From assembly GCA_946699065.1 (NCBI GenBank), contig CAMPDV010007745.1, positions 21,583-85,582 of the forward strand: a stretch of 64,000 nt of DNA, written 5' to 3'. Shown here piece after piece: positions 1 through 64,000 of the stretch (the first letter of the stretch is position 1; the number at the start of each line of letters is the position of its first letter). This DNA comes from Loxodes magnus. Taxonomy: Eukaryota; Ciliophora; Karyorelictea; Loxodida; Loxodidae. Below the pieces are notes generated by a model. The model searched no databases. It worked only from the letters and a program-made list of their open reading frames with translations, and was not told where the DNA came from. The position numbers and the translations under genes were made by a program.

Positions 1-334
1 AAATTTAACATCATTAAAAAGTAGTAATCAGTGAATAAGTTGAACTGCAAGCTTTTGTAACAAAAATTGCTTAAAAATTTAAATTAATATTGATTTTAGA
101 TAGTTTATTAATATAAATAGTTAGTAACTTAAAATAGAAAAGCATTTATGTAGTGGAACTTATAACAATTAAATATATTCCTCTAATGTTTATACTTATT
201 AATTTATAAAAGTTTCTTCAGTCAAACTATAATAATTTATAAAATATAAGTTCATTAATAAAAAAGTAAAGAATTAACTTACAGCTAAGATAAATTTATT
301 GCGGCTATATTTATGCATTTAGGCATGTAAAATA

Positions 335-1175
335 AAATAAAATTAAAAAAATGGAGGAATGGAACAAAGGCTTTCTCGACTAAAAGGCTTCTCGTAGCTC
401 CTTAGATCAATCTTTCCAGCTCTAACAAACTCCAACAAAGACAAAAAAGAAATAATATTGTAAAATCTCAGAAGAAAAATAATTTCCTTCCAAGATTTCA
501 AAAAAAAGTTACACCTTCGAACAACTTATGAACTAAGATAAAAAGTCTCTTGTTTAAATCATTTTTGATTACATTGATAAGGTAGAGAACCTCGAACATT
601 ACGTCATGAGTTTACAATAAGACTTATAAGATCATGTCGAGGACGAGAGACCGCATGATGAATTTGTGACCAAAGAGGACATTAACAACAGATATTAAGA
701 AATAGAATGCGATATAGTAAGAAGTGATGAATAAATGGGAACAAATTTCTTAAAGTATGAAAACGCATTTTAATAAATAACGGACATAAAAAAGAGACTA
801 GGAAAATTAGAGGAATAAGACCTAAAAAGAAATAATGATCCAATGGTATAGAAGAATAACCTATGACGACAGAAAAAATTTTCAAGAAAAAATGTTATAT
901 ATGCGGCAGTTTATTCCACTTATGAAAAAAGTGTAGGAATTGGTAAATAAGAAAAAATATTTGGAAAGAACTTACAAATTTTTATCCTTCCTCGGATGGT
1001 TAGCTTTGAAGAAAAAAGATAACACAAAGACCATTCGGAAAGCTCGGAAGTGAACTTGGGTGGAGACACCGGCGAGTCCGAGACCCTGTAAAAGGTAATG
1101 CAGGGGGTTATTAAGGAAACATTCCATTATCCATAAAATTTTTAATTTAATTTAATTTAATTTAATTTGATTTAA
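335..1175 (+). mobile_element. Gag-like retroposon E1, recent insertion with 14-bp TSD
   Basis: An 841-bp insertion absent from the matching place in copy 2, where the lone target is 24053-24066. The same 14 bases, AGGCATGTAAAATA, flank it at 321-334 and 1176-1189, so this is a proven target-site duplication. It starts with A-rich sequence leading straight into ATG at 351 and ends in a short (TTTAA)n tract. This is the signature of target-primed reverse transcription. No polymerase is encoded. No in-frame TGA follows the zinc knuckle frame before the tail. Confidence 0.9.
351..1110 (+). pseudogene. E1 gag-like CCHC zinc-knuckle ORF, one frameshift
   Basis: Reading TAA/TAG as Gln and TGA as Trp, the ATG at 351 (MEEWNKGF...) opens a charged, glutamine- and lysine-rich protein. 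It contains an Asn-Asp-Pro-Met motif that recurs before the knuckle in sister elements. A CCHC zinc knuckle (Cys-x2-Cys-x4-His-x4-Cys, CYICGSLFHLWKKC) lies at 893-934, and its Trp is a TGA. The knuckle is in a different frame from the ATG. The shift sits near 846, where GTATAG looks like a 2-base TA duplication, and removing it restores the family pattern (DPMVEEQPM). A nucleic-acid-binding ORF1/Gag-like role is inferred from the knuckle. Since the insertion looks young, this could be a real mutation, a sequence error or a programmed shift. Confidence 0.7.
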
Positions 1176-1189
1176 AGGCATGTAAAATA

Positions 1190-1887
1190 GCTTAAGGAAA
1201 TGGATAATAAATAAATAAAATTTGACTTATAATAATTTATAGAAATGTTTATAAGTTATTTAAATCTTCTTTCTTAAACAATTTGATTTACTTTGCTTCT
1301 TCTTGATCTTTATCTGTATATTATTCTTATTCTGTTTTTCAATTTTTTAAATCATATCTATTTTTCATACACTCATGTGTTTAAAAATCCTTAAAAATAG
1401 CACATAAATTGCTGATATTCAAAATATTCAGAATATTTTACTTAAAATTTAAGTAAATTTAAGACAAAAGTTACAATTCTTACAAAAAAAGATATGATTG
1501 GATATTTAAAATGAAAAAATTAGTTTTGATTTAAATTTAAATCTTTAAACTAAGAAAAACAAAATAAAACAGGCTGAAGTTATTTCATTTTGTTCTAATT
1601 AATTTGTACATCAAATTTATCTTATAAAAGTCTACTAAATAAAAATCATTTTTGACATAGGATTCTATAAGATTTTATCCCTCTTATAGTTGCAGATCTT
1701 AAGTTGACATACACTCTCAGATTGATGATAGATAACTTCAATAAGTGGTATTATTTCTCAGAAGCCATTTTATTCATATATAATAAAATATTTTATTAGT
1801 ATTATTAAAGAATATAAAAATTACTTCTAAGAAATAACAGAATTTATACCAGTACACTAAAACAGGAAACCCTTCTAAAAAATAAAA
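1190..1887. other. AT-rich spacer, part of a three-copy repeat
   Basis: I see no convincing gene. The stretch is present at about 24,067-24,640 in copy 2 (which carries the H1 insertion just beyond it) and as a clearly diverged third copy at about 39,390-39,905. Short shared landmarks include CATACACT near 1370 and GACATAG near 1655. Confidence 0.6.
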
Positions 1888-2420
1888 ATGCGTAGGCTAT
1901 ATAAAGAAAGAAATTTAGATGCAAGACTGATATGATGAATATTAATCACCTGGAAACCAGAAATTAGAAAAACTACATGTAGAAACATAAATAGAGATGC
2001 TATCCAAGTCATTAAAATATTTTATATTAAAAATAGAAAACTCATGGAAAGTAGAAAATTAGAAAAAATAATAAAGAACCTGCTTGAGAAGCATTATTAA
2101 TTAGTCTTAGATATGAAAAAAAATTAGAATAAAAAATAACTTAAATTTTACAATTTATCCAGGTAATATCATTTTCTTTTTAACAGAACAAATCGATCCT
2201 ATGAAAATAATACTATAACTCAAATTTTGATCTTTGGATAAAGAATAATTAAGATCGCTACAAACAAGAGAGTAACTATTCAGACTATTAAAGGATGGTG
2301 CGCTAATGAAGTGTTACATCTCCTAATTAGCCTAGTAGGAATTTTAATAAATCAAATAAAGATAAACTGATAGAATATATCAGATGGCTTATTATTAAAA
2401 CTTGATAAAGTCTTTATTTT
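1888..2420 (+). pseudogene. Unknown ORF module P1 (IKGWC family), decayed
   Basis: The frame from ATG 1888 begins MRRLYKERNLDARL and continues with NINRDAIQVIKIFY and, further on, IKGWCANE. The same module at 25,278 is cleaner (ISWKPEIGKTAYRN). A related module lies in the opposite orientation at 2,760-3,480, where NRNIIQVIKIVY and IKGWCTNEG are recognisable, so the two form a large inverted pair. Near the 3' end the best similarity to the inverted partner jumps frame (PSRN and DKLIE-IRWL in both), so at least one indel is present. I do not recognise the family. A piece of a transposon protein is possible but is only inference. Confidence 0.45.
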
Positions 2421-2759
2421 CTTTTTATTATTAAAAAGATACTAATACAAGCTGCTATGGGATAAAATGTTATTTAATTTTTTTATTTTTCTTCTTTTGG
2501 TCTTAAACGTTTTACAATTGTTTACTAAATGATAGGTTGAATAGTAGAGATAGCATTTCTTTATTAAATAATTTTATTATTAAATCTTTTTCTTTACTTT
2601 TGTTATCCTTCTATTTCAGAGATTCATTTTACTACTATGTTTAAGATCCTTCAATATCCAATTTAATTATAGTTTCCTATTTTATTCTTGTATTAAAAAT
2701 TACTTTTAGTAATCAATCTGTTAGTCTCAATTACTTAGATTTATTCTTTTCTTTTAAAG

Positions 2760-3480
2760 TTAAAGTTAAAGTTAAAAAGCTTTGTTAAAGCCTTAGTAGT
2801 CAGCCATCTGAACTATTCTATCAGCTTGTCTCCATTAGTTTGTCATGAATTCCTACTAGGCATAGTTAGGTGGTATAGCCCTTCATTAGTGCACCATCCT
2901 TTAATATTCTGAATAATTATAGTCTTGCATGTAGCGTTCCTAATTATTTCTCCAAGGATTAAGATTTGAATTAAAGAATTTTTTTCTATAAATATTTCCG
3001 CTTTATGTTGGATATATCCTAAATAGTTTTTAAAAAATATCTTATTTATTCTTTCTTTAAATTTCGCTTAGTTAGTAGCAGTATTTTCATTGGTGTTATT
3101 TATTGCACACGTAGCATTTTATTCTTCTTTTAAACTATTATTCCTGTAACACTTATTTAATTTAAATTTACTACTTATTTTAAATTAATATTTACTGTTT
3201 ATTTTAATTTGAGGCTTCATTTTCTATTTCCATAAGATCTGATTAATTCTGTTAAAATGAAAATGGCGTTACATGAATTTATTACTAAATTTAAAGAATT
3301 CTTTGCTCCAGTTTGTTTTTTATTTCTTATGATGATTAATATTGTTTCTCAAGCAAAGACGTTATTAATTTTTCTAATTTTTCTACTTAAGCAGTGAAGT
3401 ATATATATTTGAACATAAACTATTTTAATGACTTAGATAATATTTCTATTTGAGTTTGCGTTCGAAGTTTTTTTAATTCT
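2760..3480 (-). pseudogene. Unknown ORF module M1, inverted partner of P1
   Basis: On the minus strand this stretch encodes segments that pair with P1 in the same order: NRNIIQVIKIVY, then LTELIRSYGNRKW (P1 has LTEQIDPMK), then IKGWCTNEG, then DKLIEQFRWL. It carries about 200 bases more than P1 between the second and third segments. Arms of roughly 125-250 bp are alignable by eye, separated by about 350 bp, so single-stranded DNA or RNA could form a long imperfect stem. No start or end is certain. Function unknown. Confidence 0.4.
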
Positions 3481-3512
3481 GTATTTCCAAGTTATATAAT
3501 TTTTGTTAAAAT

Positions 3513-4419
3513 AAAAAAATGGAAGGATTCAAAAGAAGTTTCTATACCACCTCCAAAAAGTTGGAGAGGAAACTTGAATCCAATCTTGGATAGTCTTCTT
3601 ACCCTTAACCCTAATTTTTTCTTAATTCTAACAACCGGAAGAGGAACAGAAACAAGCTAAGAAGACAACACATGAGATAATTCCAACCTCAGAAGAGAAG
3701 CCCAGAAAGCAGATGAAGTCTGCTCTGCACCAGGAGGTCTCAAAGTTCAATCCTTCTGGCCAAATGAGCATGGAACAGCTCATCAAAGTGGTACTAAACA
3801 TCCAGGGAGACTTTAGGAAACTGATGTAAAAACTCAACTTAGCGGAAGGAATAGAATCCAGATTTATGTCCTAAGAAAGAGAACTAAGCGCTTTCTGAAA
3901 CATATCTTAAGAACAGAGTAGCTAATCCTAAAATTAGCTTCAGAAACAATCTGATCTGAGTATTAGACTGGAAATACTAGAAAAGAAATTAGATGAACAA
4001 AGGGGAGATCCAATGATGATCGAAGAGACCAATAGGAAGACTAAGGTTAAACTCCAAAAAGTAGTGAAGAAATGTTACTACTGCAATTCGACAGAACATT
4101 TATGAAGACGCTACAAGGAATTCCAAAAATTTCAAGACGTAGTACTGGAATAAATAAAGAACCATACAAGCACAGTAGAGGAAGAAAAAACAAATGTAGT
4201 AGAGACAAATAAGAGAAAGATTATACTTAAATGAATAAGGATACATTTACAAGAGAAAATTTAATTAGAAATAAGGCTAGATCCGGAAATGACAAGAGTA
4301 ATGGGAGGAAAGAGGAGTAGAGACATCTAAAACTTGATTTTTAACACTGGAGCAATCTGGTGTCCAGCATGAAGAGGTGAAAATCCTCGAAAATTGCTAA
4401 ACTTAATTTATCCTATTAT
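3513..4419 (+). mobile_element. Gag-like retroposon E2a with 18-bp TSD
   Basis: A 907-bp element flanked by TATAATTTTTGTTAAAAT at 3495-3512 and the same 18 bases with one change at 4420-4437. It begins with an A-run and ATG at 3519, and ends soon after the coding part, at TTATCCTATTA. It encodes one gag-like protein and no polymerase. The insertion predates the segmental duplication because copy 2 has it at 26,907-27,833 with the same flanks. Confidence 0.85.
3519..4400 (+). pseudogene. E2a gag-like CCHC ORF
   Basis: With TAR = Gln and TGA = Trp the main frame reads a coiled, polar protein (QPEEEQKQAKK..., KFNPSGQMSMEQLIKVVL, GDPMMIEETNRK) followed by a zinc knuckle at 4073-4114. In this copy the last ligand is Tyr (CYYCNSTEHLWRRY); copy 2 keeps Cys. 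The ATG frame and main frame disagree by one base. Comparison with E5 places a missing T in the T-run near 3615. This copy also lost 24 bp near 3800 compared with copy 2. C-terminal part includes GAIWCPAWRGENPRKLLNL, a tail pattern echoed in E3. Role inferred: RNA-binding retroelement protein; this copy is likely inactive. Confidence 0.7.
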
Positions 4420-4499
4420 TATAATTTTTGCTAAAATCTTCAAACTCAACATTACTTTACGAACCATTAATATTATTTGCAAATTTTAATTAAATAATT

Positions 4500-4765
4500 A
4501 ATCACTTTCTCTTTCAAGCCACTAGAAATTCCTTCCCAGCTCCACGAATCAAGGCCCTCCTTAATTCATATGGCATGGATATTTTATTCCTTAATCCAAT
4601 AAACTCATGTCAGGGAGTTTTACGAATAGATATCAAAACTTCAAGCAGCTAGCAAGAGCAAATAACCAAAATATTTTATTTCCTTACAGGAATGGAATTT
4701 AAACAAGGACATTCTCAGTGACAGGATAGAAACTCGACCTTATCCATTAAATTAGAAGATTATAT
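4500..4765 (+). mobile_element. Diverged short GC-richer element S3a
   Basis: Less AT-rich than its surroundings and alignable by eye to S1 (30,077-30,382) and S2: CTTCAAGC, then a CAAGAGC-AATAA-C block, then GACATTCTCAGTGACAGGA against GACTTTCTCAGCGACAGGA. It has no obvious ORF and probably represents an old copy of the same noncoding retroposon. The same copy is present at 27,905-28,165 in the duplication. Confidence 0.55.
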
Positions 4766-4779
4766 CGGATGATTAGCCT

Positions 4780-6900
4780 AAACTCCAGTTTAACTTACTA
4801 TATGCTAATTTAAAATATTTGAACACATGTAAAGTTCTTAGCTATTTTTAAATAAGGGACTGGCTAATATAAACTTACTATATAAGAAGCTCTATATTGC
4901 ATGATCAGATACTATTATTTTTTAAATGCTCAATTAAAGTATCTAGATTTATAGATCTAAATATTCCATAGAATGATAGCATACAAAAAGTTTGAACTGT
5001 TGAAAATATAAAAAAGTGAAAAATAAGAGTAGAATTTTAAAGTAAAATAATAATTTAAAAATAAATAAAATAAAATAGGTACTTTATAAATAAGATATAC
5101 TACTTAAAAATATTATCTATCTTATTTAAGAAGCTTTAGCTAATTTAGTTTATTAAGCTTAATATTAATAGTTTAATATGAGTCAATTAATCATTTTGCT
5201 AACTTAATATTTGTATTAAAATTTATACTAAAAGAAATCAACTTTTATATATATTTACATTTTATTATTTGTATAATAAATATTTTATATTGAAATAATT
5301 AATAAAAATAAGATAATTTTAAATATATTTTAATAATATAAATAAATAATTTAAATATTATATTATTAATTAAATTATATATATCATACTATTATTTTTA
5401 TTTTTATACTATCTGATATTATTAACTTATTATTTTTTTTATTTACCTTAATTATAAGCAAAATGAGCTATTCAAAAATGTTAAATTTGCTTATATTATT
5501 ACAATTTAAATAACATTTTTCCAATTGCTTTATCTTACTCCCATATTTATTGTGGTTTTGTGTTGGATTACTCAATACTATTTGTAAGGTTTTATGTTAT
5601 GTCCTATTTATTGAAAAGTATTTTATTTAAATTTTAAAGATTTTCTAAAGTTACAGATTATATATATTAAAATAAAAATATGCTAATATTATAAAAGCAA
5701 ATAATTCTTATAAAAATAAAGTTAAAAGTTTAAATGAAAGCAAATATTAAATGAGTAAAAATAAAAATATATTAATAAGATAAAAATAACATTATTAATA
5801 AACATTTAGATAAAAAAGTTTAAATTACTTAAATTATTAGATTTAACACTAATTGAGTTTAATTAATAATATATCAATAAAAGGAGAATAACATTCAATA
5901 TTCATAAATTAAACTGATAATTTGCTAAATCATCGAAGATTATCAATATATAATTGATTTGATAGTAAAAAATAGTAAGAACTAAATATAAACTTTAAAC
6001 TTAAAAAATGACACTGAAATTAAAATATAATAATATTTTGATTGATTTAACTTCATAATTGATTAAGACTATTTTAAATACTTTTAGTTTATTAAATAAT
6101 CTCTTAGTTATGTTTAGTTTAATTTTATATTTTATTTAATAGATATTAAAATAATTTTAATTACTATATTGTTTTCAACATATAGTCAATTATTATCTTT
6201 ATAAAATTTAAAAAATGGTAAATAGAAATAAGTTTTATTTTTATTTAAAAGAAAGCAAAATTTCTTTCTTGTTATTAAAATTAGCAAAATTATTAAAGTA
6301 ACTTTCTTTTTTCATTTTATAAAAATAAAAAAATCTACTCCTTAAGAATATTTTATCTAATTTTTTGATTTTCTGTAGTTAATCAAATCTTAAATAGATA
6401 TTTAAAATTCTTTTTATTTTTAGTAAACTATTTAAAGTAAAAGCTTAACTTAATTATTTACATACAAAAAATAATGTTCTACATAATAAAAATCCTTTAT
6501 TAAAGGATAATTATTAGATCAATTGAAAGCAAGATAGAGTTTCGATTATAAACTAATTAATTAACTAAAAAAAGTTTAGACTAGAATAAAAATAAAATGC
6601 TTACTAAAAATAATTTAAAACATAAAAATATTATAAACCTGTAGAATATTTAATTATATAATTAATAATTTTACTAAATTATTATAATTTAATCAACTAT
6701 TAATTTATGCTTTATAATTTTATTTAAAAATTTTTAATTAATTTACAAATAATTACATTATAAGCAAGTAATCAGAAAATAACGCGATATGAAATAAATT
6801 ATTTGCAAATATTTATCATTAAAGGAATAAAAATGTTGCCAATTATATTACTTTATTAAAAATAAACAAATCATTTAGTTTAAAAGTTAGATAAAATAGG
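4780..6900. other. AT-rich noncoding spacer
   Basis: Very AT-rich with poly-A and poly-T runs, and no motif-bearing frame on either strand. It is shared with copy 2, which carries the S1 insertion. The empty S1 target (AATTATATAATTAATAATT) is at 6652-6670. Confidence 0.7.
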
Positions 6901-7084
6901 TATTTAAAGTATATAATTAGATTTTTCTCCAGAAAGAGGTTAATGAAAAAACTATAGTAAAAAAAACATATAAATCTTTTAGATTAGATCAAGATAGTTT
7001 TAAAATATAATTTATAAAACTAGATAGACTATTAATCATTAAAATAATTATTTGTCCTTCAAATTGATTACAGTTTTAAATGTA

Positions 7085-8045
7085 TGAAATCTAAGTTCCT
7101 GCATGCTCTATCATTATATTTCATTTTACTTAACTTCCTCTCCTTTTTATTTTCAGAGTTAAACATTTTTTTTTAAATTTTCCCATTTTTTGATGGTAAG
7201 AATTCTGTCGCTCTTTACTTCAGTTCTAACAGCTAATATTTCTCCAGATATTCTTTCTTATTTATTTCTAAAGTGTGGGTGTTTCCAACACAAATGCTGA
7301 GTGCTCTTGTAAATATAGCATCTCTTTCTTGCTCTAAGAAATGTTTTTTCTTACTTTTCTATTTCTATGGGAGTTCCTTATAAAGGCTTCTGCAAACTTT
7401 CTTCTAATAATTTTAGTTTTGAATCTAATTATACTCAATTTTTTTGCTCTCTCATTAATCAAATATTTTTCTCTAACTCTGTTATTCGATCATAAAATCC
7501 AATTTTAGCTCTTCGGTCTATCATATAGACTTCATAATCATTTGCATGCTTAAAGGTTCCGACATATTCAAATATTTTTTCCTTCTATGAGTTTAATTCC
7601 TCTTCAAATTATTTTATTTTTTTAAGATATTAACTGTATCAACTATTATGAATCCATTCGTATAATTTCAATACTATCTAAATAAAAGTACAGGGCTTAT
7701 AATGAATTATCGTACTTTGCCTTCTTCGTTCATTTTATATATTACTTTCGGAGATTCAGTTTAATGGTCTCTTTTTTCCGTTTTTATTGGAGGCGTTAAG
7801 AATGTGTTAACTCTTCTGTTCGGAATTTTTTCCTCAAAGTCTATTTGTCATTGATGGAAGAAAGCTACTTTTATTTTTTATTATAAAAGATGTTATTTCT
7901 TAATTTTTAAGTTTCTTTTCTGCTGGACTATTGTTGATCTTAAGAAAAATGGGGTAGTTGAAGTTGAGACGTGGTAAGAGAATATACTTCTGGTTTTCTC
8001 TCCTAATCCGAGGAAGTAGTAAAAAACTTTTCTGATTATAGCCAT
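7085..8045 (-). pseudogene. Gag-like ORF E7a with degenerate zinc knuckle
   Basis: The minus strand from ATG at 8045 reads MAIIRKVFYYFLGLGEKT, then TPPIKTEKRDHQ, KVIYKMNEEGK, a Glu/Lys-rich stretch and FEYVGTFKHANDYEVYMIDR. One frame change is needed near 7625. The region 7279-7320 aligns with the CCHC knuckle of the sister elements, but the second Cys is Tyr and the last Cys is not conserved (CYIYKSTQHLCWKH). It is therefore a decayed member of the gag-like family in opposite orientation. The paralogue in copy 2 spans about 30,835-31,764. Confidence 0.5.
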
Positions 8046-8049
8046 TTTA

Positions 8050-9660
8050 GTTTATAGACTAAATTAATCTTAATATTTAATTAAGCTAAACATGTTATAA
8101 CAATTCATAAAAAGGACTTATTAATCTAATTACAGAGTAAATATTTTAATATTTGTCCATAAAAGTAAAATAACTATATTTATAGAAAATGTTTATGAAA
8201 GCGTATAAAGATAAAGTAGATGAAATAAAAAATAAATAGTTTAGAATTATATAAAATAAGCTATATAAACTAACTTAGTAAAATAGGATTAATTTGTAAA
8301 TGAAATTAGAAGTATTATCTACTATTGATAAAGAGTATTATTATTATTATTAATGATTAAAACAAAAAATAAAAAAGGAGAAATAGCTTAGTCAATGGGA
8401 TCTTAGCATATGCTAATTTGGTAAATAATAATTGAAAAAGTGAATAAAAAATGATAATAATAATAATATTTTTAATAAATATAAAATTGAAAATATCTAT
8501 TTAGTGTTTTATATAATTAAGTATTACTTAAAAATTCTATAATAATAAAAAATATGAAGTTGACTTATTTTTAATGATAGTTAATAAATTAAATATGAAT
8601 AATTAGATTTTTTGAATTAAAAAATGTTGTAAATAATTTATAAATCTGATGATAACTATTTGATTATTATATTTGTCTAGTCTGATAAAATATTAAAATA
8701 AATGAATAACAATTAAATATTTTAATCGAATGTACATAAAATAATTTTGCTCTATCTATTTTATGACTAACTATGTAATAGTAAAATGTATTGTAATATT
8801 TAGCATTATTGAAAAGCTTAATGTATAAAAATAGTAAATTTGAAAGAGTATAAATTTCCTATATGATGTATATTAAACTAAAATAAAATTTCTTATATAA
8901 ATTATTTAATAATATTTTATATATATTAATTATAAGTTGAAAATTCTAGCAAAAAAGGAAGCAAGCAAATATATCATGTAACCATTTTAAGTAAAATAAT
9001 TGTTTAAATTAGTAATAAAGTTATTATAAATGAATATGTATTCAGATATTTTAATATATAATAGCTATTTTAATATCTATCTATATTTAAAGATGCTTAA
9101 TATTTAGCTCTTTAATTCTAAAAGGTTAGTATTATTATATAAGCTTGTATGGAATTATCATTTTAATCTACTTAAATAATTAAATAATTTTAGATAAATA
9201 AAATTATTTATTTACATTTGCTATAAAATTAGAGCCTATTATTTTATTTTTACTAGTAGATATCTTCGTAGCTAGTTTTTACCCTAAAGTTATAAATTAT
9301 GTATAATAATTTTATTGAGATATAAATGTTAATAAGAGATTTTTCCATGAGAATCTTAAAGATAAATTAAACTTAACTTCTAAATATAGCTATTAATAAT
9401 AAGAATTCTAATTTTATCAAATTATAAGACAGATAATAATTCAAATTATTTACTTAAATAGTTCAATATTTATAAAAATTATCAAGTAACCATAAATACA
9501 TTTATACTATTTCACTACTAAATATCAACTAACTAGATCAAACTCTTCAAACATTACATATATATATTATACATTATTCATTTATTTAACTATCAATTAA
9601 ATTTATTATTTTAATATTTAATACTTATATATAAATAATATTATCATTTTAAATTATATT
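8050..9660. other. AT-rich spacer, near-perfectly duplicated
   Basis: No gene seen. Contains short ATT runs near 8338 and AAT runs near 8455. From about 8250 to 9680 I find no difference from 31,980-33,400 in copy 2, although the RING-kelch coding sequence that follows differs at many positions. This is the 3' flank of the RING-kelch gene. Confidence 0.7.
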
Positions 9661-9662
9661 AG

Positions 9663-11173
9663 TCAGCCAATTCTTTTTAATGTTAAACAGCTCAAATTTA
9701 CTAAATCAATCTTTAATACTGAATACCTATCTTATTCTAACGCAAAAACATATCCAAACTTATCTTTTACTTTCATCTCATTTAAAGCAGCAACATCTTT
9801 AAAAATTTATCTTTATTCTCATTATTCTTTGTTTCTTTTATATATTCTTCTTGAATATTCTTATGTTTAAATATTTTTAATACCTCCAATTATAACTAAA
9901 GGTTCTAAGCACACTATAGGTAAAATAACAGCTTCAGGAAGATTCAAATCACACTTACTCCATCTATCTTTCTATATATTATACTTTAATATGTCTTTCT
10001 AAATTTATCCTTTCTAATTTGTTCCTCCAAAAGAATAAATATTTTATTCATCTTTATCTACTATTAATATTTAGTTAACTATTTAAAAAGGAAATTAAGA
10101 ACAGTTCTATCATTTATTTTCATTTCTTATTTTTAATTTTTCTACTGATTATAAGAAATATCCCTGTCTTATAGCACCTCCAACTACATAAATGTGTTCT
10201 TAAGCTGCTGCTATTCCAAATGCACATCTTCCTTCCTTTAGATTACTAAGTCTTTTACTATTACCTTTGCAATCAATTTATCAAGTTTCTTTTATTCCTT
10301 AATCCTATTTTCAAGACTTTCCTCCAATTAAATATAACTTATTCCAATATTCTATATTTCTACTTCCGAAGGGAATTATATTTTAAATTTTTACTTGCTG
10401 TAGCTATTCTTTTTCGATATTAAATAATCATAAATTTTTAGTTTCTTACTAAAAAAAGTGAATATACATAGAATCTTTTAACTTTTATTATGTTTAATTT
10501 ATATTTAACTAAACCATCTTTTATTCTTATAGATTTATATTTTCTTATAGTTTCTTTCTTATTAGTGAGATGTAATTTTAATTTATTAAATTTCTAAGTA
10601 AAAGTATAAAATTTTATTTTTAAGTTTATAAGATTTTAATGTTTTAATTTTATTACTTTTATATCATTTATTTTTAGTCTAAATTTTATATTTCAAAAAT
10701 ACTTTTTAAATTTAATTTAGAAATTATATTTCTATCTCTTATTCAATTCTATAAGATATTTATTTTCTAATCTAAATAAAAAACACTTTAAGATTATATT
10801 TCTTTATTCCTAAGATTACTTTATACTATTAAGTTAATAAGTAACTTACTAATATTTTATTATTTCTTTGTAATAGTAAAAGCTTTTTCTATTATTTACC
10901 TCTATATATCTTTTAACTTCTATTTAGTATTCTAACCTTTTTAGATTTATTATTCTTTCTCTTATATCTTTATTATTATATCTGTATAGGTAAATCTTCA
11001 AACTTAAAATGGTATACTTTCTCACAAATAGGACAAGACATTAATCCTTATAATCAGTACTGAGTATTCAAACATAAATCACAGTAAATATGTCCACAAG
11101 GTAAGACAGTTGGAAGAGCGTTAGTTAAGTTGTAATCATCCAAGCAGATTAAGCATTTTGGTAAGGCTTACAT
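9663..11173 (-). CDS. RING-finger/kelch-repeat protein, copy 1 (one 17-nt intron)
   Basis: Predicted 497 residues, encoded by complement(join(9663..10919,10937..11173)). Residues 7-50 form a complete C3HC4 RING: Cys7, Cys10, Cys26, His28, Cys31, Cys34, Cys47, Cys50 (LPCGHIYCDLC). A basic, Gln/Lys-rich helical linker spans about 55-235, then kelch blades with LYLIGGK and HIYVVGG signatures to about 440. RING-kelch architecture suggests an E3 ubiquitin ligase with a beta-propeller binding partner; this is family inference. Removing the GT...AG 17-mer at 10920-10936 makes ATG, RING, kelch and terminal TGA (9663-9665) one exact reading frame. Internal TGAs read as Trp (QYWLQG, LWLFNIEK, GGKSW). 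The paralogue in copy 2 has the same structure. Substrate unknown. Confidence 0.88.
10920..10936 (-). other. 17-nt intron of RING-kelch gene, copy 1
   Basis: On the minus strand the sequence is GTTAGAATACTAAATAG: GT at the start, AG at the end, and an internal TACTAA resembling a branch point. The RING frame upstream and the kelch frame downstream differ by exactly the 2-base phase that removal of 17 bases corrects. The same 17 bases occur at the same place in copy 2. Splicing is inferred, not shown. Confidence 0.75.
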
Positions 11174-11179
11174 TTTATT

Positions 11180-12350
11180 ATAATTTAGATAAAAACAGTT
11201 GCAATTATTTATTTATAACAGTAAGTATCAAAAATAAAGTATGATAAATATAAAATTTATATAGATTATATTTAAATATAATTTGCTTAAAATAACTGGT
11301 CTTATATAAGAGTCTAAAATAATAATAAATAGTTGATAGTAAAAAATATAATATAAATAGATAATAATAATATATATAATATTTTAAATATAATTAAAGA
11401 TTAAATCTATTTTACTATAAAAATTATAGATTATTTAATCTTAAAGATAGTCTAAATATTATATTCGTTTATGCTATTATATTTTTTATATATTTGTATA
11501 AAATTAGATAACTAAAGATTTTTGACTAAAGGTAATTTTTTATTTAATTAAGGATTTTAATAGAATTTTCGATAATTTTTTTTTTTTCGAAGAAATTAAA
11601 AAAATTAGAATAAAAACTAAGTGATAAATCTCTCTTAGTATTTGGATTTAAATATTATACTTTAAATATTAAAATAAAAAATAATAAAATTAAAATATTA
11701 TAAGGGAAATTTATATTAAGGATAAAATATATTAATTTCTATTTAAAAGCAAGGATCTTTATTTTAGTAAAGTATTAATAATTAATATTAATATTTAATA
11801 TTAATATACAGTTTTTCAAAAATATCAATTATGAATAGAAAAGATAATTCAATAGGATTTTAAAAATAAATAAGTATATCAAACGATAAAAAGGAATTAT
11901 AATTAATTTTTACTAAATAGATATTTTAATTTAGTATCATTAATTTTAATAAAATAAATATAAAAAATTATTATTTGTATAAAATATAACATTTGGAAAT
12001 AATTTACTATAATAAAATTAATTGAAAAGCTAAATTAATTAATTTAAATTATATAATTTTAAATTAAAAATTAAACTATAAATTTATATAAAATAAAGGT
12101 TATTATAAATACTATTTTTTATATAAGTATTTTACATCCATAAAGAATAAAAAAAATATAAACTTAATAAAAAATTATAGATTAAGTTAAAACTAATCAA
12201 TTAGATAATCTATAAAATCTAATTCATTTTATCTATTTAATACAGTAAATTTAATTTTTACAGTAATTTCCGGTATGAGGTTTAGTTAAAATGAGATAAA
12301 GTGATATCTAATAAAGAGTTTCTAAATAAAATAATTAGTTTATTTAATAT
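11180..12350. other. AT-rich spacer upstream of RING-kelch copy 1
   Basis: No gene seen. It should hold the promoter of the RING-kelch gene. Patchy similarity to 34,930-35,800 shows that the duplication once extended this far. The part around 11,640-12,240 also resembles 36,590-37,260. Confidence 0.5.
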
Positions 12351-12362
12351 AATTAGAAACAT

Positions 12363-13184
12363 CAAAAAAAAATGGAATAATCTATTCGCCTTTCCAAAAA
12401 CCAAATTAAGAACGCAAAAAGGAAAGTTGCGAAACTAATGCAGAAACAATAACAAGAAGAAGATAAATCAAGTTCCTCATCTGAAGGAAAAGTTATAATT
12501 GGAACAATAGAGACGAACCAGTAAAAGTACAAAAATAATCAGAAATCTAAATATAAATTGACTAAATGAAAACAATAATACAAAATTATTTGGAAACAAT
12601 TTACAATCAAGGGAAAAAATAAGAGAACTAATGAATACTATCGAAGATTAAAACAACGAGCTACTAATAATAAGAACACAATTGATTTAAAATAATTTAG
12701 TCACGGAATAGTAACTATATGAATAATCTCAATCGAATTTTAAGCAAGAACAAAATATGATTATTGAAAAAGTTTCTACATAAACAAACATCCAAGAAAA
12801 ATATAATGACGAAAAGATTAATATAGAATTACTCCAAAGAATCGATTAACTTGAAAAAAAGTATTTCTGAAGAGATTAAAGAAAAGACCAATCAAAAATT
12901 GTTATTATTGCAAATCAAAGTGACACCTATTACAAAATTGCGATCAGTGAAGATAAATTTAGATGAAAGAACGACAAAGAATGTTAAGAATGCTTAGCAG
13001 ACTCTGAATCACCGAAACGGGAATTTACAAGAAGAAGATATTCGTATAAAAAACAGAAGATTCTCAGTGGTTCCATCCACAAAAAAAATGGCGTGGTATC
13101 CATCCACGCTAAAAAACGGTAGCAAAAACCTGGTTGGAGATCCAAGGAATGCTAAACTTTAATTACTTTTAGTTTACTATTATT
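12363..13184 (+). mobile_element. Gag-like retroposon E3a with 12-bp TSD
   Basis: An 822-bp element between AATTAGAAACAT at 12351-12362 and the same 12 bases at 13185-13196. It starts with an A-run before ATG 12372 and ends with a short (ATT)n tail after GCTAAACTT. A sister copy, E3b, lies at 42,043-42,877 in opposite orientation with unrelated flanks, so these are two independent insertions of one element type. Confidence 0.85.
12372..13160 (+). pseudogene. E3a gag-like CCHC ORF
   Basis: Starts MEQSIRLSKNQIKNAKRK, as E3b does, then a Gln/Glu-rich coiled region. The zinc knuckle at 12900-12941 reads CYYCKSKWHLLQNC with its Trp encoded by TGA. The 3' part retains TRP-rich MAWYPSTLKNGSKNL. Several small differences from E3b shift the frame (for example around 12,510 and 12,690), so this copy is probably inactive while E3b looks continuous. 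No in-frame TGA lies at the coding end in this family, leaving the termination signal unclear. Confidence 0.65.
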
Positions 13185-13199
13185 AATTAGAAACATTTT

Positions 13200-13760
13200 A
13201 TACTAGTTTTGCTAGATTTAAACTATATATCTTAAATTGAAAAAGATAAAAATGTTATTTAAATTATAATACTTAAATAATACATTTTTTGATACTAAGA
13301 TTAAATTAAAAATAAATATGAATAGAATTAATTTAAATTTGAGATTTTTATTAAGGACAGTATAAAAACTATATTATCTCTAAATTATATAAATTTCTAA
13401 ATATATTACATCAGATTATTTTAAATCTATTAAGAAAAATTAGTTTAATTAATAACTAAAAAATTTTAATTGGTTTAAAAAATAAATTATTTTATAATGA
13501 TAATAAATTTATAAAGTAAAGAGTAAATTAACAAATCACATAATTTTATTTTAAAGGAAATAATATTAAAAATGTGTTAAAAAATAATTAAAACACTTTT
13601 GAATTAAATAATGTAAAATATATAAAATCTTTTAAACATCAATCTAATTTTATAAGCTAAAACTTTATATAAACATTATATAAGTACTACTAAAATATTA
13701 ATAAAATCTAAATTAAAATGAGTAATAAGAAAAATATATATATTAGACTCATCATATTTA
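13200..13760. other. AT-rich spacer
   Basis: Nothing recognisable in this stretch on either strand. Confidence 0.6.
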
Positions 13761-13769
13761 TTTTATATA

Positions 13770-14560
13770 TTATTTTACTTTATTTTTATTTATCTACAAA
13801 ATTTTCTTTACTTTAATCTTAACTGAGTAAGAAATTTCTCCTTTTATGAGAGAAATGTTATTTAAAATATTTTCTGATGCTGCAATCTGACTAAGATTAT
13901 TGATTGGATTCCTAGTAATTTCCAAATAAAGACTAAAAAAATATTAGCTATTCAGTATTTGGTATTAATTATAATTAAAAAGTAAAACAATAAAATTAAA
14001 ATCTTCGAAAGCTCCTTTTAGAGATACAAAGTTATAATAGCATTTTTTTGTAAAAGAATGCGATTTAAATATAGTATAGTACTTACTAATATTTGTAGTA
14101 AAATAAATATAAAATCTCAATTAAATTAATTAATATTTAAGATAAAATTTTGATTTAATTGAAAATCAATAAATATACCATTAATTAAGAAATAAAATTA
14201 CAAATAAAAGAAAGATTAAAAGCCTCTGATTATCAACTTTTTATAGATATCAGAATTTGAAAATGATTCTTTTAATAATTTTTACTCAATGATATTTAAT
14301 ATACGAAGTTTAGTTTTAAGCCTTCTTTTTCAATATTAATTATTAATATTTAATCCTTTTAAAATTCTTTAAGTTTCTAATCTTTTTACTTCTTCCAACT
14401 TAAATTTCTTACATATCTTTAATTAATTGCTATGAGAAATCTTAATAATATCCTTTCTTTCTTGGAATTATTTAGTAATATAATCAAATTAATTTATTGG
14501 TCTTTTAAGTATAGATCCTCAGTATTATTTAATTACTATTTAATGCTCCTTATATATTTA
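13770..14560 (-). CDS. Possible coding region, leucine-rich/coiled, minus strand
   Basis: The lower part (about 14,040-13,770) reads FVSLKGAFEDFNFIVLL and then LYLEITRNPINNLSQI, with the spacing of leucine and asparagine seen in leucine-rich repeats. The upper part (about 14,560-14,290) reads a charged helical stretch including QFQERKDIIKISHSNQ and KFKLEEVKRLETQRI. The two parts are in different frames and no start is evident. This may be one gene with tiny introns, two exons of something longer, or a relic. I do not assign a family. Confidence 0.3.
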
Positions 14561-14698
14561 TTTTAATTAAGATTTAATAAATAGTTAATTTAATTGAGAT
14601 TTAGACTAATTATAATAATTCTTTCAAGAGAAAGTGAGAAGTTGACACAATTTAGATTCCTAAGCTCAAAGAATTAGCAACTATAAGAATAAAAATAA

Positions 14699-14900
14699 AT
14701 GCAACTGTTTAATAAGTAATTTCAAATTATTATCTTCCTAGTTTTAGGAGTTTTTTTATGGATTCATGAAGCTACAGATAATATGAAATAAATAATTTTT
14801 TAAAAAAGTTAGAAGAAATTAAAAAAGAAGAGAATGAGGTGTTGGTGATGGAATTCTTGCAAACATTTTAAGAATTTTTGTTTAAAAGTAATCTAATCTA
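14699..14900 (+). CDS. Small secreted or membrane-anchored ORF candidate
   Basis: ATG at 14699 gives MQLFNKQFQIIIFLVLGVFL, which looks like a signal peptide or single membrane anchor. It is followed, after a one-step frame change in the A/T run near 14,800, by an acidic helical stretch (KKLEEIKKEENEVLVMEF). The frame change could be a tiny intron or a break. No homologue recognised. Confidence 0.3.
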
Positions 14901-15169
14901 ATTAATTTATCTTTCTGAATTTTTTATTTCTAATTTCACCTTCTTTAAGTTAAAAGAATATTGTCATACAAATAATTAGTCAACATTTCATTAGAAAGTT
15001 ACATTTCTAAAATGTGATTGACTTTTTAGTTATAGTTAAACATTTCTATCTTAAAATTATTTTAAGATTGTTGAAAAAAACTTTAGTTTCTATAGAAAGA
15101 ATAGCGCTATAATTACAAAATAAAAAAGAATTATAAATAGAAAGTTCGTTAGCAATATAAGAAACTATT

Positions 15170-15500
15170 TTATGATTTAAAATACAGTTTTACATGATTT
15201 AAGGAATGAAAATGTATAATTGTTACTGCCTCAACATCCAGATGCAACTTCTAGATTCAAATTTCTTGATTAGAAGAGAGAAAATCTTGCATAATCTTAA
15301 TAGCATTTTTTTAATTCTGTCGAATTTTTCTTGTCTGTTTTGTTTTTGGTTTATTCTTAATTCTTCATTTTATTTTCTTTTATATTTTTTATATTTTTTT
15401 AGTTTCTTATGTTTCTTATGTTCATATCTTTTAACTTCTAGATTTTTAGATGTAATTCTCTATCTTCTCGTGAAACAGAAGAACCTAAAAAAATTAATAA
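15170..15500 (-). CDS. Possible minus-strand coding fragment, basic and helical
   Basis: One minus-strand frame reads a Lys/Gln-rich stretch ending IMQDFLSSNQEIWIQKLHLD and then EAVTIIHFHSLNH. Its protein-like ending and location just downstream of gag-like relic E6 suggest a C-terminal continuation or a separate small exon. The opposite strand holds only a Phe/Leu-rich shadow frame. Weak call. Confidence 0.25.
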
Positions 15501-15544
15501 ATTAAAAAATAAATAAAAAAGTTTATTTTTTATTGAGAATATAA

Positions 15545-16190
15545 CTTATGTACCTCTTTTTTAATTCTCCTAAAATAAAAAAACAGTAAGAACAAAGAAA
15601 TCCTACCATTCATTCATCATAAAGTCCTCAAATAACACTAACACATTTTGGCTTTTTAAATCCTTGAATTATATAATTTTCTTTCATTTTATTATATTTT
15701 CAAGCTTTATAGCATTAAATTCTAAATTAATTTTCCATTTAATTTTCTATTATATTTTTTGCTTAAGATGGTAACAACTTCCTGCTTAATGTCCAGGCAT
15801 CTTAAAGTAATAGCATTACTTTGATCTTCTGTAGGAAATGTGTTTTTTATTAATTTTTGTTCTATTTCTATTTGGTTGTAGAATATTTAGAATTTTTCTG
15901 GTTTATAGTTTCAATTATTTTAGATTTCCAATATGATCTATTCTGTCTATAAAAATTCCACCTTCAATTTGCTACAAGATAAGGCTTAGAACTAATTTCC
16001 ATCTTAAAATTGAGTTTAACAAATCTTAAACTCTCTATTAAAGATCATAACAGTCTTTGTCAATTTTTGATTCTCCATTTAAAGAAAGACACATCCTACT
16101 ATGAGTTATTGGATTTATAGGATATGTTTGTTTCTTTGGAATGATGTTTTTATAATAATTTGATGTTATTGGATTATTTTCACTAAAAAG
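15545..16190 (-). pseudogene. Decayed gag-like element E6
   Basis: At 15774-15815 the minus strand reads CYYFKMPGHQAGSC. This matches the E4 knuckle CWYCKRPGHKVRSC in spacing, with the second Cys replaced by Phe. The downstream frame continues INLEFNAIKLENIIKWKK. An ATG at 16,078 (MENQKLTKTVMIFNREF) and a long protein-like frame follow it, but the knuckle is in another frame, so there is at least one indel. Likely an old, inactive relative of E4. Confidence 0.4.
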
Positions 16191-16539
16191 TTAAAGAACA
16201 AAACAAAATTAAGTTTCCATTTCTAAAGCTAAAGAACTAAAACTATGCTGATTAGAGATATATGTCTAATAAAGCCAATAATAAATAAATTATAATATGC
16301 ATTTATTTTACTAAAATGCTTAAAGTAATAAAAAAACTAGCATAATGCATAGATATCTTTAGATTGATTTAAGACATAAAAATTAAAAATTAGTTAACAA
16401 AAAAGGAAACTAAATTCCTTTAGTTTTATTGAGTTATAAGGGAACTATGATTTATATATAAATATCATAAGTATATGTCCCTTTTTTACATAATAAGTAG
16501 TATACTCAATTTTAAATCAAATATCAATATATAGAAGTC

Positions 16540-17820
16540 TCTTTAAAAACTAAAATCAAATAAGACAAGAAATTGAAGATTTTAGTGGTTCTGGAAGTGT
16601 TGAAACTTATGTATTTTTTGATGATATAAGGAATTCATTGAAAATTAATAAAAATATTATGCAATTATAGCAAAACTATTTGAAGATTATTTCGAATTTG
16701 TTTTAAGAAAATGATAAATGAATTTATTCCGTTAAATAATTTAAGATTCAACTAATACTTTTAACAAATGCCTTAGTTTCACCTAAACTTCTAATATAGG
16801 AATTTAAAATATATACCTATTTTTAATTCTTAAAATTAGCATGCTTTGATTTTAAAATATAAATCCGATACAACTTTAAGTACTAACTCGGGTGGAACTT
16901 TCGGTTATACGTCAAATTCTCAATTATATTGACAAACATCAACGAAAACAACATAAACTGGAGCATTACAGCTAAAGTACTGCCAATAGAAGAATCTAGT
17001 TCTTGATAAAAGATATTTTATTCATTTTCTGACACTAAAAAGACTGGAGTCGTATAAATTGTATTACCAGGCTGAAGACTTGATAATAACTTAGCAAATA
17101 ATGTTTTCTTTGATAGCAAAAAAAATAGTTTAGGATCAAATTTCAAATATTTATAAAAAAGTAGTGTTATATGTGGTTCAAGAAACTATTTTAATAAGCA
17201 TCTTAATAATTTAAAGCATGCACAATAAGCAAATGTGAAAAATGCGATTAAACAACATCTTAAAAATGAATAGATGGATAGAAGTGTACTCAAAATACAT
17301 GTGATGGTACCTTCAGTCCCTTCCGTCCAATTAATAAGATAAGGATAACGATGATATATGCTAACTTGTCATGAAGTAATTCCAGGATGTACTCGGTGCA
17401 CATAAGAAGGAAGTATATGTTCTTAATGTACTAGTGGTTATTAACTTAAAAGTGATAGTTACTAATTTTGTGAAAATTTAGTAACTAAATGTATTTTATG
17501 TAGTTAAAATATTTATTAGTTATGCTTATAAGGTAAAAAAGACACACGGGGTTTGCTAAAATTCCTGCTTCTAAGATTAGTGAGGTTATGACTACGACTT
17601 TGTTTGCTTAGATTGCTCTTTATTTTTTAATGGATACTTGATTTATAGTAAATAGATCCAAGCTTTTTTAGAATACACTTTAGGTTAATTTTTCGATTTT
17701 AAAAACTAAAGTTGCTAGAGATGCTCTCAAGAACTAGAAGGCTGCATTTCTAGCTCTCTTGATTTAGATTCTTGCTTCTAATATTAAAATCGTAAGATAA
17801 AATGATATAATCTATTATTA
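16540..17820 (+). CDS. Cysteine-rich protein gene with probable tiny introns
   Basis: A single frame covers about 16,575-17,190 (EDFSGSGSVETYVFFDD; NINWSITAKVLPIEESSSW; VVQIVLPGWRLDNNLANNVF). The reading then shifts into Cys-rich segments: KACTISKCEKC, then GCTRCTQEGSICSQCTSGY and KCILCSQNIYQLC, typical of ciliate extracellular cysteine repeats. The last part (GFAKIPASKISEVMTTTL, then ALYFLMDTWFIV) is in another frame. Shifts fit short GT-AG segments, for example a 23-mer beginning near 17,177 and a 16-mer beginning near 17,301, but alternatives exist. Role unknown; secreted or surface location inferred. Start not defined. It could instead be a gene broken by indels. Confidence 0.45.
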
Positions 17821-18221
17821 AAAAATGAGACTAAAATAAAAAACTTAATTTTTATTATTTGATTTATCATTTTTTATTGCTATTACATATAGTCAGATTA
17901 AAGTCAGTATTATTATTTATAATAAATTAGCTTCTAATTATTTTTTTTATTTCTATTTACATTTTTAATTATTTATGAATTAAGGTTTTCAAATAAAATA
18001 TTATAAAGAATTTAAGTTAAGCTTATTATAACCTCCTTTTAAAAAATGTCTAAATTAATTAAACATAAAAATTATCTTTTGCTAACTAACTAGAAATTAT
18101 TACAATGCTTAAGAACTAACTAAAATAAGATATGAGATTAAGCTTTATTTAGATATAAGTAAAATCAAAGTTATTACATTTGTTTGATACAACTGAATAT
18201 TATGATATAATCAGAGTAAAA

Positions 18222-18918
18222 ATGGAAAATTTCTTGCAATAAGTCTCTTCTTAAAAGGATTCGTCTTAGTCAAAATATGACTAATAAAAAGTACTTTAAG
18301 AATTTCAAGTTATGCAATTAGAAAATTTTAAACTCCTAAGAACAGTATAAGAAATAGAAAGAAAAATAGAATATCCGATGACTAACTCACAAGAGAAAAA
18401 AATTGAAAATAAACAGTCAGGAAATATAAGAATAGAAAAATTCAACCAATTCGCAGAATTAACTGAAAGCATATTCTTATAAAAAATATAAATGAATGAT
18501 CCGATGGATGTTGAGCAGCAGCCCATAACAACTTTCATTCCATATCGAAAAATAATGAGATGCTGGTACTGCAAGCGCCCAGGGCACAAAGTAAGAAGCT
18601 GCTTCCAATTTTAATAAAAATAAAAGAAAATAATAGAAAACTAATGGGAAAATATTTTCAGAATCTATTGCAACTAAGAAGGTAAACTGTATAGAAAAAA
18701 ATACTACAACTAAAGAGTGACTCCTTATATCTAATAGGCGGTTAACGAATTCAATAAAAAGTGACTGGGATTCGACCTATCGGAAAAGATTAGAAATAAC
18801 AATCTAAAAATCACCAAGACCTATGATAGACAAAATCCAACCAGATTTGAAGTTGATACTTATACCTAACTTTAAACTTAAAAGTGGTTAGCCTAAAAAT
18901 GGCAGACCCACTATAATC
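18222..18918 (+). CDS. Gag-like CCHC protein of element E4, continuous frame
   Basis: ATG 18222 follows an A-run. One uninterrupted frame (TAR = Gln, TGA = Trp) gives about 230 residues: MENFLQQVSSQKDSSQSKYD, a helical charged N-half, the family motif NDPMDVEQQPITTF, then a perfect CCHC knuckle at 18561-18602 (CWYCKRPGHKVRSC). The C-terminal half includes KWLGFDLSEKIRNNN, where Trp is TGA. An (ATTT)n tail follows at about 18,920. Nucleic-acid binding is inferred from the knuckle. No polymerase lies nearby. I could not identify a target duplication, so it may be old or a domesticated copy, yet the ORF looks intact. Confidence 0.65.
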
Positions 18919-18919
18919 T

Positions 18920-19640
18920 ATTATTTATTTATTTATGTTCTTTCTTTGTTAAAATTATATAGATATGTGATATCTTTAGATTTGATGGTGTTATATAGAT
19001 GCTTTATAAATCATTTTTAAGACATCTTGTTATTGTTAAGCTTTCTAAATTTTATTTATTTGATTTAATTTAATTTTTATAAATATAGAAATGTTTACTT
19101 AAAAATCAAACTTTCTAGTAAATGTTAGTTTTTTTCATTTTTATTAATATTAGAGATAATTTTCTTAGTATTTATTAACTTTTTATTTAGTTAAAAAATT
19201 ATTAATTTCCCTTAATTTTTGTTCTTTTAGATTTTAAACTTTACGTATGCTTTTAATTGAGAAATCGCCTCTAATTTCCCTATTTTCTGGATAGATGCTA
19301 TTTAAAAAAATTTGAACATATATTTTATTTAGCTGAATTTAAATTTTTGTGATTCATAACCCCCTTGCTCTAAGTAAATACCGTTTTGTATATACAAAAG
19401 TTCATTTAAAATGATTAAAAGTATTCTATTTATCAATTGTCGTTTTTAAAAAATTCTTTATGAATAATTCTAATTAAATTTTGAAGAATAATAATTATTC
19501 TCTTAATTAGATTTCATTTCATATAATTTTCAATGCAAATTTATAAATATTAAAGTGAGAAAATAGTTAATTCTTAATTTTTGCATTGTTATTTAACAAA
19601 AATCATTTTAATAATTGAATATAATAATATTTGCTTTTTT
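18920..19640. other. AT-rich spacer between E4 and the MORN gene
   Basis: Starts with the (ATTT)n tail of E4. No gene recognised. It is the 3' flank of the minus-strand MORN gene. Confidence 0.6.
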
Positions 19641-21005
19641 TCAAAGCTATTGTTCATAAAATTTATCATTCTCGAACTTTCCTTCTTTCTTAGTTCCATT
19701 TTTTAACCTTAGAATGCCCTGTCCTTGCTTTAGACCATTTATTCAATTTCCTTCGAAAATTTTTCCATTTGCATAGTAATAAATACCTTTGCCCTGTCTT
19801 TTGTCATTTTGAAATTCCCCAACATATTTGTCTCCTTTTTATGGACCTTATCCCCAAATAAATTTTCCTTAGCCTTGTTTTTTACCCTTTACGTAATATC
19901 CTTCAAACAGATCTCCATTTTAATATTTTTGAATACCTTTTCCATGCTATTTCCCATCAATCCAATCACCTTCATAGAGATCACCATATGCATAATAGTA
20001 TATTCCTTTGCCATGTCTCTTGTTAGCATTAAAATCGCCAACGTATTTATCTCCTGCATATTAGCCTTATTCTCAAGTAAAAGTACCTTATCCTTGTCTT
20101 TAATATTTTACAAATTATCCTTCATACTTATTTCCGTTCTTTCATATGAAAACTCCATTTCCAAGCTTATAGTCATTTTCCCAACTTCCCTCGTAGATGT
20201 TTCCACTGGAATAATAATAAGTTCCTTTACCGCATTTTTTATCATTATAGTATTCTCCAATATATTTATCTCCTTTTCCTTAATCCCAAGTAAAAGTTCC
20301 TTTTCCTTATTTTTTATTGCTTACAAAATGTCCTTAGTATCTTTCTCCATTAACTCACTTAAAGGTGCCATTTCCGTTATACAGGTTGTGAAAGAATTCT
20401 CCCTCATAGACATTTCCATTTGAATAGAAATAAACTCCTTTTCCATGTCTTTTTCCTTATAGCCATATTCCCATATAAACATCTCCTTTCCAAGGTGGAA
20501 CATTATAAAAGTAAACTCCTTTTCCTTCTTTTTTATCTTAATACCACTTTCCTTCATATTTATCGCCACTTTGATACAAATAAGTTCCATGACCATGATT
20601 AATATGACTGTTTTTTATGATGTATCCAGTATAGGTATCTTACCCGTAAGCTTTATCGACAACGTATTCAACTTCTTGCTCTCGATAGACTTTATAATTT
20701 TAAGGTTCGTACTTGAAAATTTTGTAAAAGTCTTAAAATTTCTTTTATAGCTGAACTTTATTTTCTTCATTCTCTTGCACCTAAGCAGCTTACATAAGCA
20801 TTTTTTATTAATTTTTTTAGGAATATTCCTGATAGTCTTCATCTTCATCTTTATCTTTATCTAAATCAAATTCAATATCTTTGAAATGAATTGGTGCAAG
20901 TAAATCTTAGTCATTATCAACATCTTAACACTCTTTATAAGTATTGCTCCTTAAATTTGCCTGAATATTTTTTTATTAATTTTTCCTCCCTCCAAATTCA
21001 CCCAT
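19641..21005 (-). CDS. MORN-repeat protein
   Basis: Intronless frame of 455 codons: ATG at 21005, TGA at 19641-19643 followed by AAAAAA; predicted 454 residues. The N-terminal ~130 residues are acidic and helical (DLDKDKDEDEDYQEY). Residues about 130-445 are tandem MORN repeats of 20-26 residues, with signatures such as GDKYEGKWYQDKKEGKG and GKGTFTWDQGKGDKY. Internal TGA codons sit at repeat positions where sister repeats have TGG: TFTW is TGG in one repeat and TGA in another, and EGNWING is TGA against EGDWIDG with TGG. MORN proteins typically bind membranes or scaffold cortical and ciliary structures; the exact role here is unknown. Opposite-strand open frames are shadows. Confidence 0.92.
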
Positions 21006-21009
21006 CACT

Positions 21010-22920
21010 CCTTATAACTGGAGACTTTTACTTTATTTTTTATGCTTTTACTTTATTTAAGTATTTGCTTAAGTGTTACCCATTTATTAATAAACTTCAT
21101 CTCAAAAAAGTTTAAAAATAATAGCTTTAATTATTTTATAGATCCAAGTAACTTATTTAAATTCATTCCAAATCTAAAATTAATTTAAGTTTCCCATAAA
21201 GTATACCATTTTTGAATAATTATGCTTACTCTTTATTAAGTTTACTCTGTATAAAGCATTAATTCTAATTTTATTTTATTAAATAGCTAATTAAAAAGGC
21301 ATTAGCTTTATTTAAAAGACTGATTTATTTAGGCTTAAGCATTTTTATTTTCTTTATCTTTAATCTAGAATTATATGAATGTTGGATAATCTCTCTAATA
21401 AATTCTCTTAAAAACTTAATTAATTCTACATCTTTATTATTTACTCAGTCCTGCTTATAATATATCTTTATTCTTACAATACTTAGTAATAAAAAGCTTT
21501 ACTAACACTTTTTGTAATTTTATAAATTTTTTCTATTTTGCTTAACTTGTTATATATTCCAAAGCTTTACCTATTTTATTTAAGTTAAAGAAAGATAACA
21601 AAATCACACTTATTTCTTTTTAAAAATATTTCGATTATAGAAATAACTCTTAAGCTTGTAGAAGAACCCTTATAATGAATGATTTTTATAAAAATAAATA
21701 AAAATTATAAATGAAACTATCTACACTATCTAAGATTTATTATTGCTATTTTTATATATCCTAATTTTAGCTTAAATATACAATTTAATAAAAAGCTATA
21801 AAAAAAGAAGCAATTATATCCTTTTTAATTACATATAGCTACTGAGAATAAAATTTTTTAATTAATTGTTTCATGTTTTAATTAAAAATTATCTAAGGTA
21901 GTGCTTTTATAAAATAATATATATATGCTTTTAGATTAAGAGTTCTTTGATAAAGATATGTGTGTAAAGAATATCTATAAAAAAGTTGTATTAATTGTGT
22001 TTATGTAGAAGCTTATTTAGAAGAATATGATTAAATGTAACTTCTTTAATTAATTAAAAAGATTATCTTTACTTTTATCATTTATGTATAAAAATTTAGA
22101 ATGTATAATAATGCTTAATCAATTAAGTAATTTTTATTTCACTTTCAACTAAAACTCAATTTTATATAATTTAAACCAGATTTTTAAAGGACTTAGTTTA
22201 AAGGAGTTTTTGTTCTCTTATTCGATCTATACTTAGCTTATTAAGGTAAATTATAATCATTATGTAAATTTTCCCTAAAATGTTCAGTTTTTTATAAATT
22301 GCTTCTAAAAAAAGAAAAGGAAGGCTATTTATTTCTCTCTTTTACTTTGCCAATTTCATACTTTGAACTGTAATTTCAATTAACAAAGAATTTAATTTCA
22401 TATTCATTTCCGAATTATTATATTTAACTAAATTTTAATAACTTTTTTGGCTCAAATGCTTAGGCAGTTAAATAAGTAGGTTATTAATTACGAATATAAA
22501 TTTGCGGGCTGAGGGCTGAAAAAGGATAGAATAACGGGGAATAAAGAACTTTATGATTGAATGATATAAATTATAAAAAATTAAAACTACACTGAATATA
22601 CACTTCTTGATTAAAAATATAGGGAATTATTATAAAACCAAGCAAATAATTTAAGTTAAATTTTATTTTTAAATCAATCTGGATTTAAGCAATTAATTTT
22701 GAGAAAAAGCAAAAAATAAAGAATTTTATTGCTGGTATAGCAATGATTTGTTTAAGAATAATCATAATTAAAATTAAATTAAAAGGTAGCTTATCATTAT
22801 TAATTCATACTAAACACTTGTAATGGCTTAATTTTTAAATATATATACTAAATTATATAAAACTTACTATATCAATTATGATGAAAAGAGTAGATTTATA
22901 AAAAGGCAATGCTACTAAAT
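21010..22920. other. AT-rich spacer with a small GC patch
   Basis: Upstream of the MORN gene, so its promoter should be near 21,010-21,200. No convincing gene. A short G-rich patch at about 22,503-22,545 (GCGGGCTGAGGGCTG, then GAATAACGGGGAATA) stands out and weakly recalls the GGAATAACGGGGATA of S elements. Confidence 0.5.
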
Positions 22921-22928
22921 TATTATAA

Positions 22929-23411
22929 ATGGTTTCATCATCTTCGTTTATCAAGGCTTTACTAGCTAAGAAGTATTCTTAATAATTATCACTTTTACAA
23001 AGAGCATAAATATTATATCGTTATGATGCTTCTAAAGGAGGAATTACGTAATTTTTAATTATTTAGAAAACCTTAAACTCAACAATATGAAGGACAAAAC
23101 CACCTTAAAAAATCTTGATTTAATAGAAATAGTTTTAGATAGCTTCAGATTCGAAATCTTAATGCGAACTTAACAGAAAAGGATAAGAGAGGAAATTGAT
23201 AAATGTGTTAAAGATTTTATAAGCAATATAGTGGCAAAAGAAAACAGGATATCTCCAACAAAATACTTCCATACTAAGAGTTAATTAGAAAAGATTACAG
23301 AATGGAATCAAGTGAACATACCTGAATTATCGAAGTTTATGTATATTTCATGGATTTTTTTATGATTAACAAGAATTATACTCTTAAATGAAGAAAGTAC
23401 CTTAAGAAATG
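22929..23411 (+). CDS. Unknown protein, possibly two exons
   Basis: ATG 22929 opens a good N-terminus (MVSSSSFIKALLAKKYS, then LLQRAQILYRYDASKGGIT). A GT-AG 19-mer, GTAATTTTTAATTATTTAG, lies at 23048-23066. Joining across it gives a frame that stays protein-like but uses TGA for every Trp. A different frame from ATG 23087 (MKDKTTLKNLDLIEIVLDSF, then RIREEIDKCVKDFISNIVAK, then TEWNQVNIPELSKF) has fewer reassigned codons and may be the real one. Both cannot be right. A small helical protein is likely; family not recognised. End uncertain; the first TGA after the charged stretch is near 23,409. Confidence 0.4.
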
Positions 23412-24644
23412 ATTTTTGATAAGTATTTTATTAAAATGATATAAAAAATTATTTTTTAATTTTGAAAAGCATAATTTAGTACATGGATAACTTGATGACT
23501 CCTTAGTTATACATTTTAAAATTGCACTTGAAAATTCTTACATGATAGTTTTATATTAGCCATTTTAATTAAAATCCAAATAAATGAGCTAATTAGATCT
23601 TTAAAATTAAACCTTAATTTAACCTTAATCTAATAGATCTTCATTATTTACTTTTTTTTCTTCTGCTTATATACTTTTTTTATTTTTTGCAAGATTAACT
23701 CTGATAAATATTTTCCTTTTTTAATTAAAAATAAATTTAACATCATTAAAAGTAGTAATCAGTGAATAAGTTGAACTGCAAGCTTTTGTAACAAAAGCTG
23801 CTTAAAAATTTAAATTAATATTGATTTTAGATAGTTTATTAATATAAATAGTTAGTAACTTAAAATAGAAAAGCATTTATGTAGTGGAACTTATAACAAT
23901 TAAATATATTCCTCTAATGTTTATACTTATTAATTTATAAAAGTTTCTTCAGTCAAACTATAATAATTTATAAAATATAAGTTCATTAATAAATAAAGTA
24001 AAGAATTAACTTACAGCTAAGATAAATGTATTGCAGCTATATTTATGCATTAAGGCATGTAAAATAGCTTAAGGAAATAGATAATAAATAAATAAATTTG
24101 ACTTATAATAATTTATAGAAATATTTATAAGATATTTAAATCTTCCCCCTTAAACAATTTGATTTACTTTGCTTCTTCTTGATCTTTATCTGTATTATTC
24201 TGTTTTTCAATTTTTTAAATCATATCTATTTTTCATACACTCATGTGTTTAAAAATCCTTAAAAATAGCACAAAAATTGCTGATGATCAAAATATTCAGA
24301 ATATTTTACTTAAAATTTAGTAAATTTAAGACCAAAGTTACAATTCTTACAAAAAAGATATGATTGGATATTTAAAATGAAAAAATTAGTTTTGATTTAA
24401 ATTTAAATCTTTAAACTAAGAAAAATAAAATAAAACAGGCTGAAGTTATTTCATTTTTTTCTAATTAATTTGAACATAAAATTTATCATATAAAAGGCTA
24501 CTAAATAAAAATCATTTTTGACATAGGATTCTATAAGATTTTATCCCTCTTATAGTTGCAGATCTTAAATTTGCATACACTCTCAGATTGATGATAGATA
24601 ACTTCAATAAGTGGTATTATTTCTCAGAAGCCATTTTATTCATA

Positions 24645-25172
24645 TATAAATAAATAAATTTGATTATAGAGCGCGTAGCACTCTCGTTGGTGCGCAGCTC
24701 TTTTAAAAAAAATGTTTCATACTGACAAGAATGTTTGTTACTGATAAAATTATCAGATACTGATAAACCTTGTTCAATACTGTATAATTATTCAGTACTG
24801 ATAAAAATGTTCAATACTGATATAATTTTAGAATACTCGTAATCTTTAATAATTGCTGGAGATCCAAGGACAAGGCAGGATTCTGTCTCATTGCATCACC
24901 AAAGCAGAGGACGACATGTGTCAATTATGGGTACTTAAATTCCCCACCTCTGATGAAGCTCGCAATATTATTTCTTTTTCGTTCCAGTATTAAAAATAAA
25001 CGAAGCCAAGCCAACGTCGAAGGTCTAAGAATCTTATGTCTCGAGGTCAAACCAAAGCAGAGGAAGACATAAAGTCGATTATGGGAACTTAACTTCCCCA
25101 ACCTCTGATGAAGATGACCTTGTTGTTCACCTTCGAACAACTATGGCGGTTTTAAAAATCTCAAATAATATA
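24645..25172 (-). mobile_element. Dimeric SINE-like element H1, absent from copy 1
   Basis: Present only in copy 2; the empty site is at about 1776-1790. Read on the minus strand it has two tandem related units of ~105 bp, then about six ~20-bp repeats of a CAGTATTGAACA type, then a hairpin (24669-24700) and an (ATTT)n tail. Its sister H6 at 41,130-41,655 is in opposite orientation. A target duplication of about 9-10 A/T bases is likely but the AT-rich site makes it ambiguous. It has no real ORF; short open frames here are accidental. Confidence 0.75.
24669..24700 (-). other. 3' hairpin of H1
   Basis: On the plus strand GAGC.GCG.TAG.CAC, an 8-base loop, then GTG.CGC.A.GCTC: three short helices separated by a bulge. 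The same design occurs in four other elements (37645-37675, 36080-36111, 39082-39112, 41604-41635). Confidence 0.65.
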
Positions 25173-25277
25173 ATAAAATAATTTATTAGTATTATTAAAG
25201 AATATAAAAATTACTTCTAAGAAATAATAGAATTTATACCAGTACACTAAAACAGGAAACCCTTCTAAAAAATAAAA

Positions 25278-25815
25278 ATGCGTAGGCTATATAAAGAAAG
25301 AAAGTTAGATGCAAGACTGATACGATTAACATTAATCAGCTGGAAACCAGAAATTGGAAAAACTGCATATAGAAACATAAATAGAGATGCTATCCAAGTC
25401 ATTAAAATATTTTATATTAAAAATAGAAAACTCATGGAAGGTAGAAAAATTAGAAAAAATAATAAAGAACCTACTTGAGAAGCATTATTACTTAGTCTTA
25501 GATATGTGAAACAAATTAGAATAAAAAATAACTTAAATTTTACAATATATCCAGGTAATATCATTTTCTTTTTAACAGAACAAATCGATCCTATGAAAAT
25601 AATTCTATAACTAAAAATTTTGATCTTTGGATAAAGAATAATTAAGATCGCTACAAACAAGAGAGTAACTATTCAGACTATTAAAGGATGGTGCGCTAAT
25701 GAAATGTTACACCTCCTAATTAGCCTGGTAGGAATTTTAATAAAGCAAATAAAGATAAACTGATAGAATATATCAGATGGCTTATTATTAAAACTTGATA
25801 AAGTCCTTTATTTTC
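25278..25815 (+). pseudogene. Unknown ORF module P2 (copy-2 paralogue of P1)
   Basis: ATG 25278 reads MRRLYKERKLDARLIRLTLI, then SWKPEIGKTAYRNINRD, AIQVIKIFYIKNRKLMEGRK and, after a Trp encoded by TGA, EALLLSLRYVKQ, IIFFLTEQIDPMK and IKGWCANEMLHLL. This is cleaner than P1, which has TGA-TGA and Ile/Trp changes. The first 66 codons contain no reassigned codon. Its inverted partner is at 26,155-26,880. Family unknown; the paired inverted arrangement suggests a mobile or rearranged origin. Confidence 0.45.
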
Positions 25816-26154
25816 TTTTTACTATTAAAAATATACTAATGCAAGCTGCTATGAGATAAAATGTTATTTAATTTTTTTATTTTTCTTCTTTTGGTCTTAA
25901 ACATTTTACAATTGTTTACTAAATGATAGGTTGAATAGTAGAGATAGCATTTCTTTATTAAATAATTTTATTATTAAATCTTTTTCTTTACTTTTGTTAT
26001 CCTTCTATTTCAGAGATTCATTTTACTACTATGTTTAAGATCCTTCAATATCCAATTTAATTATAGTTTCCTATTTTATTCTTGTATTAAAAATTACTTT
26101 TAGTAATCAATCTGTTAGTCTCAATTACTTAGATTTATTCTTTTCTTTTAAAGT

Positions 26155-26880
26155 TAAAGTTAAAGTTAAAAAGCTTTGTTAAAGCCTTAGTAGTCAGCCA
26201 TCTGAACTATTCTATCAGCTTGTCTCCATTAGTTTGTCATGAATTCCTACTAGGCATAGTTAGGTGGTATAGCCCTTCATTAGTGCACCATCCTTTAATA
26301 TTCTGAATAATTATAGTCTTGCATGTAGCGTTCCTAATTATTTCTCCAAGGATTAAGATTTGAATTAAAGAATTTTTTTCTATAAATATTTCCGCTTTAT
26401 GTTGGATATATCCTAAATAGTTTTTAAAAAATATCTTATTTATTCTTTCTTTAAATTTCGCTTAGTTAGTAGCAGTATTTTCATTGGTGTTATTTATTGC
26501 ACACGTAGCATTTTATTCTTCTTTTAAACTATTATTCCTGTAACACTTATTTAATTTAAATTTACTACTTATTTTAAATTAATATTTACTGTTTATTTTA
26601 ATTTGAGGCTTCATTTTCTATTTCCATAAGATCTGATTAATTCTGTTAAAATGAAAATGGCGTTACATGAATTTATTACTAAATTTAAAGAATTCTTTGC
26701 TCCAGTTTGTTTTTTATTTCTTATGATGATTAATATTGTTTCTCAAGCAAAGACGTTATTAATTTTTCTAATTTTTCTACTTTAGCAGTGAGGTATATAT
26801 TTTGGAACATAAACTATTTTAATGACTTAGATAATATTTCTATTTGAGTTTGTGTTCGAAGTTTTTTTAATTCTGTATTT
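26155..26880 (-). pseudogene. Unknown ORF module M2 (copy-2 paralogue of M1)
   Basis: Nearly identical to 2,760-3,480 and interpreted the same way. It keeps IKGWCTNEG and DKLIEQFRWL on the minus strand. Forms the inverted partner of P2. Confidence 0.4.
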
Positions 26881-26906
26881 CCAAGTTATATAATTTTTGT
26901 CAAAAT

Positions 26907-27833
26907 AAAAAAATGGAAGGATTCAAAAGAGGTTTCTATACCACCTCCAAAAAGTTGGAGAGGAAACTTGAATCCAATCTTGGATAGTCTTCTTACTCTT
27001 AACCCTAATTTTTTCTTAATTCTAACAACCTGAAGAGGAACAGAAACAAGCTAAGAAGACAACACATGAGATAATTCCAACCTCAGAAGAGAAGCCCAGA
27101 AAGCAGATGAAGTCTGCTCTGCACCAGGAGGTCTCAAAGTTCAATCCTTCTGGCCAGATGAGCATGGAACAGCTCATCAAAGTGGTACTAAACCTCCAGG
27201 AAGAGGTTAAGAAACTGAGAAAGGACAATGAGAAACTGATGTAAAAACTCAACTTAGCGGAAGGAATAGAATCCAGACTTATGTCCTAAGAAAGAGAACT
27301 AAGCGCTTTCTGAAACATATCTTAAGAACAGAGTAGCTAATCCTAAAATTAGCTTCAGAAACAATCTGATCTGAGAATTAGACTGGAAATACTAGAAAAG
27401 AAATTAGATGAACAAAGGGGAGATCCAATGATGATTGAAGAGACCAATAGGAAGACTAAGGTTAAACTCCAAAAAGTAGTGAAGAAATGCTACTACTGCA
27501 ATTCGACAGAACACTTATGAAGACGTTGCAAGGAATTCCAAAAATTTCAAGACGTAGTACTGGAATAAATAAAGAACCATACAAGCACAGTAGAGGAAGA
27601 AAAAACAAATGTAGTAGAGACAAATAAGAGAAAGATTATACTTAAATGAATAAGGATACATTTACAAGAGAAAATTTAATTAGAAATAAGGCTAGATCCG
27701 GAAATGACAAGAGTAATGGGAGGAAAGAGGAGTAGAGACATCTAAACTTGATTTTTAACACTGGAGCAATCTGGTGTCCAGCATGAAGAGGTGAAAATCC
27801 TCGAAAATTGCTAAACTTAATTTATCCTATTAT
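26907..27833 (+). mobile_element. Gag-like retroposon E2b with 18-bp TSD
   Basis: Copy-2 version of E2a. Flanks are TATAATTTTTGTCAAAAT at 26889-26906 and TATAATTTTTGTTAAAAT at 27834-27851. ATG at 26913. It is 20 bp longer overall because it keeps a 24-bp stretch lost from E2a. Confidence 0.85.
26913..27800 (+). pseudogene. E2b gag-like CCHC ORF
   Basis: Same protein as E2a with the complete LNLQEEVKKLRKDNEKLM helix. An intact CCHC knuckle lies at 27488-27529 (CYYCNSTEHLWRRC, Trp by TGA). The one-base deficit between ATG frame and main frame in the T-run near 27,010 is shared with E2a, so it predates the duplication. Likely inactive unless the shift is tolerated. Confidence 0.7.
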
Positions 27834-27904
27834 TATAATTTTTGTTAAAATCTTCAAACTCAACATTACTTTACGAACCATTAATATTATTTGCAAATTT
27901 TAAT

Positions 27905-28165
27905 TAAATAATTAATCACTTTCTCTTTCAAGCCACTAGAAATTCCTTCCCAGCTCCACGAATCAAGGCCCTCCTTAATTCATATGGCATGGATATTTTA
28001 TTCCTTAATCCAATAAACTCATGTCAGGGAGTTTTACGAATAGATATCAAAACTTCAAGCAGCTAGCAAGAGCAAATAACCAAAATAGTTTATTTCCTTA
28101 CAGGAGTTGAATTTAAACAAGAACATTCTCAGTGACAGGATAGAAACTCGACCTTATCCATTAAA
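27905..28165 (+). mobile_element. Diverged short element S3b
   Basis: Copy-2 counterpart of S3a, with GAACATTCTCAGTGACAGGA matching the S1 block GACTTTCTCAGCGACAGGA. Noncoding. Confidence 0.5.
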
Positions 28166-28169
28166 CTAG

Positions 28170-30057
28170 AAGATTATATCGGATGATTAGCCTAAACTCA
28201 GTTTAACTTACTATATGCTAATTTAAAATATTTGAACACATGTAAAGTTCTTAGCTATTTTTAAATAAGGGACTGGCTAATATAAACTTACTATATAAGA
28301 AGCTCTATATTGCATGATCAGATACTATTATTTTTTAAATGCTCAATTAAAGTATCTAGATTTATAGATCTAAATATTCCATAGAATGCTAGCATCCAAA
28401 AAGTTTGAACTGTTGAAAATATAAAAAAGCGAAAAATAAGAGTAGAATTTTAAAGTAAAATAATAATTTAAAAATAAATAAAATAAAATAGGTACTTTAT
28501 AAATAAGATATACTACTTAAAAATATTATCTATCTTATTTAAGAAGCTTTAGCTAATTTAGTTTATTAAGCTTAATATTAATAGTTTAATATGAGTCAAT
28601 TAATCATTTTGCTAACTTAATATTTGTATTAAAATTTATACTAAAGAAATTAACTTTTATATATATTTACATTTTATTATTTTTATAATAAATATTTTAT
28701 ATTGAAATAATTAATAAAAATAAGATAATTTTAAATATATTTTAATAATATAAATAAATAATTTAAATATTATATTATTAATTAAATTATATATATCATA
28801 TTGTTATTTTTATTTTTATACTATCTGATATTATTAACTTATTATTTATTTTATTTACCTTAATTATAAGCAAAATGAGCTATTCAAAAATGTTAAATTT
28901 GCTTATATTATTACAATTTAAATAACATTTTTCCAATTGCTTTATCTTACTCCCATATTTATTGTAGTTTTGTGTTGGATTACTCAATACTATTTGTAAG
29001 GTTTTATGTTATGTCCTATTTATTGAAAAGTATTTAATTTAAATTTTAAAGATTTTCTAAAGTTACAGATTATATATATTAAAAATATGCTAATATTATA
29101 AAAGCAAATAATTCTTATAAAAATAAAGTTAAAAGTTTAAATGAAAGCAAATATTAAATGAGTAAAAATAAAAATGTATTAATAAGATAAAAATAACATT
29201 ATTAATAAACATTTAGATAAAAAAGTTTAAATTATTTAAATTATTAGATTTAACACTAATTGAGTTTAATTAATAATATATCAATAAAAGGAGAATAAAA
29301 TTATATATTCATAAATTAAACTGATAATTTGCTAAATCATCAAAGATTATCAATATATAATTGATTTGATAGTAAAAAATGTAAGAACTAAATATAAACT
29401 TTAAACTTAAAAAATGACACTGAAATTAAAATATAATAATATTTTGATTGATTTAACTTCATAATTGATTAAGACTATTTTAAATACTTTTAATTTATTA
29501 AATAATCTCTTAGTTATGTTTAGTTTAATATTTTATATTTTATTTAATAGATATTAAAATAATTTTAATTACTATATTCTTTTAAACATATAGTCAATTA
29601 TTATTTTATAAAATTTAAAAAATGGTAAATAGAAATAAGTTTTATTTTTATTTAAAAGAAAGCAAAATTTCTTTCTTGTTATTAAAATTAGCAAAATTAT
29701 TAAAGTAACTTTCTTTTTTCATTTTATAAAAATAAACAAATATACTCCTTAAGAATATTTTTTCTAAATTTTTGATTTTCTGTAATCAATCAAATCTTAA
29801 ATTGGTATTTAAAATTCTTTTTATTTTTATTAAACTATTTAAAGTAAAAGCCTAACTTCATTATTTACGTAAAAAAAATAATGTTCTACATTTAAAAATC
29901 CTTTATTAAAGAATAATTATTAGATCAATTGAAAGTGAGATAGAGTTTCGATTATAAATTAATTAATTTACTAAAAAAAGTTTAGACTAGAATAAAAATA
30001 AAATGCTTACTATAAATAATTTAAAACATAAAAATATTCTTAACCTGTAGAATATTT
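28170..30057. other. AT-rich noncoding spacer
   Basis: Counterpart of 4,780-6,650. No gene recognised. Confidence 0.65.
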
Positions 30058-30076
30058 AATTATATAGTTAATAATT

Positions 30077-30382
30077 AATTAATTTCAACTAAAAAAGTTT
30101 TTGGGCCGGAAACTCCTTTCCGATTATACGACCCGACACTCTTTTTTTATGGAATAACGGGGATATCCTGTTGTGCTCCAGGCACAGCTGCTAGGGAGCT
30201 TCATCGCTATGAGCAGCCAGGCTTCAAGCCCCTACCAAGAGCGGATAATCTAAAAGACAGTGTTCCCTTCAGAAAATGACTCTGACCAGGGACTTTCTCA
30301 GCGACAGGAAAGGAACTTGTTCCTAGCTATAAAACTAGAAAGTGTTGTCACGAAGGTCATTCTCAGCTCCCACTATCTTTTC
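30077..30382 (+). mobile_element. Short GC-rich noncoding retroposon S1 with ~19-bp TSD
   Basis: Inserted only in copy 2. AATTATATAGTTAATAATT flanks it at 30058-30076 and, with two extra bases, at 30383-30403; the empty site in copy 1 is 6652-6670. About 300 bp, far richer in GC than its surroundings, with no sustained protein-like frame. Contains a GTGC-TCCAG-GCAC hairpin and GGCTTCAAGCC. S2 at 36,209-36,487 shares the core almost exactly. Long target duplication points to LINE-mediated retroposition. Confidence 0.8.
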
Positions 30383-30834
30383 AATTATATATAGTTAATA
30401 ATTTTACTAAATTGTTATACCTTAATCAACTATTAATTTAAGCTTTATTATTTTATTTACAATTTTTTTTAAATAATTTACAAATAATTACATTATAAGC
30501 AAGTAATCAGAAATTAACGCGATATGAAATAAATTATTTGCAAATATTTATCATTAAAAGAATAAAAATGTTGCCAACTACATTACTTTATTAAAAATAA
30601 ACAAAAAATTTAGTTTAAAAGTTAGATAATTTTATTAATTAAATTATATAATTAGATTTTCCTCCAGAAAGAGGTTAATGAAAAATTATAGTAAAAATCA
30701 ATATATATATCTTTTAGACTATATCATGATAGTTTTAAAATATTATTTAGAAAACTAGATTAACTATTAATAATTAAAATAATTATTTGTCCTTCCATTC
30801 GATTGAAGTTTTAAAAGTATGAACTCTACGTTCC

Positions 30835-31764
30835 TGTATGTTCTATTATTATATTTTATTTTCCTTAACTTCCTCTCCTATTTATTTTCAGAGTAAAACA
30901 TTTTTTTCTTTCAAATTTTCCCATTTTTGATGGTAAGAATTCCGTCACTCTTTACTTCAGTTTCTATCAGCTTATATTTCTCCAGATATTCATTCTTATT
31001 TATTTATAATATGTGAGTTTTTCCAACGCAAATGCTAAGTGCTCTTGTAAATATAGCATCACTTTCTTGCTCTTCTCTATTTTTATGGGATTTCCTTATA
31101 AAGGCTTCTGCAAACTTTCTTTTATTAATTTTAGTTTTGAATCTAATTATACTCAATTTTTTTACTCTCTCATTAATAAAATATCATTCTCTAACTCTGT
31201 CATTCTATCATAAAATTCAGTTTTAGCTCTTCGGTCTATCATATAGATTTCATAATCATTTGCATATTTAGAGGTTCTGACATATTTCAAATATTTTTCC
31301 TTCAATGAGTTTAATTCCTCTTCGAATTTTTTTATTTTTTTAAGATATTAACTGTATCAACTATTAAGAATCCATTCGCATAATTTCAATACTATCTAAA
31401 TAAAAGTACAGGGCTTATAATTAATTATCGTACTTTGTCTTCTTCGTTCGTTTTATATATTACTTTCGGAGATTCAGTTTAATGGTCTCTTTTTTCCGTT
31501 TTTATTGGAGGCGTTGAGAGTGTGTTAACTCTTCTGTTCGGAATTTTTTCTTCAACGTCCATTTGTATGTTGATGGAAGAAAGCTGTTTTTTATTTTTTA
31601 TTATTAAAGATGTTATTTCCTAATTTTTAAGTTTCTTTTCTGCTGGAAAATTGTTGGCCTTAAGAAGAATGAGCTAGTTGAAGTTGAGGCATGGTAAGAG
31701 AAGATACTTCTGGTTTTCTCTCTTAATCCGAGGAAGTAGTAAAAACTTTTCTGATTATATCCAT
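30835..31764 (-). pseudogene. Gag-like ORF E7b with degenerate zinc knuckle
   Basis: Copy-2 version of E7a from ATG at 31764 (MDIIRKVF). It has lost more of the knuckle than E7a: CYIYKSTQHLRWKN. A deletion of about 14 bp relative to copy 1 near 31,075 disrupts the frame. Two short plus-strand open frames at 31,013-31,226 are shadows of it. Confidence 0.45.
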
Positions 31765-33380
31765 TTTAGTTTATAGACTAAATTAATCTTAATATTTAAT
31801 TAAGCTAAGCATGCTATAACAATTCATAAAAAGGACTTATTGATTGAATTACAGAGTAAATATTTTAATATTTGTTCATAAAAGTAAAAGAATTATATTT
31901 ATAGAAAATGTTTATGAAAGCGTATAAAGATAAAGTAGATGAAATAAATAATAAATAGTTTAGAATTATATAAAATAAGCTATATAAACTAACTTAGTAA
32001 AATAGGATTAATTTGTAAATGAAATTAGAAGTATTATCTACTATTGATAAAGAGTATTATTATTATTATTAATGATTAAAACAAAAAATAAAAAAGGAGA
32101 AATAGCTTAGTCAATGGGATCTTAGCATATGCTAATTTGGTAAATAATAATTGAAAAAGTGAATAAAAAATGATAATAATAATAATATTTTTAATAAATA
32201 TAAAATTGAAAATATCTATTTAGTGTTTTATATAATTAAGTATTACTTAAAAATTCTATAATAATAAAAAATATGAAGTTGACTTATTTTTAATGATAGT
32301 TAATAAATTAAATATGAATAATTAGATTTTTTGAATTAAAAAATGTTGTAAATAATTTATAAATCTGATGATAACTATTTGATTATTATATTTGTCTAGT
32401 CTGATAAAATATTAAAATAAATGAATAACAATTAAATATTTTAATCGAATGTACATAAAATAATTTTGCTCTATCTATTTTATGACTAACTATGTAATAG
32501 TAAAATGTATTGTAATATTTAGCATTATTGAAAAGCTTAATGTATAAAAATAGTAAATTTGAAAGAGTATAAATTTCCTATATGATGTATATTAAACTAA
32601 AATAAAATTTCTTATATAAATTATTTAATAATATTTTATATATATTAATTATAAGTTGAAAATTCTAGCAAAAAAGGAAGCAAGCAAATATATCATGTAA
32701 CCATTTTAAGTAAAATAATTGTTTAAATTAGTAATAAAGTTATTATAAATGAATATGTATTCAGATATTTTAATATATAATAGCTATTTTAATATCTATC
32801 TATATTTAAAGATGCTTAATATTTAGCTCTTTAATTCTAAAAGGTTAGTATTATTATATAAGCTTGTATGGAATTATCATTTTAATCTACTTAAATAATT
32901 AAATAATTTTAGATAAATAAAATTATTTATTTACATTTGCTATAAAATTAGAGCCTATTATTTTATTTTTACTAGTAGATATCTTCGTAGCTAGTTTTTA
33001 CCCTAAAGTTATAAATTATGTATAATAATTTTATTGAGATATAAATGTTAATAAGAGATTTTTCCATGAGAATCTTAAAGATAAATTAAACTTAACTTCT
33101 AAATATAGCTATTAATAATAAGAATTCTAATTTTATCAAATTATAAGACAGATAATAATTCAAATTATTTACTTAAATAGTTCAATATTTATAAAAATTA
33201 TCAAGTAACCATAAATACATTTATACTATTTCACTACTAAATATCAACTAACTAGATCAAACTCTTCAAACATTACATATATATATTATACATTATTCAT
33301 TTATTTAACTATCAATTAAATTTATTATTTTAATATTTAATACTTATATATAAATAATATTATCATTTTAAATTATATTA
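31765..33380. other. AT-rich spacer, counterpart of 8,050-9,660
   Basis: No gene seen. From about 31,980 to 33,400 I see no difference from copy 1. Confidence 0.65.
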
Positions 33381-33381
33381 G

Positions 33382-34919
33382 TCAGCCAATTCTTTTTAAT
33401 GCTATATAGCTCAAATTTACTAAGTCGATCTTTAATACTGAATCTCTATCTTATTCATAAGCAAAAACATATCCAAACTTATTTCTTACTTTCATCTCTG
33501 TCTAAGTAGCAACATTTTAAAAGATTTATATTTATTCTCATTATTCTTTGTTTCTTTTATATATTCTTCTTAATTATTATAATGTTTATAAATTTTTAAT
33601 ACCTCCAATTATAACTAAAGGTTCTAAGCACACTATAGGTCAAGCGACAGATTCAGGAAGTTTCAAATCACACTTACTCCATCTATCATTTTATATATTA
33701 TATTTTCATATGTCTTTTAAAGTTTATCCTTTCTAATTTGCTCCTCCAAAAGAATAAATATTTTGTTCATCTTTATCTACTATTAATGCTTAATAAGTTA
33801 TTTAAAAAGGAAATTAAGAACAGTTCTATCATTTATTTTCATTTCCTATTTTTAACTTTTCTACTGATTATAATATCTGTCTCTTTCTAATACAACCTCC
33901 AACTACATAAATATGTTCTTTAGCTACTGCTATTCCAAATCCAAATCTTTCTTCATTTAGATTACTAAGTCTTTTACTATTACCTTCATAATCAATTTAT
34001 CAAGTTTCTTTTATTCCTTAAAGTTAATTTTAAGATAATCCTCCAATTAAATATAACTTATTTTAATATGCTATACTTCTACTTCCTAAGGGGATCATAT
34101 TTTAAATTTTTACTTGCTGTAGTTATTCTTTTTCAATATCAAATAATCATAAATTTTTAGTTTCAAACTAAAAAAAGTGAATATGCATAGAATCTTTTAA
34201 CTTTTATTATGTTTATTTCATTTAGTTTATATTTATCTAAACCATTTTTTATTCTTCTAAATTTATATTTTCTTATAGTTTCTACCTTATTAGTGAGATG
34301 TAATTTTTATTTAGGTTTTATATTTTATTCATTAAATTTCTAAGTAAAAGTATAAAATTTTATTTTTAAGTTTATAAGATTTTAATGTTTTAATTTTATT
34401 ACTTTTATATCATTTATTTTTAGTCTAAATTTTATATTTCAAAAATACTTTTTAAATTTAATTTAGAAATTATATTTCTATCTCTTATTCAATTCTATAA
34501 GATATTTATTTTCTAATCTAAATAAAAAACACTTTAAGATTATATTTCTTTATTCCTAAGATTACTTTATACTATTAAGTTAATAAGTAACTTACTAATA
34601 TTTTATTATTTCTTTGTAATAGTAAAAGCTTTTTCTATTATTTACCTCTATATATCTTTTAACTTCTATTTAGTATTCTAACCTTTTTAGATTTATTATT
34701 CTTTCTCTTATATCTTTATTATTATATCTGTATAGGTAAATCTTCAAACTTAAAATGATATGCTGTCTAGCAAATAGGGCATGACATTAAGTCTTATAAA
34801 TAATATTAAGTAGACAAACATACACCACAGTAAATATGTAAGCAAGGTAAGACAGTTGGAAGGGCGTTAGTTAAGTTATAATGTTGTAAGCAGATTAAGC
34901 ATTTTGGTAAGGCTTACAT
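33382..34919 (-). CDS. RING-finger/kelch-repeat protein, copy 2 (one 17-nt intron)
   Basis: Predicted 506 residues, complement(join(33382..34665,34683..34919)). All eight RING ligands are kept (Cys7, 10, 26, His28, Cys31, 34, 47, 50), but many other RING residues differ from copy 1: LPCLHIYCGVC against LPCGHIYCDLC, and QYYLQD against QYWLQG. Kelch blades are also changed at many sites, and the second exon is 27 bp longer, a multiple of three. The helical linker (about residues 60-210) and the intron are identical in the two genes. Frame, start, intron and terminal TGA all survive, so both genes are probably functional. Expected role as in copy 1: ubiquitin-ligase-like, with substrate set by the kelch propeller. 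Confidence 0.87.
34666..34682 (-). other. 17-nt intron of RING-kelch gene, copy 2
   Basis: Same 17 bases as at 10920-10936, and removal again joins the RING and kelch frames exactly. Splicing inferred. Confidence 0.75.
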
Positions 34920-34929
34920 TTTATTATAA

Positions 34930-35800
34930 TGATTATAAAAAGTGAGGTTAAATAGTAAATTTATAACAGTAAGTATCATAAAGTATGATAATAAAAATAT
35001 ATATTATATGAATATAATTAGGTAGATCTAAATAAGAGTGTAAGAGTATAATAGATATTTAGTAATAATATGATATAAATATATATTATTAAAGCTAATA
35101 CTTATACCTTGTTCTTCAATTACTTGGTGAGTTTAATTAGAGGGTATTTTAGTTTAATTTAGAGTGAGTTTAAAAGGATCTTTGAATAATAATTTGGATT
35201 TGAAGTGGTTATAGGATATAAATAATAATTATAAATATAATTATGAAATCTATTTTAAGGTTTCTTATTTTGTTAAGATAATCTAAATAATACTTTGATT
35301 AATGCTATATATTTTTATATATTTATGCTATTTTTATTAAAAGGCTTTGAATAAGGATAAATTTGTTTTAATTATATTAAGTTATTTTAAAATCATTTTT
35401 AATTGTTTCTCGCTCCAAGAAAATAAAGAAAAATACATTAATATTATGGACAAATAGTGAATCTCTCTTAATATATTTATTTAAATAACCCATTTTAAAT
35501 ATCAATTTGAAGAATTAAAATAAGGCTATGTAAGATTATTTTTAATATAAGGAATCAAAAATACTTTAATTTATTCACTAAGGGATTTTACTAAAGCACT
35601 AATATTTAATAGTAATATACTCCTACAAATTAAAACTATTAAAACTAAATATATAATTTCACACCTTTTTAATTATTACTATATTAAAAGACTAAAAATC
35701 ATTACAACATAGTTTACATTTAGTTTAATTAAGAGTAAAATTACAGTCTAAGCTAGTTATATCTAATAATTAAATATATAAAATATATTATTATAATTAT
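34930..35800. other. AT-rich spacer upstream of RING-kelch copy 2
   Basis: No gene seen. Patchy similarity to 11,200-12,200. Confidence 0.5.
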
Positions 35801-35814
35801 CATTTAAGAATATT

Positions 35815-36125
35815 TTAAATAGTGGAGGAGCAAGGCTCTAACTAAGATTAACTTAAACTCAAGTACCATGGAAGTACTTAAGAGCGACGAACTGGACAAG
35901 AATCTTGACAATAGCCAAGCAAGAAAGAGACATTGAGTAACGGCTGATGAAAGACGATTATATCTCTTGGGGGCATGACTCCAAACATTCTGAAGTAAAA
36001 TACAGAATTTCATAAGGAATGAAGCACTGGATTAAACTTCCAATAAGAGATTTTTTATTTTTTAAAATAAAATTTTAAAGAACTGCGTATTATCTAGAGT
36101 GCTACGTGTTCTAAAATCCAATTTA
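35815..36125 (+). mobile_element. SINE-like element H4
   Basis: A GC-richer body (about 35,820-36,030) leads to a hairpin at 36080-36111 and an AATTTATTTAT tail. The body is not the dimeric H1 type, but resembles the body of H5 (39,115-39,385) read in the same sense: blocks around CTCCTCC, AGTACTT and CTTTCATCA. The hairpin has changed GAGC/GCTC into GAAC/GTTC, keeping the pairing. Confidence 0.6.
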
Positions 36126-36208
36126 TTTATAAACAATTATTATTTTATAAATTTTTTAATATAATAACATACATATAAACTTAATAAATATTCTTTTTAA
36201 TTCATTTA

Positions 36209-36487
36209 TTTCAACTAAAACAGTTTTAGGAAACTTTTTTCCGATTGCTGACGCTCTCTTTTTAAGGAATAACGGTAATATCCTGTTGTGCTCCAGGCAC
36301 AGCTGCTAGGGAGCTTCATAGCTATGAGCAGCCAGGCTTCAAGCCCTATAGAGCGGATAACCTCAAAGACAGTGTTCAGAAAATGACTCTGACCAGGGAC
36401 TTTCTGATAGGAAAGAAACTTGTTCCTAGCCATAAAACCAGAAAGTGTAGAAAAGAAGGCCAATATCAGCTCCCACTATCTTTTCTA
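36209..36487 (+). mobile_element. Short GC-rich noncoding retroposon S2
   Basis: Sister of S1. The core from GGAATAACGG through GTGCTCCAGGCAC, GAGCAGCCAGGCTTCAAGCC and GACCAGGGACTTTCT to CAGCTCCCACTATC is nearly the same. It is about 27 bp shorter through scattered deletions. Target duplication not found. Confidence 0.7.
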
Positions 36488-36489
36488 GT

Positions 36490-37260
36490 ATTTAAAAATT
36501 TGATTAACTTAAAATTGTTTGCATAAGGATTAATTAATTAGGGATTTAAATTTTGAATAATTGATTTAGGAAAAAAAAGTTGAATATTAAAATAATAAAT
36601 CTGATTTCGTATTTGGATTTAAATATGAAGTTTTTAAATATTAAATGAAATAAGAATAATGATATAAAGGAATTGATATATAAAATGATAGAAATATAGT
36701 AATATCTATTTAATAGAAAGATATTTGATTTTAGTAAAGCATAAGAAAGTAATTTACAGTTTTATTCACAAATAAAAACTATGAAAAGATGATCAGGACT
36801 TTTAGAAATAAATTAGTAAATTAAAAGGAATGTTAATTAATATAACTACATAGTTTACATTTTACTTAATTAACCTTTAATGACAAATATAACTTATAAA
36901 ATAATAAAATAGAATCTATAAGATTATTATAAATATTACTATTATAGAAAGCTATAACATCTTATACAAATTTAATAAATATTTTACCAAATCATTGACT
37001 AATTTAGAACATTTTACCTATTTAATTTAGGAAATGTAAGCCTTTAGAGAAAAATGTGACTTATAAATGAGATAAAGCAAAGTCTAAAAAAGTTTTAGAT
37101 AAAATAAAATTTTATATTTTAATTAAAAACTATTTATAAGATTTTTGTTGCTTCATATATATTTTAATTAAACTTAATTTACCATCTAAATTATTAAATT
37201 TATCATTTTTTTAATTATATATTTGGAAATAATTTACGGGAAAAAATTAAGATTTTTATT
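36490..37260. other. AT-rich spacer with diverged duplication remnant
   Basis: No gene seen. The stretch around 36,590-36,860 resembles 11,640-11,900, sharing TTTGGATTTAAATAT and the order of nearby motifs. It is probably a further, older copy of the duplication's right arm. Confidence 0.45.
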
Positions 37261-37269
37261 AAGATAAAA

Positions 37270-37465
37270 ATAAAATTTCTTTTATCTTCATTTTATCATA
37301 CTGTTCAGATACGGAACTATTTTTTATTCTCCTTTTGTAATCCTTATAGTGGTTTGCCTTAAAATGATGAGGATGATTCTGGTGATTTTAATTTTTCTCT
37401 TCTAGTCTGGCTTATCTCCTTTCTTTGCTAATTTTTTGATTCTTGTTATTCTCCATTTCCCTGAT
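37270..37465 (-). CDS. Short basic ORF fragment
   Basis: Minus-strand frame from ATG near 37,463 reads MENNKNQKISKERRQARLEE, then HHFKANHYKDYKRRIKNSS. Polar and protein-like, about 65 residues. No family recognised; it may be a fragment of a gag-like or unrelated gene. Confidence 0.25.
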
Positions 37466-37620
37466 ATAATAATGAAAATAATATATAATATTCTCTTATT
37501 TCTTTGATTTATTGGCTAATTAATATAATTGTAGAATAATAATTATTTATATAATATAAAATATTAGAAATGCTATTGTATAAATATGAGCCTTAATAAA
37601 GTATTATTGATTTGGAGATA

Positions 37621-39040
37621 AATAAATAAATAAATTTGATTATAGAGTGCGTAGCACCTCGTTGATGCGCAGCTCTTTACATATCTCAATATATGTTCGT
37701 TTCTTCAAGTAAGCCTTTAGATAATAGAAATTCTTCTTCTATTAGTTACATATCTTCCTTATTTTCCTCTATATTATCTCTCTTTCTTCTGTCTTCTATC
37801 TATCTACGTTTTATTAAATCTTTATTGCAAGCTTAATTTATTTTTTCTTACAAATCTTACTAGTTTTCATTTCTAATTCTTTTCTTTTTGATCAAGCTTT
37901 TATACACTCATAAAAATTATCCTTTTCCTGCTCTATAGTTTTTTCCTATTTCTTTTTTTAATTCAATTTTCTTTTCTATATATCCTCTTTTTCTTTTTTC
38001 TAATAAGTCTTTGATATAATCTTTTATTGTCAAGTCAACTTAGCTCTTTTTTACTCTTCTTAGGTTCTAATGAATTTCTCGAATTTGGCCGTTCCTCATA
38101 TTATATCAAATAGTTTCATTCCTTATCTCTCTACTCATATTGTTCTAAGATTTCAGATACATTATTATCTTCCTTCTTTGTATTCTGAACAGTTTTCTAT
38201 GATATACCTTTCATTTTCTCTTGTATTGCTACATATATGCATTGACTTGTCATAACTAAGTGTCTTTCTTTTAGCAATTCTAACTCCCATTACATTTCGT
38301 TCTTATTCTAAATAGGTAACAGATTTCTTCTTTTCTATTTTTATTATATCTCAGGTAGTTGGGTGGTCCTACTACATTTTCATCAAATCATATTTTTCTA
38401 TATTATAATGTTGTTATCATTTACTCAATCCTTTCTCTATCTTATACGTATACTCTATATTCTCATATTGCAATATTAATGTTTTTCTTTCCTTTTTAAT
38501 TGTTATTACCATCATCTATAAATATTTCTTTGTCTTCAATTTTTAATTCTACTTTTATTGCTGTGCAGTATTATTCAAATATAAAGTTCTCTTCTTTACT
38601 TAGGCCGAACAATAATCCCTCTAACGTTTTTTGTCATAGATGATGTTTAAATTTCATAAATTGCAATTCGTGTTCTAACATCTCCTTTTGCACTTGAAAA
38701 GGGGCATCTATGATTGTTCGTAAAGATCTTCTCTATATTATTTCTAGTTGTTCCATCGCTTATTTTCCTACAAATTATTCGCAATATGGGATCACTTCTG
38801 TCCAATAACTGAAAACTGAGCTTACGAAGGTTTTTATCATTATTCCTGCATTATATGGTGTTAATCCCTTATTCATTGTTACTTTTCCCAACATTTATGT
38901 TTGCCATTTTTATGCTGCTTCTAGTCTATTCTCCATGTGTTTTTCAAAACTGATGTTCTCTTCTATTATATGGTCTAGGTATAAAAGGTCCTTACCCTTT
39001 CGATACTTAAATTTCCTACCTCGATAGTATATCCAATATT
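37621..39040 (-). mobile_element. 5'-truncated LINE (non-LTR retrotransposon) 3' fragment
   Basis: Minus-strand coding from about 39,030 resembles the region after the reverse-transcriptase catalytic core of LINEs: DLLYLDHIIEENISFEKHM, then EAAQKWQTQMLGKV, KTFVSSVFSYWTEVIPY and QLEIIQRRSLRTIIDAP. Further on is a Cys/His-type C-terminal motif (HICSNTRENERYIIENC) and a basic tail. One or more frame changes occur near 38,270. It ends in a hairpin (37645-37675) and an (ATTT)n tail at 37,621-37,640. That makes it a 5'-truncated, inactive LINE copy whose 3' end is shared with the H elements. The YxDD catalytic motif is not in the fragment. Confidence 0.75.
37645..37675 (-). other. 3' hairpin of LINE fragment
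   Basis: Same hairpin design as in H1 (GAGT.GCG.TAG...CGC.A.GCTC on the plus strand, one G-T pair). It lies between the LINE coding end and its tail. Confidence 0.6.
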
Positions 39041-39061
39041 TATAATAAATAAAATTTGACT

Positions 39062-39385
39062 TATAAATAAATAAGATTAGAGAGTGCGTAGTATCTCAAT
39101 AATGCTCAGCTCTTTAATGAAGATTTTTAAAGGTAAAAAATATTTTCTGAAGTCTTCCACAGTGCTAGCATCCTTTGTGAATCTCATCTTCTATAAGGCG
39201 TTATTGGAATACTCTCTAAGAGACCTTAGTATCTGGCATCTTTCATCAATAACGATACTCGATGCCTATTTAGTCTTTGTCTTCTCTCTTGGCCCCTACT
39301 AAGCCTCCTGTTCGATTCTTCGCCCATGAGTACTTCCTTGTACCAGATCTTAAGTGAATGTCAGCTGGAAGATTACTCCTCCCTA
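39062..39385 (-). mobile_element. SINE-like element H5
   Basis: GC-richer body 39,115-39,385 read on the minus strand, followed by hairpin (39082-39112, weaker pairing) and a TTATTTATTTAT tail at about 39,064-39,078. It interrupts a third copy of the 1,200-1,760 repeat, whose sequence resumes at about 39,390. Body related to H4. Confidence 0.6.
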
Positions 39386-39389
39386 TTTA

Positions 39390-39905
39390 TATATATATAA
39401 TAATTTTTAGAAATGTTTATAATATATTTAAATATTCTTTTTGTATAATTTGGTTTATTTTATTTCTTCTTTATCTTAATCTGTATTCTATTCTTATATT
39501 TTTTAATTTTTAAAAAATATATCTTTTTTTCATACACTATGTGTTTAAAAATATTTACAAAGATAGCACATCAATTGCCAATATTGCAAAATATTTAATT
39601 TAAATTTTGATTAAATTTAAGATCAAGATTGCAATTCTTACAAAAATAGTTAATTGAATATTTTAAAAGGAAAAAACTAGTTTTGCTTTAAATATAAATC
39701 TTTAAGTTTATGAATAATAAAAAAATAGGAAGAAGTTATTTCATTTTGTTCATAATTATTTAGTTCATAAATCTTATCATATAGAATGCTACTAAGTAAA
39801 AATCATATGTGACATAGTATTCCATAAGATTTTCACATTCTTATAGTTTCAAATCTTAAATTGGCATATATTTTAAGTTTGATGCTAATTAAATTCAGTA
39901 AGTAG
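39390..39905 (+). repeat. Third, diverged copy of the 1,240-1,760 repeat
   Basis: Alignable to 1,240-1,760 and 24,110-24,620, with many substitutions and small indels; shared landmarks include CATACACT and GACATAG. It is followed 290 bp later by E5, as copies 1 and 2 are followed by E2, but without the P/M ORF modules. Confidence 0.7.
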
Positions 39906-40193
39906 AAAAAAGAAGTGAATTAAGGCAGCTAATTGGTAAAATATCATAGTATATAATTATAGTTCTTAATATTTCATTTCAAGGATATAAAAATCAATGA
40001 TCATCATATAATTGAAATATATTCTTGTACATATTAAAATTACTTAAAATTATGAGGATGAGTAAAATTCGTTATTTAAGCATCCTGCAAGACAAATAAT
40101 TAAGAAGTCAAGACAATATGGTCCAAAAAAGGCATAAAGATACTGCATAATAACAGAACAATAATTTACTACTAATAAATTCTTAAGAAAAAA

Positions 40194-41020
40194 ATGGAAA
40201 GCTTCAAATCAGATTTCTACTCTACCTCAAAGAAGGAGAGAAACCAGAAACCACTCTCAGCCAGTCTTCTTTTACTTAATCCTAACCTTTTTCTTAATCT
40301 TAATAACCTGAATAGGAACAGAAATAAGCTTAGAAGACAGCACATAAAACAACACCAACCTCATAAGAGAAACCAAGGAAGCAGATGAAGTCTGCTCTTC
40401 ACTAGGAGGTCTCGGAGTTCAATCATTTAGCCAGATGAATATGGAATAGCTCATCAAAGTGGTTCTAAACCTTCAGGAAGAGGTAGGAAGTTGAAAAAGG
40501 ACAATGACAAGCTAATTGAGAATCTGAACAAGCAAGAGGAAATCAAATAAAGAATTATGTCCCAGGAAAGAGATTTAAATGCTTTCTGAAGCATTTAATG
40601 AGATCAAAACAACCAATCTTAAAGCTAGCAATAGAAACAGACTGAAATTGGAAATAGAATAGAGAAATAGAAGAAAGATAGTTAAAATTACAACTTCAAA
40701 TGGAAATAAGAGAGCATAAAAGTGACCCAATGTTGATTAAAGAAGAAATTATTAGAAAGTCTTAAAACAAATAGAAGTAAATAAGGATTAGAAAAAAATG
40801 CTTTTGTTGTGGAAGCTTGTGGCATTTATATCGTAAATGTAAGAAATTATAGCAGAAAAAACTGAATTATTGGATCCAAGAAAAAAGAAGAAATAATCAA
40901 GAAGAAGCAAGTTTTGTATTGCAGTTTAAGTGGAGAAATATATAAAATCAGGAAAAATGCAATAAGACAAGAAAAGGAAAGGAGAGGAAGGTAAATCTGG
41001 AAAATTCCGAGTTCCCAATC
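40194..41020 (+). pseudogene. Gag-like CCHC ORF of element E5
   Basis: Close relative of E2: MESFKSDFYSTSKKERNQK at the start, then (other frame) QPEQEQKQAQK and KPRKQMKSALHQEVSEF. The intact knuckle at 40799-40840, CFCCGSLWHLYRKC, has its Trp encoded by TGG at the same place where E3 has TGA; this is direct support for TGA = Trp. At least two one-base deletions relative to E2 (near 40,250 and 40,430) break the frame. The first 65 codons look open even in the standard code only by chance. Confidence 0.65.
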
Positions 41021-41129
41021 TCGCTAAATTGGCGATACCAAACATTTTTATTTAACAGCAGGGAACATGAACTGTTATCTTCTGGACTTTGTTGAAATAC
41101 CTTAAAAATGGAAAACTTAATTTATATAT

Positions 41130-41655
41130 TATTAATATTATTATATATTTTTTTTAAAAAACCGCCAAAGTTGCTCGAAGGTGAACAACAAGGTTATCTT
41201 CATCAGAGGTTGGGGAAGTTAAGTACCCATAATCGATTTTATGTCTTCCTCTGCTTTGGTTTGGCCTCAAGACATAAGATTCTTAGACCTTCGGCCCTGG
41301 CTAAGTTTAGATTTAATTCTGGAACTAAAAAGAAATAATATTGCGAGCTTCATCAAAGGTGGGGAATTTAAGTACCCATAATTGACACATGTCGTCCTCT
41401 GCTTTGGTGATGCATTGAGACACAATCCTGTCATGTCTTTGGACCTCCAACAAGTAGAAAATATTACGAGTATTCTTAAATTATATCAGTATTGAACATT
41501 TTTATCAGTACTGAATAATTATACCAGTATTGAACAAGGTCTACCAGTATCTGATAATTTTATCTGTAACAAACATTCTTGTCAGTATGAAACATTTTTT
41601 AAAGAGCTGCGCACCAATGAGAGTGCTACGCGCTCTATAATAAAATTTATTATTT
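41130..41655 (+). mobile_element. Dimeric SINE-like element H6
   Basis: Two tandem related units: about 41,198-41,294 and 41,348-41,450, both beginning CTTCATCA-AGGT and sharing AAGTACCCATAAT and CCTCTGCTTTGGT. About six ~20-bp repeats follow (41,482-41,600), then the hairpin at 41604-41635 and an AAATTTATTATTTATTTA tail. It is the inverted counterpart of H1 with small differences. A short plus-strand open frame here is accidental. Confidence 0.75.
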
Positions 41656-42042
41656 ATTTATAAAAATTAATCTCAAATGATTAATTACTATACTAATATT
41701 TAATTCATTTTTATTTATTTTTTTACTTTATATTTATATATTTAATTTAGAAATTAAACTTATTATGAATTAATATGAAATTATTAATAAATATACTATT
41801 TCTATTAACCTATAAATGGGTAAATGATTTCTTAGAAGAAGTAAAAGATTTATAATTTTTTATTTTGTGACTATTTAAAAATTATAAAATAGCCTTAAGC
41901 AATTTTTATCAAAGTATTTAAGAAAGTAATTATTTTTTATAGTTACAAAACGATTTCGAAATTTAGCAGATTAAATAAAAAAGCTGAAGAGTTAACTTTT
42001 TATAAAAAGTTGCTTTAAATAAAAAATTCTTAGACTCTTTTA

Positions 42043-42877
42043 ATAATAATAATAATAATAGTAAACTAAAAGTAATTAAAGTTTAGCATTCCCTGGATTT
42101 TCAACCAGGTTTTTGCTACCATTTTTTAGCGTGGATGGATACCACGCCATTTTTTTATGTGGATGGAACCACAGAGGATCTTCTGTCTTTTATGTGAATA
42201 GTTTTCTCTTGTAAATCCCTGTTTAGGTTATTCAGAGTCTGCTGAGTATGCTTAACGTTCTTTATTGTTCTTTTATCTAAATTTATCTTCACTAATCGCA
42301 ATTTTGTAATAAGTGTCACTTTGATTTGCAATAATAGCATTGTTTGCCTTGTTTTTTCTTGAATCTCTTCAGAAATACTTTTTTTTCAAGTTAATCGATT
42401 CTTTTGATTAAATCTATATTAATCTTTTAGTCATTCTATTTTTCTTAAACGTTTGCTTATGTAGAAACATTTTCGATAATCATATTTTGTTCTTGCTTAA
42501 AATTCGATTGAGATTATTCATATAGTTACTATTCCGTGACTAGATTATTCTAAATCAATTATCGTCTAATTATTAGAAGCTCGTTATTTTAATCTTCGAT
42601 AGTATTCATTAGTTCTCTTATTTTTTCCCCTTGGTTGTAAATTGTTTCCTAATAATTTTGTATTATTGTTTTCATTTGGTCAAGCTATATTTATATTTCG
42701 GATTATTTTTATACCTTTACTGGATTCGATTCTATTGCTCCGATTATGATTTTTCCTTCAGAGGAGGAACTTGATTTATCTTCTTGTTGTTGTTGTCTCT
42801 GCATTTGTTTCGCAGCTTTCCTTTTTGCGTTCTTAATTTGGTTTTTGGAAAGGCGAATAGATTATTCCATTTTTTTT
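42043..42877 (-). mobile_element. Gag-like retroposon E3b with 17-bp TSD
   Basis: An 835-bp element on the minus strand. ATTCTTAGACTCTTTTA flanks it at 42026-42042 and 42878-42894. Its 5' end is an A-run directly before ATG (complement 42870), and its 3' end is a (TTA)n tract of about seven units at 42,043-42,062. A perfect long target duplication and long microsatellite tail suggest a recent insertion. Confidence 0.9.
42063..42870 (-). CDS. E3b gag-like CCHC protein, continuous frame
   Basis: One uninterrupted frame of about 265 residues: MEQSIRLSKNQIKNAKRKAA, a Gln-rich and Ser-rich N-terminus, and long helices (IIQNYQETIYNQGEKIRELM; RIDQLEKKVFLKRFKKK). The zinc knuckle at 42298-42339 reads CYYCKSKWHLLQNC with a TGA Trp. 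A Trp-rich tail follows (DPLWFHPHKKMAWYP; NGSKNLVENPGNAKL). Basic knuckle and coiled region are typical of LINE ORF1/Gag RNA chaperones; that role is inferred. No reverse transcriptase is encoded. No in-frame TGA occurs at the end, so a TAA near the 3' end (as in the Condylostoma type of termination) or read-out beyond the element is needed. Best candidate for an active copy. Confidence 0.75.
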
Positions 42878-42894
42878 ATTCTTAGACTCTTTTA

Positions 42895-43984
42895 TTAAAT
42901 CAAGTTTATTTTGTACAAAGTTACACTCATCATTTGTACTTTATGATTAAATCTTAACTTTTCTATTTGAAACCTATAAATAATAGTAATGATTCGTTTA
43001 ATAATTATGAAGTTTATTTAAGACTTTTGTAATTCAAGATTAGCATGAAACTTTTTAGGTTAGCAAGGAAACTAAATAAATTTAATATAAAGAACTATAC
43101 TGGTGATATATCCTTTGCATAAATAGAAATTTAAAGCTTCGTTTTTAGATCTGAAAATCAAATAAGCGGAGATTTAATTTTTTGAACAAGAAAAATGTAA
43201 AATTGAAGGTTGAGTAAAAGTTATTACAAGATGATTAATTAAATTTTTATCTCAACTAAATTTTAAATTCGAGAAAGAAGAATTCCAGATTAAACTAATA
43301 ACCACTTTATATTAAAAAATAAGTGATTTTAGTCATTAAAGAAACAAAAAATGATTAAATCATAAACTATTATTTAAATACAGAGAGATGTAAGTCAATT
43401 GCCTAAAAGAAAGTTAAATTAAATGAAGATTAATTATTATGAAAAAGAAACTAAAAATTATTAAAATGATATATCCCTTTTATAATAATGATATATATTT
43501 GAATATATCTATATTTCTAAATTTAAAATATTAAACCATATTTTATTCATTTAGATTATTTCTCAATGTTTCTCCTTTTTTTCTAAAATAAAATATTGTT
43601 TCTAATGTATCTTTACAATTTTGCTATGCTTTATTTATCTAAAGAAATATAACTTTTAATTCTTTGAAAGCTCATTTATAATTTTAAATTATCATGCTTG
43701 ATATAAATTTTGTTTTAAAGCTACTAATTAAAGTCCACACTAAAATTCCAAGACATTTTGCATTAAATTTAAATGAATTATAAAGATATTATTTATTTTT
43801 AATGCTATATAGAGTTATTTATTAATTAATGATTAAGTTCATTTCATTCAAAATATCTTAATAACTTAAACTTCTTTTACGATTAACAGAAAAGAACTGT
43901 TGAAAGTGAATAATGATTTAAAATAAAATTAAGTCTTTTAAAATTGAAAGGAAAAGTTTAAGAAAGTTATTGTTTATTTTTTTT
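42895..43984. other. AT-rich spacer
   Basis: No gene recognised. Lies at the 3' end of the large surface-protein gene; its true end could extend slightly into this region. Confidence 0.5.
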
Positions 43985-46900
43985 CTCTACTAGGATACTG
44001 GTAAATTCATTTGAGGAAGGAATTTAAAAAGAGATACTTTAATCCTTCCATCCACTCTTCGATTTGTCTTATGTTTAATTTCATTCTCAAGAACTATGAC
44101 TTTCATCTTTGTTTTCTTCTTCTTCTTCTTAAAACTCTTTAATCGTAAGCAGTTTTTCCTTTTTTTTAATGTTAAAAGTTTTAAGATTAAAAATTTAAAC
44201 TTATTTGACTTACCAAAGTTCATCATCATTTGATTCTTCAGTTAATGCTTATTCGCTTTAAATTTTTATTAATTTTTTTGTTTTAGCTTTCATTCTTTCT
44301 ACTTCCATTCCTTCTACTTTAATTTATTCTTTTATAAATAATTAATCTTTCTGCTATTAGTTGAAAAAGCTTTCTTTTATTTTAGTATTCTCGTTAATTT
44401 AATTTTCTTTAGGAGTATTTTAAAATGAAACATTATGAGAATTTTGTTCTTCATTCTCATAAAACTATAGTTGAACTTTAAATTTTTCATATTCTTATAG
44501 AAAAGTTTTTATACGGTTATTTCAGTATTTTCTTCATGACTATTAAAAGCTAAGACAATTAATTGTATAGAGATCATTTAAGTTCAAATCCTTGAGAAGG
44601 GACAATTCTATTTACTTAAGCAAAGAAGGTATTTTCTAGTTTTAAAATAGTTGATAAAGTCTTCTACTGTGTTTGTTATCTAAAGCCAAGCTTAAATCAT
44701 GCTCTTAGTCTGATTCTTTTTGATTAGGTTTTTTGAAAAGTCTAAGTATTTTAGTTTTGATTTTCTAAATTAAAGTATTTTGTTGAGGTTATTGAGAAAC
44801 AATAAGTTTTCTTTCCATTTTAGAAATGGTTTCAAGCAAGTTAGCTTTGCTATTAGAAAGACATAAACTAAATATTTTCTTAAGAGTTTTATTTTAAACT
44901 GAGTTTCCTATTTCTATTGTTATTTACCTAAACCAAAAGATATGAAACTATCCATTTGCTATCACAAGCAATATGAAAAGAGCATAATCTATAAACAGTT
45001 TTCTTTCTCCAGAGTCAAAATAAATTCCAATGTATAGAATGAAAGATGAAATTAGTAAATAGTTCACTTCTAGGATATTTAGATCTTTCTTTATATAAGG
45101 CTAAAATTTTATTTAGCAAGAAACACAAATTATCATTATCAAAACAAGACACCAAAATTAAAAAATTATCGAATTATTCTACAAAAATACTAGAATAGAA
45201 GAAATTGCTTGCTTCTAGTACATCTTAAAGAACTCTCAGTAGTAGAAATTCTCTTTATACCCATTTGTTAAAAACCCAAACTTGGATTTTATTTTATAGC
45301 TTTAAATAATTTTCCTATTTTTATAAAGATATAAAATCACTAGGAAAGGAACCAAAAATCCATAAAATAAATACCCTGGTAAAGATAAAACTAAAACGAA
45401 TTGCCTATGAGATCCCTATCAGCATGTGATATCAGTATAAGAATTTAATACTGAAGTATTTTCCGAAATTTAGTAGCAACTTAAGGAGTTAAAAATAGTT
45501 TAAATCAAGTCAGTATAAATCTGAAAGAATGAGATTGTCATTATACTAATAGCTACTGGTTTGTTAAAGTTTTTTTTTCTTATTAAAGATCATAAAAATA
45601 ATACCAAAAGTGTAAGTACTCAAATGCCGAATGGAAGTAGCAAAGTGCCGGATACTTTGCTATAGTACTATTACTCTCCTTCTTCATTTAAAATGCAATC
45701 CAATTTTATAATATTGGAAGTTACAATGTGAAATCCTTAGTTAAATTTAAATAGTTCTGTAATGATGTTTGGTCAATCGAATTTAAAACTTTTAATAAGA
45801 ATGGAGTATTGTATGTGGTTCGATAGTATTTTGAAATAAGCACCAAAATAGGATCTTTATGATTTTTTTAAAGTTTTCTTAACTACGAACAATATATAAA
45901 TGACAAAAATGATAAAGATAAGAAAGGCAAATAAAATTGAAAATCTTTTGCTTTAGCATTTTATACATTTATTAAATTCATTTTTTGATCTTCTTTAATC
46001 ACAAACATCACATAAAACTCCTTTATATCCTTTTTAGCATTTTCCTTTCCAGTTTATTTCATTTTATAACTTTTCTCTTTCCTTTTCATCAGAATTTTCC
46101 AAATAAGTTTTAAGTCAATTTTTACCTGCAAAAGTACCTAAGCATGCTTCTGAAGTTGGACACTTGTGAATTTGAGATGAGTTAAAAGACGTTCTTCAGT
46201 AACCTTAATTTGGAGCAATTAAATTAGCACCATAACATTTTGCTCCTAACATACATTATTAGCAAGATAAATCGTTTTTATTCAATGAATATTATCCATA
46301 AAAACAGTTTTTACATAAATTTCCGTCTACGAGAATCTATCCTTGTAAGCATGGCTAAATAGGGAGTTCTATTTACATTGTATTAGTCATATTTTGGTCA
46401 TAAAATAGATTGTTTTGGTCTATTGCATTCGATTCTAACTACACATGAACTAAGTCTCCAGGTTTGGCTTTGATGATGATATCTTAAATATCAAAAGTTC
46501 CTTGATTAGCTTAGAATCTTGTTTTTCCTGCTAGTTGAGCATCATCTGAAAAAACTTGAATAATAGAAGTAGAATCACTTTTTACAATCTATCCATATAT
46601 ATCAACTATTTAAATTTGGAACTAAGAAACTGGAAAACCTGGAATATTAGTAAGGCATTTTCTGCTAGTAATATTTTCGTAACAGTGAGATAGAACATCA
46701 GTAATAGAGTTATTACTATATTTATATCCAAACGAAGCTAAATTATTTCCATAATAGGCTTTATTATTTTAAAACAAAGAACAAATTTCTTTACTTCAAG
46801 CATTAGGAATCAGAGTAATCACCGATCCCTAAAATGAAATGGCTCCTCCTTCACTTATTTGAGTCATTATTTAGTTGTTTATAAAATAGTTATTTTAAAC

Positions 46901-49732
46901 TAAATATTCACAAATCAAATCTTTATCACACGTAAGTCTTAAAGCTCCTCCTTTTGAAACCTACTATTTATTACCTTCTATTTTATTATTTTCAAATCTG
47001 TTTTCTTAAAATCTTATCTTAGCATTTTAGCAGTAACCAACTCCTCCATTTTCTTAAGCAGTACAATATTCGAAAATATTTCCTAGCAACACATTCTCTT
47101 TCTCAGGCCTTTTATTTATAATACCAAAGCATCCACCTGATTAAGCTTACATCTCTGAACATTTGCAGTTCATCATTCTCAACTAAGAATCAAGTGAATA
47201 AATTGCAGATCCATAAAAGTATTTACTTATTCCTCTTGTAAAGTTTGAAAAACTTATAACTAAATTGCTTGCTTCTTGAGAAATGGCGGTATTCAAGTAG
47301 TTACTAAAAGAGGAATTTTCTATCACCATTTCAGAACTTTTGAGGTAAATTATAGATCCTTAAAACTAATTGGAAGTAATCCTATTAAAGTTTGAATTTT
47401 GGATACTTATTTTAGAAGAGAATGCTTAAATTACACTTCCTTATTCGCTTGTCATATTTTCGAACTATACTTCATTTAAAATCAATTCAGATTAAAGTAA
47501 ATGTATAGAGCCTCCCTACTCTCACTTTCCATATTCAAATTTAGAATTACTAATATCAACTTTACCTTGGAAATCACATAGAATAAATAATCCTTCTTCC
47601 GTACTTTAGTTTTAAAAGACTGAAAACTAAATCTTAACTTCTGAGTCTCTCACTAAAATACCTGAAGTAAGTACTTTAGCCGTGTTATTACTACAAACTA
47701 CTTCATTCACTATTAGTTTACTTTTATAAAGACAAATTGTTGAAACGTGAGCTTCATTATTGAATATCTAAACTCTCTATAATTCACTTGCCTTCTATAG
47801 AAATGAAGTCTATAAGTAGATTGTACCAGTTGATGTTGCATTATTATTGAAAATCTTGCAATCTTCTATTTTAAATTAAGATTCCTAAACGTAAATAAAC
47901 GACCCTTCATTTGCTAAATTTTCACTGAAATCACTCTTTTCTGCTATTAATCAGCTCGAAGTCTCCAACAAACTCACCCCTCCCTTGTTAAATGCTTCAT
48001 TTTATCTGCATATCACTTAAGATATATTTAGTTGAGTAAGCTTTATATGGAAAACGGCTCCTTCTATAGATGTGTTGTTCGTAAAGGTTGAATTTATTAT
48101 GTTTATTTCTGATAATTCTGCTTTTAAAGCTCCGCCATAAATAGCTTAACTATCTCTAATTTCTACAGAGTAAATTTCAACGATGGCTCTAAGAAAAATG
48201 AGAGTACCTCCGTTAGCAGCTTGATTACTAGTAAAAGTACAATTTGAGATTACCATTATATCATCTTCTGAACTCATAGCTTAATCATATAATCGTATAG
48301 CTCCTCCAGCTGTAGAATTATTATTACTAAAGTAGCAATTTTTGATTTAATAAACAATTGACTAATCTTGTATGTTCACTGCTCCTCCATGTTCAGCATT
48401 ATTATCCAAAAATATAGATTCTTCTATTGACTCTATGTGAGTTTAAGATGTTAAATGAATCGCTCCTCCCTTTCATTAACCAGAGTTTTGGATAAATGTT
48501 AAGTTGTGTAATTTTTTTGCAGTACTGTATTCTAATCAGATAACCCCTCCATTCAACTATGCTCTGTTAGAAATGAAAATGGAGTTTGAAATTTAATATA
48601 TAAGAACTTGAAAGGAGTCCAATGAACCAGCATAAACAGCTTTGTTTTGTTAGAAGATACAATTATCAATTAGATAAACTGTATCAATAATAAAGTCTAG
48701 AGCACCTCCAAAATAGCCTTTGTTTTAGATAAATGAGCAACTTTGAATAGTATAATTTGAATATCCCGCTGATTCTACAACTCCTCCCCAAGAAAAAGCA
48801 GAATTGTTAATAAAGCTAGAATCTCTAAAATATGAATCTGAATTAAATACTCAGAATACCCCTCCTCTATCCTCTGCATGGTTGGATATAAATATGGAGT
48901 TGGAAATAATCAAAGTTGATTGATCATAATTAATGCAGCTTGCTTGATAGGCTTAATTATAAAGAAACTGAGATTAGGCCACGTACAGAATGCTTTTTAT
49001 GCTGTAAAAAATGGTTCCTAAATTTCCAATAAAATAGGAGTTTATAATATCAATAGTAGCATTTTTTATAATTATAGCACTTGATGAAGTTAAAATATTT
49101 AACAAAGTAAAATTAGTAAATCTAGCTACTCCAGAGGTAATTGATATATAATTTGAAGACCCCAAAATAAAGTCTTGCATAGTTACTTCATAAAGGTCTA
49201 GAAAAGTCCTTTCAGCTCTAATGAATATATTAGAGGTGCATTAGTTTTAAAAGCATTCTCCGCTTATAGTTAGGTGTTTTATCATAAGAGAGTCTCCATT
49301 TAAACTTAGAGATAGTTTAGGATTCTTTACAAGTAAAAGGGGTTTGTCTTATGAGCTAAAGCACATTGCTCTAGACTGCTCATTATTTTAGCAATAGAAT
49401 GCTTAAATTGTAATTTTCATTGGTCTTTTATTCTAATTACTTGCTCTTAAAATCTCACAACCATCACATTCTTCACAAATGTCTATTGTTAGGCATTCTA
49501 AAGCATGATTATGTGGAGACATTCAAATTTAAGCTTCTTGTCCTTCAGGTAAATTGTACAGAGTTTGAGATAAAGAAGTAAAGGGATTATTTATTTATCC
49601 GTTTGGATGAGTTAATCCTAGATGATTTGAAATTTCAGGTGTGGTGACATAGAAATTAATAAGTTGGCATGAAAAGCTTTGAATAAGGACTTGAAATAAA
49701 CTTAACTATAAAATTAAGTTGGATAATTTCAT
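43985..49732 (-). CDS. Large surface protein: beta-helix, cysteine-rich stalk, multi-pass membrane domain
   Basis: Single intronless frame from ATG (complement 49730-49732), about 1,900 residues. It starts with a signal peptide (MKLSNLILQLSLFQVLIQSF). Residues to about 1,000 are parallel-beta-helix-like repeats rich in Asn and Gly (repeated GGA; ENGGVGYCQNAKIRF). After a DIYGQIVKSDSTS region, a Cys-rich stalk lies at about 1,120-1,245 (CKNCFYGQYSLNKND; PNQGYWRTSF; CQKGYKGVLCDVC), then several membrane spans at about 1,255-1,610 (FSILFAFLIFIIFVIYILF; LLLPFGIWVLTLLVLFLW), then a charged Gln/Glu-rich tail. At least nine TGAs read as Trp. This layout is known in ciliate and other protist surface proteins of unclear function; ligand unknown. 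The C-terminus is uncertain: TGAs at 44081 and 44087 could be stops, and the next is at 43844. Confidence 0.88.
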
Positions 49733-50630
49733 ATTATAGTTATGGATGAAAATAAGGAATATAAGTCTAAATTAACTTTAAATAGAAAGCTTAATTAATA
49801 AAATTAATAACTACTATATTTATCTAATCTCACTAAGGTATTTTAATTTTGGTAATATCTAAGCTAGAGTAATCAATTTACTAGTTGTTTTTTAACATGT
49901 TAGTTAATTATAAGTTATAAAATAAACCCTAGTTAATAGCTTCTAATAAAGAAATGATGTATTTATTTTCATATATTTAAACTAATAAAACTTAGTTTAA
50001 ATTATTTTCAACTGAAGAATATTTTTATTTTAACTGGATTTAAAGAATTTAAGTTTAAAAGATTTTCTTATTTAGTTCTAAGAAGACTTTTTAAGTAAAG
50101 TGTATAACTAGCACAATGATAATTTCCTATTTTAAGGACTAAGATACTTTTAAGTTGTTAATGCTAGAAACTATACCTTTTTTTGAGTATTCGGTATAAG
50201 CTTTTGCTAGCATCATTTATTTATTTTTAATACCTTTCTTTTTTTAATTAGGTGCTGGGAAAGATTTTTTAGTAGATCTAAAGAAAAATTATTTGGTAAT
50301 TTCTTTAAATAAAATTAAGATAATTACCTTTTGTCAACATTGTTCGAGAAATTTAACTAAATCTAAACTCGCAGATATAAAAACATATATATAGCCTTTA
50401 GCGAAATTATAGCTAAATAAAAATATTATAAAAGGAATAAAAAATTACAAATCAATCAGTTAAAAAATTAAATTGGTTAATATAGCTTTTAATGAGTTTT
50501 ATCGAGATATTTAACTTAATATTCAAATTAATTGAAGTTTATGGTAGATCAATATCCTTTTTATAAAGATATAAGGTATAGCTTCAACTATCTTTAATAA
50601 GAAATTTAATAATTAGAATTTATCTTAAAT
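49733..50630. other. AT-rich spacer between two minus-strand genes
   Basis: No gene seen. The surface-protein promoter should be near 49,733-49,900. Confidence 0.55.
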
Positions 50631-50639
50631 TAGGTGGAA

Positions 50640-52190
50640 TAAAAATATACTATAAATTTCAATTTTGTACTAACTTCTATCTCCTTGACGCTTCCTTATT
50701 TTTTGTTTTTTTCACCTGGGGATTTGTTTTCTCATAAAACTAGCATTCTACTTTTAGTTTCATCCAGTTCCAATTATTTAATCTAATAAGTATTTCTATC
50801 TACATATAGAGTAAAGTCTTTAAAAGCTTTTAGTAATTAAATAGTTTCTTCTTTATTTTGATTATAATTATTGCTAATTGAGTAAAGTTGGCTAACTAGA
50901 ACAAGGCTTTATATATAATTATGTCTGTTTGAGTAGCATCTGTCTAATAATTGTGAATAAATACCCTTAATAGATAATTTGATTATATTAGCTTTATAAG
51001 CTTATCATACAAGCTTTAGGAATATAACTTGCTTATAGATATTTCTTGCAATTAATATAAGCTTTAGAACTAAATATCCCTATATATCTTTAAAGCCATA
51101 AGAATAAATTTGGAATAGTAGATATTTTAGTAGCTAGCTATAGTAATAGTTAATAGCTCTTAATCAATTTCAACTATATACTCTTTTAAAATCTAAACTA
51201 ATTCCTATTATAATATTAGTATAAGCAATCCATAATTATTGCATCAACTGCTATTCCTCTTTTAATCAACCTTCAGCTTTATTTTAACTGATAAAGGAGA
51301 AGATAAATACATTTTATATTTCTTTACTCTTATAAATATCAAAAAGACTCATAAATATTTCATTGCTCTATATCATCTAACCAATTCTAGGTTCTTAGAT
51401 TAAGTGATTTAAAAGTTTAAGATAATGAGACAGTATTGATAGAACTGCTATTAATAGCTTTTATCTGTTTAACAAAATCTATCTCTATATCAGCTATTTT
51501 ATTCTTTACTATACATAAATTGAAAAATAGAATCAACTAACATCTAGATAAATATAGCTCTGGAATAAAATCACTAAATATTTATATGAAAATCAAGCAG
51601 CAAAGAAAACGAAATGGGAGAATTAGCTAAACGGAAGTTAGTTAATAGATTATTAAGATAACTTTCATATTATTTTTTATATATGTCTTTATATATGTAA
51701 TAATAGTACATTTTTACTTATTTCACGTTTTCTATCTAATTTTACTATTTACTTGCTATTCTCTCCATTTAAAATAAATATGATAAAGGAGAGTTTTGCA
51801 ATTATTTTTATCTAACTTATCGATTTTAAATTCTTTTGGGTCTATCTATAAAGCAATAATAACAAAGAAAGCAGCTAATGTTGATTTACAAGTATATTGA
51901 AAGAAACTTTAGCTAGTTAAATAAACTTTTGCTTGCTCCTGTTAAAATCTAAAATCTTTGCTCTATTAGTACTGTTAAATTAACCAACTTTAGAGTAAAT
52001 AATATTTAGCAAACAACTAAGTGTAAGTAGCTCTAATTTATTAGTTATCAAATATGATAATAATTTAGTTATATATACTTGTATATAGAGTATTAAAACT
52101 TAATTTCTATTAACTTTTTATATTAAATTTAGCTTCCTAGAAAAAATAAAAAAAGATTGGCATTTTTATTTAAGTGGTTCACTTTTATTT
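50640..52190 (-). CDS. Unknown alpha-helical protein gene
   Basis: A long frame from about 51,420 to 50,640 is clearly protein-like: LIQEPRIGQMIQSNEIFMSL, KEEQQLMQQLWIAYTNII, YIQSLVLVSQLYSISNN, LLKAFKDFTLYVDRNTY, ELDETKSRMLVLWENKSPGE. Trp is often TGA (VLWENK, AEGWLK). Upstream, other frames are also protein-like (YSKVGQFNSTNRAKILDF; IALQIDPKEFKIDKLD), so the gene probably reaches about 52,190 with tiny introns or breaks. An ATG at 51,768 (MERIASKQQNQIENVK) is one possible start. Leucine-rich helices suggest a helical-repeat protein, but I do not recognise the family. Confidence 0.5.
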
Positions 52191-52689
52191 TTATTTATAG
52201 AATTAAAAATTTAAAGCTATATTTATATATATTTACATCTAGCGTACTCATATACTTGTTAACTATTCTTTCCTTATAAGCTCTACTAATTTAAAACTTT
52301 AAACAACTTTAATCTTATCACTACTTTTTTCCCTATCTGTCAAATACTCTTTTATTAAAGGAACGAAACTTATACCATGAAAGTTACGATTTTCAATTTA
52401 GCATTTCAAGTTTCATTATAAAAATATATAAGTATGGAGAAAATTAGTTCAGCGTTCACTTCAAAGCAATTACTTAAAATTCTAATAACTAGATTCATTA
52501 AGTGGCCTAGAAAAATTCTAAAGTTGCTAAAAGGCAAAAAATTAGTTGCATCCTTTTTGGAATCTTAAAACTAAAAAAAGGGTAAATTTTGCAAAACTAT
52601 GACGGAATTTAAAGTAAAAGGATAATAAATTCTATAAAGTAAGCATTAATATTCTCGAAGTATTTCGATAGCAGTTTAAAAAGATTAAC

Positions 52690-52995
52690 TTTCATGGGAG
52701 TGGAGTTTTTTCGCTATGACTGGAAATGATCTGCGGCAAATGGTCACCTCAAAATATGAGCAGAAGGAGAATCCGGCTGTTAAAATAAAGCAAAGCATTG
52801 AGAGGGTGATATCTTAACAAGATGTGATTTCTGTCCAGTACTCTGAATATCAAATTGATAATATTCAACGAAACACGGGCAAGCGGCGGGAGTAACTATG
52901 ATTCTCTTAAGGTAATTAAATTTCTCGCCATCTAATTCAGGATGTGTATGAATGGATTAGCAAGATTCCTCTGCTCCTATCTACTCTAATTTAGA
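52690..52995 (+). pseudogene. Diverged large-subunit rRNA fragment
   Basis: Strong similarity to the conserved LSU (25S/28S) region around the R2-element target: GGCGGGAGTAACTATGATTC followed by TCTTAAGGTAATTAAATT, then CATCTAATTCAGGATG and GAATGGATTAGCAAGATTCC. Upstream blocks also match: GGAGAATCCGGCTGTTAA, AAGCAAAGCATTGAG, GTGATTTCTGTCCAGTACTC. Many substitutions at normally invariant sites and the lack of the rest of the rRNA indicate a decayed pseudogene fragment, not a working gene. It stands out as a GC island in AT-rich DNA. Confidence 0.85.
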
Positions 52996-52999
52996 CTAT

Positions 53000-55900
53000 T
53001 AGAAATGAATATGATAAAAACAATTAAAAAATGTTGATAATGTAATTTAAATGTCCCACATACTTTTATCTTAAGAACATACTAATTTTCTATTTTTTAA
53101 ATAAAAAATACATAGACTAATGATTAAATAATTAAATTGCTTAAGTAAAATTATTTAAAAAATAATCCTCTAAGCTAATGTTATAATAAATCATATCGTA
53201 CTCTAGAATACTTGCTTCATCTAATTTTATTTTCATATTAAGAAATAGTTATATACATTTCTAAATTATGCTTAAATAATTCTATTTTTAGAATGGTATA
53301 ACTCTATCTTAGAAATAAGATTAATAAAATTTTAGAATTATGCTTCATTTAAGTTAAAGATATCAATGAATAAAAATTCTATAAACGTAACGCAAAAAAA
53401 GTATTAGTTGCTTTTGAATAAAAGACTTGATTTTTTTATAAAAGAAGATAGATTCTTAAGAAGATTATAAAGGATAACTTAAAATATAGCAATAAAAAAT
53501 TCAATTTTGACTATGCATTTTTCCCTAAATAAATTTTTCTTCACTTTTTAAATAAAAAAGCATAATCAATAAACTCCTTTTTTCGATTATGAATTATGCA
53601 TAAATTATTATTTTTAGATATAAACTAAAATATTTAAATTATTTAGAAATAATCTAACTTTTTAACTAAAAATTTAAATCCATCAAAGCAAATATCTATT
53701 AAACAAATAAAAATAGCTTAAATCTTTATTTATTTACTCTATTATAATAATCTACACATTTTAAATTAATCCATTTCCGTAAAATTTTTTTAATTTTTTC
53801 TCTCTTTTTTATTTTAGATTTTACAATATTTAAGCTCAAAAAATTTTAACCACTAAGTTTAGCTAAAAGTAAAATTAGAAATAATCCAATTTTAAAATTA
53901 AAGGTAAAAGAATAAAATCTAATGATTTATTTAAAGAATTAGGCATTTATATAAACATAACAAAATAGAAGCATTAAATACAATACATTCTATTAATGTG
54001 ATTTTATTCTCTATCATTTTATTTTTTCTATATTATTTTTTATAGCTAACTTTATCATGACTTTAAGGTAAATCTTTTAAATAGTTAAAGATTTAAAGAA
54101 GAACATATTAAAAATATTTGGATGAAACAGTCTTTTCAGAATATAATCAAGCTATGAGTATAATTAATTAATTATAATCAGAAAGTAAATGTTCGCTTTT
54201 AGTATTATTTAAATGAAATTTTGGAAATAAGAAGGTAATTAAAATTTAAAGTATAATCTTTATTAAAGTCTTATACTTTTTAGAAATGATAAATAAGAAA
54301 TTTGTCTATTAAATTAATATAAATTTAAGATAAAATTTTATATTTTTATCTATTTAATCTTTTTATAAACTAAATTGCTCTTTATAGTTGTAATTCAATA
54401 CATTTTTACTTAAATTTTATTTTAAAACATTTCATTCTTAATTAATATAAATTCTAAAGAAACAAAAATTTAAATTGTTAAGCTTAATTATCTAAATTGC
54501 AAAATTTAAGAAAAAAATGAGGAATAAAATTTAAAAATAATTAGAGATAGATTAAGCTTTATTTTTTTCTATATGGGAAGATTTTTACTCTTTCCTTTTA
54601 TTAATTATCGAGTGCTATACTTGATTAAGGCAACTAATATTTTCTTGTCTGATATTTTGAAATATATATTTCATTCTCAATTAAACCTTTTTTTATCAAA
54701 TAGGAATAAATTGTAATATCTAGTCTATTTTTTAATTAACTTAATTAAAATTATAAATTTTATCAAATTTTTTCAAATTTAAATTCCTTTGATACCTATT
54801 TTTCTTATATATTAGCTAATTATAATTTTAAAAAATCTAAGTTAGTTTATTCTGGATTATATTTCTAAATAAAGCTGAGAATTTAAAGTATTATTGATAA
54901 TTTTTAATTTATTTAAAAGATTTATGAACAAATGTTTCTTATTTGATCTAAATACTTATTTTTCAGATTTAAGTGAAAATAACTAGACTTAATGTAATTA
55001 AAAAATATTGTATTTACTCTTAAATTTTAGAAATATAGTTTGAAAGATTAAGTCTCTTTTTCAAAAGATTGATGATATTAGCTATAAATAATAAAATTTG
55101 CTTATATCATAAAATTTTATTTTTATTAATAATTATAACTTAAATTAGGAAAATCTTGCATTAAGCTAAAATTTAATGTTTATAAGTCAGGATATTTGAC
55201 TGTTTGCTTATATTTAATTTTAAATAAAATATAGATATATAAAATAATCCTAATTTTGATTAAATAGCCTCTGGTTATTATTTTAAGGTTAGAAGTAATT
55301 ACTAAAGATCTTTAATATTTTTATTAATGTGCTTTATTTTCCAATTATCTAGATTTTATATTTTATCATTTAGGGAAGATATAAATTAAAATATTGGCTT
55401 TATACTTAAAATTTAATTAGATTAGAAACTAATATTTATTTATTTAGTCAAATTTTAGAGTAGAACATTTGAAGGCATAAACAAATTAAATAAGCTTGGT
55501 TTCAGTTAATAAATAGACTTTTTAAATTAATGAAGTTTTATAAGCAAAGCACTGTATAAAGTGGGTAAAAATAACTTTATTCTAGCTATTTATTCATTAT
55601 TTTTTTACATTTATAATAAGAGATAAATAGTTATTTTATCTTTTTATATGCAAGCATTATTTTTAATTTTAAATTGCTTAGAAATTTTTTAACTTTAACT
55701 GAAAAAAAATTTTTGATAAGAGTTGAATCTCTTATAATATAAATGGCTTTATAAAAAAAGAAGAACCTTATAAAAAAATCTTTTTAAAATGTTAGAAAGA
55801 TAGTATACTTAGTAAAATAAAATATTACTAAACCCTGTTTTCTAAATTTGTATTTTAATAATGATATATAAAACTTAAAATATTTCTTTTAATTTATAAA

Positions 55901-58900
55901 GCTTTAAAGGTATTAATATAATAATTAATTAATTATTACATTATGCTTACTTCAATTTTACACCAATTTCTTAAAATAAAAGAGATTTCTTTATTTATTT
56001 AGTAAATGATGTAATTACCTGTAAATTTAAACTCCTTAATAAAATAAAATATTTATATAATTTATACTCTTTTAAACATTTCTTTTGCTCATTACATTCG
56101 AAGAATTCTTAAAAAAGATTAAAATATTTTAAGCAGCTTTCTAGAAGTAAATGCTTGAAATTCTAAATCCTAGATTATTCTAATATATATAAAGAGTTTC
56201 TCAGATGTTTAAACTAAAGAACTTTAATGTAATATAATAAACATAAGATAAAAATTAACTTTAAAACACTTATAAAAGTATAAAAAGTAGCTAGCTTAAA
56301 TTAAAAATAAGTTAAATAAAGTAGAAAAAGTTTTAAAATAATCTTAAACTTTTATATAGGTAAATTATTAAATAAATATAATTTTCTTAGTTTTAAAGAA
56401 AATTTAAGATAAAACGAAAAGAATATTAAATAGTTGCCTGTTTAAAATACTTTATTTTCACTTTTTAATTGAAAAAATAATATAAATCATTTGATTAAGA
56501 AGCATTTGAGCAAATTTTCTAAAATAGTTTATAAAAAAAGAAAAGGCTTAAGCATTATTATTGAAATGTTGAATTTAAAATTATTTAAAACTTCTTGTTG
56601 AATATAAAAATATTTAAAATAATTAGATAGTAGAAGAATTCATAAATAATCTATCTAAATATAATTTAAAATTTAAAATTTTAAGAATTGCTTTGAAGTA
56701 AACAAAAATTTATTTTTATCGAAATAAGTTAGAAATAGAAAAAATTAATTTAATTATTAAAATATAGAAAAAGTTTCTAAAAATTAGCAATTAAAGAAAA
56801 TTTGAATTAAATATTTTTTTATAAAATTTTTGAAAAAATAAAATTTAATTTTTTCAATTTAATAGTTTAATTTAAAATTTAAATTTTTTTTTAACTTCAT
56901 TTCATTTTTTCTGGTTTTAAATTAAAAAAATTAAAATAAATTTTTTATGAATACATTTCTATTAAGTTTTTAATAAAAATAAAAAAAGTTATATTTAATT
57001 TAAAAAATTTATCAAAAACATAAAATATCATATTTAATATATTTTAAGATTAAACATTAAATTCATTATATATTTTTTTTAATTTTCTTTTCATTTTTCG
57101 TTTGTTTTTATTAAAAAAAAATTTGATTTTTTAAACTTCTGTCCTATTTTATTAGATAATGGAGCCTTCAAATTATGATAAATAGATTTTAAGATTTTCT
57201 TTAATTTTATTTTTGATAAATTTATTGAAATTATTCAAAAAATAGAAAATAATTCTAAATAAAATTTTTTCCATCTTAGCACAATAAGGAAGGTATTTAA
57301 TATAACTTTAGTTTGTATAAATAAGAATTTCTTCTCGTAAACAAACTTTGGTATAATTGATATTGATATCCTCTAATAATTGAATAATTTTAATAATTTT
57401 TAAATACATCAGATATTCTCTAAATATTAGAGCTTTATCAATATTAAATCTGAATATTAAGAACCTTTGATAAATAAAAAGAGTATTTAAAATATTTTTG
57501 TAGGTACAAACTGAAAATTTACACTAGTAAGGTTTTTATACAGATAGTAAATTTTCTCAATCAACTAATACTAACATGAAAGTTTATTTTCAAATGAATT
57601 TTAAAGTTCTATTTAATTATAGAATTTTTTCTTAATGTAATTTTCTAAACCGATGTTGTCTTCTTTTAATACATATATTTATTTTAATTATTGTCAATTT
57701 TTCAGCTTTTTTAAATTATTTTTAGTTAATAATAAAATTAAACAATAAAAAAACAGGATAATAAACTTTTCTTTTTTAAATAAAAAAACTTCAGAAAATA
57801 TGTTATATATTAAGGCTTTTAGATATATAATAATTATTTGGTTATAATGTGAATCATACTAAAGATTAGCTCAGAATAAATTTCAAACTGTTGGAACCGA
57901 ATATTATATTAAATTGAATTATATTTTAAATTTCTACTATTTATTAAATGCATTAGATATAGTCAATGTATTGAGCCTTGTAAAACTTTTAAAAATTTGT
58001 TTTAATTAATTTTTTATTTTTCATTTTCCTTTTAAAAAATCTTTTTATTCTATCTATAGCATATATGTAATTTTTCTTATCTGTTTATATTTTATCATGT
58101 GAGATATAAATTAGAAAATGAATGTTCATTAAAGGCACTTAAAGCTTTAAATTTATTTTATTATTTCATACTCTAATTAAATATACAAATATCCTATCTA
58201 AATTTTCTCTCTTTATATTAAATAATTTTATCTTCTGTAAGCTTTTATTTCTTTTATATATGCAAACATATGTAATTATCTTTTCATACTCTGATGAGAA
58301 ATATGTTAAGACATGCTACTTGAAAAATCTAGATTAATAAGAGAATTCACATGAAGATCATATAATTAGTTTAAATTAGACTATGTATTATGATAATATG
58401 CCTTTAAAAATTTTATAAATAAATCTAATAATTTTAAAGTATCCTTCATACAATTTATATGTGTTCTAAATAGATTTAATTTAGATATTATTCAACATTA
58501 TCTAGCATTTATAAATAAAAAAGGGATTTAACTATAAAATATTCTTAATAGTAACTTCTCTTTTTTTATTTTCATTGTATTGAAACCAAAAATTTCAATT
58601 AAATAAATAATATCCTTTTTGATTCACTTTTAATTTTAGTTAAATCAAAGTGAACTAAGAATAAAATTAATTAATATTTTAATTTTTAATTATCTATAAC
58701 TTAGAAAGGTCTTAGAGGCAATATATATTTAATTGAAACTAAAAAAGAAATATATAGTAATTTTAGTATGAGGTTTTCTATACACCTACTATACTTTATA
58801 AAAATTTTGAAGAAGGAAATTCATAATTCAAATATTCTTTCTATGAATTTAATAAAAATAAGCAGCATTATATAAATTAAAGAAAAACGATGACCTTTTT

Positions 58901-59025
58901 CTAGTTGCGTCTTTTTGGTTTTTAAGTTTGATTTAAAAGTTTTTAATATTCATTTTAAGCAAATAATTAAACTCACGCTACATAAAATTTTAAATAATTA
59001 GGTGAATGTAAAATTATTTATTAAC
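53000..59025. other. Long, extremely AT-rich gene-free region
   Basis: Six kilobases dominated by A/T, with poly-A, poly-T and AAATTTAAATTT-type runs, especially 56,700-57,250. I found no motif-bearing frame, RNA gene or element. Absence of a call is by inspection only. Confidence 0.6.
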
Positions 59026-59029
59026 TTTA

Positions 59030-59919
59030 CAGTGGACCATCATTTGGAGTATTCAAAATTTCCAAAGCTGCTTTATTATTTTAGGAATTATCTATTATAT
59101 TAATCTATTTGCTCTTAATTCCAGCTTCCATACTATGAAGGATAAGCATAATCTTAATTTACTTCCTTTCGCTAACTCCAGAAATTATTCTAACTTTAAT
59201 TTCATTAAAATTTGAGTTACTAGTAATCTACTTTAAACTCATTGTGAGTAACATTTTAAACTTATTAAACCATTTATATTTGATTTTTTTAATGATTGTT
59301 TCTTTAAAATGTTGTGAAAGCACTTTTTATACTAGATTAACTCTTCTAAGATATTTTATTATTGGTTTAGATTTTAGGAGATGCTGTTAGCACTCTATTT
59401 ATTCGACTTATAAAAAAACTTTTTCCTGCTACTACTCATCTTATCTATTTTGCTATTGAGTCCCTTCTTTTTATGTTAGATATATGCTTCAACTTTCAGT
59501 TTGACTATGAACTTGTGCTTGAGAAGTCTTTTAGGAAAGGATTAAAATTTTCTCGCATATGTTTTTACTTTTTTTACTGTTATTTTTCCTTCTTTATATT
59601 TTCCTTAAATAAGAGTAGTAATGATTTTTTATTGCATTATCTGTTCTACCTGGTAAATGTTTAGCTATTTTTGCCCAACAATTTCCTAGAATTTTATGCT
59701 AATATTCAAATATTTCTTCCTCTTCTTTAGTCCAGTCATTTTTAGAAACATTTGGATCTAAATGATTATACCACCTTCTCTGCATTACTTTCCGGTTTTT
59801 TTAGCGAACTGAAACTCATCACAAGTTTCTAAAGAAATAATATTCCAAGACTTAAGTCCAAATTAGGTGACTAAATTACAGATAGCTTGATCTTCTTTTT
59901 CAGTCCAAGATCTGCGCAT
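59030..59919 (-). CDS. R2R3 MYB DNA-binding protein, with a one-base break
   Basis: ATG at 59919 reads [36 protein letters not shown] and KKTGKQCRE: repeat R2. After a missing base near 59,777 the next frame gives [35 protein letters not shown] and [18 protein letters not shown]: repeat R3. This is the canonical tandem MYB domain of a nuclear transcription factor. The break falls between CRE and RW, where GAAGGTGG should be GAAAGGTGG; a 14-nt GT-AG segment at GTGATGAGTTTCAG would also restore frame but loses the consensus. Downstream, DYAYPSQYGSWNQEQIDQY and [20 protein letters not shown] near 59,040-59,140 probably form the C-terminus in another frame. Pseudogene, sequence error and tiny intron are all possible. 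Confidence 0.78.
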
Positions 59920-59924
59920 TTATT

Positions 59925-62860
59925 GATTATTTAATGAAGGAGCGTTCAGTAATTTAAACAAAATTAAATTAACTTAAATTAGTTAAATAATTTTAATTAA
60001 ATCTGCTTAAATTAACTTATAACTAAAACATTTCCTTTGATTTACTTCCTAACTTTATTTTTATGAAAACTTTCTTCCATACTTTAGATAATTTAGTCTT
60101 TAATTAGCCTTATAAATTAAAAATAAATAATTGGATTAGACAAATTAGTAATTGTTTATCTCTTGCTTAGTTATTATTTTTCAACTATTTTCAGTTTCAG
60201 AGTCTCTATAATTTTTATTCAAAATAAAATAAAAAAATTAAAGGCTAATGATTTAAGATTAGGACATTAATATTTATAAAAGGTAAATAAGTATCACAAA
60301 GAGACTTTCTAACCTTAACCTATTCCAATTAAATAAATAACCTCAAACCTTTAATTTATGTTTCTTTCTTATTATATTAATGTTTATACGTTCTACATTG
60401 CAATCTATAAAAAAGCTTAACTTAAATTTTTAACAAATAAGTCAACTGCTAAAAATACATTGATACCTTTAAACTTTAGAAAGCCTAAAGTAGATTAAAA
60501 AATTTAAAATTACTAAGTTAATTTTATATCTCCACAGTAACTTAAACTAAGTTATTTATTTATAAATAGCGAATAAACTAAAAATTCCATATGTCTTTAC
60601 AAATTCTTTCTAGCAAAATACTCAATCTTTTAGTCTTAATCTCTTCTTATTATTTTAATCTAACTATTGCTCCAAATTGTATTCTATCTGTCTATTATCT
60701 AAGAAATATAAGCTTCTAAAAGAAAAGCTATTAATATCATTTTTTTAATTATTAACTATAGATCAAGCAACCCTGTTTAACTTAATTATTCTGTAATTAT
60801 TGACGCATATAGGTGAATTTCTACTTGTCATAGGATACAAGGATATATGTTATAATGATGATAATGGTTGACAATTGATTTATTATATTTATATATATCT
60901 AAAGAATAAAGCGGGATTGTTAGTTTCCTTTATTTAGGGAAAAGTATTAAAAAAAATTAAAAACATTATAGTTAAAGAAGCATCAAATAAAGCTAGATCT
61001 TGGATATTTTATATCTTTAAGTTTTAAATTTTTAAGCTATTGAATCAGTTAAATAAATTTTAAATCTAGCTTTAGGCAAATATGCAAAAGAGATTTTTTC
61101 TTAAAATAATCATTTTAGAAATAAAAAAGGAGAAGGAAAATTTGATTATTTGATTGAAGGTTAAACTATATTTTAAAGAAAGTTAAAGAACCTACTTATA
61201 AACTAATTTAATGTAAAATAATAGCTATGCTTTATACTTTTAAAATAGAAAGAAAAACTAAATATGAAAATTAGAAATTGTATGCTGTTTTAATGAAATA
61301 GTAAAATATAGAATGTTTAAATTTAATTTAAAGGAATAGAGTAGATTAACATCTACAAACACAAATCTACAATATGATGCATATTATGCAAATATTCTTA
61401 ATTATTATAAAGCTTTTTCCTTAAGAATAATAACAAATAGCAAATCATTAGCTGTATTTTCATTATTTTATAAGTTTATCTTACAGTTTTTTCTTAACTT
61501 AGAATTACTAAAAGCTTAACAAATTACTAAGTTCTAATATATTTTAGTAAATCCACTTTAGGAAAAGCATTCAATCGTTTTGCTTTTCTTATCATTTTAT
61601 AAAAATATCAAATTTCAGGGTTAATATCCCTAGGCTATGTAAATTCAGGCAGAGAAACAAAAATTTTATAAGATTATTTAGATAGAAAGCTCTTAATTAA
61701 TAATTTAACCTTTCAACAAAATATCATCTAAAATTTTGCTAAAATCCAAAATAATTTTTATTTTCTGGATAGCTAATTTGATTATTTCCTATAGAAGGTA
61801 TCAATCTATTACAACAAGAAAATTAATTGTATGCTTAACAATATCATGATCTAATTATAAACTTATTAGGAAATAATAAAGTCTAAAATATACCTAAAAT
61901 ACAATTATTAACATAAGCAATTTTATTCTAAAGCTTAAATTAAAATAAACTAACAGCAACTATAAATTAATAATTATTTAGAGAAACAACCTAAACTAAT
62001 GTAAAGTTTCAGATAATTAAATTTTAAAAAGCATGCTGCTAGTTCAATTATTTAAAAGAATTATTATGATATATAAAATAGGTAAATCAAAATTCAATTA
62101 GATAACCTAATCTAGACATTGTCAAAGAAAAATATTCAAAATCAGTTTTTATTTTTTTCGATATCTTGATCTACTTGGTCTAATTTTTAAAAAAGGGAAG
62201 CAACTATAAAGTTATTAAGAGTATTTAATATTAAAGAGGAAAATAAAAGTAAGAAGAGGAAAGAAGTATTAATTATAAGGAAGAAATATGAATAATTTAG
62301 TTTATAGTAGAAGAATTAAAGTTTACTTTAACAAATAGTTAAATTTTACATTTTAAAAACCTAGAAGATCCTTTAGAAAATGTGGTTTTATAAAGTAATT
62401 AAATATTTTATTTATAAATCAACAAATAAAAATATTATGAACTTTCGAATATAATGTTTACTAAATTATCTAGGTGAATGATGATATCTCCTCTTAATCA
62501 TAAAGTAAATTATTTTATCTACATACAATTAGATTTAACCTTATATAAATATAATATATTAATTTAATATATACTAGAAGCTTTTAGTAAATTTTTATAT
62601 AATTAAAATAAAGAAATTGATCAGCAGGATCTTAAATTAAAAAAAATCTATTTTTATTTAAAAAATAAAAGCTACTAAATTTCATTTTAATTTAGGAAAA
62701 AAAATGTAAAAAATAATAAGCCTAATGTTTAAAATTTATCATCTAAATTTACTTATATCTTTGATTGATATTTTAAATTATAATATACATAATAAACTCT
62801 ATCAGTTATGTGTATAATACAACCTGTTTACATTTATTAAATTTTCTTTTCTTCTAACTT
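59925..62860. other. AT-rich spacer
   Basis: No gene, RNA or element recognised in this stretch. The MYB promoter should lie just above 59,925. Confidence 0.55.
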
Positions 62861-62869
62861 TTTCTTCCT

Positions 62870-64000
62870 TCAAAAATATATGAAATTTAAAAATTTGGTT
62901 TCTTTAATCATATATTTTGATTTTCGATTTTTTAAATTTAAATTCAAACTAAAAGAGTTTTTGACGTCTTTAATTGCAAGAATTGTTTCTTTCAATTATA
63001 GACGTTAGTAAATGTTTCTTAAATAGTTTTTAATCTTGTTTACATTTCATCATTTTTCTTTAATTAGTTCTTCTTTCTATTCATCTTTAGCTTCTTCCTT
63101 TTTTGCTTTCTCCATTTCTAGAATCTCAAGTCTCCTTGTCATTAGCTTCTTATGAAATATTTTGATCTATAAGTCTAAATACTCCAATTAGACCTTGAAA
63201 ATGAGTTTAGATATTCTTGATCGTATAGTATAAGGCGCCTTAAGTCATAATTTCCGATCTTTTCCGATAATCAATTCATTATATTAGAATAGTACACACA
63301 TTTAAAGATATGCTCGAAAGTTTCATACTCTCCACACATACAAAAGGGATTATCAATGGGGTAATGACGATCTTAAAGATCCTTACGGAATTATAAGTTT
63401 AGGTTCTAAGTTTATATATACTGATAATTTCTCGTCTATACTATTTGTTTAATTTAGTATAAGTAATTTGTGGAAAATTGTTAAAGATTACCAAATTATT
63501 CAGTATATATTTTAGCTGTTTTCATTCTCATAAATTTTTTAGTAGCTACTTTGTAGAAATATTGTTGTATTTTTTCTCTTACATGTTTAGTAAAAGGTTT
63601 TAAGATTGGTATTATTCTATTAATTCTGCAGATCGATATTATAAAGGTCTGATAATTGCTACACTTAATCGTAGTATTGAAATCCTTTTTTCCATATATT
63701 AATGAAAAGAGAGCCTATTGTTGATCTTGGAAAATCAGTACTTTCTTATTTAATTTTATGGTAGAATCTGAAGAATTTTATAGCCATAATGTGCTTAAAG
63801 GGTAATCAATTCAGGTCTATATAACATGATTCATTAAATGTTGAAGTTGCTACTTAAAAACTTTTCTTGAAATTAATCTCATGCTTGATTCTATTCTGTT
63901 CAAAACTCAATTACTCCTTTTTGGATACTTCATGGTACTAAGTCTCCTCCATATTCTGCTTTAGGTAAAGTAAAAAGTCTACATAAAGTTTTAAAATGTC
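62870..64000 (-). mobile_element. Second LINE (non-LTR retrotransposon) 3' region, running off the window
   Basis: Minus-strand coding from the window edge: LPKAEYGGDLVPWSIQKG and IEFWTEQNQAWDQFQEKF (the 'YG..W' region after the RT core), then LNWLPFKHIMAIKFFRFYHK in another frame. A long frame follows: PFTKHVREKIQQYFYKVATK, QFRKDLQDRHYPIDNPF, then the Cys/His motif CMCGEYETFEHIFKC and a charged tail ending in EELIKEK and tandem TGA (63047-63052). Two or three frame changes show a decayed copy. Catalytic core and endonuclease, if present, lie beyond 64,000. The hairpin tail of the first LINE is not evident here, so this may be a different LINE family. Confidence 0.75.

Follow-up and report, generated by a model that had tools for sequence, protein, structure and literature searches.

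The window, by which is meant the whole stretch of 64,000 nucleotides that was analysed, has a G+C content of 22.9%, and in it the bacterial translation table lists just one open reading frame of at least 150 residues, lying antisense to a MORN-repeat gene. The expectation of the initial annotation that ordinary gene prediction would fail on this DNA was thus borne out. Segments proposed by a self-trained coding HMM, many of them without Pfam support, served only to choose regions, and a tRNA scan of the window returned zero tRNA genes. The MORN-repeat gene was resolved as follows.

19641-21083, minus strand: MORN-repeat gene, beginning at ATG 21083 or at the in-frame ATG 21005 and having TAG CTT TGA (19649-19641) as its last codons
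20355-20357, minus strand: internal TGA, residue 217 (GTFK-W-VNGE), in a column with TGG in the TFTW and KFIW repeats
20142-20144, minus strand: internal TGA, residue 288 (GVFI-W-KNGN), tyrosine in the four best PDB relatives
20073-20075, minus strand: internal TGA, residue 311 (GTFT-W-EQGQ), a paralogous repeat having TFTW with TGG
19743-19745, minus strand: internal TGA, residue 421 (EGN-W-ING), with TGG in four other repeats

The product of this gene scored 192.5 bits against Pfam MORN and matched PDB MORN1 chains with an E value of 6e-45. Read from ATG 21083, it comprises 480 codons, with 4 TGA, 7 TGG, 31 TAA, 3 TAG, 9 CAA and 6 CAG among them. All four TGA fall within two repeat columns, and the same columns hold six of the seven TGG; three TGA share a column written with TGG in the TFTW and KFIW repeats and occupied by tyrosine in others, and the fourth occupies the YxGxW column, which is TGG in four repeats. 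It had been proposed that TFTW is written with TGG in one repeat and with TGA in another, and that the EG-W position alternates in the same manner; both were confirmed, the EGN-TGA repeat paralleling EGSW, EGDW and EGKW with TGG. For random placement of four TGA into 26 of the 480 positions (two columns in each of 13 repeats, corresponding to 13 Pfam MORN stretches), the probability is 6.8e-6, a value that is indicative only because the columns were picked post hoc and because G-to-A decay of TGG favours the same sites. Against tryptophan, three of the four sites are tyrosine, cysteine or leucine in the best PDB relatives: residue 217 faces tyrosine in the four best and histidine in the fifth listed, and residue 311 faces cysteine in three of the four best and leucine in the other. 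Residue 421 is tryptophan in the radial spoke head 1 homologue 7dmp. A scan of viral contigs with the MORN protein found zero relatives.

The meaning of TGA in the MORN gene was assessed by setting it to each of the 20 residues in turn and scoring the product against Pfam MORN. Tryptophan ranked first (192.5 bits), followed by Phe (189.5), Tyr (185.0), Leu (180.7), Ser (179.5), Cys (179.1), Ile (177.9), Met (175.3), Lys (174.5), Ala (172.4), Arg (171.7), Asp (170.5), Val (170.3), Thr (169.9), His (167.2), Gln (167.1), Gly (166.9), Asn (165.8), Pro (163.9) and Glu (162.0). That its lead over phenylalanine was just 3 bits counts against tryptophan. With TGA set to tryptophan, 10 residues were tried for TAA/TAG, and here glutamine ranked first (192.5 bits), ahead of Asn (190.7), Ser (190.0), Lys (189.3), Glu (188.6), Arg (186.3), Asp (180.1), Leu (176.0), Tyr (160.9) and Gly (135.4). 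In the MORN gene, therefore, UGA as tryptophan and UAR as glutamine are the best-scoring options, in agreement with the initial annotation.

A second long frame is that of the surface protein of the initial annotation.

43844-49732, minus strand: large surface-type protein, a GGA/FxN repeat region followed by cysteine-rich and hydrophobic segments

Between 43985 and 49732 on the minus strand, its 1916 codons include 18 TGA, 6 TGG, 77 TAA and 33 TAG; at least nine internal TGA had been anticipated. The protein yielded no Pfam match above cut-off (Chlam_PMP reached 17.3 bits, under its cut-off of 20.6), no relative in viral contigs, and a best E value of 2.1 when its C-terminal 772 residues were searched against the PDB. 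With no homologue reached by these searches, the evidence on its 18 TGA comes from codon statistics. Together with the MORN gene (2396 codons), the ratio of TGA to TGG is 22:13 and UGA accounts for 0.92% of codons; were TGG the sole tryptophan codon, tryptophan would make up just 0.5% of the two products (13/2396).

The initial annotation had also described RING-kelch genes that use TGA for tryptophan and then end on TGA.

11003-11173, minus strand: RING domain, with a TGA at 11054-11056
9663-10454, minus strand: kelch-repeat segment (PDB kelch 2woz, E 5e-10), with its last TGA at 9663-9665

The RING TGA was tried as 10 of the 20 residues, and seven Pfam models pass their cut-off with tryptophan. 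Tryptophan was the top residue in four of the seven, by 0.1-1.9 bits, namely zf-RING_UBOX (41.8, runner-up Gln 41.0), zf-RING_2 (40.0, Tyr 38.1), zf-RING_5 (38.0, Gly 37.9) and zf-C3HC4_2 (30.7, Leu 30.1). A preference for Gly was given by zf-C3HC4_3 (30.9 vs Trp 30.8), for Leu by zf-C3HC4 (30.7 vs 30.4) and for Tyr by Prok-RING_4 (30.8 vs 29.6), and zf-RING_11 lay under its cut-off with tryptophan and above it with some other residues. Among the five PDB chains listed, the site is Trp in RNF126, a gap in RNF4 (2 chains) and Ala in TRIM25 (2 chains). Within the kelch segment, internal TGA have their first bases at 10430, 10313, 10283, 10112 and 9821 (minus strand); the alignments listed, which were read site by site by eye, cover three of these. 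TGA 10112 is tryptophan in every listed alignment covering it (2woz, in two stretches, and three KLHL20 chains); TGA 10313 is Trp in KLHL20 but Glu/Asp in 2woz, and at TGA 10283, 2woz has Phe/Ile and KLHL20 has Glu. The RING TGA, the five internal kelch TGA and the last TGA thus exist as described, but relatives carry tryptophan at some of the sites only, and the RING and kelch parts lend modest support to UGA as tryptophan, strongest at TGA 10112. Candidate short introns of 22 and 19 bases, noted by eye in this gene, were dropped, as the DNA separating RING from kelch received a non-coding score.

A second copy of the kelch segment retains four of the five internal TGA. Of its other differences, two speak against tryptophan, since TGA stands there where copy 1 has TTA (Leu); in addition, one TGA and one TGG have each become TAA. 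With 55 of 71 changed codons nonsynonymous between the copies, copy 2 looks to be under relaxed constraint. The two copies belong to a direct duplication of approximately 11 kb (17-265 and about 1170-11260 vs 23748-35000), the copies of which lie 22.9-23.7 kb apart and which is non-contiguous, about 265-1170 being without a partner. Stretches with 0-1 substitution (2600-3200, 8200-9600 and 10600-11000) alternate with stretches that are roughly 4-19% divergent (6600-8200, 9600-10600 and 11000-11400), a mosaic such as gene conversion would give. The RING and kelch parts (9663-11173 vs about 33382-34918) diverge between copies, and most of the intervening DNA and the 3' flank are identical. Elsewhere in the window are a related G+C-rich pair at 30108-30584 and 36229-36678 (0.47 over 30096-30377 and 0.44 over 36229-36480, the window being at 0.23) and a Myb-like DNA-binding domain at 59776-59916 on the minus strand (Pfam PF00249, 29.1 bits), within a coding-like segment at 59362-59949.

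Further TGA occur in the knuckle motifs of gag-like elements.

42082-42870, minus strand: gag-like open reading frame with knuckle CYYCKSK-TGA-HLLQNC (TGA motif at 42339)
12372-13152, plus strand: second gag-like copy with the same knuckle TGA (motif start 12900) and single-base indels
40799-40840, plus strand: third knuckle, CFCCGSL-TGG-HLYRKC

The tryptophan preceding the histidine of the knuckle had been said to be TGG in one element, denoted E5, and TGA in another. Provided that E5 is the element at 40.8 kb, this is correct: the codon is TGG in the motif at 40799 (plus strand) and TGA in those at 12900 (plus) and 42339 (minus). Between the two gag-like copies, 7 of the 11 changes involving TAR and another codon are TAR/CAR exchanges, counted over the whole aligned frame, including the region behind the knuckle, after removal of gapped codons. 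This speaks for UAR as glutamine, but such pairs are inflated by common mutational C/T exchange. Another gag-like segment, at 18186-18911 on the plus strand, has the classical knuckle CWYCKRPGHKVRSC. The region 37647-39383 (minus strand) looks as though it may encode the C-terminal portion of a non-LTR reverse transcriptase; it had no Pfam match, and a PDB search with 37647-39023 was empty up to an E value of 10. When 1-5, 12-19.5 and 35-44 kb were scanned in six frames against Pfam, there was no match at E 0.001, and hence no reverse transcriptase, whereas abundant LINE-type reverse transcriptase genes might be expected of Loxodes magnus.

Whether UGA also terminates translation was addressed at the ends of the genes.

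19641-19643, minus strand: TGA taken as the MORN stop, from log-odds and the G+C drop, with the TAG two codons upstream as the alternative stop

With a model trained on the MORN and surface genes themselves, coding log-odds were positive as far as the last ten codons of the MORN gene and negative from the TGA onward, and G+C was 0.303 in the gene vs 0.14 in the next 150 bases. TGA is absent from the last 33 codons of the MORN gene and TAA from its last 65, with one TAG present; the last 20 codons contain 0 TGA, 0 TAA and 1 TAG. The claim that UGA is a stop as well as a sense codon finds support in the abrupt end of the coding signal at TAG-CTT-TGA, but UAG may be the stop there. As either terminator is a sense codon upstream, some ambiguity is required, and it is partly shown that the MORN gene is ended by a codon which also serves as sense. 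The surface gene presents no clean TGA end. Its coding signal is already fading near 43985, ahead of a TAA at 43967-43969, and TGA does not recur in frame until 43844-43846; if it ended at this TGA, its final 20 or so codons would hold 0 TGA and 2 TAA, a comparison confined to two genes. The end of kelch copy 1, where the coding signal is weak from approximately 25 codons ahead of TGA 9663-9665 and strongly negative beyond, is weak evidence for UGA as a stop.

Given these observations, the window is very probably ciliate nuclear DNA that uses an ambiguous code of a kind already described, in which UAA and UAG inside genes would be decoded as glutamine, internal UGA would be decoded as tryptophan, and UGA at the gene end would most likely act as the stop. 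This code is NCBI table 27, that of karyorelict ciliates, with table 28 of Condylostoma nearby, and the initial annotation had named both groups correctly. Both the code and the base composition agree with Loxodes, and a karyorelict of this sort would be the most probable origin. The karyorelict code was reportedly described by Seah et al. in 2022. Table 27, as represented by Loxodes magnus and Parduczia sp., shares with the window UAR as glutamine, UGA as tryptophan and most likely also as end stop, and an A+T-rich 3' flank.

In L. magnus, to which table 27 is assigned, UGA is the only stop and is read as tryptophan at positions remote from the poly(A) tail, G+C is 33.5% in coding sequences and 18.6% in the 3' UTR, and UGA and UAA, but not UAG, are depleted ahead of the stop (PMC11441545). 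The corresponding G+C values for the MORN gene and its 3' 150 bases are 30.3% and 14%, and the MORN end, with TAG present and TGA and TAA absent, matches the depletion pattern. An account of Loxodes and other karyorelicts assigns UGA as stop and UAR as glutamine, with UGA as tryptophan unmentioned in the portion available (PMC6935857). With respect to the decoding of UGA, readthrough of this codon in reporters increased once tRNA-Trp(CCA) had its anticodon stem shortened to 4 bp, and a tRNA-Trp(CCA) with such a stem occurs in Loxodes and Blepharisma (PMC13092985). Blastocrithidia nonstop, a trypanosomatid, likewise combines UGA as tryptophan with a 4-bp-stem tRNA-Trp(CCA) (the latter from PMC13092985), but reads UAR as glutamate, which in the MORN gene scored 3.9 bits under glutamine.

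Of the alternatives, a Condylostoma-type code (table 28) survives best. It is rather unlikely; as it has the same sense meanings, with UAA and UAG serving as stops too, its odds overlap with those of the best explanation. Both C. magnum and Parduczia read UAR as glutamine and UGA as tryptophan; in C. magnum, mass spectrometry places tryptophan at UGA and a tRNA-Trp(UCA) went undetected (PMC4967479). Table 28 would accommodate the TAG that precedes the final MORN TGA, as this may be the stop, and the fading of the surface-gene signal near TAA 43967-43969 rather than at TGA 43844-43846. Sense UGA is, however, rare in C. magnum (0.042%), and the 0.92% in the two genes here also exceeds the 0.12% of Parduczia (PMC4967479); in the parts of the literature examined, no genome-wide UGA frequency was found for Loxodes. 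The occurrence of TAG, but of neither TAA nor TGA, just ahead of the MORN end is moreover the pattern of L. magnus, as judged from two gene ends only. A further reading, that UGA is the main tryptophan codon (22 of 35 in the two genes) and yet the normal stop, was considered unlikely; the organism would then be an unsampled karyorelict that uses the ambiguous codon far more heavily than Parduczia and Condylostoma do, or a member of another lineage in which the code arose independently.

Returning to table 27, the same sense code has also been proposed outside the ciliates, and it is highly improbable that the DNA derives from a non-ciliate alveolate of this type. In the dinoflagellate Amoebophrya ex Karlodinium veneficum, UAR as glutamine and UGA as tryptophan have been proposed, UGA constitutes 9.7% of in-frame stops in stop-containing genes, and tRNA-Trp(CCA) has a 4-bp stem (PMC12005148). 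This lineage differs, however, and its terminating codons are unsettled; the A+T-rich window and A+T-rich 3' flank, on the other hand, resemble those of L. magnus. Slightly less probable again is the Tetrahymena code (table 6), with UGA as the sole stop and the TGA-bearing genes as pseudogenes decaying by G-to-A change at TGG. Such decay would be in keeping with the likelihood of nonsense mutation from TGG to TGA, with the frameshifts of one gag-like copy and with the relaxed look of kelch copy 2, but the MORN gene is in register for 480 codons and retains 43 GGA codons, any of which a single substitution would turn into TGA, the surface frame is in register over 1916 codons with three times as many TGA as TGG, and the two genes would hold merely 13 tryptophans. 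Since with UGA reserved for termination the MORN gene would be interrupted at four places and the surface gene at 18, the earlier exclusion of a Tetrahymena-like code was sustained. Finally, Rfam includes SECIS families, and UGA as cysteine (as in Euplotes) or selenocysteine is scarcely credible: cysteine would suit MORN residue 311, given the cysteine in three of its four best PDB relatives, but it scores 13.4 bits below tryptophan in MORN and ranks at or close to the bottom in the main RING models, and selenocysteine would demand 18 sites in one surface protein in a window where the Rfam scan found no family at gathering score.

The ambiguous code explains the failure of standard gene finding on this window, and genomes with such a code need gene models that permit UGA both as tryptophan and as stop. 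If UGA is truly the majority tryptophan codon, the organism would be suited to measuring how ribosomes discriminate between sense and stop UGA.
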